A stretch of DNA of 64,000 bases from Bisporella sp. PMI_857 (Eukaryota; Ascomycota; Leotiomycetes; Helotiales; Helotiaceae): positions 1 through 64,000 of the forward strand of contig JAJSPD010000106.1 of the NCBI GenBank assembly GCA_021307315.1, written 5' to 3'. This document shows, piece by piece, positions 1 to 64,000 of this stretch (position 1 is the first letter of the stretch; each line of letters opens with the position of its first letter). The notes under the pieces are model-generated. The model worked only from the letters and a program-made list of their open reading frames with translations, did no database searches and had not been told where the DNA came from. The position numbers and the translations under genes were made by a program.

Positions 1-1354
1 TTAGGTAAATTTTTCTATCATTCATTGATCGTCCCAGTACGCGTTAATTTACTAGAGCAATATATAGACCACTTACATAATTCCCATGCCAAGCAACCAC
101 ATCAAATGGTGAGTGGTTTTGTGTGCTCTGGAAGAACTTGCCTCCAAGCTTATACACAATCTCCCAGGGCTCGTTCTTCACTTCATAATGGGCTGTCGGA
201 TGCAAAAAGTCTCTGGCATTTGCAAGGCCGTTTGCACCTAAAGGACCTAGCTCTGGAAGCTCGAAATTCGCACCCCAAATTTCTAGGATGTAGCCACGCG
301 ATGCGCCACTAGGTAGTGCCACACGAAAACGCTGGCCCTTCTGAATAACGGCAATCTCTCCAGGTTGTACATATAGACGGCCGAATTCGGTCTGGATATC
401 CAAGATGCCTTGTTGAGGAATGATACAATAATCCCGTCTGAGTTCACGAATGCTTTCTGGTTCATGCTCGTATTTGCTGTATAGACGTGGGTTGCGATTC
501 CCTCACGAAGTGTCGGATCTCCAGATCCAGCTAGCGTCTTAAGTCCGCCGATAAAATCTATCTTCTCTTGATCTCCTGGAATATCAAAAGGCAGCCAGGC
601 GAGCTGTGTTGGAGAGACACTAGAATATTGCAGTCAGATTAGGCTGATTAATATGCCATAACGCCTCGAGGAAAGCTAAACTATTGTGCCACTCTGCGCC
701 GTAGAGCTTCTGAGTTCTTTGAGCAACAGCCATCAATAGCCCGGCTATCTAGAAAGTATTGAGCGGAAGTGGCTTTGGGATTAGTATGCAGATAATTGTA
801 AAATTACGCTTACTGAACTCGTGGGTTCCCTAATAAGAAGCTGCTCTCTGTATCGCTATTGTCTGGCAAATCTGTCTAAAAGTCATGGTCAGGATGTCTG
901 CAATATTATCTATAAGCGGGTAAATAACGCACGAATCCTTGGTGCGCAACAGCAGGGCGAATTCTATATAGCCACGCTTTTTTGTTGGAATGTCGGGGTG
1001 CTACAAAAGCAGATGCTGTCATTTGCTCCGTATAAAGTCCGAAGCGGACGCATCTCGGGTTATTTTGCCCCTGTGGGAGTGTTCCTGGTATGGCCTCAGA
1101 CTCGAAACTGCATCGCTATGGTAAGAAAAGGATCAAAGTATTGAAAGCGAAGCAGCATATACATTCCACATACTTGTTGTTAAAACCTGCTTGGTACTAA
1201 AATCTAGAAGTTAATGCTTCCGATTTGGGTCGGCATGAAGAGCACTTAGATATACCTTGTACGGATCATCCTTTCTCAGGCTAAATGATTGAATAGCGCC
1301 ATCCTTTTGTGTTTCTGCCCAGTGGAAAATGTTCTGGTAGTCGGGTGAAGCCAT
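1..1354 (-). CDS. hmgA: Homogentisate 1,2-dioxygenase-like, frameshifted, 3' end beyond the window
   Basis: Opens the ring of homogentisate to maleylacetoacetate in phenylalanine/tyrosine breakdown (family knowledge). Exons read on the minus strand: 1256-1354, 1174-1196, 933-1107, 814-875, 77-619, and probably from 14 outwards. Joined, they follow the family from the N-terminus (SEAIPGTLP, FGLYTEQ, AWLYRI) through PTQLAWLPFDIPG, GDPTLREG, IQTEFGRL and GPLGANGLANARDF to WHGNY, which carries the catalytic histidine; the iron ligands lie past the edge. The start ATG at 1354 has a good context (caccATGg). One defect is visible: near 433-436 the frame must shift by one base, as if a G was lost from a G run, between NSDG and DYCIIPQQG. 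All other joins keep frame, so this is a young mutation or a sequence error. Diverges from the lactonase gene over a shared 613-bp promoter with two ATGTGGGG-type sites. Confidence 0.8.
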
Positions 1355-1513
1355 GGTGAACTGGAGAGGCTGACAATTCTAAGAAATGGATTGAGAGCAC
1401 CAGGAAGAAGTCTGTGTCATTTATTCTGTATGGAGGCTCTATTTAAATCAAAAGAAGCAATCGCTTGTTCGTAATCCACGTGTAAAGGTATGTATGATTA
1501 ACGATGAGTACGC

Positions 1514-1523
1514 ATGTGGGGTA
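1514..1523 (+). promoter_or_regulatory. ATGTGGGGTA site 1 (exact)
   Basis: Exact copy of the shared 10-mer in the divergent promoter between the homogentisate dioxygenase (start 1354, minus) and the lactonase (start 1968, plus). Proposed binding site of the C2H2 regulator at 13276-16326; binding is inferred. Confidence 0.5.
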
Positions 1524-1731
1524 TAGAACCACCATTTTAGTACTCTTCCATTCACCCAACCACATACCATTTTAAACGTGGGTCATTTCGTTGTCAGCAG
1601 CTACCTTGGGAAAGTATGATATTTTATTTCAACAAAGATAGGTGAATTGTTTAGTCAGTGTGCATATGCTTCTTGACTAACAAACACGTGAGAATTACAG
1701 AGTACACATCGAGCGCATTCACGTGCCAAGC

Positions 1732-1745
1732 TTCCCCACATGGGG
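1732..1745. promoter_or_regulatory. ATGTGGGG-type site 2, inside a palindrome
   Basis: Reads TTCCCCACATGGGG. The minus strand gives ATGTGGGGAA (9/10 of the motif), and CCCCACATGGGG is a near palindrome. It lies 222 bp before the lactonase start. Confidence 0.4.
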
Positions 1746-1967
1746 TGGTAGCAATTCTTAAGCATAAGGTAAGTGATAAAAGCTACACGTAGGAGGAGTG
1801 CACCACGGTGTTAAAGGGCTAGGATGATAGATAGTTCTGTTAGGGCAAGTTGGAAGCTTTCGGTTAGCAGCTTATATGTCACAAAAGACACAGTGATTGA
1901 CCGTTGCCTAGTTCATTAGTTTTCTAATCTACTAAGACGATAAACGCTTGCTTAAAAACAAAAAACC

Positions 1968-3132
1968 ATGGATGAGATATCGTGGAGCTCATTGCCTATC
2001 GAGGGTTCTTTCGCAAAGGTCAACTGTCTAGATGGTGGCTCCTTTATAGCCCTCGCCACATACCTACATGCTAGTGCTAGTGATGATGAGACATTTCGAA
2101 TGTACAATTGGGCGTTTCATGTTCATGACATAAAAACCGACCGCCACATATTATGGGATGCAGGCATGAGCTCGGTACGTAAACAAGTTCGCTATACCAT
2201 CACAGTAGCAGTATCTTGAACCCGAGAATCTGATAGCAAATAATGCGAACAGAATCCTGAAGATTACCCGCCGTGGGTTCAGAAGTCCATGGCAAGTGTA
2301 CAAGCAGTAGGTCCTCGCACTTTGCTTGTGGAGCAGTTGGCTCGTCGGGAGGTATCGAGTGATCAGATTGATACGGTGATATTCAGGTAGAAAAAATGAA
2401 TCCTAAAATATGCCTCTCTACTGCAATAATCAGCTGCTGATCATTCCCACCTGCAATACAGCCATGCTCATTGGGATCACTGTCGACCTCTTAAGAGCTC
2501 GTTCCCTCAAGCCCAAATTCTTTTTGGACCAGGGACAAAAGACTTCTGTTCTCCTGGCCATTTTCATGATCCAGATAATGTGCAGTGGGATGGCCGCTTT
2601 TTTGATCCCGATCGAGCGACAGATCCCTTTGAAGAACTAAATGGTCCATGGGTCAAGTTGGGTGCTTTTGAGAAAGCTGTTGATTTCTTTGGAACTGGTT
2701 CCTTCTGGATTATGCAAGCACCAGGGCATATGCCGGGGAATCTTTGCGCTCTTGTTCGTCAAGCACGAGACCAGTGGATACTTTTGGGCAGTGACTGCTG
2801 TCATTCTAGGTTCGGCGAAACTTATTGCATGTTCTTTTGAGCTTGCCGCTAACGCTTATTTAATATAAAGGTCCCTCCTTGATGGGGAGCACAAGATTGC
2901 AGTCTGGGTGCTTCCTGATGGCTCCACAACATCCTTGCATGCTGATATTCCTGCCGCAAAAGACACCATGGCTCGCATTCGCATCATGGAATCCCAACTA
3001 GGATGTCACGTTGCACTAGCGCATGATGCACAGTGGGTCTTGAACGGTACGGACAGTGTATTAATGGGCATGCTTGACGAAAATATGAAAGAAACTGCAA
3101 AGTCGAGCGTTCGTGAAGAAAAGGTCATATAA
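1968..3132 (+). CDS. Metallo-beta-lactamase-fold lactonase (AHL-lactonase-like)
   Basis: Predicted two-metal hydrolase of a lactone or lactam ring. Exons 1968-2174, 2253-2386, 2462-2809 and 2871-3132 give 316 residues in frame; each intron has GT..AG ends. The ligand set is complete: HAHWDH at about residues 115-120, the PGHMPGN histidine near 202, GSDCCH near 224 and AHD near 280. This spacing fits the AttM/AhlD-like fungal branch and not classical beta-lactamases. The start ATG at 1968 (aaaccATGGatg) is the first in frame. The neighbouring dioxygenase and dehydrogenases suggest it opens a cyclic intermediate or a plant lactone/lactam, as MBL1 does in the Fusarium benzoxazolinone cluster; the true substrate is unknown. 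A dead relative lies at 7690-8540. Confidence 0.85.
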
Positions 3133-3578
3133 TTTTCACATATACTACAAATGAAGTACTGGCTTTCTATAACTTAAGGTTAACATCAAACTCCAGTTTT
3201 TAATGAGGTGGATCGATCGGCGGGTTTAGAATATCTTTTATGGCATTAGAAGTTGCTTCAGAGGTTTATCTGAATTGCAAGAATTCTTATATTAGGTCCT
3301 GCTTCACTAATAACGACTCATCTTTTCATTTTCAACTCTGTAACATATTACAAAATATGAATCCAGGCCAGGCTAGCTGTACTATGGTGAAATCAATTAA
3401 GCTTTGGGAACTTCGTAGCAGAATACATTCTTAAGTGACTAAAATCCTGCAGAAACGACGCGCCCTACTAATGGATTTGCTTCCCATTTTGGATAAGAAG
3501 TAACACTAGACCTAAAATGTTGTGGTAATTGGTCTTTCTTATTGTTGATAGTATGTTATATCCAAGTTTAGCCTACAG
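3133..3578. other. Intergenic, 3' flanks of two convergent genes
   Basis: AT-rich DNA between the ends of the lactonase and the reductase. Only short chance reading frames are seen and no feature is recognised. Confidence 0.5.
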
Positions 3579-4589
3579 CTAACTTAGGGTCACGTAACTT
3601 GCAGTGGGTGTATCATCCGACAAATCTCCATATGCAGTCCAATGCTTTCCAGCCTTTTCTTGAGATTCTATTTCATCGGCGATTGCCACAGCTAAGTCGG
3701 CCGCAGAGATTCCATGTAGTCGGCCATCTAGGTTGGTAGGATCTTCAGAATCTCCTTTTAATGCAAGATAGTCAAACCGGATATCATATGCGCCAGTTCT
3801 TTTCCCTGGTCTATAGAGGGCGCTCGGGGAGACATACGTCCAGCGGAAGGACTTGTTACCATCGAAGAACATATAGCTTGTTCTACATGCTGTGACGAAT
3901 TCTAGGGCACGATCGTTGTTGCGAGTCTGCAATTCATAATCTTCGATAACTCCAGCATCTGCCTGCGTAGCTATACCTTTCGCTTTTGCCATCCGTGCAT
4001 TGCGATAGCTACGAAGCTTATCTCCCATGGGACCAAGTCTCTCCTCCATATAAACTGTATGGGCTTCGCTATCGGCGATACCGCGTCTATAAGCGACCCA
4101 CCAATCTTTGTTCTCCAGAACGGAATTGTGAGCTCCCCCAGGCATGTAAAGACTGCAGCAGCCGCCAACCATAACGAAATAATTCACTTTCGCAAGCTTG
4201 CTCGCGAGAATGATTTTCCGAGTGACTTCAAGGAAAGGCACTGCACACAATCGATGAGTCAGCCAAATCATGTTAAGAGGTATTCCTGCCAGGTGTAGCC
4301 GGAAAAGCATACTGTAAATCAAAGCATCAACACCTGCTGCATGAGGTCCGTACTCGTTCACCAGAACATCTAGGCCGCTGAAGATCTGGGCAAGAGATTC
4401 GATGCTCATATCTGCCACATTGCCCACGCGCGGTGTATAACAAGGATGTGAACCTAACTTCTCCGGATACCGTGAGATTCCAATAATAGAATAACCCCTA
4501 TTGATGAGCTCGAGGCACAGGTAAGAGCCACCGAATCCTGCTGGGCCAATTACGCCCACCGTGAGTGATCGCTTGCTAAAGGGAGGCAT
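3579..4589 (-). CDS. NAD(P)-binding reductase of the YwnB/NmrA type (atypical SDR)
   Basis: Rossmann-fold protein of the COG2910-like group, probably an NAD(P)H-dependent reductase or epimerase. The N-terminus carries the nucleotide loop GPAGFGG (about residues 15-21), then GNVADMS and LVNEYGPHAAG. The C-terminal half has WTYVSPSALYRPGKRTGAY, typical of the group. The frame is open throughout, but 4241-4312 (72 nt, GTATGC..GCAG with TGACTCA before the acceptor) is very probably an in-frame intron: removing it joins IY to MPFLEVTRKI as in relatives and leaves 312 residues. It is transcribed away from the dehydrogenase gene at 4975 over a 385-bp shared promoter with one motif copy. The substrate is unknown. 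Confidence 0.75.
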   Translation of the reverse strand: MPPFSKRSLTVGVIGPAGFGGSYLCLELINRGYSIIGISRYPEKLGSHPCYTPRVGNVADMSIESLAQIFSGLDVLVNEYGPHAAGVDALIYSMLFRLHLAGIPLNMIWLTHRLCAVPFLEVTRKIILASKLAKVNYFVMVGGCCSLYMPGGAHNSVLENKDWWVAYRRGIADSEAHTVYMEERLGPMGDKLRSYRNARMAKAKGIATQADAGVIEDYELQTRNNDRALEFVTACRTSYMFFDGNKSFRWTYVSPSALYRPGKRTGAYDIRFDYLALKGDSEDPTNLDGRLHGISAADLAVAIADEIESQEKAGKHWTAYGDLSDDTPTASYVTLS

Positions 4590-4748
4590 AACTGCAAAGC
4601 TTCCGCATATGAGATGGTGGTTTTGTGAATTTTACAAGGCGGAAGTATAGGACTCCTAATTGCTATTTCTGATCCTATTGATTTCCACTGTTAATACCAC
4701 CAAAACTGATGATATTTGATCCCGAGCCATCACAAAGGGTAGCCGTCC

Positions 4749-4758
4749 AACCCCACAT
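4749..4758 (-). promoter_or_regulatory. ATGTGGGG-type site 3
   Basis: Minus strand reads ATGTGGGGTT (9/10 of the shared motif). It sits in the divergent promoter between the YwnB-like gene and the first dehydrogenase. Confidence 0.4.
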
Positions 4759-4974
4759 AGACACTCGGGAGAACAACCAGTCGATTAGCGATGCGGGGAA
4801 ACCACAACACAGAGGATTTCTGAGCTGAACACCAAGGTGGAATTCGTAAATTATTGCTCTTACGCTTTTAAAAAAGAGCTTAGAGCGATTATTTAAAAGT
4901 CTTTAACCCTGGTTTAACTTATATATTCGCACTTTGTTTTCTAGTACTTCCAAAAGGACCTACAAGATATCGAG

Positions 4975-6069
4975 ATGAGCTTGAACTATGGATTTATTGG
5001 TTCGTCTTTGACAATCAAGTTGACAATGAGCTACAATTTTGCTAACCAGGCATTCTCGCGTAGGTCTTGGTGCCATGGGATACGAAATGGCAAAGAATGT
5101 GCGGCAGAAGATTCCCAGGGAATCTACGCTGTTTATCCAGGATGTGAACAAAGATGCTTGTGAGAAATTTGCTGCCGAGTGCATTTCTATAGGTCGCATT
5201 GAGATTGTCGGAAACGCTCGGGAAGTGGCTGACGCAGCGAGTGTTATTATATCGATTGTGCCTGCCGCTAGCCATGTTAAAAGTGTATATCTCGATGCCG
5301 CAACGGGAGTCATTGCTGCCAAGGGGAGCGCTGAGAGATTGATTCTAGAGTGTAGTACAATTGATTGTGAGACTGCTCGAGAGGTAGGAGGGCGGTTGAG
5401 TGGTGCTGGTGCAGGAACATACGTCGACACGCCCGTTTCCGTGAGTCAATCTCAGATATCAGCCAAGCCCCTCCAAAGTCTAAATACATGAATGTAGCTG
5501 AAGATTAGATCTAGGGAGGTGTCCCTGGGGCAGCAGCAGGGACGCTCGCATTTTTAGTCGGCTACCCGGACCCATCTGCTGGTCAACTCACGCCTAAGAT
5601 GAAAGTCCTCAAAGATACGATTCTCTTGATGGGCTCCCCAGAGAAGCTCTTCTTCTGTGGGGGATTAGGATTAGGTCTTGCAGCTAAGATTGCAAACAAT
5701 TACCTTAGTGGCACGAATCTGCTTGCAGCTGCGGAAGCTGCAAACATTGGTATTCGGCTAGGTGTAGATAGTCACCTCCTCTATCGTATTATCCAAAACA
5801 GCACGGGGCAGTCCTTCATGAATGACAAGGTACACCCCGTTCCTGGGGTCGTACCGGCGGCACCAAGCAGTCATGACTATAAGGGTGGGTTTAAGGCTCA
5901 AATGATGGTCAAAGATATGACATTAGGGGTAGAAGCTGCAAAACAGGTTGGGTGCCGTGCGACTATGGGACCAGCAGCGCTAGAAATATATAAAGAAGCC
6001 GCAAAAGATCCGAGATGTATAGATAGAGATGTCTCAGTTATTTGGAGGTTCCTTGATGGGCCGGAGTAA
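4975..6069 (+). CDS. 3-Hydroxyisobutyrate-dehydrogenase-like beta-hydroxyacid dehydrogenase, copy 1
   Basis: NAD(P)-dependent oxidation of a beta-hydroxy acid (family function); soluble. Exons 4975-4999, 5064-5440 and 5515-6069 give 318 residues. The small first exon is needed to rebuild the cofactor loop GFIGLGAMG, which decides the ATG at 4975. Then come the substrate motif DTPVSGGVPGAAAG across the second intron and GLAAKIANNYLSG, with the catalytic lysine in K-x3-N-N order. The C-terminal helical domain ends at FLDGPE. It faces a paralogue end to end, with 216 bp between their stops. In this setting it may reduce or oxidise a ring-cleavage product, not only 3-hydroxyisobutyrate of valine breakdown. 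Confidence 0.85.
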
Positions 6070-6285
6070 AGCTCATTCTCGTACTCGTACACTCCAACTT
6101 GAATGCGTCTCCAACTTCCGCGTACTTATTAGTTTCCTATTATAATCTTGTTTCTCTGCCTTTGAAATCGAAAATTTTAATTTGTTCAAATATCTCTCAC
6201 AATATTAGCCCTCTTACTCCGTATCTAGATGTACCTTGCCTCGTTTCATTAGTAAATGTAGCTCATTTCATTATTTTTGTGACGC

Positions 6286-7318
6286 CTAGCGATTCTCATC
6301 CGAATATCTCTTCAGCCATTCTTCGTCACCTCCCAAGAATCTAAACACAACTCTTGAATCTCGATCCCTGCAATTTTTGTCATTGCTCGCATCTGTATAC
6401 GCTTGCAAACCAGCTCGACCCAGTAACAGCTTTGCATTGACCGCATTTGCTGTATCAACCGCCAAGCCAAAGTCCTTCTTCATCAGTTGGACTTTGAACC
6501 CCCCCTCATAAGCATGACTTGCGGGAGCCTCAGGACAAATGCCTGGAACAGGGTTCCATTTGTCGGAAATAGTACTCTGCGCAGTACTAGTAGAGAAGAT
6601 GCTCGCCAGGATACGCGGGTCCATGCCGGCTTTCATTCCAATATTCATAGCCTCTGCCGTTGCGATGGCTACGAGTCCGGAGCAGTAGTTATTGCAAAGT
6701 TTGGCGGTGAGGCCCATAGAAGGGCCACCGCACACGAATGTTGATGTCCCCATGGTGCCCAAGAGGGTCTTTAGTAACGGCATATTAGGGTCGTTCGAGG
6801 AAGCACCGAGCATAAAAGTCAATGCCGCTTTGTCTGCTCCTAGTGATCCTCCAGAAACCGGCGCATCGTAGAACGAGGTAGATGGATATTTAGTGCTGAG
6901 CTCCTCCCGTACCAAGTTGGATGTTGCGGTATCGATAGTAGAACAGTCGATCAAAATTCTCGATTCTAAATCTGCGGCTAGCAGCCCTAGACCTGGAGTG
7001 AGATAAACACTTCGGACATGTACTCCTTCGGGGACCATGGTAAAAATAATATTCTACACTATCATCAACTGAACTTTCATTCTTCGTATAATGGCTTGAA
7101 GCCATTGTCAATTATTGGAATCCTACCGAATTCTCTGCTACTTCTTTTGAACTTGAGCAGATGTGCACAAACTTGTTTGCTGTCTCCGAGAATTTGTGTA
7201 GTGTCTCTACTGAAACATCGAAAATCCAGAAGCTCGACGTCTCTGGCAGTTTTTCAACCAGATTTTTTGCCATCGGGAAACCCATGACTCCAAGGCCAAT
7301 AAAACCAATTTTGTACAT
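6286..7318 (-). CDS. 3-Hydroxyisobutyrate-dehydrogenase-like beta-hydroxyacid dehydrogenase, copy 2
   Basis: Paralogue of the preceding gene, convergent with it. Exons 7127-7318 and 6286-7053 join in phase 0 to 319 residues. Seen: cofactor loop GFIGLGVMG at residues 5-13, PVSGGSLGADKAAL, GLTAKLCNNYCSG with the catalytic lysine, and NPVPGICPEAPASHAYEGGF. This last block matches NDKVHPVPG..ASSHDYKGGF of copy 1, so the pair share a subfamily. The C-terminal tail is longer (EEWLKRYSDENR). The start ATG at 7318 directly precedes YKIGFIGLG. A motif copy lies about 120 bp upstream at 7438. The two divergent but intact copies suggest different substrates or stereoisomers. Confidence 0.85.
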
Positions 7319-7437
7319 CTTGGGGAAATCGTGTTTGGAAGTCTCACGGAAGCGTACTAGAAAAATTGTTCCACAGATCAGATACAAATTTCGAAGTCTG
7401 GAATACACGTATATATTACAGTCACGGGGGATTTGCA

Positions 7438-7447
7438 AAGTGGGGTA
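7438..7447 (+). promoter_or_regulatory. ATGTGGGG-type site 4
   Basis: Reads AAGTGGGGTA (9/10 of the motif), about 120 bp upstream of the copy 2 dehydrogenase start. Confidence 0.4.
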
Positions 7448-7689
7448 GCAAAATTTTCAAACTCCTAAAAGCTGGTCTGAAAGACAGACCTTGGAAGTCG
7501 ATAAAGCTGAAAGAAGAGAGTTGATTTTCCGACTCTGAAAACGAAGAAGGAACTAGTGTGCAGTATCACTTAATCTAGAAGCGTGGCTATATACACCTAA
7601 ATACGTGCTGCATTTACTAATCAAGGCTAGGAATATTAATTTTTTGTTCCTCTCGTTTCATTCTACATTACGAGCCGTGGTAACTTCTA

Positions 7690-8540
7690 CCTTTTATTAA
7701 TTTGCATAACCATCACTCGAAAGTAGTGCTATTCTGCGGAGAGTATCTGCCGCCTTCTCTTTATCTATATGTAAAAGCGTCTTTCCATGAGCATCTTCCC
7801 AAGTTCCGATCGCCTTCTCCCCGCTTAAAAGACGAACATCGTGGCAGGAGTCACCCAAAAATATCTAGTTTCGAGTACAAAGGAGGTTGATGTGACTTTG
7901 CAAATGCCCTGGGCTATATATTTGAAAATAGATCCGTCCCCATACAGATCCATAGCAAAAGGAAATTGGCCACACGTTTCCTATCTGCTTTGAATTACAA
8001 GCCCATTTGGAAGCAGTAGACTTAAGATTTCATCGTGGTAGAGCGAAGGACCTGGCAGTTCAATGGTCCGGTCCTATAGAAGGATATCCGCTTGGAAGTG
8101 CTGGTGAGAGCCTTTCCACCGAGACCATTCTGTAGAATGTGAGTTGAACCATAGCCCACAATAAATGTTGAACCCATGAAGAATTCTGGGTCTCTATGAT
8201 GGCCATAATGAACATGTCTGAGAACCACGAAATCAATGTCCGTCAATGCTTGGATGCCCTCCTCCGATAATATTGCGACCAAGTCGGGTCCCAGTATGAC
8301 AAGCTGCTGATTCCCGGGATGAAGCCGTTGTTCTATTGTGTAACCATTATTTTGAAACCTAATGCCTAGATCAAACATGAATCGAATTGGTCGCGGCTGC
8401 TCTAACGATGTAGAACCATCTACGTGGATTCCCGGATGTATGGTAACAAATACCAAAGATGGAATAGTTTCCTTGGCTGTTGAATCACAGGGAGTAATAA
8501 AAATCTCTCCGATAAAACTACTAGCGATTGTGGAGACCGA
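7690..8540 (-). pseudogene. Dead metallo-lactonase (second copy)
   Basis: Remnant of a metallo-beta-lactamase-fold hydrolase. The best open part (8022-8456) has FDLGIR, then DIDFVVLRHVHYGHH where relatives have H-x-H-x-D-H; here the metal-binding aspartate is glycine. The frame stops at 8022, but the C-terminal half continues downstream in other frames: LYGDGSIF, PGHLQSH, then an in-frame TAG before IFLGDSCHDVRLLSGEKA, and ADTLRRIALLSSDGY near 7725. At least one frameshift, one stop and a lost metal ligand make it non-functional. It is not a simple copy of the intact lactonase at 1968-3132: motif surroundings differ, so it is an older paralogue. Confidence 0.7.
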
Positions 8541-8886
8541 GACATATTTCTAAGACGCGTCTGGTGGGAATTATGTCCTCAAGCAACCCATAAGATGGCG
8601 TACTTATGGAGGATCTTAAATAGCGGCTCAAAGCTTCTACTGAGCGGAAGGCTTGGGGTAATTCTAGCCCTAACCCAATATACACCCTAATGCTGAAGAA
8701 GTTACGGAACAATAAGTTTCTCGAATTTACGCGGCTTAAGAATCTAACCTTAGACCCAGAACTCTATATTTGCTGCAAAAATACAGCCACTCTTTAATCA
8801 AGATAAATGTATTCGCAAAAGCAAATATCATTACAACTTCCAGTGCTGGTTAAGATGTTTGTGATGCACCTTTTTGATGCCAAGAT

Positions 8887-8896
8887 TACCCCACAT
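8887..8896 (-). promoter_or_regulatory. ATGTGGGGTA site 5 (exact)
   Basis: TACCCCACAT on the plus strand, an exact copy in reverse. It pairs head to head with site 6, 26 bp away, upstream of the dead lactonase. Confidence 0.5.
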
Positions 8897-8922
8897 ACAA
8901 TTTGGGCGGGGGAGAGGGTGAT

Positions 8923-8932
8923 ATGTGGGGTA
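8923..8932 (+). promoter_or_regulatory. ATGTGGGGTA site 6 (exact)
   Basis: Exact copy. With site 5 it forms an inverted pair extended to TATGTGGGGTA on both arms. Confidence 0.5.
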
Positions 8933-9599
8933 GTTATCCTGTTCATCTGGCTTAAGTAAGCTGCACTTATTAGGATTGGTAAATATGACTGACGATAATC
9001 ATAAGAGATCTGGGAAATTTATCGAATACCTACAAATGGTTATCTCTGTGTGATATGAAAGGGTGAGACAGTCTGGTAGAAATTTGATATAAAGAACCTG
9101 GCAATTGGCTTTCACACTACTTATGGAATCAACCCTCTCTGGCCTGCGTCCTCATCCTTGTTGAGCTGTTTTCCCAGGTAGCTTGTTCTCAAAGTCCACA
9201 ATCTCGTGCCGAGTGACGAGAATAAGGTTTGCTATTAAAACTGGGCAGTACTCTTGGCAGCAGTAAATCATAGGCTGATTTGCGGGGAGACTACCCACAT
9301 TTGAGGAACCCCGGCATTAGCATTGGGGTGACTTCTTAATGTCAGGGTGACAAATTTTACAGACATTGGGAGATTGACGAGAATGGTATAGAACGCGTCT
9401 GATATATGCCTGTCGTTCATCGCACAACCATGCTCACAGTGACATTTCGACGCTCTAGTTGCGGACGCAGGAGTCCCAAAACACTTGCCGTAGCAGCACA
9501 ATGTAGATTCAGAGGCGGAGTATTTTGCTGCGGAACCCGAAACTACTATCTGGCACCGAATATCCTATTATTTGCTGAGATATTGTAGTGCACACTTGA

Positions 9600-10095
9600 C
9601 TACATATACCTGGCACACCAAATTAGTGCTGATGGAATCTAAGGACGGTGCCTCCAGCCCTCTTGTCCTCTCTTAGTCAATATCGTAAATTCTCCTTGTT
9701 TGTCTCAGTACTGTTGAGCACCTTACGGATTGGCCCAAAGGTCTTCCAGGTCGCTTGGAATAACGTAAGCACATGGTCCCTTTTGATATGTCACATTTCG
9801 AAACAAAACGTGCTCCTTGAGTTCATCTGCAAGTGCCTGTCCAAGCCCAGTGTTCCAATCTCTAAACGCGACGTTGGATCCATATCCTACTCACTGATAG
9901 GTCTCCGTGCAGACTTGTTAAATATGTCATTCTCCTGATTCTCAAAAGTACTCGGATTGAGTTAGGAATACTTAACATCTTACTATGTGATATGATTGTT
10001 GTTTCACGATCAATTCCCGTGGAGGCGCCTATGATAAGGACAATTTTACCATGCAGCGTATATAGCTCTTGAGTATCTAATAAGTGCGTTGTCAT
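9600..10095 (-). pseudogene. Dead short-chain dehydrogenase/reductase
   Basis: SDR remnant on the minus strand. The N-terminus reads LHGKIVLIIGASTGIDRET, matching the SDR cofactor loop T-G-x3-G-x-G but with the last glycine changed to Asp. Further down, in another frame, FRDWNTGLGQALADEL follows the usual beta-alpha layout, and after a further frame change DHVLTLFQATWKTFG and a degraded N-A-G block are seen. Several frameshifts and stops lie between the pieces. The catalytic Y-x3-K was not found. Probably once part of the surrounding cluster. Confidence 0.6.
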
Positions 10096-10248
10096 GACGA
10101 AAGTTGGAACAAGAACAAAGTCAATTCTATCATGTAGTTTAATGAAGCTTGACTATTTTACTCATGGTTCTTTAATGCAATTCAACATCCCGTTGTCACT
10201 CCCTCACAAGTGTCACAAGATCTTAGCTTATAAGCATTCTAGATACCC

Positions 10249-10258
10249 ATGTGGGGTA
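10249..10258 (+). promoter_or_regulatory. ATGTGGGGTA site 7 (exact)
   Basis: Exact copy 164 bp upstream of the P450 start codon at 10422, and 154 bp upstream of the dead SDR in the other direction. Confidence 0.5.
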
Positions 10259-10421
10259 TTACGTCCTTCAGTGTTTGAGGGATGAAGATGCTCATTGGTA
10301 TTGATCTGAGATGCCCCCCTGTCTCAACTTATCTGATGGTAGCACCGATGTTTGGTATATTATTAGACCACCGAGTTCCCGCTCAGATACCATAATCGAT
10401 ATTAATATTTTACTTCTCAAT

Positions 10422-12134
10422 ATGGCTGCGCACACCGTTTGGAGCTATCTATTAATGTCACACTACAATGTCTCTTTGATATTAGTTGTATTCATCTTAC
10501 CCGCAGCCTTGTATCTATATGTCGTTCCTAATTCCTTGACGGTCCGAAATCTACATCCAGCCCGTGAAAAATCGAGTGCTAACCGTTACAGGACCCCCGA
10601 CGAAAGCACCTCCCTCCTGGGCCTCGAGGACTGCCAATTATTGGTAACCTGCTTGATTTTGCGGATTCTGACTTGGTCAGAGGCAAGGTGATCGGTTGGG
10701 CTCAAAAACATGGAGACATTTTTTATACCAGGCTCGGGGGTAGTGACTACGTTTGGTTATCCTCTCCCAAGGTCGTAAAAGACTTAATGGACAAAAAATC
10801 AGCTGTCTATTCCTCTCGGGCATCTTTGCCATTGGCTCAGGATGTAGCCAGCGCGGGACGACGGCAGCTCTTCATGCAATACGGGCCTGAATGGAGGAAG
10901 ATCCGCAAGGCCAGCCATGCACTATTAAACTTAACATCAGCAGTCAAGTATCAGCCTATACAAGACTTTGAGTCTAAACAACTATTGGTGGATTTCCTAG
11001 ACTCTCCCGAGAATTTTTACGAGCACAATCGCCGCTACTCCGCTTCAGTGATCATGTTGGTCACCTATGGTTATCGGTTGCCAAAATGGGATCATCCACT
11101 AGTTAAAGAGATATATGATGTCCTCGATAATCTGACCGAAATGACGGCTCCTGGTGCGCATGCTGTGGACAGCTTTCCATCACTTGCGTGTCTACCCGAA
11201 ATTTTTCTTGGAAACTGGCGCACGTTTGGGAAGAAGGTCTTTGAACATGATAGCAAAGTGTATACCAAATTATGGAACAATCTGAAGAGGGAAGTTGATC
11301 AAGGTATAGCTAAAGATTGTTTCTGCAAGTCATTCTACTTAGCCAACCCGGAAAAACAAGGAATTGATGACCTTCTGGCCGCATATACCTGCGGCGGCTT
11401 GGTAGAGGCTGGGTCAGAGACCACAAGTACCACTTTAAACAATTTCATTCTCGCCATTCTGCTCTTTCCTCACGCCGCCATAGAGGCACAAGCGGAAATT
11501 GACAGCGTCATCGGCAACGAACGTCTACCAGAGTTTGAGGATGAAATGGATTTACCCTACACTCGAGCGCTGGTGAAAGAGGTACTACGATGGAGGCCTG
11601 TAAATAAGTTTGGCATGATGCATGCTACTTCGGAGGACGATTGGTACAATGGCCACTTTATTCCTAAGGGCACAGTGGCAGTCCTAAACTGGTGGTAAGC
11701 GCATATTTCTGTTCATTTCCCAAACTGAAACTAATATGCGAAGGGCAATACACATGAACCCCGAGATCCACAGCGAACCCGAGAGATTTGAGCCAAAGCG
11801 TTATCTGGATAAACCGTTGCCAGCAGCAGAATACATTAATACGAACGATCCGCATGATCGCGACCATTTCACATACGGGGCTGGCAGACGTGTATGCCCC
11901 GGCGTTCACGTTGCTGAGAAGTCCCTATTTATAAATATTGTGCGAACATTGTGGGGTTTCAATGTAACCGGGCGAAAAGGTGTTGATGGGAGAGAGGAAG
12001 ATATTGACACCAGAATGGTTCGCGGCTTTCTGAGCGTGCCTGTGAAATTTCAATGTGAGCTCGTTCCTAGGTCATCCAAGCACGTCGCTGTGATGCGCGA
12101 GGCATTCAAGCAAGCTGAGAAGAAAGGAATATAG
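10422..12134 (+). CDS. Cytochrome P450 monooxygenase
   Basis: Membrane-anchored haem monooxygenase. Exons 10422-10541, 10592-11694 and 11744-12134 give 537 residues in frame. Seen in order: an N-terminal membrane anchor (about residues 15-33), the proline hinge LPPGPRGLPIIGN, the I-helix oxygen-binding AGSETT (about 312), the K-helix E-x-x-R in KEVLRWRP (about 368), and the haem loop FTYGAGRRVCPG with the cysteine ligand (about 449). The layout resembles the fungal CYP families near O-methylsterigmatocystin-type oxidoreductases, but the family was not settled. Intron 1 has an ordinary GT start (GTCCGA) and a GCTAAC branch site. All catalytic motifs are intact. Exact motif site 7 lies upstream. 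It may hydroxylate the aromatic substrate of the cluster; this is inferred from position only. Confidence 0.9.
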
Positions 12135-12285
12135 AATAGTAGTTCAACTCCCTACTCGGTCTAAACTAAATATCCTAGGCTAATAGCTGCCTATTGTATG
12201 AGAAAACATTCCCATCAACTTACTTATGGATTAGATTGGGGATATTCTGTGTAGATCCTTGAATCTCTTTACTTAAAATTGTTAG

Positions 12286-12597
12286 GATCTGGAAATCCAA
12301 GAGAGATGGTCTGAACATAATGTACCTGCCCCCTTTACGTCTTCCACTGATATTGCGTTCCTCGCCCTAACAATTACTTTTGCCGAAGGATGGTCATCCA
12401 ATGCCTTCGCATTCTTCAACGAAACAAACCATGGGATGGGTCGCTTCAAGGTTAAATCATTACATATTCTCGACATGGCATTTCATTTTCAGGGCTACGA
12501 AGAATTTATAGAACCAGTGCAAAAGCAGGTTACGGAAAGATTTGGTGCTGATGTCGTTCGTTTCATCAATGGGGAACGGCCTTTGAGGCACATTTGA
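12286..12597 (+). pseudogene. Orphan 103-codon open exon, no start, function unknown
   Basis: A clean open frame preceded directly by an acceptor-like TTGTTAG and ended by TGA. It contains FAFFNETNHGMGRFKVKS and PVQKQVTERFGADVVRF, which look like real protein, but no start codon or upstream exon was found in the 150 bp back to the P450 stop. Most likely the last exon of a gene whose front part was lost. I do not recognise the family. Confidence 0.35.
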
Positions 12598-13275
12598 GTA
12601 TAATGGCCTTTCGGCCGATCGAACCGAGGGCTTTGTAGTGGATGCCATTGACACCAATTGCTAGGAGACGGGACGGCATCTTCCAGTTTGCTGCTGACAC
12701 TAGGCTAGATGTCATTTCGGTCTTTTAGGATGTTCCTTGCAGGGCTATAAAATTTTATAATTGTTGAACACTTATCTTTGATCGCTGAGCCCATGATTTG
12801 AGAGAAGTGTGCTCATAAGCTTGAAGTAATATTAACATTTGAGCATGTGCCTTTGCAAAAAGCTCTGAAGAGATTGGACTTTCAAAGGTTTAAGGCTTGC
12901 TTCAAGGTATCAATCATGATTGAAAGGGGTAATGTTAATCTTTTACACTATTTCTCTTTAGGTTTGGTTAACCTTTGAATCTATACAATATCCGCCTAAG
13001 GGCCTGAGGGTACAGTACGTAAGCTCTGACTACCGACCCACCACCGCCACCGCCGCCCCCCATGATCAAGATCCATGACCCTGACCAACTAAGCTACCCC
13101 GCAGATGCCCTGTAACCACGAACCTCAGATTCGGGATTTCTCCCTCTCCCTCTTCAATGCTGCACCACATACGATAACAACGTGAACGACTACACCCAAC
13201 TGTTTACCAGCAGAAAGGCCCAATAAGCTTCAAGCCGAGCAACTGCAGAAAGTAGACATACATGTATTGCGCAGC
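12598..13275. other. Intergenic, promoter region of the C2H2 regulator
   Basis: No gene seen. A short CCG/CCA-rich tract lies at about 13037-13062. No copy of the ATGTGGGGTA motif was seen here, so there is no visible sign of autoregulation. Confidence 0.5.
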
Positions 13276-16200
13276 ATGGTAACCATTACGGAGGCTTTAC
13301 CCATCATTGACATTGATGGCCCTGAGAGCATCCACCACAGGCCCAAGCAACGGCAGCCACGACAAGTATATAAGTGCTCATTCTGTGGTCGATTATTCAA
13401 GAGAAGCGAGCATTGTGTGCGCCATGAGAGAGGCCGTAAGCGCCACTTGTCCTCAATAGTGAGGAGTACGGTAGATGACTGACTGGCGCCAAAGATACCA
13501 ATACAAAACCATTTCCTTGCGAATTCTGTGGGAGGCACTATGCTCGAAAGTACCACATCCGCAGCACTCCAGAAACGGGCCAATTGCTAATAGTTAACCT
13601 TCAGAGACTTAGTCACACGTCATGTACAATCTTTCCATCCAAACGGCAACGCCGAGAGACTACATAATTCAGCCGTGAGACATAACTCTTCCTCTTCCTC
13701 AGGCTCGCCACAGGAGGAAGGTTCTACGGCCGGGCAATCCCCTTCACATGCTGTGACAAATGATCCGTCCACGATCAATGTTGCTATTCCTCAGCTCTCT
13801 GACAACGAAAATTCCACTGAACAAAACTCCCTCAGCCCAAGACCATCACAATTGGAAACGACTACAAATAACCATCCAAGTTTAGGTATTGTTATTATGC
13901 AGCTCCCTATAGACTCAACACCCCCAAGATATACTAACGATAATCTAGCATCACCAGCAAGCATAACATTCCATGAGACCCTCCCACCCTATTCACCTCA
14001 TGATGCGGCTCTAAACAACTATATTCCTCATGATTCGACCCATTCGCAGGACGATGAACTCAGCAACAGGTCAGCTCAGCGGAATCGCGAGAATGTGTCC
14101 GTCCAAGATAATTGCGAGGAGGGTTTATCACTGGTGAACGATATGGCCCAAATTACAGCCCAATACGATAATCATTGGCAGCACCTGGAAGGCCAAGAAA
14201 CAGGCTTTGGTGCGTCTGAGGATATAGACTTTACTAGAGTCTTACCATCTTCTCACGTTTACGGGGATGGCCAATCTCAAGATATTGATTTCTTCGCTCT
14301 GCTCGCGGGTTCTACGCCGAATATTAATCTTGACTTTTCGGCACCAAGTAGACAATTCGATGTGGCATCCCATCCAATCATGGAAGATCATACATCGGAA
14401 GACTTTTCGCAAACTGAACCAGGAGCCGGACAACAGGAAAACTTCGAATCTACTATAGTGACTGGGATTGAGCGTCCAAGTTCTGCTAAGTCAGATCAAT
14501 CACTGATGAATGATAGCATGTATGCCAAGCTTCGAGAGGATGTGCGAACACGCCTCGTATCGGGAGGTACATTTACATTACCGAGTGCGGCAAAACTGCG
14601 GCAATTTATGAAGTGCTATCTTTCTTGTTTCCATGACCACTTTCCAATTCTTCATTGGCCGTCCATGGAAGCAAACCCACTGTATACTCCTTTAATCCTC
14701 GCCATATCCGCCATTGGGGCTTTATATAAACTGAAACGAACAGTTGCGAAAGATCTCTGGGAATTTGCTGAGTCGATGGTTGAGCCGGTATGCCCATTTC
14801 AAGGCTCATTTCCTACTTCAGCAACTCCTCTAAACTATTGCAGGACTGCCGACGGAAGAATCTTGTGGAGCAAACACCAATACAAGCTCTACAAGCCAAA
14901 TTGCTTTTGACGATTTTTGCAGTTTTTGGCGGTCATGTTCAAGATGTTGTTGCCTCAACGCAAAATTTGGGATTTTGGGCGGCGGTCAGTCTTTGTCAAC
15001 TTCTGATAGAACATCCTTCTGACACGAACTGACGCTAACATGCTGCTAAGGAATATCGCTTACGCAGAGCAAGTTTAGCTAGGCAAGGTGTAGAGCACAA
15101 ACGCTTATCCTGGTCCGAATGGACATCCAGAGAAACCGTAAAGAGGTATATAAAAGTCTTCACTGCATATGAAGTAATCTAACAACCGAAGGCTCCTCTG
15201 TGGGATATTTGTGTTGGGAAGTCTATTAACAGTAACTTACGACACTACACCGTTCTTGACTGTTACACAGGATCTCAATATCGAAATTCCGGAGCGAGAG
15301 ATAAAGTGGAAGGCTCAAACCGCCGAAGATTGGGAACACGTAGCGTTTACGCATCATAACAATCAATTACCTACAGTCCGTGATGTATTAGCTCACCTCA
15401 TCTTCCACCGGTGCCCATCATCCTACCGCACGTTAGCCAATGATCGGACAATGTGGTCTGGGTTTGCTATAACAGTGGTTATGCATGCTGTAAATATTCA
15501 TATGTGGCACATAATGCAGTGCACACAGTCATTTACAGGGTTTCCTATTGAGCCATCTACGATTGGTCACGAAATGGTTTTGCAGATTGAGCAGAGCCTT
15601 GCCCGATGCTACACATTGCTGACTACACATCAACCAGATGTGGAAACTCCTGAACCTGGTGAAGGACCACAACTATTCAACTGCCAGGCTTTACTTCGCA
15701 GTGCTTATGTTAGAATATTTACGGGCGCTGGCAGCTTTGATCGCTTGATGCTTCTAAGCGAAGATGATGATCAAATTGCATACAGCATACAGAATTTTGT
15801 ACATTCGCAACAACCGAGAAGCCCATTCTTGACCAAAGCTGTCAGCAAGGCTTACGTGGGACTTCTGACGCCAATCACAGCAGGTTATCTTTTGGTGAGG
15901 CGGACAGCAGCTTTGACTTGGAGTGTGGAGCATGCTATCGCCGCTTGGGACTGTGGTAAGCGGGTTTTCCTTCAAAAAATTTGCCATTTAGTAAAAAGCT
16001 AGAACTTGACTGTAAAAGTGGCTAACTGAGATGTTTGAGTAGCGCTTTTCGTTACTAAATGGATTCATGGAATCGAGACTAACCAGAGCACGCCTCGTGG
16101 TGCGCCTGATATTGCGGAAGCAGAAAATATTGCAAAATTCCGAGAGCTTCTATTGGATGCCGAGAGTGACTATGAAAGAACTGAGTCTCTAGCAGCTGAT

Positions 16201-16326
16201 GTTGCGCATGTTTGGGCGGACTTTCTTGATGACACTTGGGTCTGGGGCATCACGCCGAGAATGGGACATTTATTGAGGTTGCTTTCAAAGGCATATTTAA
16301 AAGACCGTAATATCTCTACTTTATGA
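13276..16326 (+). CDS. C2H2 zinc-finger transcription factor with fungal_trans domain
   Basis: Nuclear DNA-binding regulator. Exons 13276-13435, 13495-13549, 13605-14787, 14844-14984, 15051-15145, 15192-15955 and 16043-16326 give 893 residues; total length and phases agree. The fingers are split by introns 1 and 2. Finger 1 is YKCSFCGRLFKRSEHCVRH with H-x3-H, recognition helix RSEHCVR. Finger 2 is PCEFCGRHYARKDLVTRH with H-x4-H, helix RKDLVTR. They are linked by GHTNTKPF. A Ser/Thr/Asn-rich middle follows, then from about residue 404 the fungal-specific domain (LRQFMKCYLSCFHDHFPILHWP region). The two-finger layout is like Adr1. By the finger code the pair should bind GNGGGG, the core of the repeated promoter motif. 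The donor of intron 4 (GTCAGT) is the least certain. Confidence 0.85.
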
Positions 16327-16517
16327 TATGGAGGCTTAGTTATATAGTGCTGGTATAAGTCCTTTGGCATTGCATTGTGTGGCGAAATAAAGCATATCGA
16401 GGATTATCCAAACATTGTAAAATAAAGCGTTACTAGGCATAATAAGAAAACACACCTGACAATATTCAAAGTAACACTGCAGGGTTTTGAACGCGTCAAC
16501 TTGCATCTCTGTGCCAT

Positions 16518-17264
16518 GTATGGCATGATATAACGACCAACGTGCAACAACGCAAAATAGGGTAATAAAAGATAATAATTGATCAAATTGCAAATCGCAA
16601 ATCGAAATCATTCAATTAATAACTTAGTGCTTTTGACTTTCCTGGCCCTCGACGTTCTTGGCGCCCTCGACTTTCTTGGCTCTCGATGTTCCTGGCGCTC
16701 TCGACTTTTTTGGCTCTCGACATTCCTGGCGCTCTCGACTTTCTTCGCCTTCGGCGTTCCTGGCTCTCGACGTTCCTGGCGCCCCCGACTTTTAAAATAA
16801 AGCTGTATTCGTTTTTTATTGTAAAAATGAAAGAAAAATACAAACACAAATACTTGTAAATACTTTAAAAAAAGCAAATATACCAAGACAATCCTTTGCG
16901 TAGCAAATTTTTTCACTTTTTTTGTTTTTTTAAATGCAAACAAAACTAGCTTTAAAAAATCGACAGCGCCGGAAAAATCGAAAGCGCCAGGAATATCGAG
17001 ACCCAAGAAAGTCGAAAGCGCCAGGAATGTCGAGAGCTAGAAACGTCGAGAGCCGGGAACGTCGAGAGCCAGAAAAGTCGAAAGCGCCAGGAACGTCGAG
17101 AGCCAAGAAAGTCGAGGGCGCCAAGAAAGTCGAGGGCCAGGAAAGTCAAAAGCACTAAGTTATTAATTGAATGATTTCGATTTGCGATTTGCAATTTGAT
17201 CAATTATCATATTTTATTACCCTATTTTGCGTTGTTGCACGTTGGTCGTTATGTCATGCCATAC
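16518..17264. mobile_element. Fold-back element with long inverted arms built of 17-bp units
   Basis: The arms start at GTATGGCATGA and run inwards as near-identical inverted copies for at least about 190 bp, through GACCAACGTGCAACAACG and TCATTCAATTAATAACTTAG. They then become arrays of a unit like CCTGGCGCTCTCGAC on the left (16640-16795) and its reverse complement on the right (16965-17155). The AT-rich centre is about 170 bp and has no gene. Translations in any frame give only low-complexity Arg/Ser/Glu repeats, so it is non-coding. No clear target duplication was seen. Confidence 0.75.
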
Positions 17265-18780
17265 CTGTTACCAATGAACCCTTTGAGATAAGCGACGATA
17301 GCCAAACGTTAAATTCATTTCCTTAAAAATGTAATCGGCAATTCAGGCACTACTACAGAGTATTGAGGAAACGTACTTTCTCCTTGGACCAAGTTGCTGT
17401 CACCTTATAATATGGAGGTTAGCACTGGCTTTCAAATAGCGCAAGTATATTGCGACGATTTCCGACTACGTGTCTCCAACGGTGATCAAGCTCTAGCAGG
17501 CTTCTTTACTCAAGATGCCAGTGAGGCAAGGCTTACTTAGAAGTGGGAGATACGGAACACACGTGAAATGCAGTCCCCCATGCTAAATTCGACTGATTTT
17601 ATAAGATTTGTGTCTTTTGAAGAGCTGGAAGCAGTTGAAGAATGGTCCCAAAGAACGTTGATGCTCGGTAATCCAACCTATGGCTATGGCTACTTGTGAA
17701 TTAAGCAAATGAGAATAGTGATATACGCAGTAGCTTTGATGCCTTGAGATTAAATGCGGAGCAAAACTGATACCATATTTCAAGCGGTGCGGTTAACCCA
17801 ATAGTCACAAATTACTTAACGTGTAAGACGAAATTGAATTGTGAGAGTATGAGAACTACTAGCTAGTCCAGCACAGAATCACTTGTTTCGAGATGGGTTG
17901 TCACCTTTCCACTTTGCGTAGATTGTATAGCCTGCCCTTCGTCTCTCCACTTTTCAAGCACCGAGCTGTATGACCGCCTCGGGGGAAAAAAAAATATCAA
18001 ATAGTTTGAATAGGCTCGGCGCTGACGGGTTGTCGCCCTTACATGTCACGCGAAACACCACAGGATTGATTGCGCTGAACTACTTCTCTCCTGCGGTGCT
18101 GACTCTGAGGTTATATCAGTATCTCTCGAAAATAATGGTCTGACACCATTGAAATTCTTCCCTGCCTGCAAGGGCGAGGAACAATGGAGCTCGGAGATAG
18201 CGCCACAGGTGTATGAAGTATTTTGAGTTTGATTGTCTCGTGAAAAAGCACCAAATTGAGACCATCACCATTTCCACCCCAGGAGGCGATAGCAGTGGGT
18301 AAATCGACTGCTACTTCGGTTAGTGAACTAAGTCTAGACCACCTACAGTTTCATTGTGTTATAGAAGATAGCCAGCTGAATGGTTTTGAGGTCGAAGGTT
18401 AGAATAGATCTATTGAACTCTACCAACTCACGACACTGCTCTTTGTTTCCACCATCATTGTACCGGCCTAATGAGATTTTAGGGCGCCATTGCTGTGGTA
18501 ACTATAGGAAGTACCTTATCTTATTTGAAACTAATGGTGTCTAGAAAATTTCGCGAGCCATAGGAAATGGCCTTCAGAGTAGAACACCTGATCAAAGCAT
18601 GACTATACCAGACATCTTCTGTCGTTGGCGATCATTTACCTCCGGTTCATCCGCTAGCCCTCGAGACTCGTTGCTAAAGCATCAAAAACCATTGCATAAC
18701 ACGGCCGGAGAAGCTGGTTAGTGGGAGCCTACAGCGATTGCGGTATGTAATCATTCAGCATTTTCTTTACTATTATACTC
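17265..18780. other. Intergenic, nothing recognised
   Basis: No frame with family motifs on either strand. A short stretch at 17411-17540 reads like protein for about 40 codons but was not identified. Confidence 0.4.
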
Positions 18781-18831
18781 ACACTTGCTTGTTTTCGTAT
18801 TTAGCCCTGAGAACGGTCAAATACCGTACAG

Positions 18832-19968
18832 ATGATGAATAAGGTGGAGCAAATGAATGAACTATTCGTTATAAGAAAGGGTGCCACTTTAAAAACCCCT
18901 AATAAAATCCATTTAGAACGCACTCTTGACGAAGCATACTATCCAGGCCTCAGTGCCGAAGTCTTGGGACAGCGAAACAAAGACCAGGTCATACGGAGGG
19001 AGTCCACAAGATCATCGGAGCTAGACAGCGATCGTACACCAATTCTCACGATACCGCAATTTTGGCTTTAGCGACTAGACAATTTTTGTCTCTGCTATTG
19101 CGTCCTGCAGACAACCAGAATACGAGACGCCCTTCAATCCCGAAAACAAGATCGAAACACAGCGATGGTATCAACATTCAACAGAACTTAATTCAACAAG
19201 GAAAATGAAATTTCCACAACATATCCGACATCAGGAGCGAGTTGGCAATGATCAAAGATATCTCACATCAGCAAAAAAAGGTACGAGGCGTATTTCTTAG
19301 AGACTTAAACAGAAATAAATCAAGAAACGACGCTTCGCCATCATCCAGCTTGGTTCACCAGGGAGATGGAGGCTGGGCGCCAGTATATCAGGCCAGAAAA
19401 CCAATCACGCATTATCACCATCGCATGGAGAGTATTGATTGATATGCTAAACGGATTAAGAAGGTTATCCGGGACAAACCGAATCTCAAATGAACAGTGA
19501 CCAGCTCGGATGTGGCAAGTGCTAGCATGACCACGGCGAGCGCCAGCATCAAGGAAGCTCGTCAAAGTCTCTCTGTTGTTATCCTCGGATTTACCATCAC
19601 CATACTTATCTTAGTCCTATATCCTCCCTGGCAACACTGTTGGCGTTGGCTATCGACACGTTCAGCAAGTTCTCGCTCCTGCTGCTAGCGGTTCCACAAA
19701 TGCTATGAATAGTAACGAATCAAAGCTATTAGATGTTTATTGAGACAAAAAGATAGCAGGGATATTCGGTAAGTCTTTGGTTTTGGTGTTCTCTTGGGTA
19801 AATCACCCCATTTGTACTTATGCTATTCTAGTCGGAGTCAAGGCGCTCACCATTATTCTTGCCATTGCCCTCACAATTGGCACTAGCTATTTATCGCTAA
19901 AATGCCTTGAAAAATGGATTTCAGACCAAATGGTAGCAGACAGAGGCACTTACTTAAAAGCTGAATGA
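18832..19968 (+). pseudogene. Dead CorA-like magnesium-transporter-family gene
   Basis: The piece at 18832-19071 reads RTLDEAYYPGLSAEVLGQRN, then DQVIRR and PILTIPQFWL, typical of the region before the CorA domain in fungal CorA-like proteins. It stops at TAG exactly where relatives have Trp (W-L-W-R-L-D-N), and the frame continues RLDNF. Further on come ELAMIKDISHQQKKV (19230-19280), a possible membrane stretch near 19570-19630 in shifted frame, and a last membrane-like piece near 19820-19960. Stops and frameshifts exclude a full product. A live relative lies 1.1 kb downstream. Confidence 0.55.
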
Positions 19969-21092
19969 AGAGCTAACACGCATCTTAAAACAGCACTGAC
20001 GATAAGGCAAATTAAACTAATTCAAAATAATGGTAACAAACAGCTAAACAAAAAACAGCGGATAAAGTTTTAAAAGCTAGCCGACTATTTTATTCCTTTG
20101 TGGGGGGGGCGGGGGTAGGGGGGTACAAAAGAAGGTTGATAAGGAAGTAGTTTGCACTAGTTTAGATCTGCCCTTGTTTTGGGTGAAGCCTAGCAACAAT
20201 GGCATTAAATAATGCGACTTCAGATTCTGGATTGGCAAAAGCAAGGAACTTTGTGTAGACTTCTCTGCACTGAACAACGATATCGCAGAGTTATGGAGCT
20301 GTAATTTTTGGGTCTATGAAATGGCTTAGCTTCCTACCCAGCTAAACTGTAGCATCTTGTTACATATGAACGGTCAGATGTATATTTGTTGTGTAACATC
20401 GAGTTGTGCATTAGCTTACACAAGTCGCAATCGGTGCTAGAATGTTGTAATGCTAGAAAGCTTTGGTAATGTAGATTGCAATATTCTGGTTTAGACACGT
20501 TCAAATGATCAAAATTGATTTGTTTGTCCATGGTGTGATTGTTGAGAAAGCGAACATAGAGGCTTTGAAAAATGCTTATGCAATCTTAAATGCTGCTTTC
20601 TTAGCTACGTGTGTTGGTACTGGGCAGATGCCACCTGATGAAGCGGAAACCGCCTAGCTACATGTGTAGCCAATTCCTATAATTTCCGGTTATCCATCAC
20701 TTACATAATGTGTCGCTGCTGAAGCAAGGTGACCGAGTCAGCTTCCAGAAGGCTAGGAGTACTCTGGATGCTTGCGTCCATAATCATACCCTTTTCGACT
20801 CTGGGATGTCGGGTTCTATCAATTCAACTCAAAGTTTATATGCCTCCCTGAGTAACTTATGGAGGTTTTTCTCTTGGCTCTTCAATCATGACTACGCCTC
20901 ACTCCAGGCATTCTTATGCCGCTAGTGCTGAAACAAATTCACGTGATTCAAATCAGCCTCGTTCCAGACTCAGCCACCCCCCGCCCCAAACATCAAATCT
21001 TGATATAATCTCAGCTATTCTACGCAAAACGAAGATGCATCCTGCCAAAACCACCTAAGCGAATCAACGGTATAGGTAACAAGGCCATACAA
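19969..21092. other. Intergenic; contains a G-run cluster
   Basis: No gene recognised. The plus strand at 20100-20126 has runs of 8, 5 and 6 G separated by 1-2 bases, a possible G-quadruplex. Confidence 0.4.
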
Positions 21093-22881
21093 ATGTTCTC
21101 AACCTCACGCGCAGAAGCCCTGCGTAGAGTGGCTTGGTCTGTGGACCCATCGAATGATGTTGAGTATATTGAGGCTTGGCAATATTCCAAAGTACAGAAT
21201 CCCATCCTTGCCGTAGCATTCTGAATCTCATACTAAAATTCCAGGGCAACTCGATCACAATGGACAATCCTTGTCACGCCCGCCTTCACGATTCGAAAAT
21301 TGAAGAATGGCTGGCTCAGGATCGTTTTTATTCGGCGCCGGTGACCAAAGACCCAGATGCCAAGTTACTAGGCGGCATCCGACTTATTATCTCAGAGCGG
21401 CAATACTACCGGCCGCCTAGCTTCTCTATGAGCGAGGCGTCATACTTGAGAATTGAGGAAGCGTTCCACCTACCTCCGGCAACACTCTATGCGTTCTCAA
21501 ATGAGAGTGGGATATTCTCGCGCTATATGGATTATGATGAGAATAATTCAGGAAAGCTTCAAAGAATTGGTATTTATGTCTTGATCTCGTAGAATTAATT
21601 TTTTTTTCATGCTACATTGCTATAGGAGTTGACTTCATGGCAGGAATTGTTATTAAGGCTTCGCAGAAATACCAAGTTGGCAATTATGGCCTCTCTATTT
21701 CCCATGATTTCACCACACAGATCACAACCGGTCTTTTGCACGGCACTGGGGTAATGCTGAATAGAAACGACTTCCCGGCATGGCCCAATTGCCCATCAAT
21801 AGAAATATTCGATCTCATCAAAGCCGTACCCCACTTGTGGACACATCCCATGCTTCTTCCTGTCATTCTTCTTCAACACCACATCTATCGAGCCGAGCAG
21901 TTCTGTACAACTCAGCTAGATGACCGAGTAAATAATCTTCAAAGCCAGCTTGGAATGTCCCGAGCTGGCCGCTTGAATGGATTAAGCGGTCCTTACATGG
22001 ACCCAGCAAAAGGGAGACCGATCCAGGATACCAAAATTAACTTACATAATTTGACGGGAGAGATAAACACATGTATAACGGAGTTGATTTGGTTCTGTCA
22101 AGTATCGGAATGGGAATGTGAGTGCCTTCACTTCCTATCACGTACATTAGATGAACTAGTAAATTCCAATGCAAATCGCGCGGGTCTCGTTTTGCCAGAG
22201 ACCAGAGAGATACGAGAATGCATCGAATATATGACCTCAGCCGCTACTGGGTTGAAGGGTCATAATAATCGAGGGAGGGAAAGGTTGCAAGCCGATTTCA
22301 ATGTGGTAAGTGCTCAACCATATCAGCTGCAAGTTGTGTTCTCCTGACCAACGGACTATTCCAAACACCATAGCTATGCAGCCTCATCGCGCAAATAGAC
22401 AACAGACTCACTGCGAAGATGGCGGCAACAAGCAGTCGCGACAGTTCCGCGATGAAGACACTGGCATTCATCACTACACTTTTCCTTCCTGGTACTTTCG
22501 TAGCCGTACAGACCCCTCACGTCCCCATCTATTGCCTAGCTAAATAGCACATAGACAATCTTCAGCACGGGCATGTTCAACTGGCAGTCCTCTGCCTCCG
22601 AGTCACGACCTCGCATAGTATCCGCTTATTTTTGGATCTACTGGGCATTCACAATTCCACTAACCATAATTGTGGCCTTCTCGTGGCGCCTTTATTGGGT
22701 ATGGGAAAAGAGAAACTTGGATCAGGATGTGCTTTATGAGATTGAGAATATTGAGGACTCAGCTTCGGGTAGTACAAGAAGGGGAAAGGGGAACATAGGC
22801 GTAGGGAACACTGGGTCAGTTCTTGGAAGTACGTGGCAGTCGTTTCGAAGACGAAGCATCAAACGAGAGAAGAGAAGTTGA
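21093..22881 (+). CDS. CorA-like Mg2+ transporter-family membrane protein
   Basis: Exons 21093-21191, 21245-21569, 21626-22305, 22374-22505 and 22555-22881 give 520 residues with consistent phases. The soluble N-terminal part holds LLGGIRLI and NESGIFSRYMDYD. The C-terminal part has the typical fungal CorA-like end: a helix with SAMKTLAFITTLFLPGTFVA as first membrane segment, the short loop TGMFNW, then a second membrane segment (FWIYWAFTIPLTIIVAFSW) and a basic tail. The canonical CorA GMN signature is not present; TGMFNW occupies that place, as in many fungal family members of unknown transport activity. The 53-nt first intron removes an in-frame stop. Ion specificity is unknown. Confidence 0.8.
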
Positions 22882-23295
22882 CAAAGTACTATTCCTGCGC
22901 TAAATTTTTGTGTCCAAGTAACGGGTGTAAGTAACTAAGCGAGTATTATGGCCAAGGCAATCCCCGATAGAAGATTACAATAGACGGTGGATTTCTAGGC
23001 TGCTATCTGCTTCGTCGCCCTCAGCAAGTTCGCCAGGCCACAGACTTGCAGAGATACAAGATTTCTCATTACTAAGTTCTGTTTCGATCGGGAAGCCACA
23101 AGGTATTCAACAAATAACAAACTCTGCCCCCCCCGAGTTCTTGTTCGGATTGATGATACTTGCCAATGATGCGTTCACACAAATATGTCAGCTTGTCGCA
23201 AACCACGACCAGAAGTATCATATCCTCAGAACGTGCTGGACACTGTGCAGCCTACCGTTAGCTGCTGTCACGGGACAACAACCCAGATTTAACAC

Positions 23296-23328
<33 letters not shown>

Positions 23329-23846
23329 ACGCACACAATTCAATTCATTACAATACAACCAAACTAACTATTTTTATATGATCTCCTTCCCTGACGGCTG
23401 TATTGTGCAAGAGCATGTCTATGTGATGCCAAAACAGAGTCAAGAGTCGTAGTCACTATCGTGCTGCTCGTTGTGCCAACTATATCAAGAACAAAGACTA
23501 GTTTCTACAAGCATTCTATAGCTGTCCAGGAGGCCCCCTTTTAGGTGAATATATGAGCGTCTCCAGTAGTGTGGGGTGTTTCACCCTCTTCAGTGAAGGT
23601 CCGAACACTCCACCACCTAAGCTTGCAAACTGGAAATTGATGGGGGGTGGCAAAAGTAGGGCCCCTTGCTGTGCTGAACCAAATTAAGTATTCTCTTCAA
23701 TATTTGTATAGGCTCGTTGTCCCCTTGACGCTTCCATATGGCTTTCATTGAACTGAGGAAAAAAGTCTTCAGTCTCTGATTAGAGTGGAAGAGGTCTTCA
23801 GAATTGCTGGCCCCTATACCGCTCAGACCAGGGGCAGAAGCAGATA
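22882..23846. other. Intergenic, nothing recognised apart from the microsatellite
   Basis: Short chance frames only. Confidence 0.4.
23300..23329 (+). repeat. (CT)n microsatellite
   Basis: About 14 uninterrupted CT units in an otherwise empty region. Confidence 0.9.
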
Positions 23847-24180
23847 TTATATCTTAAAATATTGACCCGAAGCCAGGGAGATGTCATCAAATTCGTACGA
23901 GGAATATAGGCTGTTGGCGAATAGGTCGCTCATATCTGGCACGTGACTGATTTCGCTGTCAAGGCCTTCTTCTGGGTTAATTAACGCAACGGCTGATGGC
24001 TTGTAGCTCAATTTCTTAATGGGGGCTTTGCCGGTAATAAGGCGCTCTCGGTTGCTGGAATAGTTGTAGATGGTTGTATCGAGCTAGATGTATCTGCAGT
24101 GGTTTTGTTGTAGGGCATCTGGTGTGGGATCTGCCGGTGTTCTTCGACTAGTTCCACTTGACCGAATAAGATTACATCTA
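23847..24180 (-). pseudogene. Decayed coding remnant, family unknown
   Basis: On the minus strand about 80 codons read as ordinary protein (TIYNYSSNRERLITGKAPIK, NPEEGLDSEISHVPDMSDLF) ending at TAA 23847. The same frame continues upstream across a single TAG at 24084-24086. No start and no known motif were found. The TAG could be a former TGG. Confidence 0.3.
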
Positions 24181-25250
24181 ATCACAGCCTGCTCTCTACC
24201 CGCTACACTTTAGCTAATCAAAAGATTAGTCAGGGTAAATGTTAAAGATTATTAAAACAAGCCTTAGAAGCCTTACACCCGACACACGTAGTATGCATAA
24301 CTGCTACTGCTACCGGTCATATCAATTAAAAAAAGCTATAATCCCTTTCCTAGATTGGCTGGAGTCGCATGATATTGTTCCGTGCATAATACCACACCTG
24401 ACGGCGATCGATAATATTGATAGGTGCAGTGATATCCGTGTAAGAAGGCGACTCAGAAACTACTCATGATTGCCGACGCCGATACCGTATAGCTATAATA
24501 GCATTAAGGAAATGACCAGATTGTGTATGTAGAAGGAATATAGCTCTCTAGAGTCTAGAAATATTAAGGAATTAAAGACTCAGAGGATTGCACTCCGCTG
24601 TGCCTATACCAATATATAAGACCATTAATTTGCTACCCATATGGTGCAGCGCCATGCAACTGCAGTCCGCATTTCCATTGAGCAGGGTTTCTAAGCCGCA
24701 ACTGCCCCCTAAATAGCTCTTTTTTTTTGTAAATTATATAATTCCAATACTTCCACCTACCGAGGGTGGGGAAAATGAAATCAATCACTTCATTCTAACC
24801 TCCACTTAACAACATGTCCACACTTTGTGTCACGAGACGGGACAGTTTACTACGCAACAAGACGGAGGGTATAATTTTGGTTTTGGGGGCGTATTTTACA
24901 AGGGGTTGTTACCCGCTACATATTGCCAACGTAATATTAACTGCCTAGTAAGCGTGTGCCCCCCTTTTCACCATAGAATACTTCCACCAACGCTGGTGCT
25001 ACCATTGCTTTCCAGCAAACTACTGCCAAACTCTGTAGATAATAAGCACAAGATGTAATTTAATCCTGATAAGAGGAAACCATCCGCTAACTTGCAAAAC
25101 GTGAGTTAGAAATCACCTGGCTGCTAGCTTCTTTTCGCGCATGTTTAATACCCGTTCTAGTCCCTTCAGCGTTCTTGTCAATTGTTCCTAATAGCCTAGC
25201 TCATTTGTTTCTTAATTCGGAAGGTCTAGACTCAAAGAGTGCTGACGGCC
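24181..25250. other. Intergenic, nothing recognised
   Basis: AT-rich, only short frames without motifs. Confidence 0.4.
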
Positions 25251-26461
25251 AAATATCTACATAACCCTGCCCGTATTATGTTTACTAGACAGAAGGCCCA
25301 ACATGCTAATGGTCTCACCCAAGACATCAACAAGCTTGCCTGTAACACTCGCTTCACATTCCTCGAATAGGACCGCTCTGTGCTGAGTACCGTCAAGTCA
25401 GCGGCAGAGAACCTACTCTCTGTGACGCTACTTTGGATTTCAGGGACAGCAAAGAGTATGCCTCGATGAGATACCAGACGGCAGCGACCTGGTCTGGTCA
25501 GTAGTCTTTACTAATACCTAAATATTCCACTCGAAAGGTACTCATTTAACAAGTAATGCTAACCTCTCGCCGCAAGCGCCTCATCGTTCATTGATCCATT
25601 GCCGTGCTGTTAGATGCTTCGAACCCCGATATTCATCCCAGTCATGGTCATTAGCTGCAGTTAGACTATAGTCTGAATGCTTCCTCGCGAATGTATGCTA
25701 CCGCTTTATGTCATTGACCGTCCCTTGCCGTGATTTGTACACAACGAGGGCCAAGAAATGCGGCAAGCATTTTACCAACGTCGGTGGTACGTCAATGTAA
25801 GCCCAGAAGCGCCGGCAGAAGTTAGGATTCAAAGATAGTATGTAAGTACAAACCAAACAATGCTTTTATAGCTGCATTGAAAACCCGCAGTGACCAAAAT
25901 TAAAGATATGACGGAGTTCCAATCTTTGGTCTCCAATAGTTGTATCTCTCTCAAGTAAAGACTTGTTCACTGCGCTGTGCTGATTGCAAAATATTGATTC
26001 GAAGGGCTCACCTTGCTATGAAATACGCTTGTTCTGGACCAAGCATGACCCGAACAGGAATGTCGTGTCCAAATTTGGCACTAATGATATCTTGATAGTC
26101 AAAATATTTATGTATTGTTAGAGGGGATTTCCAGGGACAGAACGCACTGTAGTCGTGAAATGAACCCCGTGATATCTTTCCCAAAAGGTACTACACTGCC
26201 GATATAAGAGGTCCAGTACGGGAATGTTTGGGGATCGCGGCGTTTGCAGTGATTTTTGACCGCAAATGCCCACCATACGGTGGTTGTCAAAAAAGTGGTC
26301 GAGGACGCCAGGGCCACGAAGGCTACCCGGGCTACAAGAAAGTAAGATACCAATATCCACTGATACTAGAAAGAAACGATGTAGCTTAGGGAGATCAACT
26401 TATTCATCGTTATAAACCAAAAGGCAAGGCAGAAGATTGAGAGATACAAGTTGTCAATCAT
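25250..26461 (-). pseudogene. Dead cytochrome P450
   Basis: The N-terminal region (ATG at 26461; membrane-anchor-like VSYFLVARVAFVALASS; FPYWTSYIGSVVPFGKDITG) matches the proline-rich entry of fungal CYP7/8-like P450s. Downstream pieces in changing frames include FGHDIPVRVMLGPEQAYFIA and NPNFCRRFWAYIDVPPTLVK, both at positions expected for such a protein. Stops and frameshifts separate them and neither the I-helix nor the haem loop is found. Upper end firm, lower end approximate. Confidence 0.55.
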
Positions 26462-28356
26462 AGTGCTTTCCTCTACTTGGTGATCCACTGTCCCACCATG
26501 TGCGGGATATAAAATTTGCCTCTAGTGCATATTAAGGAATTCTAACCCATCTAGTTGATCGAGAATTTACTTTCTACAGCCCTACAATCAACCACAAAGT
26601 ATCATATATCGCTATCATCGGTAACGCGTAAAGATGCCGCCTGGGCCAGACCAAACCTCGTACTTGTATTCTCCATAGGAAATCGCTATAAAGGCCACAA
26701 CGATAATGGTGCCGATGATCGCGCTAGTCGCCTTGCCGCTAAGGGCCTGCCTTGGCTTGTTTTCAACTAATGTGGATGAACTATTACCACCTAGGCTGCA
26801 TTATAAATATGTTCAAACTTAGTAGGTTCAGGTGAGTTCCTACATGCTGTGCATTTTGGTACCTTATTAGTGCCTCTGAGGGGAGCTGGGGGTGTAGTAG
26901 AGCTGGTGTGGTCAACGCGAATCTTTTTCAGATCCACGTCAAGGTACAGAAGCAGCGACCTCTTCAAATCGGGTAGATGGTTTCCAATGTACCCCTGCTT
27001 TTTCGTGATCTAGCCCACCGAAATCTTTGGTGGAATGGATTCAAGATCTCCAGCCGCACTGATACACAGGCATATAGCTCTCTATCCGCGTGCCCCGAAT
27101 CACGAGTACTAACCGTTTGCAGGCCCATGCAGAGGCAGCTTTCTGTACCGTTGACAAGCTGCGGTTGAATCTTGCCTTCGAGATCGTAGAAGGTTGCTAA
27201 TTTGTTACTATCCCTGAATGCATTCGTGGCTATGTTACATCTGTCGCCAACGGCCTTAGCCTCTCCGCCCAGACCAACACCCAGACTTCCACATTGAGGA
27301 AGGTGCTGAATTAATTCGAACTCTAATCCTTGGTATCCTTTGGGGTCAAAATATCATCCATTTACCGGAAGCTTTTTGAAGCCCGTGACAGCTGGTGCAG
27401 CGAGAAAGAATAAGAGAAACACTACCCGCCTGGGGGTGTAAATTGCTAGAAGAGCCACCGTCGCGTACAACTTCTCGATTGATAAAGCGAGCGAAGGTGT
27501 TAAATTGTTGAACAAGACGGACTGAACAGCCCATAAGGAATATTTAACCGTTTTTGAAGCTTCCCATATAGCACCTTGTCGCGTCGAATATTGTGGCAGC
27601 ATTAGACACCTTGTTCCTTGAAGTTTGGGAAGAAACCCCTATGATTAATTGAAGGCGTTGAAAGGTGTAACGCTGAAAGTTACTCAGTCTGCAATTAGCT
27701 GGAAGGATGTTACTGAGCCTTTGAGGCGTTGCCACCTACCATTTTTGAAGTGAAAAATAGACTGAAACATCTTCTGATATCTAGCGTTAAAGCCCGCACA
27801 CCTTCTATGTATAGCTCCTCAGCAGTGTTTCCAGATATGAATTTTGATTATATGAATTTTGATTACTGCCATACTTAATAATGACCATTTTATGAAAACT
27901 ATTATAGGTGTCGTCCTTGACACTGACCCATTAGTATGCACGTAAATAAAGTCACGTGTTCCACAGAATCATGTGAATTATGAGTCCTCTAGGACAACAC
28001 CAATTTGCCGTAACTTAGAATTTAAGAAGAATAACAAGGAACCAATATCACCACCGCAAGAGCGTAGTCAGTAGCCACTACGCCTTTTGCACGGTGATAG
28101 GTATCCCAATAGTTTGATTTAATAAAAAACGAATATATAGCTATACAATACAATAAAGTGTATAAGTCAAAAATTGTTGGTTAGGGATTAAGCCGAGGGA
28201 TAAGCAAACAAAAAGTCGTCGCAGCTACTTCAACTATACAGTCCATAACTTTGACATTGAAGTGGTTAATTAGTATCTGAAAGAAATACTATATACATTC
28301 ATCAAGCAGCACATACAGTATCTCTTTTAACAAGGCAAAATGCTATGTCCTTTGTT
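26462..28356. other. Intergenic, no identified gene
   Basis: The minus strand at 27100-27740 keeps a few open stretches of 60-80 codons (one hydrophobic, 27354-27602), but no start, splice pattern or known motif ties them together. Confidence 0.35.
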
Positions 28357-29217
28357 TCAAGAGAATTGCAAAAAGAAGTCCCAATTATTCCCAGGAGTAA
28401 ATGAAATGGAAGCACCAGCGTCTTTCGGCGCCGGAACGTGCCCACCATCATAGGGGACCCAGATAAGGGGATAATTAGCTGCGCAACCCTGGTACACTAT
28501 ATCCAAGTGACCACCTTTTGGAGGCTGGAGTTCGGTGGGCAGGGGAGCGCAGCCGTTGTTCTTCACGAACTGATCTCGAATTGCTCTTCCCGCCGAGATG
28601 GGCAGAGTTGTATCCCCCAGGCCATGCTGTATGTACATAGCAACGGGCGACGTCCCACTCGAGCACCCACTGATCAAGGCGCCGGAATTGATTGCCACGG
28701 CGCGAAAAACATTGGGTCGTGCACAAGCGAGCGCATATGACATGCCCGCGCCGTAACTATGACCCATGGAGAAGACCAGGTTCTTGTCGATGCAGAGCCC
28801 GTTTTGGACAGTGTTAAGCATCGCGTCGGTGAAGTCTACGTCCTGGCCGTTTTTATTCGCCCAGCCCTGATAGCCACCCTCATCGAGACCTTCAGGAACG
28901 ATGTAGATGACGCTGTTATTCTTGTCCAGTGGAGGAAGGCCATAATACGATGGCGCATAGCCTCCGTTGACGATCTGACCGGCGCTGCCGTGGGCCCAGT
29001 GGAACTCAAAAATGAGGCGATATTGCTTGCTTAAATTATAGTCCTCCGGCAAGCGGACAACGAATGCCCGCGGCTTGCCATTGACGGTTATCGTATGGTT
29101 GCCGCTGGCCAAAGTTGCCGCCTTGCCGCATCCTGGGGATGCCAAACCCAGGACACAGTCTACTGCAGATAACAAGAGAATCACCGCGATAGCGAGGCAG
29201 TTCATCTTGGCCTGCAT
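28357..29217 (-). CDS. faeC: Secreted feruloyl esterase (type C-like, CE1/PHB-depolymerase fold)
   Basis: Single-exon gene of 286 residues. Secreted alpha/beta hydrolase that frees ferulic or related hydroxycinnamic acids from plant cell-wall polysaccharides (family knowledge). A signal peptide is clear (hydrophobic AIAVILLLSAVDCVLG, cleavage near 24-26); Met1 or Met5 could start it. The nucleophile is Ser144 in GHSYG, with Asp192 in GLGDTTLP and His250 in DGGHVPAP completing the triad at normal spacing. Six or more cysteines fit an extracellular enzyme. It has no cellulose-binding module. No motif copy of the left cluster lies in its promoter, so there is no evidence of a regulatory link, although ferulate is an aromatic nutrient. 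Confidence 0.85.
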   Translation of the reverse strand: MQAKMNCLAIAVILLLSAVDCVLGLASPGCGKAATLASGNHTITVNGKPRAFVVRLPEDYNLSKQYRLIFEFHWAHGSAGQIVNGGYAPSYYGLPPLDKNNSVIYIVPEGLDEGGYQGWANKNGQDVDFTDAMLNTVQNGLCIDKNLVFSMGHSYGAGMSYALACARPNVFRAVAINSGALISGCSSGTSPVAMYIQHGLGDTTLPISAGRAIRDQFVKNNGCAPLPTELQPPKGGHLDIVYQGCAANYPLIWVPYDGGHVPAPKDAGASISFTPGNNWDFFLQFS

Positions 29218-31917
29218 TGTTGCTCTAAACTTGCGTGAGGGCAGGGTGAGTCTCGGAAGTCTAGCGGCAACACAAAGTTTTGATCGCAGTGAGTCGATCT
29301 TATTTGGTTTGGGTGACGGCTAGGCTACAAGAAATACCCTCCATATATATATTTATATACTCCATTCCTTCCAGGCATGACTCAGAGCCAGCGCAGCCAG
29401 CGCAGCCAGTGCCGGCATAAGAGGCACCGAATTGTGCCGCCATTGAATTATTTCACCATCCCTTCTCGGTGTAAAATAAATCAACCGCACATTAACTAAT
29501 TCCTACTCTAAGGTAATCCTGAGTAACAAAAGTACCGGCTAAACTATTCTTCATACCGAATGGAAAGTAGAATCACATGTATAGGACAGAGAACTTGCCA
29601 CTAGTATCGCCAAGGGTTTTGTTCCCCTCATTTTTTTAGGGGTGATATGCGGCAACCCTGCAAGAAGCATGCTACAAGAAGCCCTTGTCATCCCGGCAGT
29701 TACTACTACAACATATAACTAAAGACATAAGCGTTGATCGTAACTACGGTGCGGAGGAGTTCCCAGATAGAAGCAGCCTTAACAGTCAGGACTCTTCCCT
29801 ATGGTGCAACTCAACTTGAATAGTGCAAGCGAGACTCGGCAATCACTATTATACAACAAATAAATAGTACCAATCAACGAGCCAACCAACGAGCCTTGGG
29901 TCTGTGATCAGACTTAGGATTGAACTTGATCAATACACCTTTTTATATGTAAGGTTGTATGGCGGTGTGATACAATTGAAGAGTATATTGTTGTTGGGCT
30001 CCAGTTAAGATGACACGTGGCTCTTCCTTACTTCCTGTACATCCTACTACCTCTCCTTTCCAGGGAATCTTAATCCTCATCATCACAAAACAACCTCTTT
30101 ACAGAACATCTGTTCCTTGACAGCTCCAAGTGGTTATGGGAGGTCCGATGAAACTCGTGCAAGCCATGTTTCTGATGATTAGGAGCTGGCTTCTACAGGA
30201 GCAGCGAACATAATTCCGAATTATATTCTAGGCATAATTACTTTGTCCGACACTATTTGGTCAGATACCAAAACTCATGCATCAAGGAAATAGTAACAAT
30301 TATAGCTTACTGAAACGGTAGTAATCAGGCAAGATACTAGGCGGAATAATCGACCTTTTAGAGTAAACAATGCCCTACGACGTATATACAACATTTTATA
30401 ACTATACGTTCCCTTACTGCTTAGTATGAGGTAATGCGTGTTCATATGAGTAATATAGTATAATATAATTCATAGTAGTACACGAAAGAGTCTCTTTCGA
30501 GATTAGTCTAAAACTTTTTAGCCTTCCCCGTTCCACAATTTGCATTCTTACTATGTATGCTATGAAAATACTTTACTTGTATACGTAAGGTTGATAGAGT
30601 AATGTGGTACCAATGAGCTCCTGTTGATACGAAGACTAATCTCTGACTTTCCTACTGCCACCTCCAGAGCCCTCTACTTATGCCCTTCGTATCCCTGGCA
30701 ACTCTTTGCGCGCCGATACCTAGAGCTTCTACCGAACCACTTATTACTGCAGCATGTGGCATTGTGCACCTGATAGTATATATCTATATCAAAGTACAAT
30801 TATTTGTTTTTATAAATAGTTCTACGGAATAGCTTTATTGAGTTACAATTAAACGCTAAGATTTTCTTGATTCTACAAGACTGACACCGTTTGATGCCCA
30901 ATTAATGCGTTAAAGAGAAGTCATTCACCCTAACTAGATCAAAAGTGTACGAGCGTTGCCGGTCACTATGCATAGATTTGTAAATCTAAATGATATAAAT
31001 GACATCAACACCAAGGCTGGCGTATCTCTAGGTATAATAGTCCTGATGTTACTCTTTTTGCAATTTGTTATTTCAGATAATTGTGATATTCTTTTGTAGC
31101 ACCTCTTGCTAAATGGTGACAAATAATGTTCAAGATTGTTAAGACTAAGGGTGCAGCTGACAATAAAGACAATAGAAATTTTAAAAAGATTGAGCCCGAC
31201 ATTCGGGTGGTGACCAAACACGCGGGTTGTTCACGCATATAGTAGAGCCAGAGGGTTCTAAAGGGATGACGGGACCCCATTTGACGGCATACTTCGGGTT
31301 TGAGAAAACACGAAAAGCTGACAACGACGGATTCAACAAGACCCACGAGCCCGAGTCGGACCGACCGTCCTTCTAAAACCTACGATCTTCCATCCTCGAT
31401 TCTTTAGCCACGCTGCGTCTAGAAGGTACATAGCACCAGCAAAACAATCGCTCAAGCCGCCACAGTACAATAACCTACAGGACACGATACCGCTTGTACC
31501 CGATAAAGCACACGATTGGTGTCCTTGAAGATGTTCTAGTGGAACTAGGAGGATTTGGTACCTCGATGGCTTGATGTATGTACATTACATTGCACATGGC
31601 GGAAGGGTGAGGCTTGGATACATGGATAACTTTGAGGACACAGTAACGCCAGGATGACTTGGTCATTGATATTCTCTCGTGCCTGTTGGTCTACAAAAGG
31701 CTTCGAGAGAATATAGAAAGGAGGGGTCTTGCCTCGTAGATGCTCGTGTTTAGAGGGAGTATCATGAGCATTCGACCACAGTCACATCTCACGACATCCT
31801 CCTTAGGTACTGGGTCATCAGCTCCCTAAGCAACGTCCTCCGTCAATACAGACCATGTTAGCTGCCAGTTTCTTGGAACCGTAGCACGGGACATCTGTCT
31901 CGGGACACATGAAACCA
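29218..31917. other. Long intergenic stretch, nothing recognised
   Basis: AT-rich 2.7 kb with only short frames on both strands. A (TA)-rich segment follows the esterase promoter near 29341-29358. Confidence 0.45.
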
Positions 31918-32691
31918 TTAGGCGCCAGCCAGCGCAACTACTATCTCCATGATGATGCCAACAGTCCCAATGGCAGCTCCAGCCGCGGCACCGGCACTGA
32001 TACCCGCCGCCGCAGCTAGAGACTGCTTTGGTGGCAGCGCACCGTGTTGATCGGTTGTCGCCTTCATCAACTGAACGGCGAACAAGTACTCCTTGAACAG
32101 TGGGTCGAGACCTACCGCTCCAGAGGCAGATTGCGTCGACCAGATCGAATACTTTATGTTGAAAAGCGAGATATTGCTAGAATCATCGTCTAGCTTGCCC
32201 GTCCTACTCCCGGGCTTTGGCCATGTTTTAGTGTACTCGTGCACCGAATCTCCGGATTGCGGTTTGCCTTCCTGCAAAGGCTTCCGCACGAACACCCTCC
32301 CTCCGTAGGTGAATCTACATGGCCCCCAGCGTTTCCTAAGGCGGCCTGGTGTTTCTAAGATAGGTTGGTCCACGCCGGCGATGTCACGGATCAGTGTTGC
32401 CATTGGGATGCCCTCTGCAACGATGGAGGTTGGCTTCGATATAGCCGGTACGAGTGTGAAGGCGGGGTTTGGATAGTCGGCTGCCCTGAAAGCGAAGGCC
32501 TCACTGACGCAGAGAGGATAGTTTGTGGACAGCGTGCGCGTTTCTAGGATCAATAATACAGCGCCCGTATCAACATCAGAAATAGTCACAGTGACCATTT
32601 CGAAGTCAAGGCCAAGCTTAAGCTTAGACGAGAACTCGGTGCGATAGTTGATAGCTGGGAGGCCGGCCAGAGACACTGTATATTGGGGCAA
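31918..32691 (-). CDS. Unknown protein with Ala/Gly-rich C-terminal membrane-like segment
   Basis: Uninterrupted frame of 257 residues with ATG at 32691. The N-terminal two thirds are beta-rich with the block RWGPCRFTYGGRVFVRKP, which recalls tubby-C-terminal-like fungal proteins, but this is only a resemblance. The C-terminus (about 222-257) is a small-residue helix of Ala/Gly with GxxxA-type spacing, ending in a hydrophobic IIMEIVVALAGA, able to insert in or pack against a membrane. No signal peptide. Function unknown. Confidence 0.55.
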   Translation of the reverse strand: MPQYTVSLAGLPAINYRTEFSSKLKLGLDFEMVTVTISDVDTGAVLLILETRTLSTNYPLCVSEAFAFRAADYPNPAFTLVPAISKPTSIVAEGIPMATLIRDIAGVDQPILETPGRLRKRWGPCRFTYGGRVFVRKPLQEGKPQSGDSVHEYTKTWPKPGSRTGKLDDDSSNISLFNIKYSIWSTQSASGAVGLDPLFKEYLFAVQLMKATTDQHGALPPKQSLAAAAGISAGAAAGAAIGTVGIIMEIVVALAGA

Positions 32692-33967
32692 GTCGGGTAT
32701 ATGTTGTCTCGGGGTTTTCGTTTCTTGCTGCTGGCAATGAGCATTATGGCATGGGGTTTTATAACTCAGGATGAGCCTACTGTAGTCAGAGGAAGAGACT
32801 GCTCGGATTGATCACTTGCGGTTGCCACAGCGAGCTGGTTGAGGTCCGCTCGCTCCGAGAAGCCCATCATGGTCAGCCTCTTTGATGGGTGCATAACAAG
32901 CGCCTTTGGGACCGGCTGACCCCTAGAGCAAAGGGTCGCAGTGTTTTCAGCCGCTGTTGATGGAGTTCAGCGCGTCTAAGCGCCAAGCTCTTGGTCACCT
33001 TGTCCACTCTAGAGAGAAATTTGGCCGTACTTGCAAAGGAAGACCACTATTGCTGGCGACCTCATGCAAATTGTACGCACCCCTCCAATTTTGTGAAATC
33101 TCGGCATTATAGGCGCTCTGCGTATACTTATAGAGCTCGGCGATTCTGTTCGCGTCTATTCCGGGAGCCATCTTGAGCCGGTGTGTAGTTTGGAAGCACT
33201 GGTTGTAGGAGGGAATAGCCCTTCCCGGTGTTTGCCGTAACTAGATTGATTTGATGATTGTCAATAGGCTGGAGTAGACAGCTCAGATAAGTACACTTTG
33301 CCCATGCCATTAACTAACTACTCAGATATTGATATCCCAACAGTCGGCCCCGCATCTCTCCGAGCTGATGTCTGCGCGGTTATGTCGCTATGTCGCTTTT
33401 TATTTTCATTGTAGCTAAGCGAGTCAGGTTGCCACCCCCCAGCTCTTCTCCGACTGGTTGCCATAACTTAGCTACAATTAGGTGAATCTAGGCACATAAC
33501 AAGCATCAAAGCTTATAAGTTGTAACACTGGTGCTTAAATATTACAGTTCATGAACTTTAACATTTATAAGTAAAAAATCTTGCTAAATTGAAATCGAAG
33601 TAAAAGTAAGTGGATTGTGTATAAAAGTTTCCCTTTTTCACATTTGTTTCTTTTACTTATAAAAGCTCCTTGACGGTCTATCCCTGCATGTGAATCTTAA
33701 ACGACCAAGCTTACTATTGGTACTCCAGCTCTAAGGGGGATAAAGGGGGCAGACCATGAGCATGGGTTACTTATGTTTGTCCCATCCTAAAGTCAGTTCG
33801 TAACCAACTTTTATACGTCCCGAGTCCTTCAACTCGTTGATATTACATGAAGTAGGATCAGTGTTACTGGCTTGAAACTATAATTTTGATTCATCTGGAT
33901 TTTAAAACTCTCATCATGCTTTCCTCGGGGCTTCTAGCAATGAAAGACGGGTCAGTGCTCGTTCCTG
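32692..33967. other. Intergenic, nothing recognised
   Basis: Only short frames without motifs. Confidence 0.45.
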
Positions 33968-35701
33968 TCAACGGCCGACAAACTTCAATTCCAATAATCT
34001 CAGGGGAGGGTATGTGATAAGTGCAAACCCGCATCCGACCCAGATTCCCAAATCAGCCCCATACTCACCGACAAGTGTTGCAATGGGGCCTACGTAATAC
34101 ACTTGGTACATCGAAATAATACATCCAGCCCAACCGACTAAGAAGGCTGTTAGTGCAGCAAATCCCATTGGTAACCTTTTCTTATCCGCCCAGGCACTCC
34201 AATCAAACCCTATATTCCATTTAAACAGCACATGTTCCTCCAGCACAATGGAAACAAATACTGTAACCCAGTAACCCATCAAAGCTAAGAAGTTTTGGAA
34301 GATGAGGAACAAACTGTTGCGTCCAACCATGCCACAGATGAAGTAGATTCCAACCACGACGCAGGTCCACAAGTATCGTGGAACCATATTGGGGTATCGC
34401 CCGAGCATCTGGAAACCCAATGCCGCAGAGTAGGTTGATGGGACATTGTTTGCAATGAGACCAAGTGCAACTATAGAACCACAAAATTTACCAAAGCCAC
34501 GCAAGCCATCATACCCAGCGAGAATGAGAGCCCCAGATGAAATGTCGAACGCTGCACTCCAATTCTCGTTACTGGCAATGCCCGACGCGAGGCCAATACC
34601 GAGCAGATTCATGAAAGTGACGGCTAAAGTGAGGCCACTAAGGGTGAAGAGAAACGGTTTCCACTTTGGCGTGTTCTCTGGGTAATAAACAAAATAGTCT
34701 GAAGATGCGGAAGCCCAAGAGCCGGGAACAGAGAGACAGAGTGAGAAGAACGATAGGCGGTTGGCAGCAATGGCGGAGCTTGATCCAACAGAGACGACTG
34801 ATGCATCGAACTTTGGGCCTGCAGAACCGACAAGGACGAAAAGAACGAGCAGTTGAGGTGCCCATGCCCATCTATACTTTGAATTAGTCTTCGGATTACA
34901 GGGTTATCTAGAGGATATAAGCTACCTTTCATAAGCATGGAACATGGACATCCCAAACACGGCAATAGCCCAACTGATCCCAGCTATTATGATGATGCCC
35001 ACAACGATTGACATGCTACCACCCGATACGGCAGACAAGATCTGGCCGCCGATGATGCAATTAATCATGCTGTATCCAACCATGATCACAATATTTAGCA
35101 GTGCGCAGATCTTGGATGGCCAATATCCCATAAAGAATCGCGCAACAACCTAGAACTACTATTTAGCATCTCCTTCACTATTTGTAGACCATCTTGGAGC
35201 CGCTGTGAGGGTTACATGAGACCTGGATGGGTAGCATCTTACCATTGTCCGATTGCCACTCTGCGCTCCCCAAATACTCATGTAAGCCGCAAGCACACAT
35301 CCCAAGAAAGACCCAAACACAGCACACATTGCAGAATCGACGAATCCAAGCGAAAATACCAAGGGGCCAAGAAATCCCACAGCGAGGATATTGGCCGTGA
35401 GGTTCGCGCTGAACCATAAGAAGCCCATCTGGAAATCAGTGGAAAGACTTGTGCCATGGCGTTCTTCTGGCAGCACGCGTGTGATACCGCGGGCTTCAAA
35501 GCCCGCGAGGTTCTCAATCTTGTCATTCCATGTTTTCAAAGCGATAGGGATAATGGACCTCTGAGGAAGAGGAGAAACGTCTGAGGAGGAAGTCGTCACA
35601 GGTTCAACGGCGATTGGGGGCCCTTTCTCCAGATCAGGGGACACCGAATTGGCTGGAGAGCCATTGTTATTCGTCGCTGCAGTAGAAGTTGTAATTTCCA
35701 T
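33968..35701 (-). CDS. NCS1 purine-cytosine permease (Fcy2-like)
   Basis: Proton symporter for purines and cytosine in the plasma membrane (family function). Exons 35243-35701, 34926-35149 and 33968-34871 give 528 residues in frame. An acidic Ser/Thr-rich cytosolic head of about 70 residues precedes the typical entry IENLAGFEARGITRV and PEERH; about twelve membrane segments follow, including FLWFSANLTANILAVGFLGP and SFFSLCLSVPGSWASASSDY (purine-binding region of the family), and NNVPSTYSAALGFQMLG near the end. Introns are 93 and 54 nt. The start ATG at 35701 gives the usual head length. Complete and intact. Confidence 0.9.
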
Positions 35702-36566
35702 GGTGAGATAAGGAGGAAAGTTAAAGCTTCGAGAAGGGAGGGATGAATTGTAGAAGACGGCAAGATCGACTAGGTATGCATGCTGCTTTAAGCAAAGATG
35801 CAATACTTATGCCTTGTGTGGTGTTCGTGGCCGAGTGGAACCCCCAAAGACCCGCTGCGATAGAGCTTGACCTGGGATCCCAGCCTATGGGGCCGAACCC
35901 CGGGCGGCCATTCATGTACTGAAGCCCCATCAGTATGTTGGTAAGCGAGCTAGCGTACCAACAGAACTGAAAAACCATTTGTTTATTGTAAGCGAAATCC
36001 TATAAGACCTAGAACTAAAACGTGGCGGATCCTATCTTGGAACATCCGGACGGTAACTTGAACTTTCTTTTCTTGGCTACATCCACTGCCCAGAGCTCTG
36101 GATTCTGGTACGACTTTAAGTTTTAATTTCTTATTCGGGGGGTGCGCATTGTAATGGAGGGGTTGGGGCACAGAGAGACGAGTTTTGAGTTTCGGCGCGG
36201 CGCGGCTCACGGGTAAGTCACTTACCATCCATATTCCTGCTAAAAGAACCAACCTAATTTACCTTGGCTTTACAGCTAATGCTCCATAACGGATACCAAT
36301 TGAGTTGTGCCGTAGAATTTGCTGTTCCGTTCAGATGGCGCATAGGCTGTTAATCACACCATATCGGAGTGTGGGGAGTTTGCGGCATTTTTCTGTTTTC
36401 GTGGTTTCTGACACCAGCTGAGGGGCTGGCAGAAGCTTGACGCTCATCCAGTTGCAAAATAGTGCTACCCCATGAGTGACATATAGCATGAGCGCTGAAT
36501 ACAACTCGATTGTACCAAATAAAAATATGTGGCCAGCTTTTTCGAAACAATCGATGCTCCAGATAT
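35702..36566. other. Intergenic between permease and receptor-like gene
   Basis: No supported gene; short frames on the minus strand lack motifs. Confidence 0.45.
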
Positions 36567-37927
36567 CTAGGTTGTGTACTGAGAAACTTGAAAGGTCCTC
36601 ACTATAGTATTTTTGTCTCCACGATTGTCTTTGTCCTCCGGCACCTCTTCCCCGCTGGTAATATCCGTCTTATACCTCGTCACTTTCGATAGGGGATCCA
36701 ATTGCAACTCTTCCCTGTCTTGATTCTCCCATGATGCCGTCGCATGCTCCTCGATATTATTGATCCCTACCCTGCTTCCGTGATCGCTATGCAGCCTCTC
36801 AGCCCTAGCATGTGTCGAGTTCTCGCCTCTGCTGTAAAATCGCCACGAGAAGTAGGTCGATCCACTATTGTCGGTACGCCGAGAACGCTTTGTTACCCAG
36901 TCATCGAGGGAGAAAACTTGTCGGATGAGAGGCCAGCAGAGCGGAATGTTGGCGACGAAAACGGCGGTAGACACTTCACCGACGTACCAATTGAGGAAGA
37001 TGAGGCTATAGTTCTCTGTAAAATTAAAGTAACGATTGAGAACGGCCGCTAATATCTGCCTAAGTGAGTTTGTGGAAACTAAAAGACGTGGTGCTCAAGG
37101 GTATTCTTACTACAAATATTCCGAGGCCGAATACAACGCAAAGGACAAGTTTTCTACGCTTGTTTAATCATGTAGCAAAACTTGGACGTCAAGTGGAAGT
37201 ACCTTTTCAATGGGAGTGATGAGTTGATTAATAAGGGAAGTGGGATGAAGAGCATCATCAAATCGGATGAGATATTAAATACGCTCATGGTGATCATATG
37301 GTGGACGTATGTCGCACATTGTTCTCCCTTTGGTCAGCATTGCTTCATAATCTATTCGCCTGAGAGAGGCGTACCTTCGTCGACAGGAACTTGCCAGTAT
37401 TGTTGTACTGGTCGACACCAAACTCCCCAGTACGTAATTTGAATAACGGTAAATCCAAGCAGACAGTACCATCCAATGAATTTCACTGCCACACGTTCCT
37501 TTAAGCCCACCCTATATAACGTTTTAGTTAATTGGAGTGGTAGGCGGCATACATGATATCTGATGTACTAACGTTAGACGACCGTATAGAAGTAAGATGC
37601 ACGACTTGATCTGCCAGAGAGTGAACAGGTTGAATTGTTCCAGAACAATCGACATTTTACTTCCGTATACGGCACTGTCCATTTCCTCTGGAGTGAGGAG
37701 TTCCGCAGCTCCAGGAGGGAGATAGTTGCTTCCATTATTGGCGACTTGATTCGTACTGACAATCACACCAGTAAAGGTGAGCTGGAGGAATAGTTGTTAG
37801 CTGCTGAACATGTTTTATATAACAAGAGCCGGGCATATCTTGGATGACACCCACGGTTGTAAAAAGCATGATATAGTCATCCAACTGAAATTTTGCAAAA
37901 GATCCCAGCTGAATCCTTCGTGATGCC
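36567..37927 (-). CDS. PTH11-like/rhodopsin-domain fungal membrane protein, 5' end unresolved
   Basis: Exons 37855-37927, 37573-37781, 37375-37511, 37203-37323, 37111-37153 and 36567-37055 join in phase. Family blocks seen in order: RRIQLGSFAKFQLDDYIML, EQFNLFTLWQIKSCILLLYG, FIGWYCLLGFTVIQITYWGV, WCRP, QCATY, FNISSDLMMLFIPLPLL, VLCVVFGLGIFVILAAVLNR, then NIPLCWPLIR and a long polar tail. This is the seven-helix rhodopsin-type integral membrane family that includes Pth11-like receptors; the extracellular CFEM domain is absent. The exon with the first helix and the start codon was not found: DNA directly upstream reads as an unrelated fragment, so the 5' end may be lost or lie behind an unseen splice. 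Confidence 0.65.
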
Positions 37928-37980
37928 CTGGTAGGATGTTAGTAACAGTCACCCCGCTCCATCTAGACAGAATCTTTATT

Positions 37981-38103
37981 CCTCACATTCGACAACTGAT
38001 CAAGAACACTCCAATACTTAGCAGGACCCATGACTCGATCGCCAAATTCTGAGAAAAGGTCGGCATGGTAAACGGACACTTGTCCTTCCTGATCTCTCCA
38101 GGA
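37981..38103 (-). pseudogene. Possible GH1 beta-glucosidase fragment
   Basis: About 40 codons read YHADLFSEFGDRVMGPAKYW then SVLDQLSN. F-G-D-R-V..W.. is close to the GH1 block before the catalytic N-E-P. No other part of the family was found. It directly abuts the 5' side of the PTH11-like exons. Confidence 0.3.
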
Positions 38104-38452
38104 AGGCGGACAAAGAGTTGTCGATGATTACAGTACAGTCTATGACATGAAAGCGCGATTGAACTCCCGGGTCAAGACTGGTATAAGTGAGATCAAGAGT
38201 AGCGATTTAAACTTTTCACAGGTTGCTAGGATACGAAGAGATATACAAAGTCATGTACATTGCAATTTCAGGTGATAGTGCTTCTCATTGGACGTGAAGG
38301 CAGGGATCTTCTGTATGGGGGCCTTGTTGGGAAAGCGGTTCGGCTCTGGTAGGGCTTGATTGGTTTGTGGTCGGTTGATAAGGAGTCTGACCCCTGTGTG
38401 CATGGTCCCCCAATACTACCCTCCTCCGCCCTGTATGAACTTTAAAGTATGG

Positions 38453-38639
38453 TGTCAGGATTTGAGAATCTAGGTAGCTGACATGTCCCTGACTAAGTGG
38501 GGAACGCTAGCGCGGAAGACTTTTCACACACGCACAGTTCTACAATTTTGTATGATCACACACATATAGACAACAATAGAGAGCCTGAACGGCATCCCCA
38601 ATACCTTCTGAATATCATTGTGTATTTCTCGTTCTATCA
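38453..38639 (+). repeat. Copia 5' LTR
   Basis: 187 bp, TGTCAGGATTTG to TTCTATCA; identical to the 3' copy by eye over its whole length. Confidence 0.95.
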
Positions 38640-38653
38640 GGTTATGAGCCCGG
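38640..38653 (+). other. Primer binding site (initiator tRNA-Met, anticodon arm)
   Basis: GGTTATGAGCCCGG follows the LTR directly. It is complementary to the CAU anticodon arm of initiator tRNA-Met (GGGCTCATAACC), the half-tRNA primer used by copia-type elements. Confidence 0.7.
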
Positions 38654-38754
38654 ACTTGCGCTATATTCAACAGCCTCACCGTTACCGCGTTACAAGCGCC
38701 AAGTTACCCCTGAATATCGAACCTGTCGTACAACCACACACCTACTGATTGAAG

Positions 38755-39774
38755 ATGTCAACAATCATAGTTCCAACAGAATACTACACCTCGAAAGCCG
38801 GAAGGGTCGCTATCTTCAATGGCGAAAACTACGCTGAATTCTCAGCTACAGGCATGTCGGCTCTAGCTATTGCAGGAGCCTGGGGATTTGTGTCGGGGAG
38901 CGAAGACCCGAATACCAGAGCGGCTGACGCTATGAAAAGAAAGACAGAAGGACTGAAAATCATCTACAACTCTGTGAAAACGACATACAAATACGAGCTG
39001 ACTCCTTTCTTCAACAATTACGACTTACGTGGCATGTGGGAAAAGCTCAAAACGCTTGATCGAGCTAAGAACCCCCTACACATGTATCGACTTCGGAGAT
39101 CTTTCCGAGAGCTAATTTTTGACCCTACAAAGCAAACCGTGGGCCAATACGCCGATTGTCTGAACGAGTTCAAAGTCTCGTTAGAAAACTCCGAAAACCC
39201 TCTGACAAATCATGACGTGCTGGAACAACTGTTGGAAGGGCTGCCAAAAGATCAAATGTGGCAAAACCTACGCATTCACTGCGTCAAAGACAAATACGAC
39301 CTGATTCAGTGCATCACGTTTCTACAATCTATGGAATCTATGAGCGGAACTCGGATCGTCACTTCAACAACCGCTTTGGCCGCCAATGAGTCTATTGACT
39401 CTGCCGCAGCAGTACAGGATACAAAAGGACGGAACAGAGGCGGACACAAAAGTCGAGGACGGGGAAGAGGTCACACAAGGGGGAGAGGTCGAGGATCAAG
39501 GTCAACTTCGAGAGCAGAAAGCTCTAACCGAGTCTCTAAAGAGCCTCGAAAAGCTGGCAGGAACGAGTGTCGAGCATGCTATTCACAAGGACACTTTATC
39601 AAGGACTGCCCTGAGCTGAAGCGGATACAAAGAGAGTTCAGCAAAAGAGAGGAAAAAAAAGAATCAGTGAACTTAGCTTTAGCTGAAACCGACAGTGTTG
39701 ACCTTTACTATTCCCCTCAACTAGTGCAAGCAAGTGCTTATTGTCAACTGAAGAGATGCCACTGTGGATATTAG
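38755..39774 (+). CDS. gag: Copia Gag
   Basis: 339-residue structural protein from the ATG at 38755. The front part has the UBN2/retrotran_gag layout (LWEKLK-like MWEKLKTLD, LLEGLPKDQMW), then a basic Arg/Gly stretch and one zinc knuckle CRACYSQGHFIKDC (C-x2-C-x4-H-x4-C). It packs the element RNA in cytoplasmic particles. It ends 16 codons after pol becomes readable in another frame. Confidence 0.85.
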   Translation: MSTIIVPTEYYTSKAGRVAIFNGENYAEFSATGMSALAIAGAWGFVSGSEDPNTRAADAMKRKTEGLKIIYNSVKTTYKYELTPFFNNYDLRGMWEKLKTLDRAKNPLHMYRLRRSFRELIFDPTKQTVGQYADCLNEFKVSLENSENPLTNHDVLEQLLEGLPKDQMWQNLRIHCVKDKYDLIQCITFLQSMESMSGTRIVTSTTALAANESIDSAAAVQDTKGRNRGGHKSRGRGRGHTRGRGRGSRSTSRAESSNRVSKEPRKAGRNECRACYSQGHFIKDCPELKRIQREFSKREEKKESVNLALAETDSVDLYYSPQLVQASAYCQLKRCHCGY

Positions 39775-42700
39775 ACTCAGGGGCATCCAGGCACTTCAGC
39801 GGAGCCCTGAGCGATTTTACAGCTTTGAAAAGGTGGAATGAAACACGCAACTTGCGGACTGCAGATGGCCGAATCGTGGTCGCAGAAGGGTATGGATCAG
39901 TAACGGTCGATAACTTGCTTATTGACGACGTATGGTATGTTCCATCATTCAAATCGACTAGACTACTGTCTGTACGCCTACTTGCTGTCGCTGGGAATAC
40001 TATCACTTTCGAAGGCAATGAAGCTATTTGCACAAAAGGATCTACCGTGATATTCAAAACAACAGCTTACAATGGACTATACATGGTCGGAGAGACTCCA
40101 GGTGCTCTAACTGTCACGTCAAAACCAAAAATAACGGATGTCGATCACCAACCAGATATCGAAGAAACAGCACCTGAACTGTGGCATCGACGCTTGGCTC
40201 ACACCAATTACAGAGATGTCGACAGGCTTGCTAAAGCCAGCAAAGGAATGAAGCTAGGCAAAAGGATATCACCACCTGGCCGCTACTCCTGTGAAGCTTG
40301 CGACGCAGGAAAGCTAAAAGAAACGTTCAACCGCAAAACAGACAGCAGAATCAGTCAAATAGGCCGAAAGGTCCATGCTGACACAAGTGGCCGGAAAGGA
40401 ATATCGTTCAGAGGATACAACTACTACTTAGTAGTCATCGACGACGCCAGTCGATTCGGATGGATAAGGCTTTTGAAAACACTTCAAACCACAGAAATCC
40501 TACCACACCTCAAAGGAATTTTCTCAAGAATTGAGCAGCATACAGGCCAAGGAGTAGCATGCTGCAGAGCAGATAACGGGAAGGGGGAGTTCGGTCCTCA
40601 ATTTCAAAGGCACCTGGCAGATATGGGAACAGCATTTGAACCTTGTCCACCATACAAACACTCATATAATGGAGTTGCGGAAAAGACAGTCAACGTTACA
40701 GACTCCAAAATGAGGTCAATACTATTTATGTCAAGCCTAGATCCGGAATACTGGTGCATTGCTGTCGAACATGCGATGTATGTTAGAAACAGAGTGCCGA
40801 CTTCGGCTTTACCTTTTGATACGGAAAACAACCACCCAGTCAGCAAAGCAACAACGCCATATGAAGGGTACACTGGAAGGCTACCAGACTTGGCAAAATT
40901 AGTAGTGTTTGGATGCAGAGCCAGCCCGAAAATCCCTAAAGAGAAGTACCCTGGCAAGACTAGGCCGAGAGTGCTAGTTGACCACATATGTGTAGGAATG
41001 GAAGGAAGCAAAATCTATAAGCTATTGAACCTCCACTCCAATAAAGTAATACTGACTGCTGACGCGGGTATTGATGAATATAGTTTCCCTTTTTCAGCCT
41101 ACAAGGCAAAACTCCAGTCTATAGCGACTGCGGGAAACCAATTGGCAAAGGAAATCTCAGTGGGAACTGGAGATATGTCAATAGAAAGTAGTCAACTTTC
41201 AGCCGTGGAGGAGAGACCTACTGTAACGGTAGAGGAGAGACCCACTGGCATACACACCGTAGAAGGCACTGCTACGAAGAACAGCATACCTCATGCTGAG
41301 CATACTTATGCTAAGCTCACTAGGTCTGGGAGGTGGCCCTATGTATATAACGATACAATCGTTCAAAGTATTACGGCCTTCAAAGCCCTTCATCTGGAGG
41401 ATGATGATACTGTATCGCTGGGTGCACCTACAGCTCCTTTTGAAGCAATTGAATTAGATGCGGCCATGCGGGAGGACGCTCCTGGCTGGCGCAAATCAAT
41501 TCACGAGGAACTCCAAGCACTTCTTGATATGAATACCTTTGATATAAGGAGGGGGAGAATACCGCAAGGTAGACAAGTGTTGCCTTGTCGTCTAGTATTG
41601 AAAAAGAAGTTTAATACGAGAGGAGAGATCATCAGACTCAAGTCGAGACTCTGTGTTAGAGGAGACAAGCAAAAACCGGGGATCGACTACTTTGAGACGT
41701 TTGCATCGGTAGTACGATACGACACCTTGCGATTCCTTCTAGCAAAGGTCGCGGAAGAGGATCTGGAACTAGAGCATATCGACGTCGACACAGCATTCTT
41801 GAATCCGGAGCTGAAAGAAGAGATCTATATGCAGATACCTCAGTTCTTGGAAGAACTAGTCCCTGAACTGAAAGGACTAACCGACGCCTACATTAAGCTG
41901 AACAAAGCTCTCTACGGATTGAAGCAAGCGCCGAGAGAATGGTTCAAGCTGGTCAAAAAGTTTTTCGAGAGCTTAGGACTGAAAAGCTCAAAAGCAGACC
42001 CAAACCTGTTCACGGGCAGAGGGGTCTATATCCTTCTATTTGTTGATGACATGCTAATTGCTTGTACTCGCCAGCAAGTCGAAGTAATCAAAAGGAAGAT
42101 CTTGACGCAATGGAAATGCAAAGATCTGGGTCCTGCTGAACTATTTGTCGGATTTCAAATTGAACGCAACAGGCCGAATAGAACCTTGAAGATCCATCAA
42201 ACCTTCTATATCACCAAGCTTCTCGAACGCCTGGGAATGAGCAAATGCAACCCAAATAAACTGCCTTTGCCTGCCGGAACAGTAATGCAACCAGATGATG
42301 ATCTACTGTCGGAACAAGACGCTACAGTGTATAGGCAAATAGCAGGATCAGCGATATACTTGTCTGGGTGTACTAGAATCGACATTTCAGAGGCTGCCAG
42401 GCAACTATCGAAGTACATGGCCAAGCCAGGAGTTTCTCATTTCAGGCATACCAAGCATTTGCTACGCTACCTGAATAGCTGTAGATCAGCCGGAATTGTC
42501 TACGGGGACGACCTGAACCCTTTAGCACCGTCACAATACAGGGTTTACACTGATTCGACATGGGGTACTGAACACGACAGGAAGTCAGTCCAAGGAATGG
42601 CAGTGGTACGGAATGGGGGAGCCTGTTCCTGGTTCTCGAATAGGCAAAAGTCAATAGCTCTGAGCTCTATGGAGGCCGAGATTATGGCCGCGTCGGAAGG

Positions 42701-43001
42701 AGCCAAAGAAGTACTATGGCTGAACAAGCTGAGGGATGACCTGAACGAAAATCAACCTTTTGTTCCTACGCTATACTGCGACAACCAAGGTGCAGTGACG
42801 CTATTACACGACACTAAATTCCACCGGAAAGCGAAGCACATAGAGATCAGATACTTATTTATTAGAGAGGAACTGGTTCAGAAAAGAAAGCTGGTAATAC
42901 AGCACATTGAAGGAGCCAAACAGCCAGCCGACATATTAACTAAGCAGCTGCCTGTCGAAGCATATGAAAGGCACAAAAGAGTCCTGGGAATGCGAGCATA
43001 G
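39741..43001 (+). CDS. pol: Copia Pol: protease, integrase, reverse transcriptase, RNase H
   Basis: Frame open to 43001, about 1080 residues; first ATG at 39756. Domains in order: aspartic protease (WILDSGASRHFSG), GAG-pre-integrase zinc region (LWHRRLAHTNYRDV, C-x2-C), integrase core with D (HADTSG), D (CRADNGKGEF) and E (YNGVAEK), reverse transcriptase with FVDDMLIA, and RNase H (YTDSTWG, SSMEAE, LYCDNQGA, HIEIRYLFIRE, PADILTKQLP). No stops or gaps. The frame is -1 relative to gag and overlaps its end, so Pol needs a frameshift or separate initiation, whereas most Copia elements use one long frame. Confidence 0.93.
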   Translation: MSTEEMPLWILDSGASRHFSGALSDFTALKRWNETRNLRTADGRIVVAEGYGSVTVDNLLIDDVWYVPSFKSTRLLSVRLLAVAGNTITFEGNEAICTKGSTVIFKTTAYNGLYMVGETPGALTVTSKPKITDVDHQPDIEETAPELWHRRLAHTNYRDVDRLAKASKGMKLGKRISPPGRYSCEACDAGKLKETFNRKTDSRISQIGRKVHADTSGRKGISFRGYNYYLVVIDDASRFGWIRLLKTLQTTEILPHLKGIFSRIEQHTGQGVACCRADNGKGEFGPQFQRHLADMGTAFEPCPPYKHSYNGVAEKTVNVTDSKMRSILFMSSLDPEYWCIAVEHAMYVRNRVPTSALPFDTENNHPVSKATTPYEGYTGRLPDLAKLVVFGCRASPKIPKEKYPGKTRPRVLVDHICVGMEGSKIYKLLNLHSNKVILTADAGIDEYSFPFSAYKAKLQSIATAGNQLAKEISVGTGDMSIESSQLSAVEERPTVTVEERPTGIHTVEGTATKNSIPHAEHTYAKLTRSGRWPYVYNDTIVQSITAFKALHLEDDDTVSLGAPTAPFEAIELDAAMREDAPGWRKSIHEELQALLDMNTFDIRRGRIPQGRQVLPCRLVLKKKFNTRGEIIRLKSRLCVRGDKQKPGIDYFETFASVVRYDTLRFLLAKVAEEDLELEHIDVDTAFLNPELKEEIYMQIPQFLEELVPELKGLTDAYIKLNKALYGLKQAPREWFKLVKKFFESLGLKSSKADPNLFTGRGVYILLFVDDMLIACTRQQVEVIKRKILTQWKCKDLGPAELFVGFQIERNRPNRTLKIHQTFYITKLLERLGMSKCNPNKLPLPAGTVMQPDDDLLSEQDATVYRQIAGSAIYLSGCTRIDISEAARQLSKYMAKPGVSHFRHTKHLLRYLNSCRSAGIVYGDDLNPLAPSQYRVYTDSTWGTEHDRKSVQGMAVVRNGGACSWFSNRQKSIALSSMEAEIMAASEGAKEVLWLNKLRDDLNENQPFVPTLYCDNQGAVTLLHDTKFHRKAKHIEIRYLFIREELVQKRKLVIQHIEGAKQPADILTKQLPVEAYERHKRVLGMRA

Positions 43002-43193
43002 AACTGGTTAGAGGGTACTCTTGTACTGCAATATGGAAGGTCATAGCCCATAGAGTGCTGAACTCCACAGGAGACGTAGGCACTACAATACGTACGCAGG
43101 TGCTATTGTTGCAGGAGTTAATGAGGCCTGAATCAACAGCCTATTCTATTCTATTCAGGAGAGCTACAGGTGAAGCAAGGAGACCTGTCACCT

Positions 43194-43201
43194 AGGGGGA
43201 G
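43194..43201 (+). other. Polypurine tract
   Basis: AGGGGGAG lies directly before the 3' LTR, the place for plus-strand priming. Confidence 0.75.
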
Positions 43202-43388
43202 TGTCAGGATTTGAGAATCTAGGTAGCTGACATGTCCCTGACTAAGTGGGGAACGCTAGCGCGGAAGACTTTTCACACACGCACAGTTCTACAATTTTGT
43301 ATGATCACACACATATAGACAACAATAGAGAGCCTGAACGGCATCCCCAATACCTTCTGAATATCATTGTGTATTTCTCGTTCTATCA
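43202..43388 (+). repeat. Copia 3' LTR
   Basis: 187 bp, same sequence as the 5' LTR. Confidence 0.95.
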
Positions 43389-43548
43389 CCCCCCCTTGTA
43401 ACAGCCAGAGTCGGTTAGGGATGGTTTACAGGCCACAATCGGTTTAAGGAAGGTTTACACTAAAACCATCGGTTAGAAATGGTTTACAGCAGCACAGGTC
43501 GGTTTGGGTTGGCTACAGGCTTCCCTACAGAAGTCGGTATCCCTTTAA
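43389..43548 (+). repeat. Imperfect tandem repeats of about 30 bp, older element
   Basis: Four spaced copies of a unit like GTCGGTTAGGGATGGTTTACAG (near 43411, 43438, 43469 and 43499). They sit between the Copia LTR and the piggyBac end. Such subterminal arrays are common inside the ends of DNA transposons; the owner is unknown, possibly the element that also holds the MULE fragment. Confidence 0.55.
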
Positions 43549-45521
43549 CCGTCATTGCGGAGGGAGTAGCCTAAAAAGTGGGGCTATGGCCAATCAGAAG
43601 CCGTAATTCAGGTCAAAATTCATTGAAATCTACCTCTTATTCCTTCTATTCTACTAGATTCTCATGATACCACTCAAAACAGTCACCTGTCGAACAAAGA
43701 GGTGTTTGGCATGCTACACATGCATAATTTGATGCAGGGGGACGTCTATTTTGCCTAGAATTGCCTGTGATTTCCCCCAAAATTCGGCGCTTTGAAGGTA
43801 CCCTTACATTGCCTCTTGCTTTGCAAGCATGACAGTCTCGACAACTAGTTGTAAACTCTAATTTGTGACTTAACTCGATAGTTGGTGATATAAAAGCTTT
43901 TCTCTTGCGTGGCGTTTGCTGAGCTTTTTTCATTAAAGCTGTAGAAAGCTCTATTCTGAACGCTTTTTGAGTTGTAAACTTTTGCGTATTAGAAGCTTCA
44001 GAATAGAGGGAAAGAAGATAACAATTGACTAGAACAACGTTGAATAAAAAGTGCCAAATAGCATGCCATCCTCCTTTGCGAATACGTCGTAAACCAGAGT
44101 TGTATGATCGTAGTTGATCAGCTTGATCAACAGCGTTCATTTGATGATTATAATCGTCGACGAATTGGGGTATTGGTAGCTTTTTTGTAGGTGAATCACC
44201 AAAAGGAACTCTAGCTGTTTTAGCTGAAGAAGAGGTTTCAGAAGGGCGTTTGCGTTCTCGAACAATCGTACTTTGGCCGTCTGTAATTGTAGACTGAAAA
44301 AGGACCAAAGCGTTATCTTTCCAGGCCAAAAAACAGATATTTTGGTCTTCCGAGGGTCGAGCAAACAAGGTTCCCCAAGGTATTTGATCTTTTGCTTTAT
44401 CGTCTTTCTTCATTTGCACAAAATCCTTCAATATGCCGGAGTTGATACGGCACGTGCCCGTAGCTCCTATTCCTCGGTCTCGAAGTACTTTCAACAGCTT
44501 TGTAGACGTAAAAAGGTTATCCAAGTACACACAGTACCTGAATTTAGCTGTAGGAAGCTTAGAAATCAAGTACGGAACGACAGAAGCTGTAGGATTTGTC
44601 TTGAGCTCTGTTGGAAGTACAACGTTTTGAGGCCCTCGATTTTTGCCTTTGCCTTTTTTGTGAAAACACCATACAAGCATATAGCCTTTTTGAGCTAAAC
44701 ACCACACTTTATAACCTTCTGAAATAGGTTTAGAAGGTATTGTAAGAGTATCTTTTGATCTTCCAGTAAATCGAGCCATAGCTTCGTCAACAGCTAAGTC
44801 ACGGCCAGGCATCCAAAGTTGCGTGCAAACAGACTGAATGTGCGTATTTAAAGGTTCAACCTAAAGTAAAAGTAAAGTCAGTTTACTATATAATACAGTA
44901 TAAAGTTGCTTCGAACCTTCTGAAATACGTCATGCGCATCAAGTCTAGAAAGGTGCAAAAGTCGATGTATGTTCTCCCAACGAGTTTTGCCCATTGTTTC
45001 AATAACTGTAGTATGTCGAGGCATCGATTTTGAAGTACTCCAATACGCTTGAATATTGTTTTCTATGTGTAATCCCATATAAATCCATATTCCTATGTAT
45101 CCGTACAACTCAGCAATTGTGATAGGCTGAACAACGCGTGCACCTTTTGTACGCGGGCCGTAAAGCTTCTCTTTCGATATGTAGTCATTTGTATTCTCCA
45201 CTATTGCTTTCAGCTGTTCCTGAGTAAAAAACAGGCTCCAAATAGCTAATGCGTCGTCTGGCGCAACGTGTGTAGGAAGCGTGATATTAAAGTCGAATTG
45301 AGGGCATTCAAGAGGCACAAACTGTGTGCCAGTTGTTGTAGTAGGAGAAATATCAGGTCTTAAGGTTCCTGGATCAGTAGAATCAGCAATAGTCTCATTA
45401 ATAGGCATGGTTGTAGTGTTGTGATAAAGCTGTTGTTGTATGAAGGTCAAAAACGCGATATTCTATGATTTTGATGGGGTTGCGTCACGTGATTAATTAC
45501 AGGGGTCGGTCGCAATGACGG
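43549..45521 (-). mobile_element. piggyBac-type DNA transposon, apparently intact
   Basis: 1973-bp element flanked by TTAA at 43545-43548 and 45522-45525, the standard piggyBac target duplication. Ends are inverted: CCGTCATTGCG on the left, CGCAATGACGG on the right. It carries one intact transposase gene on the minus strand. Without it the target would read GGTATCCCTTTAAGGGGATAC, almost a palindrome. Confidence 0.9.
43646..45408 (-). CDS. piggyBac transposase (DDE_Tnp_1_7)
   Basis: Exons 44917-45408 and 43646-44860 (56-nt intron) give 568 residues. Cuts the element out at its ends and pastes it at TTAA, in the nucleus. The three catalytic aspartates have family contexts: AVDEAMARF, VYLDNLFTS and NAVDQADQL. 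The C-terminus has the cysteine-rich zinc domain (CRDCHACKA, YACVACQTPLC, CFEWYH). The ATG at 45408 begins the protein; the frame upstream lacks ATG. Nothing is broken, so activity is possible. The intron must be removed by the host. Confidence 0.92.
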
Positions 45522-45770
45522 TTAAGGGGATACAGCACTGCTATACCTCGCTAGAGGATATAAGGAACAGCTAGAGCTCTTTGGAGAAGAGCAAGCTTGA
45601 GTTCTTTTTCTCTCCGGTTAGACTTACAAGCATACTTCTGATATCAATCCATCACTGTTACAACCACAACGCTTGTTACGTGTTCTCACTTGTTATATTG
45701 CAATCCCTCCTGCTGCCCTCTCACTGTTACAATTACACACGTAATCATTCAGCCTTGCTTCTTCAAGTAA

Positions 45771-46484
45771 CAACAACCCAATCCCATCGAAGCGCTTCAT
45801 CGCTCGCTTAAATCTCTTGGCAAATTAACTAAGCTTGTAATTCGTCCGAAATACTCGCTAGCAGGGATCATCTCTATAATTGGCCAGTGTGCCGCGGCGT
45901 ATGACGCACGCGCTCAAAAGGCCGCTTACGATTGGTCGAGCAAAAAGCTTAGCGCTACTCTTGATTATCCTTGGCTAAACGTTTTTCCGTATCAAATTCA
46001 GCTTCTTTTATTGGACGAAATCAAGCTTGCCGAGACACTAGCCGAATCAGGCGCCGAGCCTTCGCTTGAGCCCGACTTCACGTACTCCTGCCGATTTGCC
46101 CGGAGCTACTTTCTTCCTTGCCGACACATAATACTCGCATATAATTGGCTCGGCGTAATCGAGGAGCCAAACTGGGAAAATTACGCGAGTCAGTTCGACG
46201 AATCAGGATTCGAGATTTATTGGTCAAAAGGCTTAATTGAAGTAACTAGCGAGGAAAATCAGTTTTCACGTGACATTGAAGCTAAGCTTAATACAAGCGA
46301 GGCTTTAGATCATGTGCGGACCCGCTTCTTTGAATTAAGCGAGCTTGCTAGCCAGTTAAATGAGGAGGAAAAGGATCGCTTATTTGAAGCGTGGGAAAAA
46401 GAAGTGGCCCACTTTTCTATATCTTTAATTGGCTCATCGCTTAATGAGTGGGTCGAAAGATCCAAGGACCCAATTTTATTTTAG
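45771..46484 (+). pseudogene. MULE transposase C-terminal fragment with SWIM zinc finger
   Basis: An open frame of 237 codons without a start. It reads NPIEALHRSLKSLGK, then a SWIM-type finger YSCRFARSYFLPCRHI (C-x-C-like spacing with C-x-H), then an acidic helical tail ending ERSKDPILF. Fungal MULE transposases end this way. The catalytic DDE part is absent, so this is the 3' remnant of an autonomous element, cut off upstream by a stop at 45768. Confidence 0.6.
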
Positions 46485-46713
46485 TTAATTGGCTCGCTTA
46501 AATTTAACGTTTTTGATGCCAAGTTTTAGCGCGGCGCTAATGGTGTGCGTTTTAATCGTACCCGAAAGAGATGGGCTGGCACTCTTCGAAACCCTTCTTA
46601 TTAAGCAAGCTTAATTACGAAGGCAAACCCATACTACCTACAGTTAATTATATAGGCGCTAGAACAATATATACATCATCTTGAATGCCTGTAGAGATTT
46701 TACTGCTGTTCCT

Positions 46714-47833
46714 TTACTCGAACAACCACTCCCCAGAATCAGAATCTCCGCACTCGTCCAAATCCATCGGCATAACTAGTCCCGGACTTTCCAATGGCAA
46801 TAATCTTAGCGACTGTGGCTTATACCCGCAGAAACTCATGGGTCCCGCAATTACTGCTGGCTCGACCAGATCTGCCCGATATTGCTGCACCTTCCTTTTG
46901 ATGTCGGACTCTTGCCAGCTTTCATCTAGTTAGTGGGACGCTGTAGAGATAGGGACATGAATTTTGTACTCGAAGTCCCTTGACTTGCTCTTATTTTTGT
47001 AGTTCGAGGGATAGTATTTCCCCATCGGCATTGATGGATGCACGTCGGCGGGTCTTCGAAGCGTGTATGGAGGAGACTCTGGCCCAGGCATTCCTGGGCT
47101 GAAGAGGGGGCTGCTTTTGACTTCGTGGTGGAAAGGATGCGGTTTATGTGAGCGCTGAATATCCTCATGGAAGGGAAAGTAGCCGCTGCAAATGTATAGA
47201 ATCTGTCAGTCAAGGAATACAGCATGATATTGGTTTCAGAGCTCGAAAGCTGCGAGAAATAAAGAATAGGCCGAAAACCAACCCTGGAAGGTCTCCCCTT
47301 GCGGAAAGAGGCTCTAAATGGGTATACGTTAAGTCATTTGGTCGCCGTATAGGCAATTCAATCGTAATCGGTCTGCTGCGTAGTATAGCTGGTGTACTTA
47401 CAAGCGCCTGTGGTTGTAACCCTCGATTTGGCACTGGTAAAAGTTATTTAATTATCGGCGCAGGGTCTCTTCACTGCAGCGGCGGTAGTTGCCTCACATC
47501 CCACAACCACTTGCAGATGACAAGGCTTTCGAGCTGCATACTTGGGCTCGAACACTGTCCAATACGCCGCCCTATCTCCGACACTGTGGAATTTCCTAAG
47601 AATGTTGGTAGTGGCGCAAAATCTGGAGAGTGTATAAATGAAGATGATAAAGTTGATGAAATCGATGAAGTGCTCGAAAAAGAGGTCCGTCGTAGACGGT
47701 AGGATGGCGATGTCGGCTTCAACGAGGGGCTCGCTATTCCCATTTTCGAGATGCGTCGGTCGTCGTTGGTTCCAGGGTTTATATTTTCCGGGGTTTTGCT
47801 TTGTAAAGTGCTCAGAGCGAAGTTGGTTATCAT
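46714..47833 (-). CDS. Unknown five-exon fungal protein, 300 residues
   Basis: Exons 47498-47833, 47402-47433, 47279-47375, 46970-47202 and 46714-46918 join through GT..AG introns to exactly 300 codons plus stop. The N-terminus is Ser/Thr-rich and likely disordered (RLRRTSFSSTSSISSTLSSS). A conserved-looking core reads CQIEGYNHRRFRPITIELPI. A Pro-rich stretch (PGPESPPYTLRRPADVHPSM, GKYYPSNYKNKSKSRDF) precedes an acidic C-terminus. No signal peptide, membrane segment or known domain. Support comes from the splice phases and from coding-like sequence in every exon; the family is not recognised. Confidence 0.6.
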
Positions 47834-48241
47834 GCCGGTCTGCGTTGTGTCGAAATTAAGGTGATGTTTCGCTTCGCGCCAGGCGCTAACCGTAACAGGT
47901 GGATGGACATTACTACGCCTAAACGACCCCCTGGTAAAGTTAATAATCGTGTGGAAATGTAGTAGAAACTATAAGGCTATTTTTTGGAGCACAGCGTAGT
48001 TGCTTTAATAACGTGCACAGACTATCCTATGCCTATACTACAGTGTTGCCTGTATAGCGACTCCAATCTTCGGCTACCATTTGTAGTTGATGAAGCGAGG
48101 CAATTATCTCGAGGAATGTGATAATCGTCCTGCGTTACTGATACTCTTGAGCTTTCGATAAGAACGCTAGAATAAAGGTTCAGCTTGGTGCTAGATTAGT
48201 TTCACGCGGTCACCTACTGTAGGTATTGGCGATAATACTGT
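47834..48241. other. Intergenic, nothing recognised
   Basis: Promoter region of the unknown protein on the minus strand; no motif noted. Confidence 0.4.
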
Positions 48242-48568
48242 GCGTTCATCGCCCGATTCGTTCCCGCTACTTTGCCCATCAACGCTAAAGTTGAAGACAG
48301 CGCAACAACCACTCTCGCACAACTAGAAAAAGAGCTTGAAGATCCTGATGTTCGTGCACGTCATTGGAAAATTGGCCATGGCTTAGTGCTATGCTCCCTA
48401 TTGGTACCTAGGTCCAAGGTTCTGTCAGTGAACTTGCTTTATTCTATGACTCTTCATTTCTGGCAACGAGAGATCAAAGCTTATAGAAGGCGCGGTATGC
48501 TGCTGAGGCCCCAATCGTTCTTCCGTGAGCCTCCTCGTTCGATCGTAAATAGTATTCTAATTAACTAA
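48242..48568 (+). pseudogene. Coding-like fragment, family unknown
   Basis: About 108 open codons with no good start. The front half (PINAKVEDSATTTLAQLEKE, then RARHWKIGHGLVLCSLLVP) looks like genuine protein; the rest is less so. Probably a gene relic. Confidence 0.25.
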
Positions 48569-48904
48569 ACATCATGGCCAGCAGCCCGAAGAGACGCTCA
48601 CATCTAAATAGTCACTCAGGTTCTACTGTAGTAGAAATGTGTTTGAAAATTCTTAACATTCAGCTTATAGGGATCAGCCTTGCTATTACCCGATTACGCA
48701 GTTGCCTTGACAGGTTCGAGGACTGAAATGCATTAACTAAACTATTGAGTGTCGTATGGACGGATCTCAATACTAAATAAAGTGCAGCACCAGTGTCCAT
48801 CCGACCTTACCGAAATGACACATGACTCAATCCATTCATTCGTACGCCCCTAGGCTTCCACAATCCCCTGTCTTACCCTAGAATCCCCTTACGCAACCCT
48901 TGTT

Positions 48905-49040
48905 AACAAGTTGGACTGGCAGTCCAACCAGTCCGTCCACGCTATAACCCGTCCGTCCAAAAACCGTGGACGGACTGCCGAGGCGACTGGACGGACTGGT
49001 TGGACGGACTGAAATCGCCAGTCCGTCCATGGACTAGTAG
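48905..49040. repeat. Cluster of GTCCGTCCA / TGGACGGAC inverted units
   Basis: Within 130 bp the 9-mer GTCCGTCCA occurs three times and its reverse complement TGGACGGAC three times, most extended to CAGTCCGTCCA or TGGACGGACTG. The whole can fold into nested hairpins. No coding function seen. Confidence 0.8.
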
Positions 49041-50537
49041 GATCACTGACGGTGAAGCCGCCTTGATTTCTTCCTCGCAGTGTAGCTAGTAGTGCAAACT
49101 GGGTGCGCACGACCGTAATTACAACAAGAGTGGGACAAAATTACTATGATAGAGATTCGGAAAAGGATATCACAAATGCCTGATCGGCGCCAGCGCCTAG
49201 TAAAATGAGGTGGAAAGCCTATCAAGACTGCATTGTGGTAAGGAGCTAGAAAGTCTCTTCCCCATATATTCAGGCAGCCGATTAAAATACACACCCGGAT
49301 GTTTTGTAATCAGCTGCCAAGTGGCGCGATATGTGGCCTGATAATGTTAGCCACTGAACCTAAAAATTCAAGCCACATTTCTTGGCAAACTTTACATGTA
49401 ATAGGTCAGAGTTTATCCCCCCATAGTTCGAAATCCTCCTGCACTAAGTTAATTGAAAATGAAATTTCTTTTCGCAAATGCGCGATACAACGTTGTTCCA
49501 GTATCGTCTGGCTTGATACCCTCACTTCCCGGCACGGCAAAAGAGCAGATTCTCTAGATCGGCTGTTCAGATAGCCAGATCACATATACTAACATACGAT
49601 GTTTCACGTTGATAGTTTTCGTTCACAGAAACTTGGGCAACAAGCTATCTAATAGAGATGCTAGCAGTCGCAGCGGAATTTATTTCTGCGTACAGGACAT
49701 CCGAATATGTAGATCTCGCACCTCCCTTCACATTGTGATCGAAAAGCTGGAACCATTTTCCCCAAGTGAGACATGTGATCGTCTGTGGACATACGATTGT
49801 GGCTTTCAATAGTGACCTGAAGGAATTATGAGAAGCAAGTAACTGCCTATTAACGTAATGTATCAGAGTAGGGAAACACGATCGGCAGCTGGTTGAGCTG
49901 AATGTCCACCACTAGATTTTGCAGTAGTCAAGTGTGATAAAACCTACCCGCAAAAGGAATATGAAGGTTTATGGTTTCGCGTACAATCCTGCCCAGAGAT
50001 CATGGTAAGATTGGAAATAACGTCACCGGCCTTTATAGAGCAAATACCATAAGATATAATATCGTATATGTTATTGTTTGTATCACTCTCTGTGATACTT
50101 CTTTGTATTGATGACTTGCAATTGCTTAAGTCGGTTACCCACGGGGCACGTAGCACCGCGATCTCAGCGCAGTGCTATATATGCTCGTTGTAGGTGGTTG
50201 ACTTGTTCTTGATTCTTCCAAGTTCTATTCTACTTGCGAGAACTTAAATACATTCAAGTGGTGGTCTGTGCGTCGTGGGACATTCACAACAGTTATTGAT
50301 GCTGTAAAAAAGCTTCTCCCTTCCTCTTCTCTCCCCTCTGCACCTTTTCGTTGAAAACCAAGCCTTCCCACTCAGGTTATCCCTTTATATTACTAGATCC
50401 CCCCCTGCCTCCACATTCACTTGTATCTATCAAGGCAGCCTGTGAGAAAACATCTTCGTGGATAAAAATAATATCCTTCATCTATTAGATCTGCTTAGTT
50501 CATGGTGCTGCGCCGAGGGGAAGTGGAATCGAAATTA
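49041..50537. other. Intergenic, nothing recognised
   Basis: Short frames only; lies downstream of the RGS gene. Confidence 0.45.
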
Positions 50538-52175
50538 TTAACTGTTCTCCAATATTTGTTCGTACTTTGAACTCTGTATGAACTTAGGTATAGAATCCTT
50601 ATCAAAGACATTAGAAGTGGATAAACGCTATTAGAATATTTAAACTCACACTGACCATGAGCTTGACTACCGAGAGCTGGGCCTGTTCGAACAGCTTAGA
50701 GACGTCCACAAGGCTCTCGACTATCGCCGCATCCTGTCCCCCAGCCTTGGTCATCCTTATTGCAAGTTGGTTTCGGAGCAAATAGTCAATGTTGAGTTCG
50801 CACGGCGAGCCAGGAGCTATGAAAGCATTGTAGAGCGCGTAGGCAGAAGCGAGAGCCTCTTGTGCGGAAGCGAGATTTCCCAAAGCGCGGTTTGCACTTG
50901 ATGATGAATTGGCCTCGATCTGGACCTTGCACGACTGAAGAAACTTATTAACATCTAAATAAAATAACAAGTTCTCCTCGCAAAGCGTATCTCGCAAATA
51001 CTCTCGGAAAAGCAGTCGAAGCGCTGCATCATTCAGAATCCTATCCAACATCCGGGTGTTAGAATCGCGAGGACCTCCAAGCCTTGTAGTGGTAGAACTA
51101 GTGTTCTCACTTTCCGGGATCTGCATGCTAGAAGTCATATGGACAACGTCCTTGCCCTTCTGTGATAGTTGGTAGATTGCGTACTTCGTTGGCTGAAACC
51201 TGACCTCATTCTCTTTGCCTTGAGGGAATTGTGCGAGATAGAAAGGGTCAGGTTGCACACACCGGATCAACTCTTGCTCTAGAAGGTGGGTTGCAAACTC
51301 AGATGCCTCCTTTCTCTCAACAGTACTGCAGTAGTCCATCAGCCAATCAGTGGCGGCCAATCCTGTGAACGTCTGATAAATAGTCCTTGGTGGTGAACCA
51401 ACCTTGCGCTCCTTGGCCATCCTGACGCCGGGACTGCTTTCCTTATATTCCCTCAACGACTTAGAATCCTTCGAACTGGTGTTATTCGTGACATTCGGCC
51501 CATTTTGACCAACAAATCTGCGAAAGATGACCTCTACTGTGCTGCGATCCGAAGATGACTTGTCAGTAACAGAATCTCGCTCAAGAATGATCAGCTGCAT
51601 TGCGTTCCTTGGAGAACTGACAAGGTCTGTGATATGCCTTTGCTCGATGCCGTTCTTTGTACAGAATCTTTCCAGGATATTAATGCCCTTAGGCGTCAGT
51701 TGCCAGACTGAGCCTTTAGTATCAAATTCCTTTGCTTGCTTGCCATTCGCAGATTCGACGAGCCTCGCAGCCAAAAAGCGTTGACATACAGATCTAGCCA
51801 TTCCATGCGCCATAGAGAATGTAGTCGTAATAGTAGTAGTAATCACACGCGAAGGATCCTTAGGGTCTGGTATTCGGTTAGATTGTGAGGACTTCAAGGA
51901 GCCCAAGTTGTTAATAGCTTCCTCTAGCAAGAATGAATGATCCACCATAGTTAGTCGTACGCGATGTGATCCAAGTGGAAGGCTAACAACCAGTGCTGCA
52001 AATAGGTCCTCGAAATCCTCGTTCATGTCAGCTTCATGGCTTTACATACTATCGTAAAAGTGGTCCTTACCTTTGCGAATGGCCTGTTATCGCTCGTCAT
52101 ACGCAATAGGTGCGAAGAGGTCTGGCGCATTTTGCAACTATTTCCCCCTGGATTAAAGGCGATCGGAGTTTGCAT
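50538..52175 (-). CDS. Regulator of G-protein signalling with DEP domains (FlbA/Rgs1/Sst2 type)
   Basis: Speeds GTP hydrolysis by a G-alpha subunit; in moulds such proteins control conidiation and appressorium formation. Exons 52071-52175, 50656-52017 and 50538-50597 give 508 residues with exact phases. Exon 1 encodes an N-terminus ending MTSDNRPFAK, exon 2 begins DFEDLFAAL as in relatives. The fungal DR/DEP part follows (about 40-140), a second DEP (about 225-320, TGLAATDWLMDYCST), then the RGS domain (about 355-500, LLFREYLRDTLCEENLLFYL). Exon 3 supplies the last RGS helix (DSIPKFIQSSKYEQIL); without it the domain would end in an intron. The final part after the RGS domain is short. Confidence 0.88.
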
Positions 52176-52559
52176 ATGTACTAAGATTTGCCTGCGGCTG
52201 GAAAGATTGTGGGGTTTGTATCAAGCAGCGACGGGCATAACGTGGCTGGATTGCGGGCTTGGTTTCCAAGTGTATAGAGATGAAGCCGATGGATTATCGT
52301 TATGTTCTCAGCTGCTCGTTTGCGTGTCTATCAATTTGGGGGACCACTACTACTGTGAGAGACTCAGCTAACAAAGGTTATAGTCGAAGTTCGAAACGTA
52401 TTAACGAATCGGATAAGCTTGTGATATCTCGTGAATAGTGGAAGACCCTTCTTATTCCTTCATATAGGGTGCATGGGGAGGCGTATGGGCTGAGGATATA
52501 GAGAGGAGGGGAAGGCGGGAAAGAATTCTTTAAACAGAAAGGAAGAGGCAACTTCTCGT

Positions 52560-53246
52560 GGCAACAGGGATGCTAAACCGACCCTGGCTCACCCTATCGG
52601 AAGTGCTAGTGCAGCCCCACATTTACCGCCACTCCGGCACTCAATGTGACGCAGCCCAGGCATGCAGCTGTTGTACCGAGCTACTTCTACATGCAGGCAA
52701 CAGAAACTGTCAAGCACTTCCTTTTCCGATGCACGAGATGGGACGCATACCGAACGCAAATGCTAGCACAGACAGACACTAGAAGAGGCAACCTCTCCTT
52801 CTACCTGGGAGGGAAAGCTCCATCTGACCCGGAGAAATGGACACCAAATATAGACGCGGTTCGAGCAACGATCAAGTTTGCCATAGCCACAAGACGACTG
52901 GACATGGAAATAGAGCAGGCAACTAACTCCCTACAATAGGAACTCCCATTTCTTTCTTTTATTCCGACTAACCCTTTATCACCCTCGTGTCCCCAGCAGG
53001 TCTCGCTTCAGTCGCCGACAATAGGACATTGAACACTTGGAGGAATGAACTTCAAGTTAACTTGCTACTAACTACGCACGAGACCACGTTGAATATGTGT
53101 TACTGAAATTGGAAAATGTAAATAGAAGCAGTTCTGTATGGGCTTCAGGAGGCATTAGAAACACCGAAGGAAGTGTATTATGTAATATAGAATAGGGCCC
53201 TTTAGGCTTAGCCGGGCGCAATAAACTACTACTACTACTACTAGAG
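52560..53246 (+). mobile_element. LINE 1: 3' end of a Tad-like non-LTR element
   Basis: 5'-truncated copy. The open piece 52646-52939 ends the second protein: HFLFRCTRWDAYR, then LSFYLGGKAPSDPEKWTPNI and DAVRATIKFAIATRRLD, a standard Tad-clade C-terminus after RNase H. A 3' untranslated part follows, ending AGCCGGGCGCAATAAA and a (CTA)n tail at 53224-53243. It lies on the same strand and directly before a full LINE of another subfamily. Confidence 0.75.
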
Positions 53247-53361
53247 AATAACAACAACAACGTCTATCACCACGAGTTTGCACACAAAACAACACATATT
53301 ACTTAAATTGCTACCTTAATCTACCTCTATTCGCTCCCTTACACCACTACTGACCCCCGGC

Positions 53362-55040
53362 ATGGCGGGAGGCCCTGTAGCCTCCGGCATAGCGCCAACT
53401 GGCCCAAAAAAGGGGCCTCTTTCCTTCCAACACGCCCTCAGTACTGCCTCAAAGGAGGCAGAACACCGCACAACAGAAGCACAGAACCTTTTCCAGGGCA
53501 TTACGCAAGCCCTCGACCTTGAGATAAAAGCTGTAAAGCTAAAGAAGTCCCGATACCACTCGAGAAAGCTTTCTCTCGATTTTGCGAAGATATCTTCAAT
53601 GTGGCGCAAGCTCATTTCCGCAGCCACATTTGCGGCTCCGGCCCTCCCCCTGCACCGCACCCAACAAACTCTGAAAGTACGCTATCGACTCCACTACACG
53701 AAAACTATGCAGAAAACACAACAAACACACCTGTTGCTAATGCAAAACTATCGTATGCCAACGCGGCCAAAACCGCGACCACCTTAACAACTTCTCGGAA
53801 GCCACTGAAACCTACTTCTAAGCAAGAGCTCTCAGACAACCGACTTTTTGTCCGCCTACCCCTTTCTCACCCGTACCGACAACTTTCAAGCCATGCTGTG
53901 CATGACATTCTAAAAAAAGCTGGCTTCCAAAAAGAAATCCGCGAAGTACAGACCGTTAACTCCGGACTTGCTCTTTGCCCAACTTCCCTTGCCACACGAA
54001 CTACTCTAGTCACGCGGATTCAAGAAATCCAAACTTTATTTCTCGCAGACGGAAACTGCTCCGTCGAAGAAGCACCAAACCTCAATAGCTACAAGCTCAC
54101 TTCGGTCCCTAGAGCGTACACCGGCCTAAACGGAACTTCTGTAGCGAACATACCTGTCACAGCCGAAGCTCTGTCACAAGCACTTACATCTTCAATCGGG
54201 TTCTCCCCAACATACGTCGGACAAACTAAAGAAAGCCAAACGGCTGACTTCGATTACCCGACTTCTTGGATAGTTAGAGTAAACTCGTCTATTTCTTTCC
54301 CCAAATCTTTAATATTGTTCGGCTGCAGAGCAACCGCCAGGCTTCTCCCTAAGAAAGTCAGTGTCGTACAATGTAGCCGGTGCTTTCTTTGGCACAACAA
54401 GCGTTCCTGCGCACGCCCTCTTCGCTGCCGCATTTGTGGCTCGATCGAGCACGTAGAGGATTCACACAAAGCTTGCTCGCCACACGCACACCAGTGCCCC
54501 CCTCGGTGTATACATTGCCATGGCCCTCATCCAGCGGATGCTCCCGAGTGCCCTCTTCGACCTAAGCCGGGCTCTCCTCTCCCCCCAAAAGCAGAAGTAG
54601 CCCGGCTCCGACACGCCGGCTCAGCAGCCAGGCTACAACTAAAAGCCGCCCACTGCAAAACCAGCACGCCTGCCCCTCATCCCCCGAACTCCACTCATAC
54701 CTCTGCTACAGAGCCGTCGGTGCAAATCCTTTGTAGCCAGCCTCCTATTCACACCGAAGCCACGGCACGCCAGGAAAGCTCCGCTACTTCTAGCGCAACT
54801 ACTTCAACACTACCAGCCCCCAGCGCCCTCCAGGCACTACCCACTTTCCAGGCTACCAGCTCCCCCGTTCCTACCCAGGTTACTACTTCTGTACGAACCC
54901 GCCGCAAGCACACAACTACGGCTCCTTATGCTACAAGGAAAAGAAGCTTTGGAACTACCGCTATGGACCTTGACGCTGCAGAGCCGGAAACTGCGAGCCC
55001 AAGCAGCCAATTAGTCGCAGAAGCCTCTAATGCCAAGTAG
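53362..55040 (+). CDS. LINE 2 ORF1 (Gag-like, zinc knuckles), with a frame break near 53545
   Basis: RNA-binding protein of the element. The front part (53362 to about 53545) reads MAGGPVASGIAPTGPKKG and ITQALDLEIKAVKLKK. From about 53545 the protein continues in the -1 frame (IPLEKAFSRFCEDIFNVAQA) and is open to 55040. The central part is helical; the zinc region has CSRCFLWHNKRSC, CRICGSIEHVEDSH and CIHCHGPHPADAPEC. A Ser/Thr/Pro/Ala-rich tail ends at the stop, which overlaps the ORF2 start by 11 nt. The break is probably a one-base loss, though a frameshift site cannot be excluded. Confidence 0.75.
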
Positions 55041-58000
55041 ACGCCGCCGCTCTCGGCCTCCGCTCACAATAATGCAAGTCAACGTGAACAGGTGCTCTAC
55101 AAATCACGAAATTGCATTGAATTTAGCATTCTTAAACCAAATCGATATTCTTTTAATACAAGAGCCGTACATTTACACGCAAGACTTAGCTCGGCGAATT
55201 ACAAAACGCCACGCTTCTTACGAATCCTTCTCTCCGATAGACAACTGGTCTACTGTTCCTCGGGTTCTCACTTACTTGCGTAAAGGCGTAGGGTTGAAAG
55301 CTGTACAGCTTCGACCACTGCAACCCAACAACCCCGGAATCCCCGACCTTCTGTTTCTTACACTGCTTACACCTTACAACCAGACTTTTCTTATTATAAA
55401 CAGTTACAACGCTCCTGTTAACGCTATTAGACCAGGACAAGCTGTTCGCTCTCTTACCTCGCTTTCACATACTTTTTTCCCACGTCTAACACTTATTGCT
55501 GGAGACTTCAACCTTCACCACCACCGCTGGCAGCCATCGCTCGACAACAATCCAAACACTACAGCGACAGACTTCGTTTCTTGGATAGACTTACTTGACT
55601 TCGTTCTATCTTCTCCCACAAACGAAGCCACTCATAATCGAGGAAACGTTTTAGATTTAGCTTTTGCTACTTCCGCGCTAGAAGCTATCGGGATAGCTAC
55701 AGAGCTGTCAGAAGACTTAGAAACCAGCTCAGACCATCGAACACTCCTTTCGACAGTATACTGGGATCCCCGGCACCGCGAGCCAATTACCCCACTCCGA
55801 CTAACTACGCTAAACGAAGAAAGCTTTCTTAAATCCCTTGAGGAGCATATAAAGCCAGTTCAGCAGCTAAGAACCCCACAAAACTCAACAGAGCTCGATA
55901 TATACGCCAGTAAACTTACTAGTCAAATCCAAAAAGCTTATACAAAAGCAGCCAAACGCTCTTATTCGTGCTCCATCGGAAACCCGTGGTGGACCGCAGA
56001 ATGCTCTAACGCAGCTAAAGATTATCGACATTCTCGCCGTATATCCGACGACTGCTCCGAAGCAAAAAAAGCACTACGGAACACAGTGCGGCGAGCTAAA
56101 AACCTCTTTTACCGCGAAATGCTCAATGCTGCAACAAGCAAAAATATATTCAAAATGGCAAAATGGCACACGTCTACAGGCTCGTACAGAACTCCCCCTC
56201 TGCAAGACCCAACAAGACCAGATGCGCCCCCGGCTGTTTTACTACAGGACAAAAGAGACGTTTTAGCCCGCAACTTACTGAGAAACACTTGTGAAGCCGG
56301 AGATATTCCCTTTACCGCACCGGCAATTCCTCGCACCTCTCTTGTTTTCCCCGACGTTACAGACTACGAAATCGAAACTTCAATCCTCAAAGCCGGCAAT
56401 ACAGCTCCCGGCAAAGACGAAATCCCGACGCCAGTTCTACGGCTAGCTTGGCCGTTAATCCGCCCACTAGTCACTACACTGTACCGCCAATGCCTTCAGC
56501 TTGGACACCACCCTAAATGCTTCCGCACAGCGATTCTCGCAATTCTTAGCAAGCCCAAAAAGCCGGACCGCTCTGCCCCTGGTTCGTACAGGCCAATTGC
56601 ACTTTTATCGGTTCTAGGAAAAGGCCTTGAACGACTAATCGCTAAAAGAATGGCATGGATCGCTGTAACTTCAAAAGTTCTAACCAAACAGCAGTTCGGC
56701 GCTCTTCCGCTTCGCTCAGCCACAGACCTAACTTCCTGCCTTACTTATGACGTTGAAACAGCGCTCCTTCTAGGCAAAGTCGCCTCAATGCTGACGTTTG
56801 ACATAAAAGGAGCTTTTGACGGAGTTCTCCCTGGACGACTAGCTCGCAGGCTCCGAGAACAAGGCTGGCCAGACTTGCTTGTCCGGTGGATTATCTCTTT
56901 TGCAACTGGCCGGCGGGTACACATTCGCTTGGACGGAGAAATCGGCCCTGAAACTCAAATCGACTGCGGGCTCCCGCAAGGCTCCCCAGTATCCCCAATA
57001 CTGTTTATGCTATATGTCGCTCCGTTGTTCTCTCTCGACAGCCCCCGCAAAAACTTTGGATACGCGGATGATGGCGCGAAGCTCGAGATTTCGTCTTCAC
57101 TAACCGAAAATGCCGAGAAGCTGTCGGCTCGACTCGAGCAAGCTCTCGAATGGGGAAAAGAAGAAGGGATCACTTTCGACCCAAAGAAATCAGAGCTTAT
57201 TCACTTCTCCCGAAAACTTGCCGACCAATCAATTTCCCCCCCGGTAGTTACAAGCACAATAACAGTAACAGAACACACACCAAACTCTCAGATTCGATGG
57301 CTAGGAGTTATTTTTGACCGCAAACTTCATTTCAGAGCTCACGCTTATAACCAAGCCTCAAAGGCTCTCCGCATTAGCCAGGCTCTCACTCGACTCGGAA
57401 ACACTGCCCGAGGAGCCTCTCCAGCGTTGCTTCGGCGTGCAGTAACGGCATGCGTACTACCAGTAGCATTTTATGGAGCTCAAACTTGGTGGCCAGGAGC
57501 TACACGGTACTCCAAATCTAGGCTTATTAGCAACAGCCAACAAGGAATCTTGAAAGCTTTTCAAAAAGCACTAATTTCAAGCGCCAGGGCAATACTGCCA
57601 ACATACCGGACTACTCCTCTGCCGATTCTACACAGAGAAGCCGGGATTCCTCTCCCAGAGCATTTGTTAGACTCACTAGCACTTAAAGACTCAGCCCGCA
57701 CTTGCCGCCTCGATCCCCGACATCCCCTTAAAGCACGTACGAAAGCATGCCGAACAGGTCCCCGACACGCTACTCGGTCTACTTCACGACACGCACGACG
57801 ATGGCTATCTCTCCCGCTAACAGAGCATCTGAACCCAATACAGCTCCCCCCCTGGCACACCCCAGAAAGCAGAACGGCTGCTAGGCTCCGAATCGGAGCG
57901 TGCACCCCAGAAAAATCGTTTCTTACCCGACAAGAAGCCGCGTTTCTTTTCCAAAACTTTTTAGAATCGACCCGCCACAACGACATAATAATCTACTCTG

Positions 58001-58872
58001 ACGGCTCTAAGCTCGCTACAGGTAACGCAGGCGGAGGCTATATTGCTTTTCAGAATGGATACAAAATCACTGAAGCTTCAATCGCTTACGGGGACCGTGT
58101 CGAAGTCTTTGATGCTGAAGCCCGAGCTGCAGTAGCCGGAATTACAGACACTATGTTTCGAAGAGATGCCAGCTACGCTACAAATATCTGGATTTGCCTC
58201 GACAACCAAGAAGTCGCCCTACGGCTCTTTACTCCTTTTCTCGGCTCGTCAGCCGAAACCTTCCAGAAAGCCTGCTCTCTACAAGCGGCGTGGGCATCCC
58301 GTCCGCGCAAAGGAACAATTCAGGTTCGCTGGGTCCCAGGGCACTTTCAAGTGCCGGGCAATGAACTCGCCGACGCTCTTGCTCGCCGCGGAGCATTGCA
58401 ACTCCCTCCTGAACTCCCATATTCTTGGGCGTCTTTAAAACGCTTTGTAGCTGCTCAGCTACCTCAAAAACACTTAGAATGGTGGCTGGCCAACGCTCCT
58501 ACTTCGTACCAAGCGATCCCAATTTCAACAGCTCTTCTACCTCCAAAAGAGCTTTCGCTACCCCGAAAAGCTTTAGGACACCTGATAGCCGCGCGCAGCG
58601 GCCACGGAGATTTCCTAGCTTACCACGAGCGATTCAACCATTCTACATTTGAACCTAATTGCCTTTGCGGTCGCCCAAAAGCGCCTGTCCACTTCTTTTT
58701 CTGCCGTATAGCACGCCGTGGATCAACAAACTCTTTATTCTCACGCTACCCATTCCGCGACCTTTCCGAACTTCTCGGCACTCCTGAAGGAGCATGTAAG
58801 CTTACTCAATGGTGGAAAGAGACCTCTTTTTTCGAGGAACTTTCTCCGCTCCGCCTGCCTAGCCTAGACTAG
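55030..58872 (+). CDS. LINE 2 ORF2: endonuclease, reverse transcriptase, RNase H
   Basis: 1280 residues, uninterrupted. An APE-type endonuclease opens it (IMQVNVNRCS, LLIQEPYIY, GDFNLHHHRW, SSDHRTLLS). Reverse transcriptase follows (LLSVLGKGLERL, TFDIKGAFDGV, GLPQGSPVSPILF, active site FGYADD). RNase H has D (IYSDGSK), E (FDAEARAAV), D (ICLDNQEVA) and D (GNELADALARRG). A C-terminal CCHC-like patch (CLCGRPKAPVHFFFC) is typical of Tad elements. Its ATG lies inside the last codons of ORF1 (ATGCCAAGTAG), which suggests translation by reinitiation. Confidence 0.93.
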   Translation: MPSRRRRSRPPLTIMQVNVNRCSTNHEIALNLAFLNQIDILLIQEPYIYTQDLARRITKRHASYESFSPIDNWSTVPRVLTYLRKGVGLKAVQLRPLQPNNPGIPDLLFLTLLTPYNQTFLIINSYNAPVNAIRPGQAVRSLTSLSHTFFPRLTLIAGDFNLHHHRWQPSLDNNPNTTATDFVSWIDLLDFVLSSPTNEATHNRGNVLDLAFATSALEAIGIATELSEDLETSSDHRTLLSTVYWDPRHREPITPLRLTTLNEESFLKSLEEHIKPVQQLRTPQNSTELDIYASKLTSQIQKAYTKAAKRSYSCSIGNPWWTAECSNAAKDYRHSRRISDDCSEAKKALRNTVRRAKNLFYREMLNAATSKNIFKMAKWHTSTGSYRTPPLQDPTRPDAPPAVLLQDKRDVLARNLLRNTCEAGDIPFTAPAIPRTSLVFPDVTDYEIETSILKAGNTAPGKDEIPTPVLRLAWPLIRPLVTTLYRQCLQLGHHPKCFRTAILAILSKPKKPDRSAPGSYRPIALLSVLGKGLERLIAKRMAWIAVTSKVLTKQQFGALPLRSATDLTSCLTYDVETALLLGKVASMLTFDIKGAFDGVLPGRLARRLREQGWPDLLVRWIISFATGRRVHIRLDGEIGPETQIDCGLPQGSPVSPILFMLYVAPLFSLDSPRKNFGYADDGAKLEISSSLTENAEKLSARLEQALEWGKEEGITFDPKKSELIHFSRKLADQSISPPVVTSTITVTEHTPNSQIRWLGVIFDRKLHFRAHAYNQASKALRISQALTRLGNTARGASPALLRRAVTACVLPVAFYGAQTWWPGATRYSKSRLISNSQQGILKAFQKALISSARAILPTYRTTPLPILHREAGIPLPEHLLDSLALKDSARTCRLDPRHPLKARTKACRTGPRHATRSTSRHARRWLSLPLTEHLNPIQLPPWHTPESRTAARLRIGACTPEKSFLTRQEAAFLFQNFLESTRHNDIIIYSDGSKLATGNAGGGYIAFQNGYKITEASIAYGDRVEVFDAEARAAVAGITDTMFRRDASYATNIWICLDNQEVALRLFTPFLGSSAETFQKACSLQAAWASRPRKGTIQVRWVPGHFQVPGNELADALARRGALQLPPELPYSWASLKRFVAAQLPQKHLEWWLANAPTSYQAIPISTALLPPKELSLPRKALGHLIAARSGHGDFLAYHERFNHSTFEPNCLCGRPKAPVHFFFCRIARRGSTNSLFSRYPFRDLSELLGTPEGACKLTQWWKETSFFEELSPLRLPSLD

Positions 58873-59174
58873 GCCGGCATATTTCACTTAGTTCTTTTAC
58901 ATTTTTAATACATAATAATAAGTTGTCGTTGTTGTGGCCAAGGAGAGTAGGAGGGCAGCGCACAAGTGGAAGGCGCCTGTATTTTTATAGATTGTCTATA
59001 AGCTTAGATTTTCTATGTCACCGCGTTTTATGCTAGCAGTTAGGGCACAACGCTAGTATCTGTATATAACCCTCTATCCCTTCAGCTCACGCTAAGGGCT
59101 GTACCATACCAGAGGCCTATCCTCTGGCGTCCTTTCTTCGGTTTCGGAGCTCAAGGGGCCATGTAGCACTTGCT

Positions 59175-61484
59175 ATGCACCCCCCGCCAAGACGTAAAAT
59201 AGAAAACAAACAAACAAACAAACTTTCGGTGCTCGGAAAAGGCCTGGAAAGGCTAGTAGCAAAAAGGATGTCATGGATTGCTATAAAATACCAGGTAGTC
59301 GCAGCACAACAATTCGGCGCGCTCCCTTTGCGGTCGTCGGTCGACCTTACAACATGCCTTACACATGACATCGAAACAGCGCTGAATCAGGGCTTGACAG
59401 CGTCGATGCTTACGCTCGACGTCAAAGGCGCTTTCGACGCTGTCCTACCAGGAAGGCTCGTTAAAAGGCTACGCGAACAAGGCTGGCCCAACTACTTAGT
59501 AAGATGGGTTGCATCGTTCGCCACAAAGCGTAAAGTATGCATTCGGCTCGACGGCGAAATCGGAGACGAAATTGAAATCGAGTGCGGGCTACCTCAGGGC
59601 TCTCCAGTTTCTGGCATTCTATTTATGCTTCACATTTCTCCTTTATTTTTCCTAAGACTATTTCAAGGAGGATTCGGCTACGCCGACGACGCCGCTACTT
59701 ACAAAATCTCACCCTCTCTGAGAGAAAACACATACGCTCTCTCAGCTACCCTGGCACAAGCCCTAGAATGGGGACGCTCGGAAGGAATTACGTTCGACCC
59801 TGAAAAATCAGAACTTCTACACTTCTCCCGCAGGCACGCGGACAAAAACAGATCACCATCGGTAACAGCTGGATCCCTCGTAGTATCTGAAAGCACTGAA
59901 CGCCCCTACTTAAAATGGCTTGGAGTGCTTTTCGACAGGAAACTAACTTTCAAATACCACGCACTTGCTCAAGCAACCAAAGCTCTGAAAACAGCTCACG
60001 CTTTCTCGTCACTCGGCAACACGCTTCGAGGAGTCTCCCCTATGCTTACACGACAAGCCGTAACAGCGTGCGTCCTGCCGGTAGCGTACTTCGCAGCAGA
60101 AACATGGTGGCCAGGCCGAAAAAGGCAAACACACAACGGCTACACTTCGAACCGAATAGATGGCCTACTCACAAAGCTTGAAATTACTACTCGAGCTGCA
60201 GCCAAAGCTATCCTCCCGGTCTTCAAAACAACCCCGTACCCAATTCTATACCGAGAATCAGGATTGGCACCCCCCGAACTTAAGCTCGACGAAATAGCTA
60301 GACGCGCAACATTCCGCATACGCCGGCTCGACCCTCAGCACCCGCTACGCACACGAGCCGAAGCCGTCCGAGGGCCACTGATCCCGACTCGTCGTAGCCG
60401 CGTCCCAACTCGTTTCGCAATAAGATACCTGTCGCTACCTGCTTCAGAACAGCTCGACATGATAGCTCTACCACCTTGGTTCCCGGCCGAAAGCCCCGCA
60501 GATATAGAGAAACGAATAGGCGCTCCCGACCTGACGCACACAAAAGAACAACGGGCCGCCACCTTTTCGCACTTTATCCACCAAATTCCAGCAAACGACA
60601 TAGTAGTGTACACGGACGGCTCAAAACTCCAAAACGGCAACGCAGGAGCAGGCTATGCTCTAGTACTGCCCGAAGCTACAGTCAAAGAAGCTTTCGCCCT
60701 CGGCCCTAGCGCTGAAATCTTCGACGCGGAAGCTATTGCTGCGCTACTCGGTGCACAAGCAGCTCTTCGTCACCCGTCGAACGGACTAGCTAAAAACGCC
60801 TGGATCTGCCTTGACAACCTCGAAGTCGCAAAACGCTTGCTGTCCCCTTCACTTACCACTTCACAGCCTATTTTCAATTCTTTTATTAAAGCTAGAGAAG
60901 ACTGGCAGAAAAGAGACAACGCTACACCAGCCGGCGACATACACATCCGGTGGGTGCCTGGCCACGCAAATATTCCCGGAAACGACCTGGCAGATGCAGA
61001 AGCCCGTAAAGGCTCCTCCCAGCTCCCTAATGCTCCTTATCCATTGTCGTTTGCTTCATTAAAGAAATGGCACGCACAGCAAGCTTCAAAAGCACGAGCA
61101 GAGTGGTGGGCGACTTCCGCACATGAAAACTACCAACTGTTATCAATCACTACTGCTCCCGTCCCTCCACAAGAGCTTCGGCTCCCTAGAAAAGAGCTTG
61201 GCCGCATTATAGCAGCCAGGTCAAACCACGGCGACTTCAAAGACTACCACGAAAGGTTCGACCATACAGACGCACAGCTTCATTGCTCCTGCGGCCTCCC
61301 CAAAACTCCTATTCACTTCCTTTTCTGCAGAATCGCCCGCAGGCGCTGCAACCGACCCCGAGGGCCTCCTTCCACCCTAATCCCACAACTACTCGGCACC
61401 AGCGAAGGTGCCGCTACGCTAACTGAATGGTGGCGCAAAACCCGCTTTTTTGAGGACATCTGTCCTTACCGCAAAGCCAGCTAG
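59175..61484 (+). CDS. LINE 3 ORF2 remnant: reverse transcriptase part and RNase H, fused to LINE 2 tail
   Basis: 769-residue open frame. The first 16 codons are LINE 2 untranslated region and its (CAAA)n tail (KIENKQTNK); the rest is a 5'-truncated second protein starting inside reverse transcriptase at SVLGKGLERLVAKRM. It keeps LDVKGAFDAVL, GLPQGSPVSGILF, FGYADD, and a full RNase H set (VYTDGSK, FDAEA, ICLDNLEVA, GNDLADAEARKG), then CSCGLPKTPIHFLFC. The endonuclease and finger regions are missing. No stop has accumulated, so the insertion is young. The sequence differs at many residues from LINE 2, hence another subfamily. Confidence 0.85.
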   Translation: MHPPPRRKIENKQTNKLSVLGKGLERLVAKRMSWIAIKYQVVAAQQFGALPLRSSVDLTTCLTHDIETALNQGLTASMLTLDVKGAFDAVLPGRLVKRLREQGWPNYLVRWVASFATKRKVCIRLDGEIGDEIEIECGLPQGSPVSGILFMLHISPLFFLRLFQGGFGYADDAATYKISPSLRENTYALSATLAQALEWGRSEGITFDPEKSELLHFSRRHADKNRSPSVTAGSLVVSESTERPYLKWLGVLFDRKLTFKYHALAQATKALKTAHAFSSLGNTLRGVSPMLTRQAVTACVLPVAYFAAETWWPGRKRQTHNGYTSNRIDGLLTKLEITTRAAAKAILPVFKTTPYPILYRESGLAPPELKLDEIARRATFRIRRLDPQHPLRTRAEAVRGPLIPTRRSRVPTRFAIRYLSLPASEQLDMIALPPWFPAESPADIEKRIGAPDLTHTKEQRAATFSHFIHQIPANDIVVYTDGSKLQNGNAGAGYALVLPEATVKEAFALGPSAEIFDAEAIAALLGAQAALRHPSNGLAKNAWICLDNLEVAKRLLSPSLTTSQPIFNSFIKAREDWQKRDNATPAGDIHIRWVPGHANIPGNDLADAEARKGSSQLPNAPYPLSFASLKKWHAQQASKARAEWWATSAHENYQLLSITTAPVPPQELRLPRKELGRIIAARSNHGDFKDYHERFDHTDAQLHCSCGLPKTPIHFLFCRIARRRCNRPRGPPSTLIPQLLGTSEGAATLTEWWRKTRFFEDICPYRKAS

Positions 61485-61800
61485 CTGGCCATTCCTTTTG
61501 TCAACTATTACTTTTTCTTTTGTCTCAAACACATAATGACGGTGCGAGAGCCACGGGGAGTAGGAGGGCTAGAGCGTAGAGGAGGGCTCATTTCCCAGTT
61601 TCAGTGTAAATACCTTCCTACCTAATACTTGCGGTTAAGGAATAACGCCAAGTATCCCAACATGCCCCAGGCCTTCAGCCTCTGGTTTCTAGGAGTTTAC
61701 TCCTAGCGTCGTATCTTCGAGCACGGAGTAGGTCCCGTGCTTTGCACGGCCCTTTAGTTAGACGTTAAATAGAAAAACAAACAAACATAATAATAATAAC
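59224..61800 (+). mobile_element. LINE 3: 5'-truncated Tad-like element
   Basis: Begins within reverse transcriptase right behind the (CAAA)n tail of LINE 2 and ends in its own tail ACAAACAAACATAATAATAA at about 61776-61800. Its 3' untranslated region resembles that of LINE 2 (GACGTTAAATAGAAA against GACGTAAAATAGAAA). Confidence 0.85.
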
Positions 61801-62263
61801 TTAACACTCAATCGAATCACTCACTCAAGAATACAATAGGCACTCACGTCAGGAACGTGGTGGTGCCCCGTATTAGAGTGAACCCACATATAGAGAATCA
61901 AGGAATATTAGTAAAGCAAATCTAGGTAAGTTCTCGAGATAGTTTATTAAGTATTACTAATTAGGAATAGCCTCATTAAGGTCAATATCATAATATACTA
62001 TTGTAACGACGCAAGGAATCACGGGCTAGAATAGAGGCATATGGGAGTGCGTACAATAGGCTGATAGTGATTGCCTTATAGGTCTACCTACGAAGGATAC
62101 AAAAACATGAGGAACAACTGTAGAGAGTAGGAGCAGGCCTTTATATAGGCGACTCCGACTCTCCTCCGTATCGGCTCTGAAACCCCTCATACCCTGTTCA
62201 TCAGCCTCCTGATCCCGTGCCATGGCCTCCGTGTCGCACCTTGGGCATACCGGTTGTTACAAC
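61801..62263. other. Intergenic, nothing recognised
   Basis: AT-rich DNA between LINE 3 and the hairpin repeat. Confidence 0.45.
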
Positions 62264-62478
62264 TATAGTATAGTATAATATAATATAAGATTGCAAATTT
62301 TGCTATAATACGTATGCAAATTTCAAATCTCATATTGCGTAGGGCAGTGAGCGAGTTAGTATTATCGTGATATATCGACCCCTAAAAATCAATACTATAT
62401 ACCATGCAATATGAGATTTGAAATTTGTATACGTATTACAGCAAAATTTGCAATCTCATATTATATCATACTATACCG
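62264..62478. mobile_element. MITE-like hairpin element
   Basis: Inverted arms of about 75-80 bp (AGATTGCAAATTTTGCTATA and TACGTATGCAAATTTCAAAT on the left) around a centre of about 65 bp. The arms differ at a few places by G/A or C/T only. No coding capacity. The size and long inverted repeats fit a MITE or a palindromic relic. Confidence 0.7.
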
Positions 62479-62889
62479 CGATATACTACAACACTAACTC
62501 TAAATAACGCTATTCCGAAATTAGCAATGCAACAAGGGTCTTAGCTTTTTTAATTCGGTTATTCGTACTAAAAAGGGTAAAGTTCATTTCAGACCCTTGT
62601 AAAAAAGCCCCAAAGTGTCACGGCCCTGACTTCTTAGACGGAGCTCAGCACCGGACATCCTAAAGCTCGCTTACTGGCCTCCGGCCAGCTTCCTGTATAT
62701 AGAGCGCTGCTTTCCTTCCCTTCTTCTGTCTGTAGCTTGTTCTCTTAGTTATAGCAATTGATAGTTGTTCACACCTTTGAGTCCTTCCACCTGGATCTAC
62801 GGATCGAGATCCCTGTTCAGCTTGAGTTGTTACACAAAGTGGCCATAGCACAGTATTTAGTATTATTGCCAATATGATATAAGATTCAA

Positions 62890-63065
62890 TTTCCATACTA
62901 ATACTAGCGCTTTACGAGAATCTCATACTAATACTAGCGTAGTATCAAAAAGTCGATCTTATATGTCTCGAGACTCGATATTACTAAATACTACGATACT
63001 AACTCGTTCACTGGCGTAGGGTATAGTATTCGATTTTAGGGGTCAATATATCGTGATAATACTAC
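62890..63065. repeat. Degenerate copy related to the hairpin element
   Basis: Holds, inverted, the same centre as the MITE (AACTCGTTCACTGGCGTAGG; TTTTAGGGGTCAATATATCG against CGATATATCGACCCC-type sequence at 62368-62395), plus a direct repeat CATACTAATACTAGCG at about 62895 and 62928. Arms are incomplete. Confidence 0.55.
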
Positions 63066-63168
63066 TGCGATCACCATTAGGTTCCAATCCTCGTCAGATT
63101 GTTGGGCACCAATGCCACCGAGGGGAAGTTGGGGCTCTTCTACTTCCTGCTCATCCGAAGCAAACCAT

Positions 63169-64000
63169 TCACAAAGCTGGTAGACTCTCGTCCCAGAACT
63201 CATCATGGAGACGCTTGCTTTGGGGTAGGAGCACTTTGAGAGCAGATATGATTTGGAATATGCCGGTGACCGTCGTCGCGGAGCCAATCTGACAATCACC
63301 GTAGAGTTTCTGGTGATTCCGGGTTAGTACGACGACTTCTAGGAGGAGAGGCTGGCGGGGAAGAGGGAATTTACCCGAGGAAACGAATCCGTCTCTAATG
63401 ACTCGAGCTTCATGTAAGCAATCTTGCATTCCGCCCCTCGCATACTCATCATAAACGCTGGTGGGATCGTCTCAGCAGCCGGCAAATCATGCCTGAACAC
63501 ATTGGTGATAGCTTGTAGACCGGCGGAAGCCCAGATAGCCAATTGCAACAACGGGTCATCTGCTGAGACAGAAGTTTTGATCTCGATCGAGAGAAGATTG
63601 ACAGATGTTGCATGTTCGGGGCGGCTGGTCTGGTTTAAATTGCAGGGTTCTGGTATAGGCTGAAGTTGTAACGCGATACGTCGCTTGCGGTCTGGAGGTG
63701 GAGCATAGAAGATGGCATAGTCGACCTTTTTCGTGTCGACCGGGATAAGATTCCCCGCCGCGGAGCGTTGAACGAGATTGCTTGGCCATATCCGAGTTGA
63801 CATCCTGCAGAAGGTCAGTGAGAGCCATGCGCCAAGTAGAGGCTACGTACACATTATCGATTCGCACATCTTTGCCACAGCCAGCAGCTTGGTGGGCGAG
63901 AACGAGGATTGGACGCACAACATCATCTCCCCAACATGCCTCCGGTCGTTTGTAATCCTCACAATATTGTGCATTCTCTTGTATCTCAATGACTTTTTCC
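63169..64000 (-). CDS. PD-(D/E)XK nuclease-like fungal protein, 5' part beyond the window
   Basis: Exons 63851-64000 (continuing outwards), 63375-63804 and 63169-63309 join in frame. The layout fits the PD-(D/E)XK nuclease-like domain common in filamentous fungi: RPEACWGDDVVRPIL, then VDTKKVDYAIFYAPP, SVNLLSIEIKTSVSADDPLL with the E-x-K catalytic pair, LQLAIWASAG, and a C-terminal GIFQIISALKVL helix. The D of VDYAIFY and E-I-K are the likely metal site. The cellular role of the family is unknown; it is often found in variable, repeat-rich regions as here. Confidence 0.75.

Follow-up and report, generated by a model that had tools for sequence, protein, structure and literature searches.

The window analysed here, a stretch of 64,000 nucleotides from Bisporella sp. 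PMI_857, carries a predicted aromatic-breakdown cluster of genes and gene relics at positions 44-12134. At 44-1354 (minus strand) lies a relic of homogentisate 1,2-dioxygenase (HGD; HgmA_N), in which the protein shifts frame where ORFs 283-633 and 44-502 overlap. It is followed by a gene for a metallo-beta-lactamase (MBL)-fold hydrolase, MBL-A (1968-3132, plus strand). The MBL-A piece, with gaps written as X, had no Pfam match; many of its homologues carry PF00753, and it scored 38 bits (E 9.4e-10) against the NCBIfam AttM-type lactonase, far below the cut-off of 390. Next come a NAD(P)-binding/epimerase-like gene of 336 aa (3579-4589, minus strand) with Pfam scores slightly below the curated cut-offs, and two 3-hydroxyisobutyrate-dehydrogenase-like genes, HIBADH-1 (4975-6069, plus strand; NAD_binding_2 and NAD_binding_11) and HIBADH-2 (6286-7318, minus strand). 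A relic of a second hydrolase, MBL-B (7712-8549, minus strand), lies in separate pieces, one with a stop, and matches the MBL-B on another contig, C124, at 48% over 149 aa. A short-chain-dehydrogenase-like (SDR) relic (9865-10152, minus strand; 35% over 51 aa to C124:468213-468365) precedes a cytochrome P450 gene (10422-12134, plus strand; 526 aa in the database model). The HGD, NAD(P)-binding, HIBADH (twice) and P450 families were assigned by Pfam and the MBL family by homology.

To the right of these genes, at 13276-16326 (plus strand), lies a regulator gene with exons at 13276-13435, 13495-13549, 13605-14787, 14844-14984, 15051-15145, 15192-15955 and 16043-16326, encoding 893 aa in our own model and 872 aa in the database model. 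This intact regulator carries two C2H2 fingers and, after them, a Fungal_trans domain (PF04082; E 2.3e-9, 37.2 bits against a cut-off of 23); both fingers, in a domain at residues about 28-90, are complete by pattern, with a zf-C2H2 score of 20.0 below the Pfam cut-off of 25.2. The spliced model yields the finger helices CSFCGRLFKRSEHCVRHERGH and CEFCGRHYARKDLVTRHVQSFH, as given in an earlier first-pass annotation of this DNA. Among 24 non-self fungal homologues, 15 have a complete finger 1, all with R-x-E-H-C-x-R, and 18 a complete finger 2, all with R-K-D-L-x-x-R. Three other factors in the genome keep the base-contacting residues R/EH/R and R/DL/R of the window regulator: one at C46 (helices RSEHLSR/RNDLLRR), one at the end of C252 (RSEHRSR/RRDLLLR) and one near 148 kb of C252 (RLEHLKR/RRDLLLR).

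Among the matches listed, the neighbouring factor of these enzymes in other genera is a C2H2/Fungal_trans protein, and 8 of the 24 regulator homologues are linked to cluster enzymes, either in fused gene models or through a common contig, as counted on the best 120 of 137 matches for MBL-A and the best 120 of 890 for the P450. Linked clusters occur in Mollisia, Drepanopeziza, Phlyctema and Aspergillus nanangensis. The linkage is not general. Again among the matches listed, Pseudogymnoascus VKM F-103 and also Exophiala xenobiotica have their regulator and P450 homologues on contigs recorded with different lengths, and the same holds for the regulator and MBL-A homologues of Rasamsonia, Glonium and A. 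nanangensis.

Scanning the window for the ten-letter word ATGTGGGGTA gave four exact and three one-mismatch copies at 1514-10258, none of them within genes. The exact copy at 1514-1523 (plus strand) lies in the promoter common to the HGD relic (-160) and MBL-A (-445), and ATGTGGGGAA at 1732-1741 (minus strand, one mismatch) is 227 bp upstream of the MBL-A start. The divergent promoter of the NAD(P)-binding gene (-160) and HIBADH-1 (-217) holds ATGTGGGGTT at 4749-4758 (minus strand, one mismatch) and a weaker possible site, ATGCGGGGAA, at 4791-4800 (plus strand, two mismatches), while AAGTGGGGTA at 7438-7447 (plus strand, one mismatch) is 120 bp upstream of HIBADH-2. A divergent pair of exact sites, 8887-8896 (minus strand) and 8923-8932 (plus strand), separated by 26 bp, lies upstream of the MBL-B relic. 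The last exact site, 10249-10258 (plus strand), is 164 bp upstream of the P450 start and, on the opposite strand, precedes the SDR relic. A possible autoregulatory site, CTGCGGGGTA, with two mismatches, is found at 13095-13104 (minus strand), 172 bp upstream of the regulator start. Every tested cluster promoter contains the word, either exact, with one mismatch or, for the regulator's own gene, with two; the sites are 120-227 bp from the starts at four intact-gene promoters and 160-164 bp at the HGD relic and the P450. The first-pass annotation had reported these four exact and three close copies, placed all of them in intergenic DNA before cluster genes or relics, and seen no exact copy in the remaining 54 kb; our rescan, the distances and the 64-kb scan bear out each of these statements. 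An eighth match with at most one mismatch, AAGTGGGGTA at 21827-21836 (minus strand), was missing from that list and falls outside the cluster, within a 236-aa ORF that has no Pfam match.

The eight matches with at most one mismatch in 64 kb compare with 3.09 (sd 1.43) in shuffles, none of 100 of which reached eight. Genome-wide, exact ATGTGGGGTA occurs 92 times in 55,640,548 bases, or 0.0165 per 10 kb, near the chance rate of 0.02 per 10 kb estimated earlier, and about 4.6e-5 clusters of four exact copies within 8,745 bp would be expected anywhere in the genome. The genome-wide count, which the first-pass annotation had proposed as a check, gave a weak excess over a reversed control word for exact copies (92 vs 63) and little at up to one mismatch (2547 vs 2346), where the word is barely commoner. 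Since the word had been chosen post hoc, we checked that choice by a de novo search of six promoter stretches. In that search ATGTGGGGTA ranked first among exact 10-mers with four copies, whereas the best 10-mer had two copies in 40 of 40 shuffles. By a looser count with up to one mismatch it had seven sites; at least seven were reached in 2 of 40 shuffles, and the shifted word TGTGGGGTAG scored eight. The one-mismatch count by itself is not decisive for the word.

Exact or near copies of the word were also found upstream of paralogous catabolic genes on the contigs C100, C124 and C270. In a hold-out of 15 loci of top-ranked cluster-protein homologues, hand-picked after the searches, an exact copy lay within 2 kb at 3 of the 15 loci, with 0.13 copies expected overall (P for at least three loci, 2.6e-4); this set includes C241 and C263, which resemble copies of one place, and leaves out lower-ranked places such as P450 C98, MBL C43, and HIBADH C260 and C213. 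The segment C124:466001-472000, chosen for its HGD homologue, holds four copies with at most one mismatch against 0.27 expected (P 1.9e-4); three of these copies lie 240-356 bp upstream of a short-chain dehydrogenase. C100 was chosen partly for its two word copies and is also the second-best P450 homologue locus. The first-pass annotation had proposed an undescribed local regulon: that the word is a real promoter word of a regulon is supported, but with copies at C100, C124 and C270 it is not only local. Across the window (6/7), C100 (3/4), C124 (2/3) and C270 (1/1), a site with at most one mismatch lies within 600 bp of 12 of 15 gene starts, a count in which five start coordinates are off by 1 to 3 bases and the C100 FAD monooxygenase enters without a checked start codon. 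Measured from checked start codons, 11 of the 12 site-bearing genes have the site 109-229 bp upstream; for the twelfth the distance, 336 bp, refers to an exon edge.

Not all related places carry the exact word. None was found within 5 kb of the P450 places C252, C46 and C35, HGD C216, HIBADH C112 or the regulator paralogues. The C46 paralogous regulator cluster has no exact copy and only the weaker forms CTGTGGGGTA and ATGTGGGGCG; in the C124 P450 promoter only GTGTGGGGGT occurs, and in the C100 CMD promoter only AAGAGGGGTA. An exact pair at C266 was also inspected: one of its copies is inside an ORF, and by eye the ORFs listed there seemed unlike cluster genes; the C33 stretches entered the word scan only. 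Exact copies lay within 5 kb of 9 of 69 P450 places (88 copies outside the window), compared with 3 of 69 when the control word (63 copies) was used, a weak excess that takes in distant P450s among hand-merged search rows and is not our main evidence.

The predicted target of finger 2 (RKDLVTR) is GTG and that of finger 1 (RSEHCVR) GGG, together GTGGGG, and the fit of the word to the local C2H2 regulator claimed earlier is supported as a good match; a further contact would be needed for the conserved TA that follows the core. GTGGGG is at the same time one form of 5'-SYGGRG-3', the site of the Mig1-type carbon catabolite repressor CreA (PMC7985698, available text), and the copies could be CreA sites. 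The two systems share two C2H2 fingers, the GTGGGG core and possibly paired sites; CreA prefers adjacent sites according to the same text, which the 8887/8923 pair would fit, and catabolic clusters would be expected CreA targets. That pair is the single close exact one; some promoters hold weaker pairs. Counted up to 400 bp from the 15 gene starts (the same coordinates, five off by 1 to 3 bases), GTGGGG was 10.5-fold enriched (13 in 5,428 bp vs 19 in 83,072 bp), whereas the other SYGGGG words in those promoters stood at 0.94-fold and SYGGAG at 0.73-fold. CreA, the main rival, lost ground on this hexamer comparison, in which GTGGGG alone was enriched among SYGGRG words. The full word with at most one mismatch surrounds 14 of 20 GTGGGG cores in cluster DNA but 7 of 51 elsewhere (p 8.7e-6), and the conserved 3' TA (12/20 vs 6/51) lies outside the CreA consensus. 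The exact word is also rare in the genome, and a C2H2/Fungal_trans protein adjoins these enzymes in other genera. The window regulator has a Fungal_trans domain, which CreA is not known to have. We therefore regard CreA as a quite improbable reader of the word. Yeast Adr1 has a second helix of the R-x-D-L-x-x-R type, like finger 2 of the window regulator, and its site is TTGGRG. The same 5,428 bp of promoters contained one TTGGGG and one TTGGAG, below the density outside. The window finger pair matches the solved ADR1 fingers (PDB 2adr; E 1.9e-15), a match that many animal zinc-finger proteins outscore.

The word could also be the operator of the regulon with a paralogous C2H2/Fungal_trans factor, such as that at C46, or several paralogues as its main binder. 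The contact residues kept by the three other factors point that way, as does the lack of a regulator homologue at C100 or C124 among the 30 places listed. We nevertheless consider this unlikely, since the C46 locus holds weaker word forms only, in the window four exact copies lie around the regulator of that locus, and homologues of that regulator are linked to the cluster enzymes in 8 of 24 cases among the matches listed. A further reading, in which the copies stem from gene or promoter duplication or arose by chance, is very improbable. The cluster does hold paralogous and relic genes, and short words recur by chance, as the 2 of 40 shuffles that equal the one-mismatch count illustrate; but the promoters belong to unrelated gene families, and the exact count is above 40 of 40 shuffles and above the genome rate. 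In an alignment of 17 sites only the 10 bp are common (mean flank identity 25%, best pair 53%). This alignment, an illustration rather than a test, takes in two two-mismatch sites (13095 and L034:5575) and leaves out the 4791 site (two mismatches) and the L045 copies. Because the flanks are unrelated, the copies do not go back to a single duplicated promoter, and duplication was rejected on this ground.

Among fungal pathway regulators, few are known to belong to the C2H2 class. In the available text of the papers on nicotinate catabolism in Aspergillus nidulans (PMC5746545, PMC8478523, PMC9304392), HxnR, discussed under the heading 'An unusual specific transcription factor' (PMC5746545), is a pathway regulator with two N-terminal C2H2 fingers and PF04082, lies within its own catabolic cluster, and has predicted 5'GHGGGG sites in the promoters of its member genes, which are spread over three clusters (PMC8478523). 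Dispersed genes, divergent promoters and a putative site before the regulator's own gene are further likenesses; by the GHGGGG pattern, five of the six window promoter stretches have GTGGGG and the sixth, that of the regulator itself, has GCGGGG. The enzymes differ: the hxn set includes a xanthine-dehydrogenase-type nicotinate hydroxylase, the window has a P450, MBL-fold hydrolases, HIBADH and HGD, and neither a molybdenum hydroxylase nor an old yellow enzyme was among the families found at 44-12134. The window word is also longer, at 10 bp including a conserved TA, and comes from the DNA itself rather than from a prediction based on fingers. The comparison with HxnR used the published description of that factor, and none of the regulator matches listed is named HxnR. 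Because HxnR has the same domain pair and 5'GHGGGG predicted sites, the word and its regulator do not appear to be of a new kind. The FDB1 benzoxazolinone-breakdown cluster of Fusarium verticillioides (PMC10512309, available text, compared by gene content) likewise has a metallo-beta-lactamase gene in a catabolic cluster, together with an NmrA-like gene, a FAD-binding protein and a fungal-specific transcription factor; it differs in its amidases and transporter, and no P450, HIBADH or HGD is among its rows listed. In a literature search whose coverage excludes most subscription journals, no paper on the window cluster or the word was among the matches listed, and none was found for a GTGGGG query or for AN8635.

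From the sites, their spacing and enrichment, the intact regulator and its conserved contacts, we infer binding and activation: the word is probably the binding site of the C2H2/Fungal_trans regulator at 13276-16326, which would switch on the cluster and its satellites. Its two-finger domain would bind GTGGGGTA DNA, and as a pathway-specific, HxnR-like factor it would read GTGGGG(TA) at sites that lie about 110-230 bp upstream of start codons, both on its own contig and on C100, C124 and C270. We predict that it is an activator which responds to an inducer and probably regulates itself, and the P450, lactonase-like hydrolases and dehydrogenases suggest an aromatic or lactone catabolic pathway as its target. 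More broadly, one C2H2/Fungal_trans activator with an invariant two-finger code and a strict 10-bp operator may serve dispersed aromatic/lactone clusters, in a pairing that is old in filamentous ascomycetes (Leotiomycetes, Sordariomycetes and Eurotiomycetes) and with decaying pathways that keep their operators; we hold this view tentatively, at slightly less than even confidence, which was lowered a little in view of the several genera whose homologues are listed on separate contigs.

The locus combines a cis-word with its likely reader, and a home cluster with satellites; the contact residues of that reader are unchanged over several ascomycete classes. If the proposal is true, the operator would predict further pathway members genome by genome, and broken genes with intact operators would mark decaying pathways. 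The word would then offer a direct handle on which of the scattered P450, lactonase-like and hydrolase genes form one pathway.

The 10-bp word with a GTGGGG core and a 3' TA was placed by the first-pass annotation at seven sites in 1514-10258, and all seven are present in the window sequence. They lie in five intergenic stretches of the predicted catabolic cluster (44-12134): between the homogentisate dioxygenase (HGD) relic and MBL-A, between the NAD(P)-binding gene and HIBADH-1, before HIBADH-2, upstream of the MBL-B relic, and between the dehydrogenase relic and the P450 gene. The annotation also proposed a genome-wide count, which gave 92 exact copies in the 55.6-Mb genome (284 contigs), where the window is positions 1-64000 of contig C9; four copies in 8,745 bp are expected about 4.6e-5 times genome-wide. 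Because the word had been picked after reading, we searched every 10-mer in six promoter stretches, and found that ATGTGGGGTA was the most frequent exact 10-mer with 4 copies, while the best count of any 10-mer was 2 in 40/40 dinucleotide shuffles. The shifted word TGTGGGGTAG was found with at most one mismatch in 6/6 stretches; the sixth, the promoter of the regulator gene itself, contributes CTGCGGGGTAG to the site alignment. In a count of sites with up to one mismatch taken alone, 2/40 shuffles matched or exceeded ATGTGGGGTA. The 15-base flanks of 17 word-aligned sites had 25% identity, the chance level; the sites are a single common word in unrelated surroundings. Upstream of the MBL-B relic, an exact pair (8887-8932) lies in opposite orientation with 26 bp between the copies, and is predicted to be an operator outliving its gene.

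As for spacing, sites of no more than one mismatch were found inside 600 bp of 12 of the 15 gene starts examined, and 11 of those 12 had one 109-229 bp upstream. The regulator gene and the carboxymuconolactone decarboxylase gene on contig C100 had no such site and carried a two-mismatch site 172 and 216 bp upstream, respectively; no site was found within 600 bp of the P450 gene on contig C124. Enrichment in the promoters of this locus was borne out, as GTGGGG within 400 bp of starts was 8.7-fold enriched in the window alone (p 6.5e-4); in a C124 stretch (L031) alone it was 22-fold enriched (3/4 copies, p 0.006).

GTGGGG is also a CreA word, and the sites could be those of this repressor: it fits the CreA consensus SYGGRG, and CreA prefers adjacent sites, according to the available part of PMC7985698. 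We consider this improbable, as in the same promoters GTGGGG reached 10.5-fold of the outside density, whereas other SYGGGG words reached 0.94-fold and SYGGAG 0.73-fold, and CreA would not pick out one of eight words plus TA. Around GTGGGG cores, the full word with at most one mismatch was found in 14/20 cases in cluster DNA versus 7/51 elsewhere (p 8.7e-6), and TA alone in 12/20 versus 6/51, in a comparison set including stretches fetched for an exact copy (a bias against the result) and a cluster set including C100, fetched partly for its copies (a bias toward it).

The putative reader of the word, the regulator gene (13276-16326, forward strand), is intact, with seven exons encoding a stop-free protein of 893 aa that has two C2H2 fingers and a Fungal_trans domain. 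Under the usual recognition code, which we assume here, helix RSEHCVR would read GGG and RKDLVTR G-N-G, jointly GNGGGG. After the regulator itself and two animal proteins were set aside from 27 homologue rows, 24 remained, from genera that we take to be Leotiomycetes, Sordariomycetes, Eurotiomycetes and Dothideomycetes. Finger 1 was complete in 15/24, with R-x-E-H-C-x-R in 15/15, and finger 2 in 18/24, with R-K-D-L-x-x-R in 18/18. Six of the 24 had neither finger by pattern, one of which (P0021) begins inside an apparent finger 2 showing PRDLLVR. Three paralogues in the same genome have identical contact residues. Directly after the regulator gene lies a foldback element (16515-17267) whose two arms of 220 nt are 95% complementary and enclose 313 nt, with inner direct repeats spaced 34 nt. 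Between the P450 and regulator genes, an ORF remnant (12286-12594) has 34% identity over 83 aa to a C124 ORF (L045:1228-1476) in surroundings esterase-like by eye, and is perhaps one further relic. The window also holds a copia-type retroelement (gag and RVT_2 ORFs) and two LINE-like reverse-transcriptase/RNase H ORFs (38755-43001 and 55030-61484), a DDE transposase ORF (43646-44812) and an RGS/DEP protein (50611-52026).

The first-pass annotation suggested an undescribed local regulon; the word does stand in the promoters of the cluster, but it is not confined to this locus. Same-genome homologues of cluster proteins were ranked by E-value and 15 loci chosen from them; three of these (on C100, C124 and C270) had an exact copy no more than 2 kb away (P 2.6e-4). 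Exact pairs within 10 kb occurred outside the window only on C100, C124 and C266, and those on C100 and C124 are homologue loci of cluster proteins. The C100 genes encode an FAD monooxygenase (site 336 bp before an exon edge), a P450 (132 bp upstream), a PcaD-like alpha/beta hydrolase (192 bp upstream), a PcaC-like carboxymuconolactone decarboxylase and an iron alcohol dehydrogenase. Scores were below the curated cut-offs for the PcaD and PcaC models and above the respective cut-offs for the corresponding Pfam domains. Sites also lie upstream of MBL-B (109 bp) and an alpha/beta hydrolase (229 and 482 bp) on C124 and of a P450 (214 bp) on C270. C124:466001-472000, chosen for its HGD homologue, has four copies versus 0.27 expected (P 1.9e-4). 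Three of these, each with one mismatch, lie 240-356 bp upstream of a short-chain dehydrogenase related to the window's dehydrogenase relic, and the fourth is farther along. Of three HGD loci in the genome, two look broken: the window copy (44-633) has a frame change at the overlap of two ORFs but still has an exact site 160 bp upstream, and the C124 copy (C124:470436-471269) has nine internal stops, with introns possible. The third, on C216, is open. A sister cluster (C46:558001-570000) has its own C2H2/Fungal_trans paralogue, an MBL-B type hydrolase, a semialdehyde-type aldehyde dehydrogenase, a HIBADH and, by eye, one protein resembling carboxymuconolactone decarboxylase. Its two sites are the variants CTGTGGGGTA and ATGTGGGGCG, which perhaps match the altered finger 2 (RNDLLRR) of that paralogue.

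The nearest described system is HxnR of A. nidulans, a pathway-specific regulator with C2H2 fingers plus PF04082 that serves three clusters, whose 5'GHGGGG sites are predicted and not experimentally determined, as the available parts of PMC8478523 and PMC5746545 have it. The present regulator would work in a similar way, with a different enzyme set.

Gene models and contigs suggest that the linkage of regulator and enzymes exists in other fungi, not everywhere. Among the matches listed, 8/24 regulator homologues have ties to cluster enzymes. In Colletotrichum gene models the regulator is joined to an MBL-A-like protein in P0018, and to both an MBL-B-like protein and HIBADH in P0015 and P0016. 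Also among the matches listed, a P450 homologue is on a contig equal in size to the regulator's in Phlyctema, Mollisia, one Drepanopeziza form and Aspergillus nanangensis, and an MBL-A homologue in the other Drepanopeziza form; a common contig of several Mb, e.g. in Phlyctema, is weak linkage evidence alone, and in Drepanopeziza and A. nanangensis the locus numbers differ by 4 to 13. Contigs of different size were listed for regulator and P450 in Pseudogymnoascus VKM F-103 and Exophiala xenobiotica, and for regulator and MBL-A in Rasamsonia, Glonium and A. nanangensis, cases that are not firm as the contig given may belong to another protein-cluster member. MBL-A is fused with the NAD(P)-binding protein in a Fusarium fujikuroi model, and HIBADH with P450 in two gene models; therefore, the enzymes themselves travel together.
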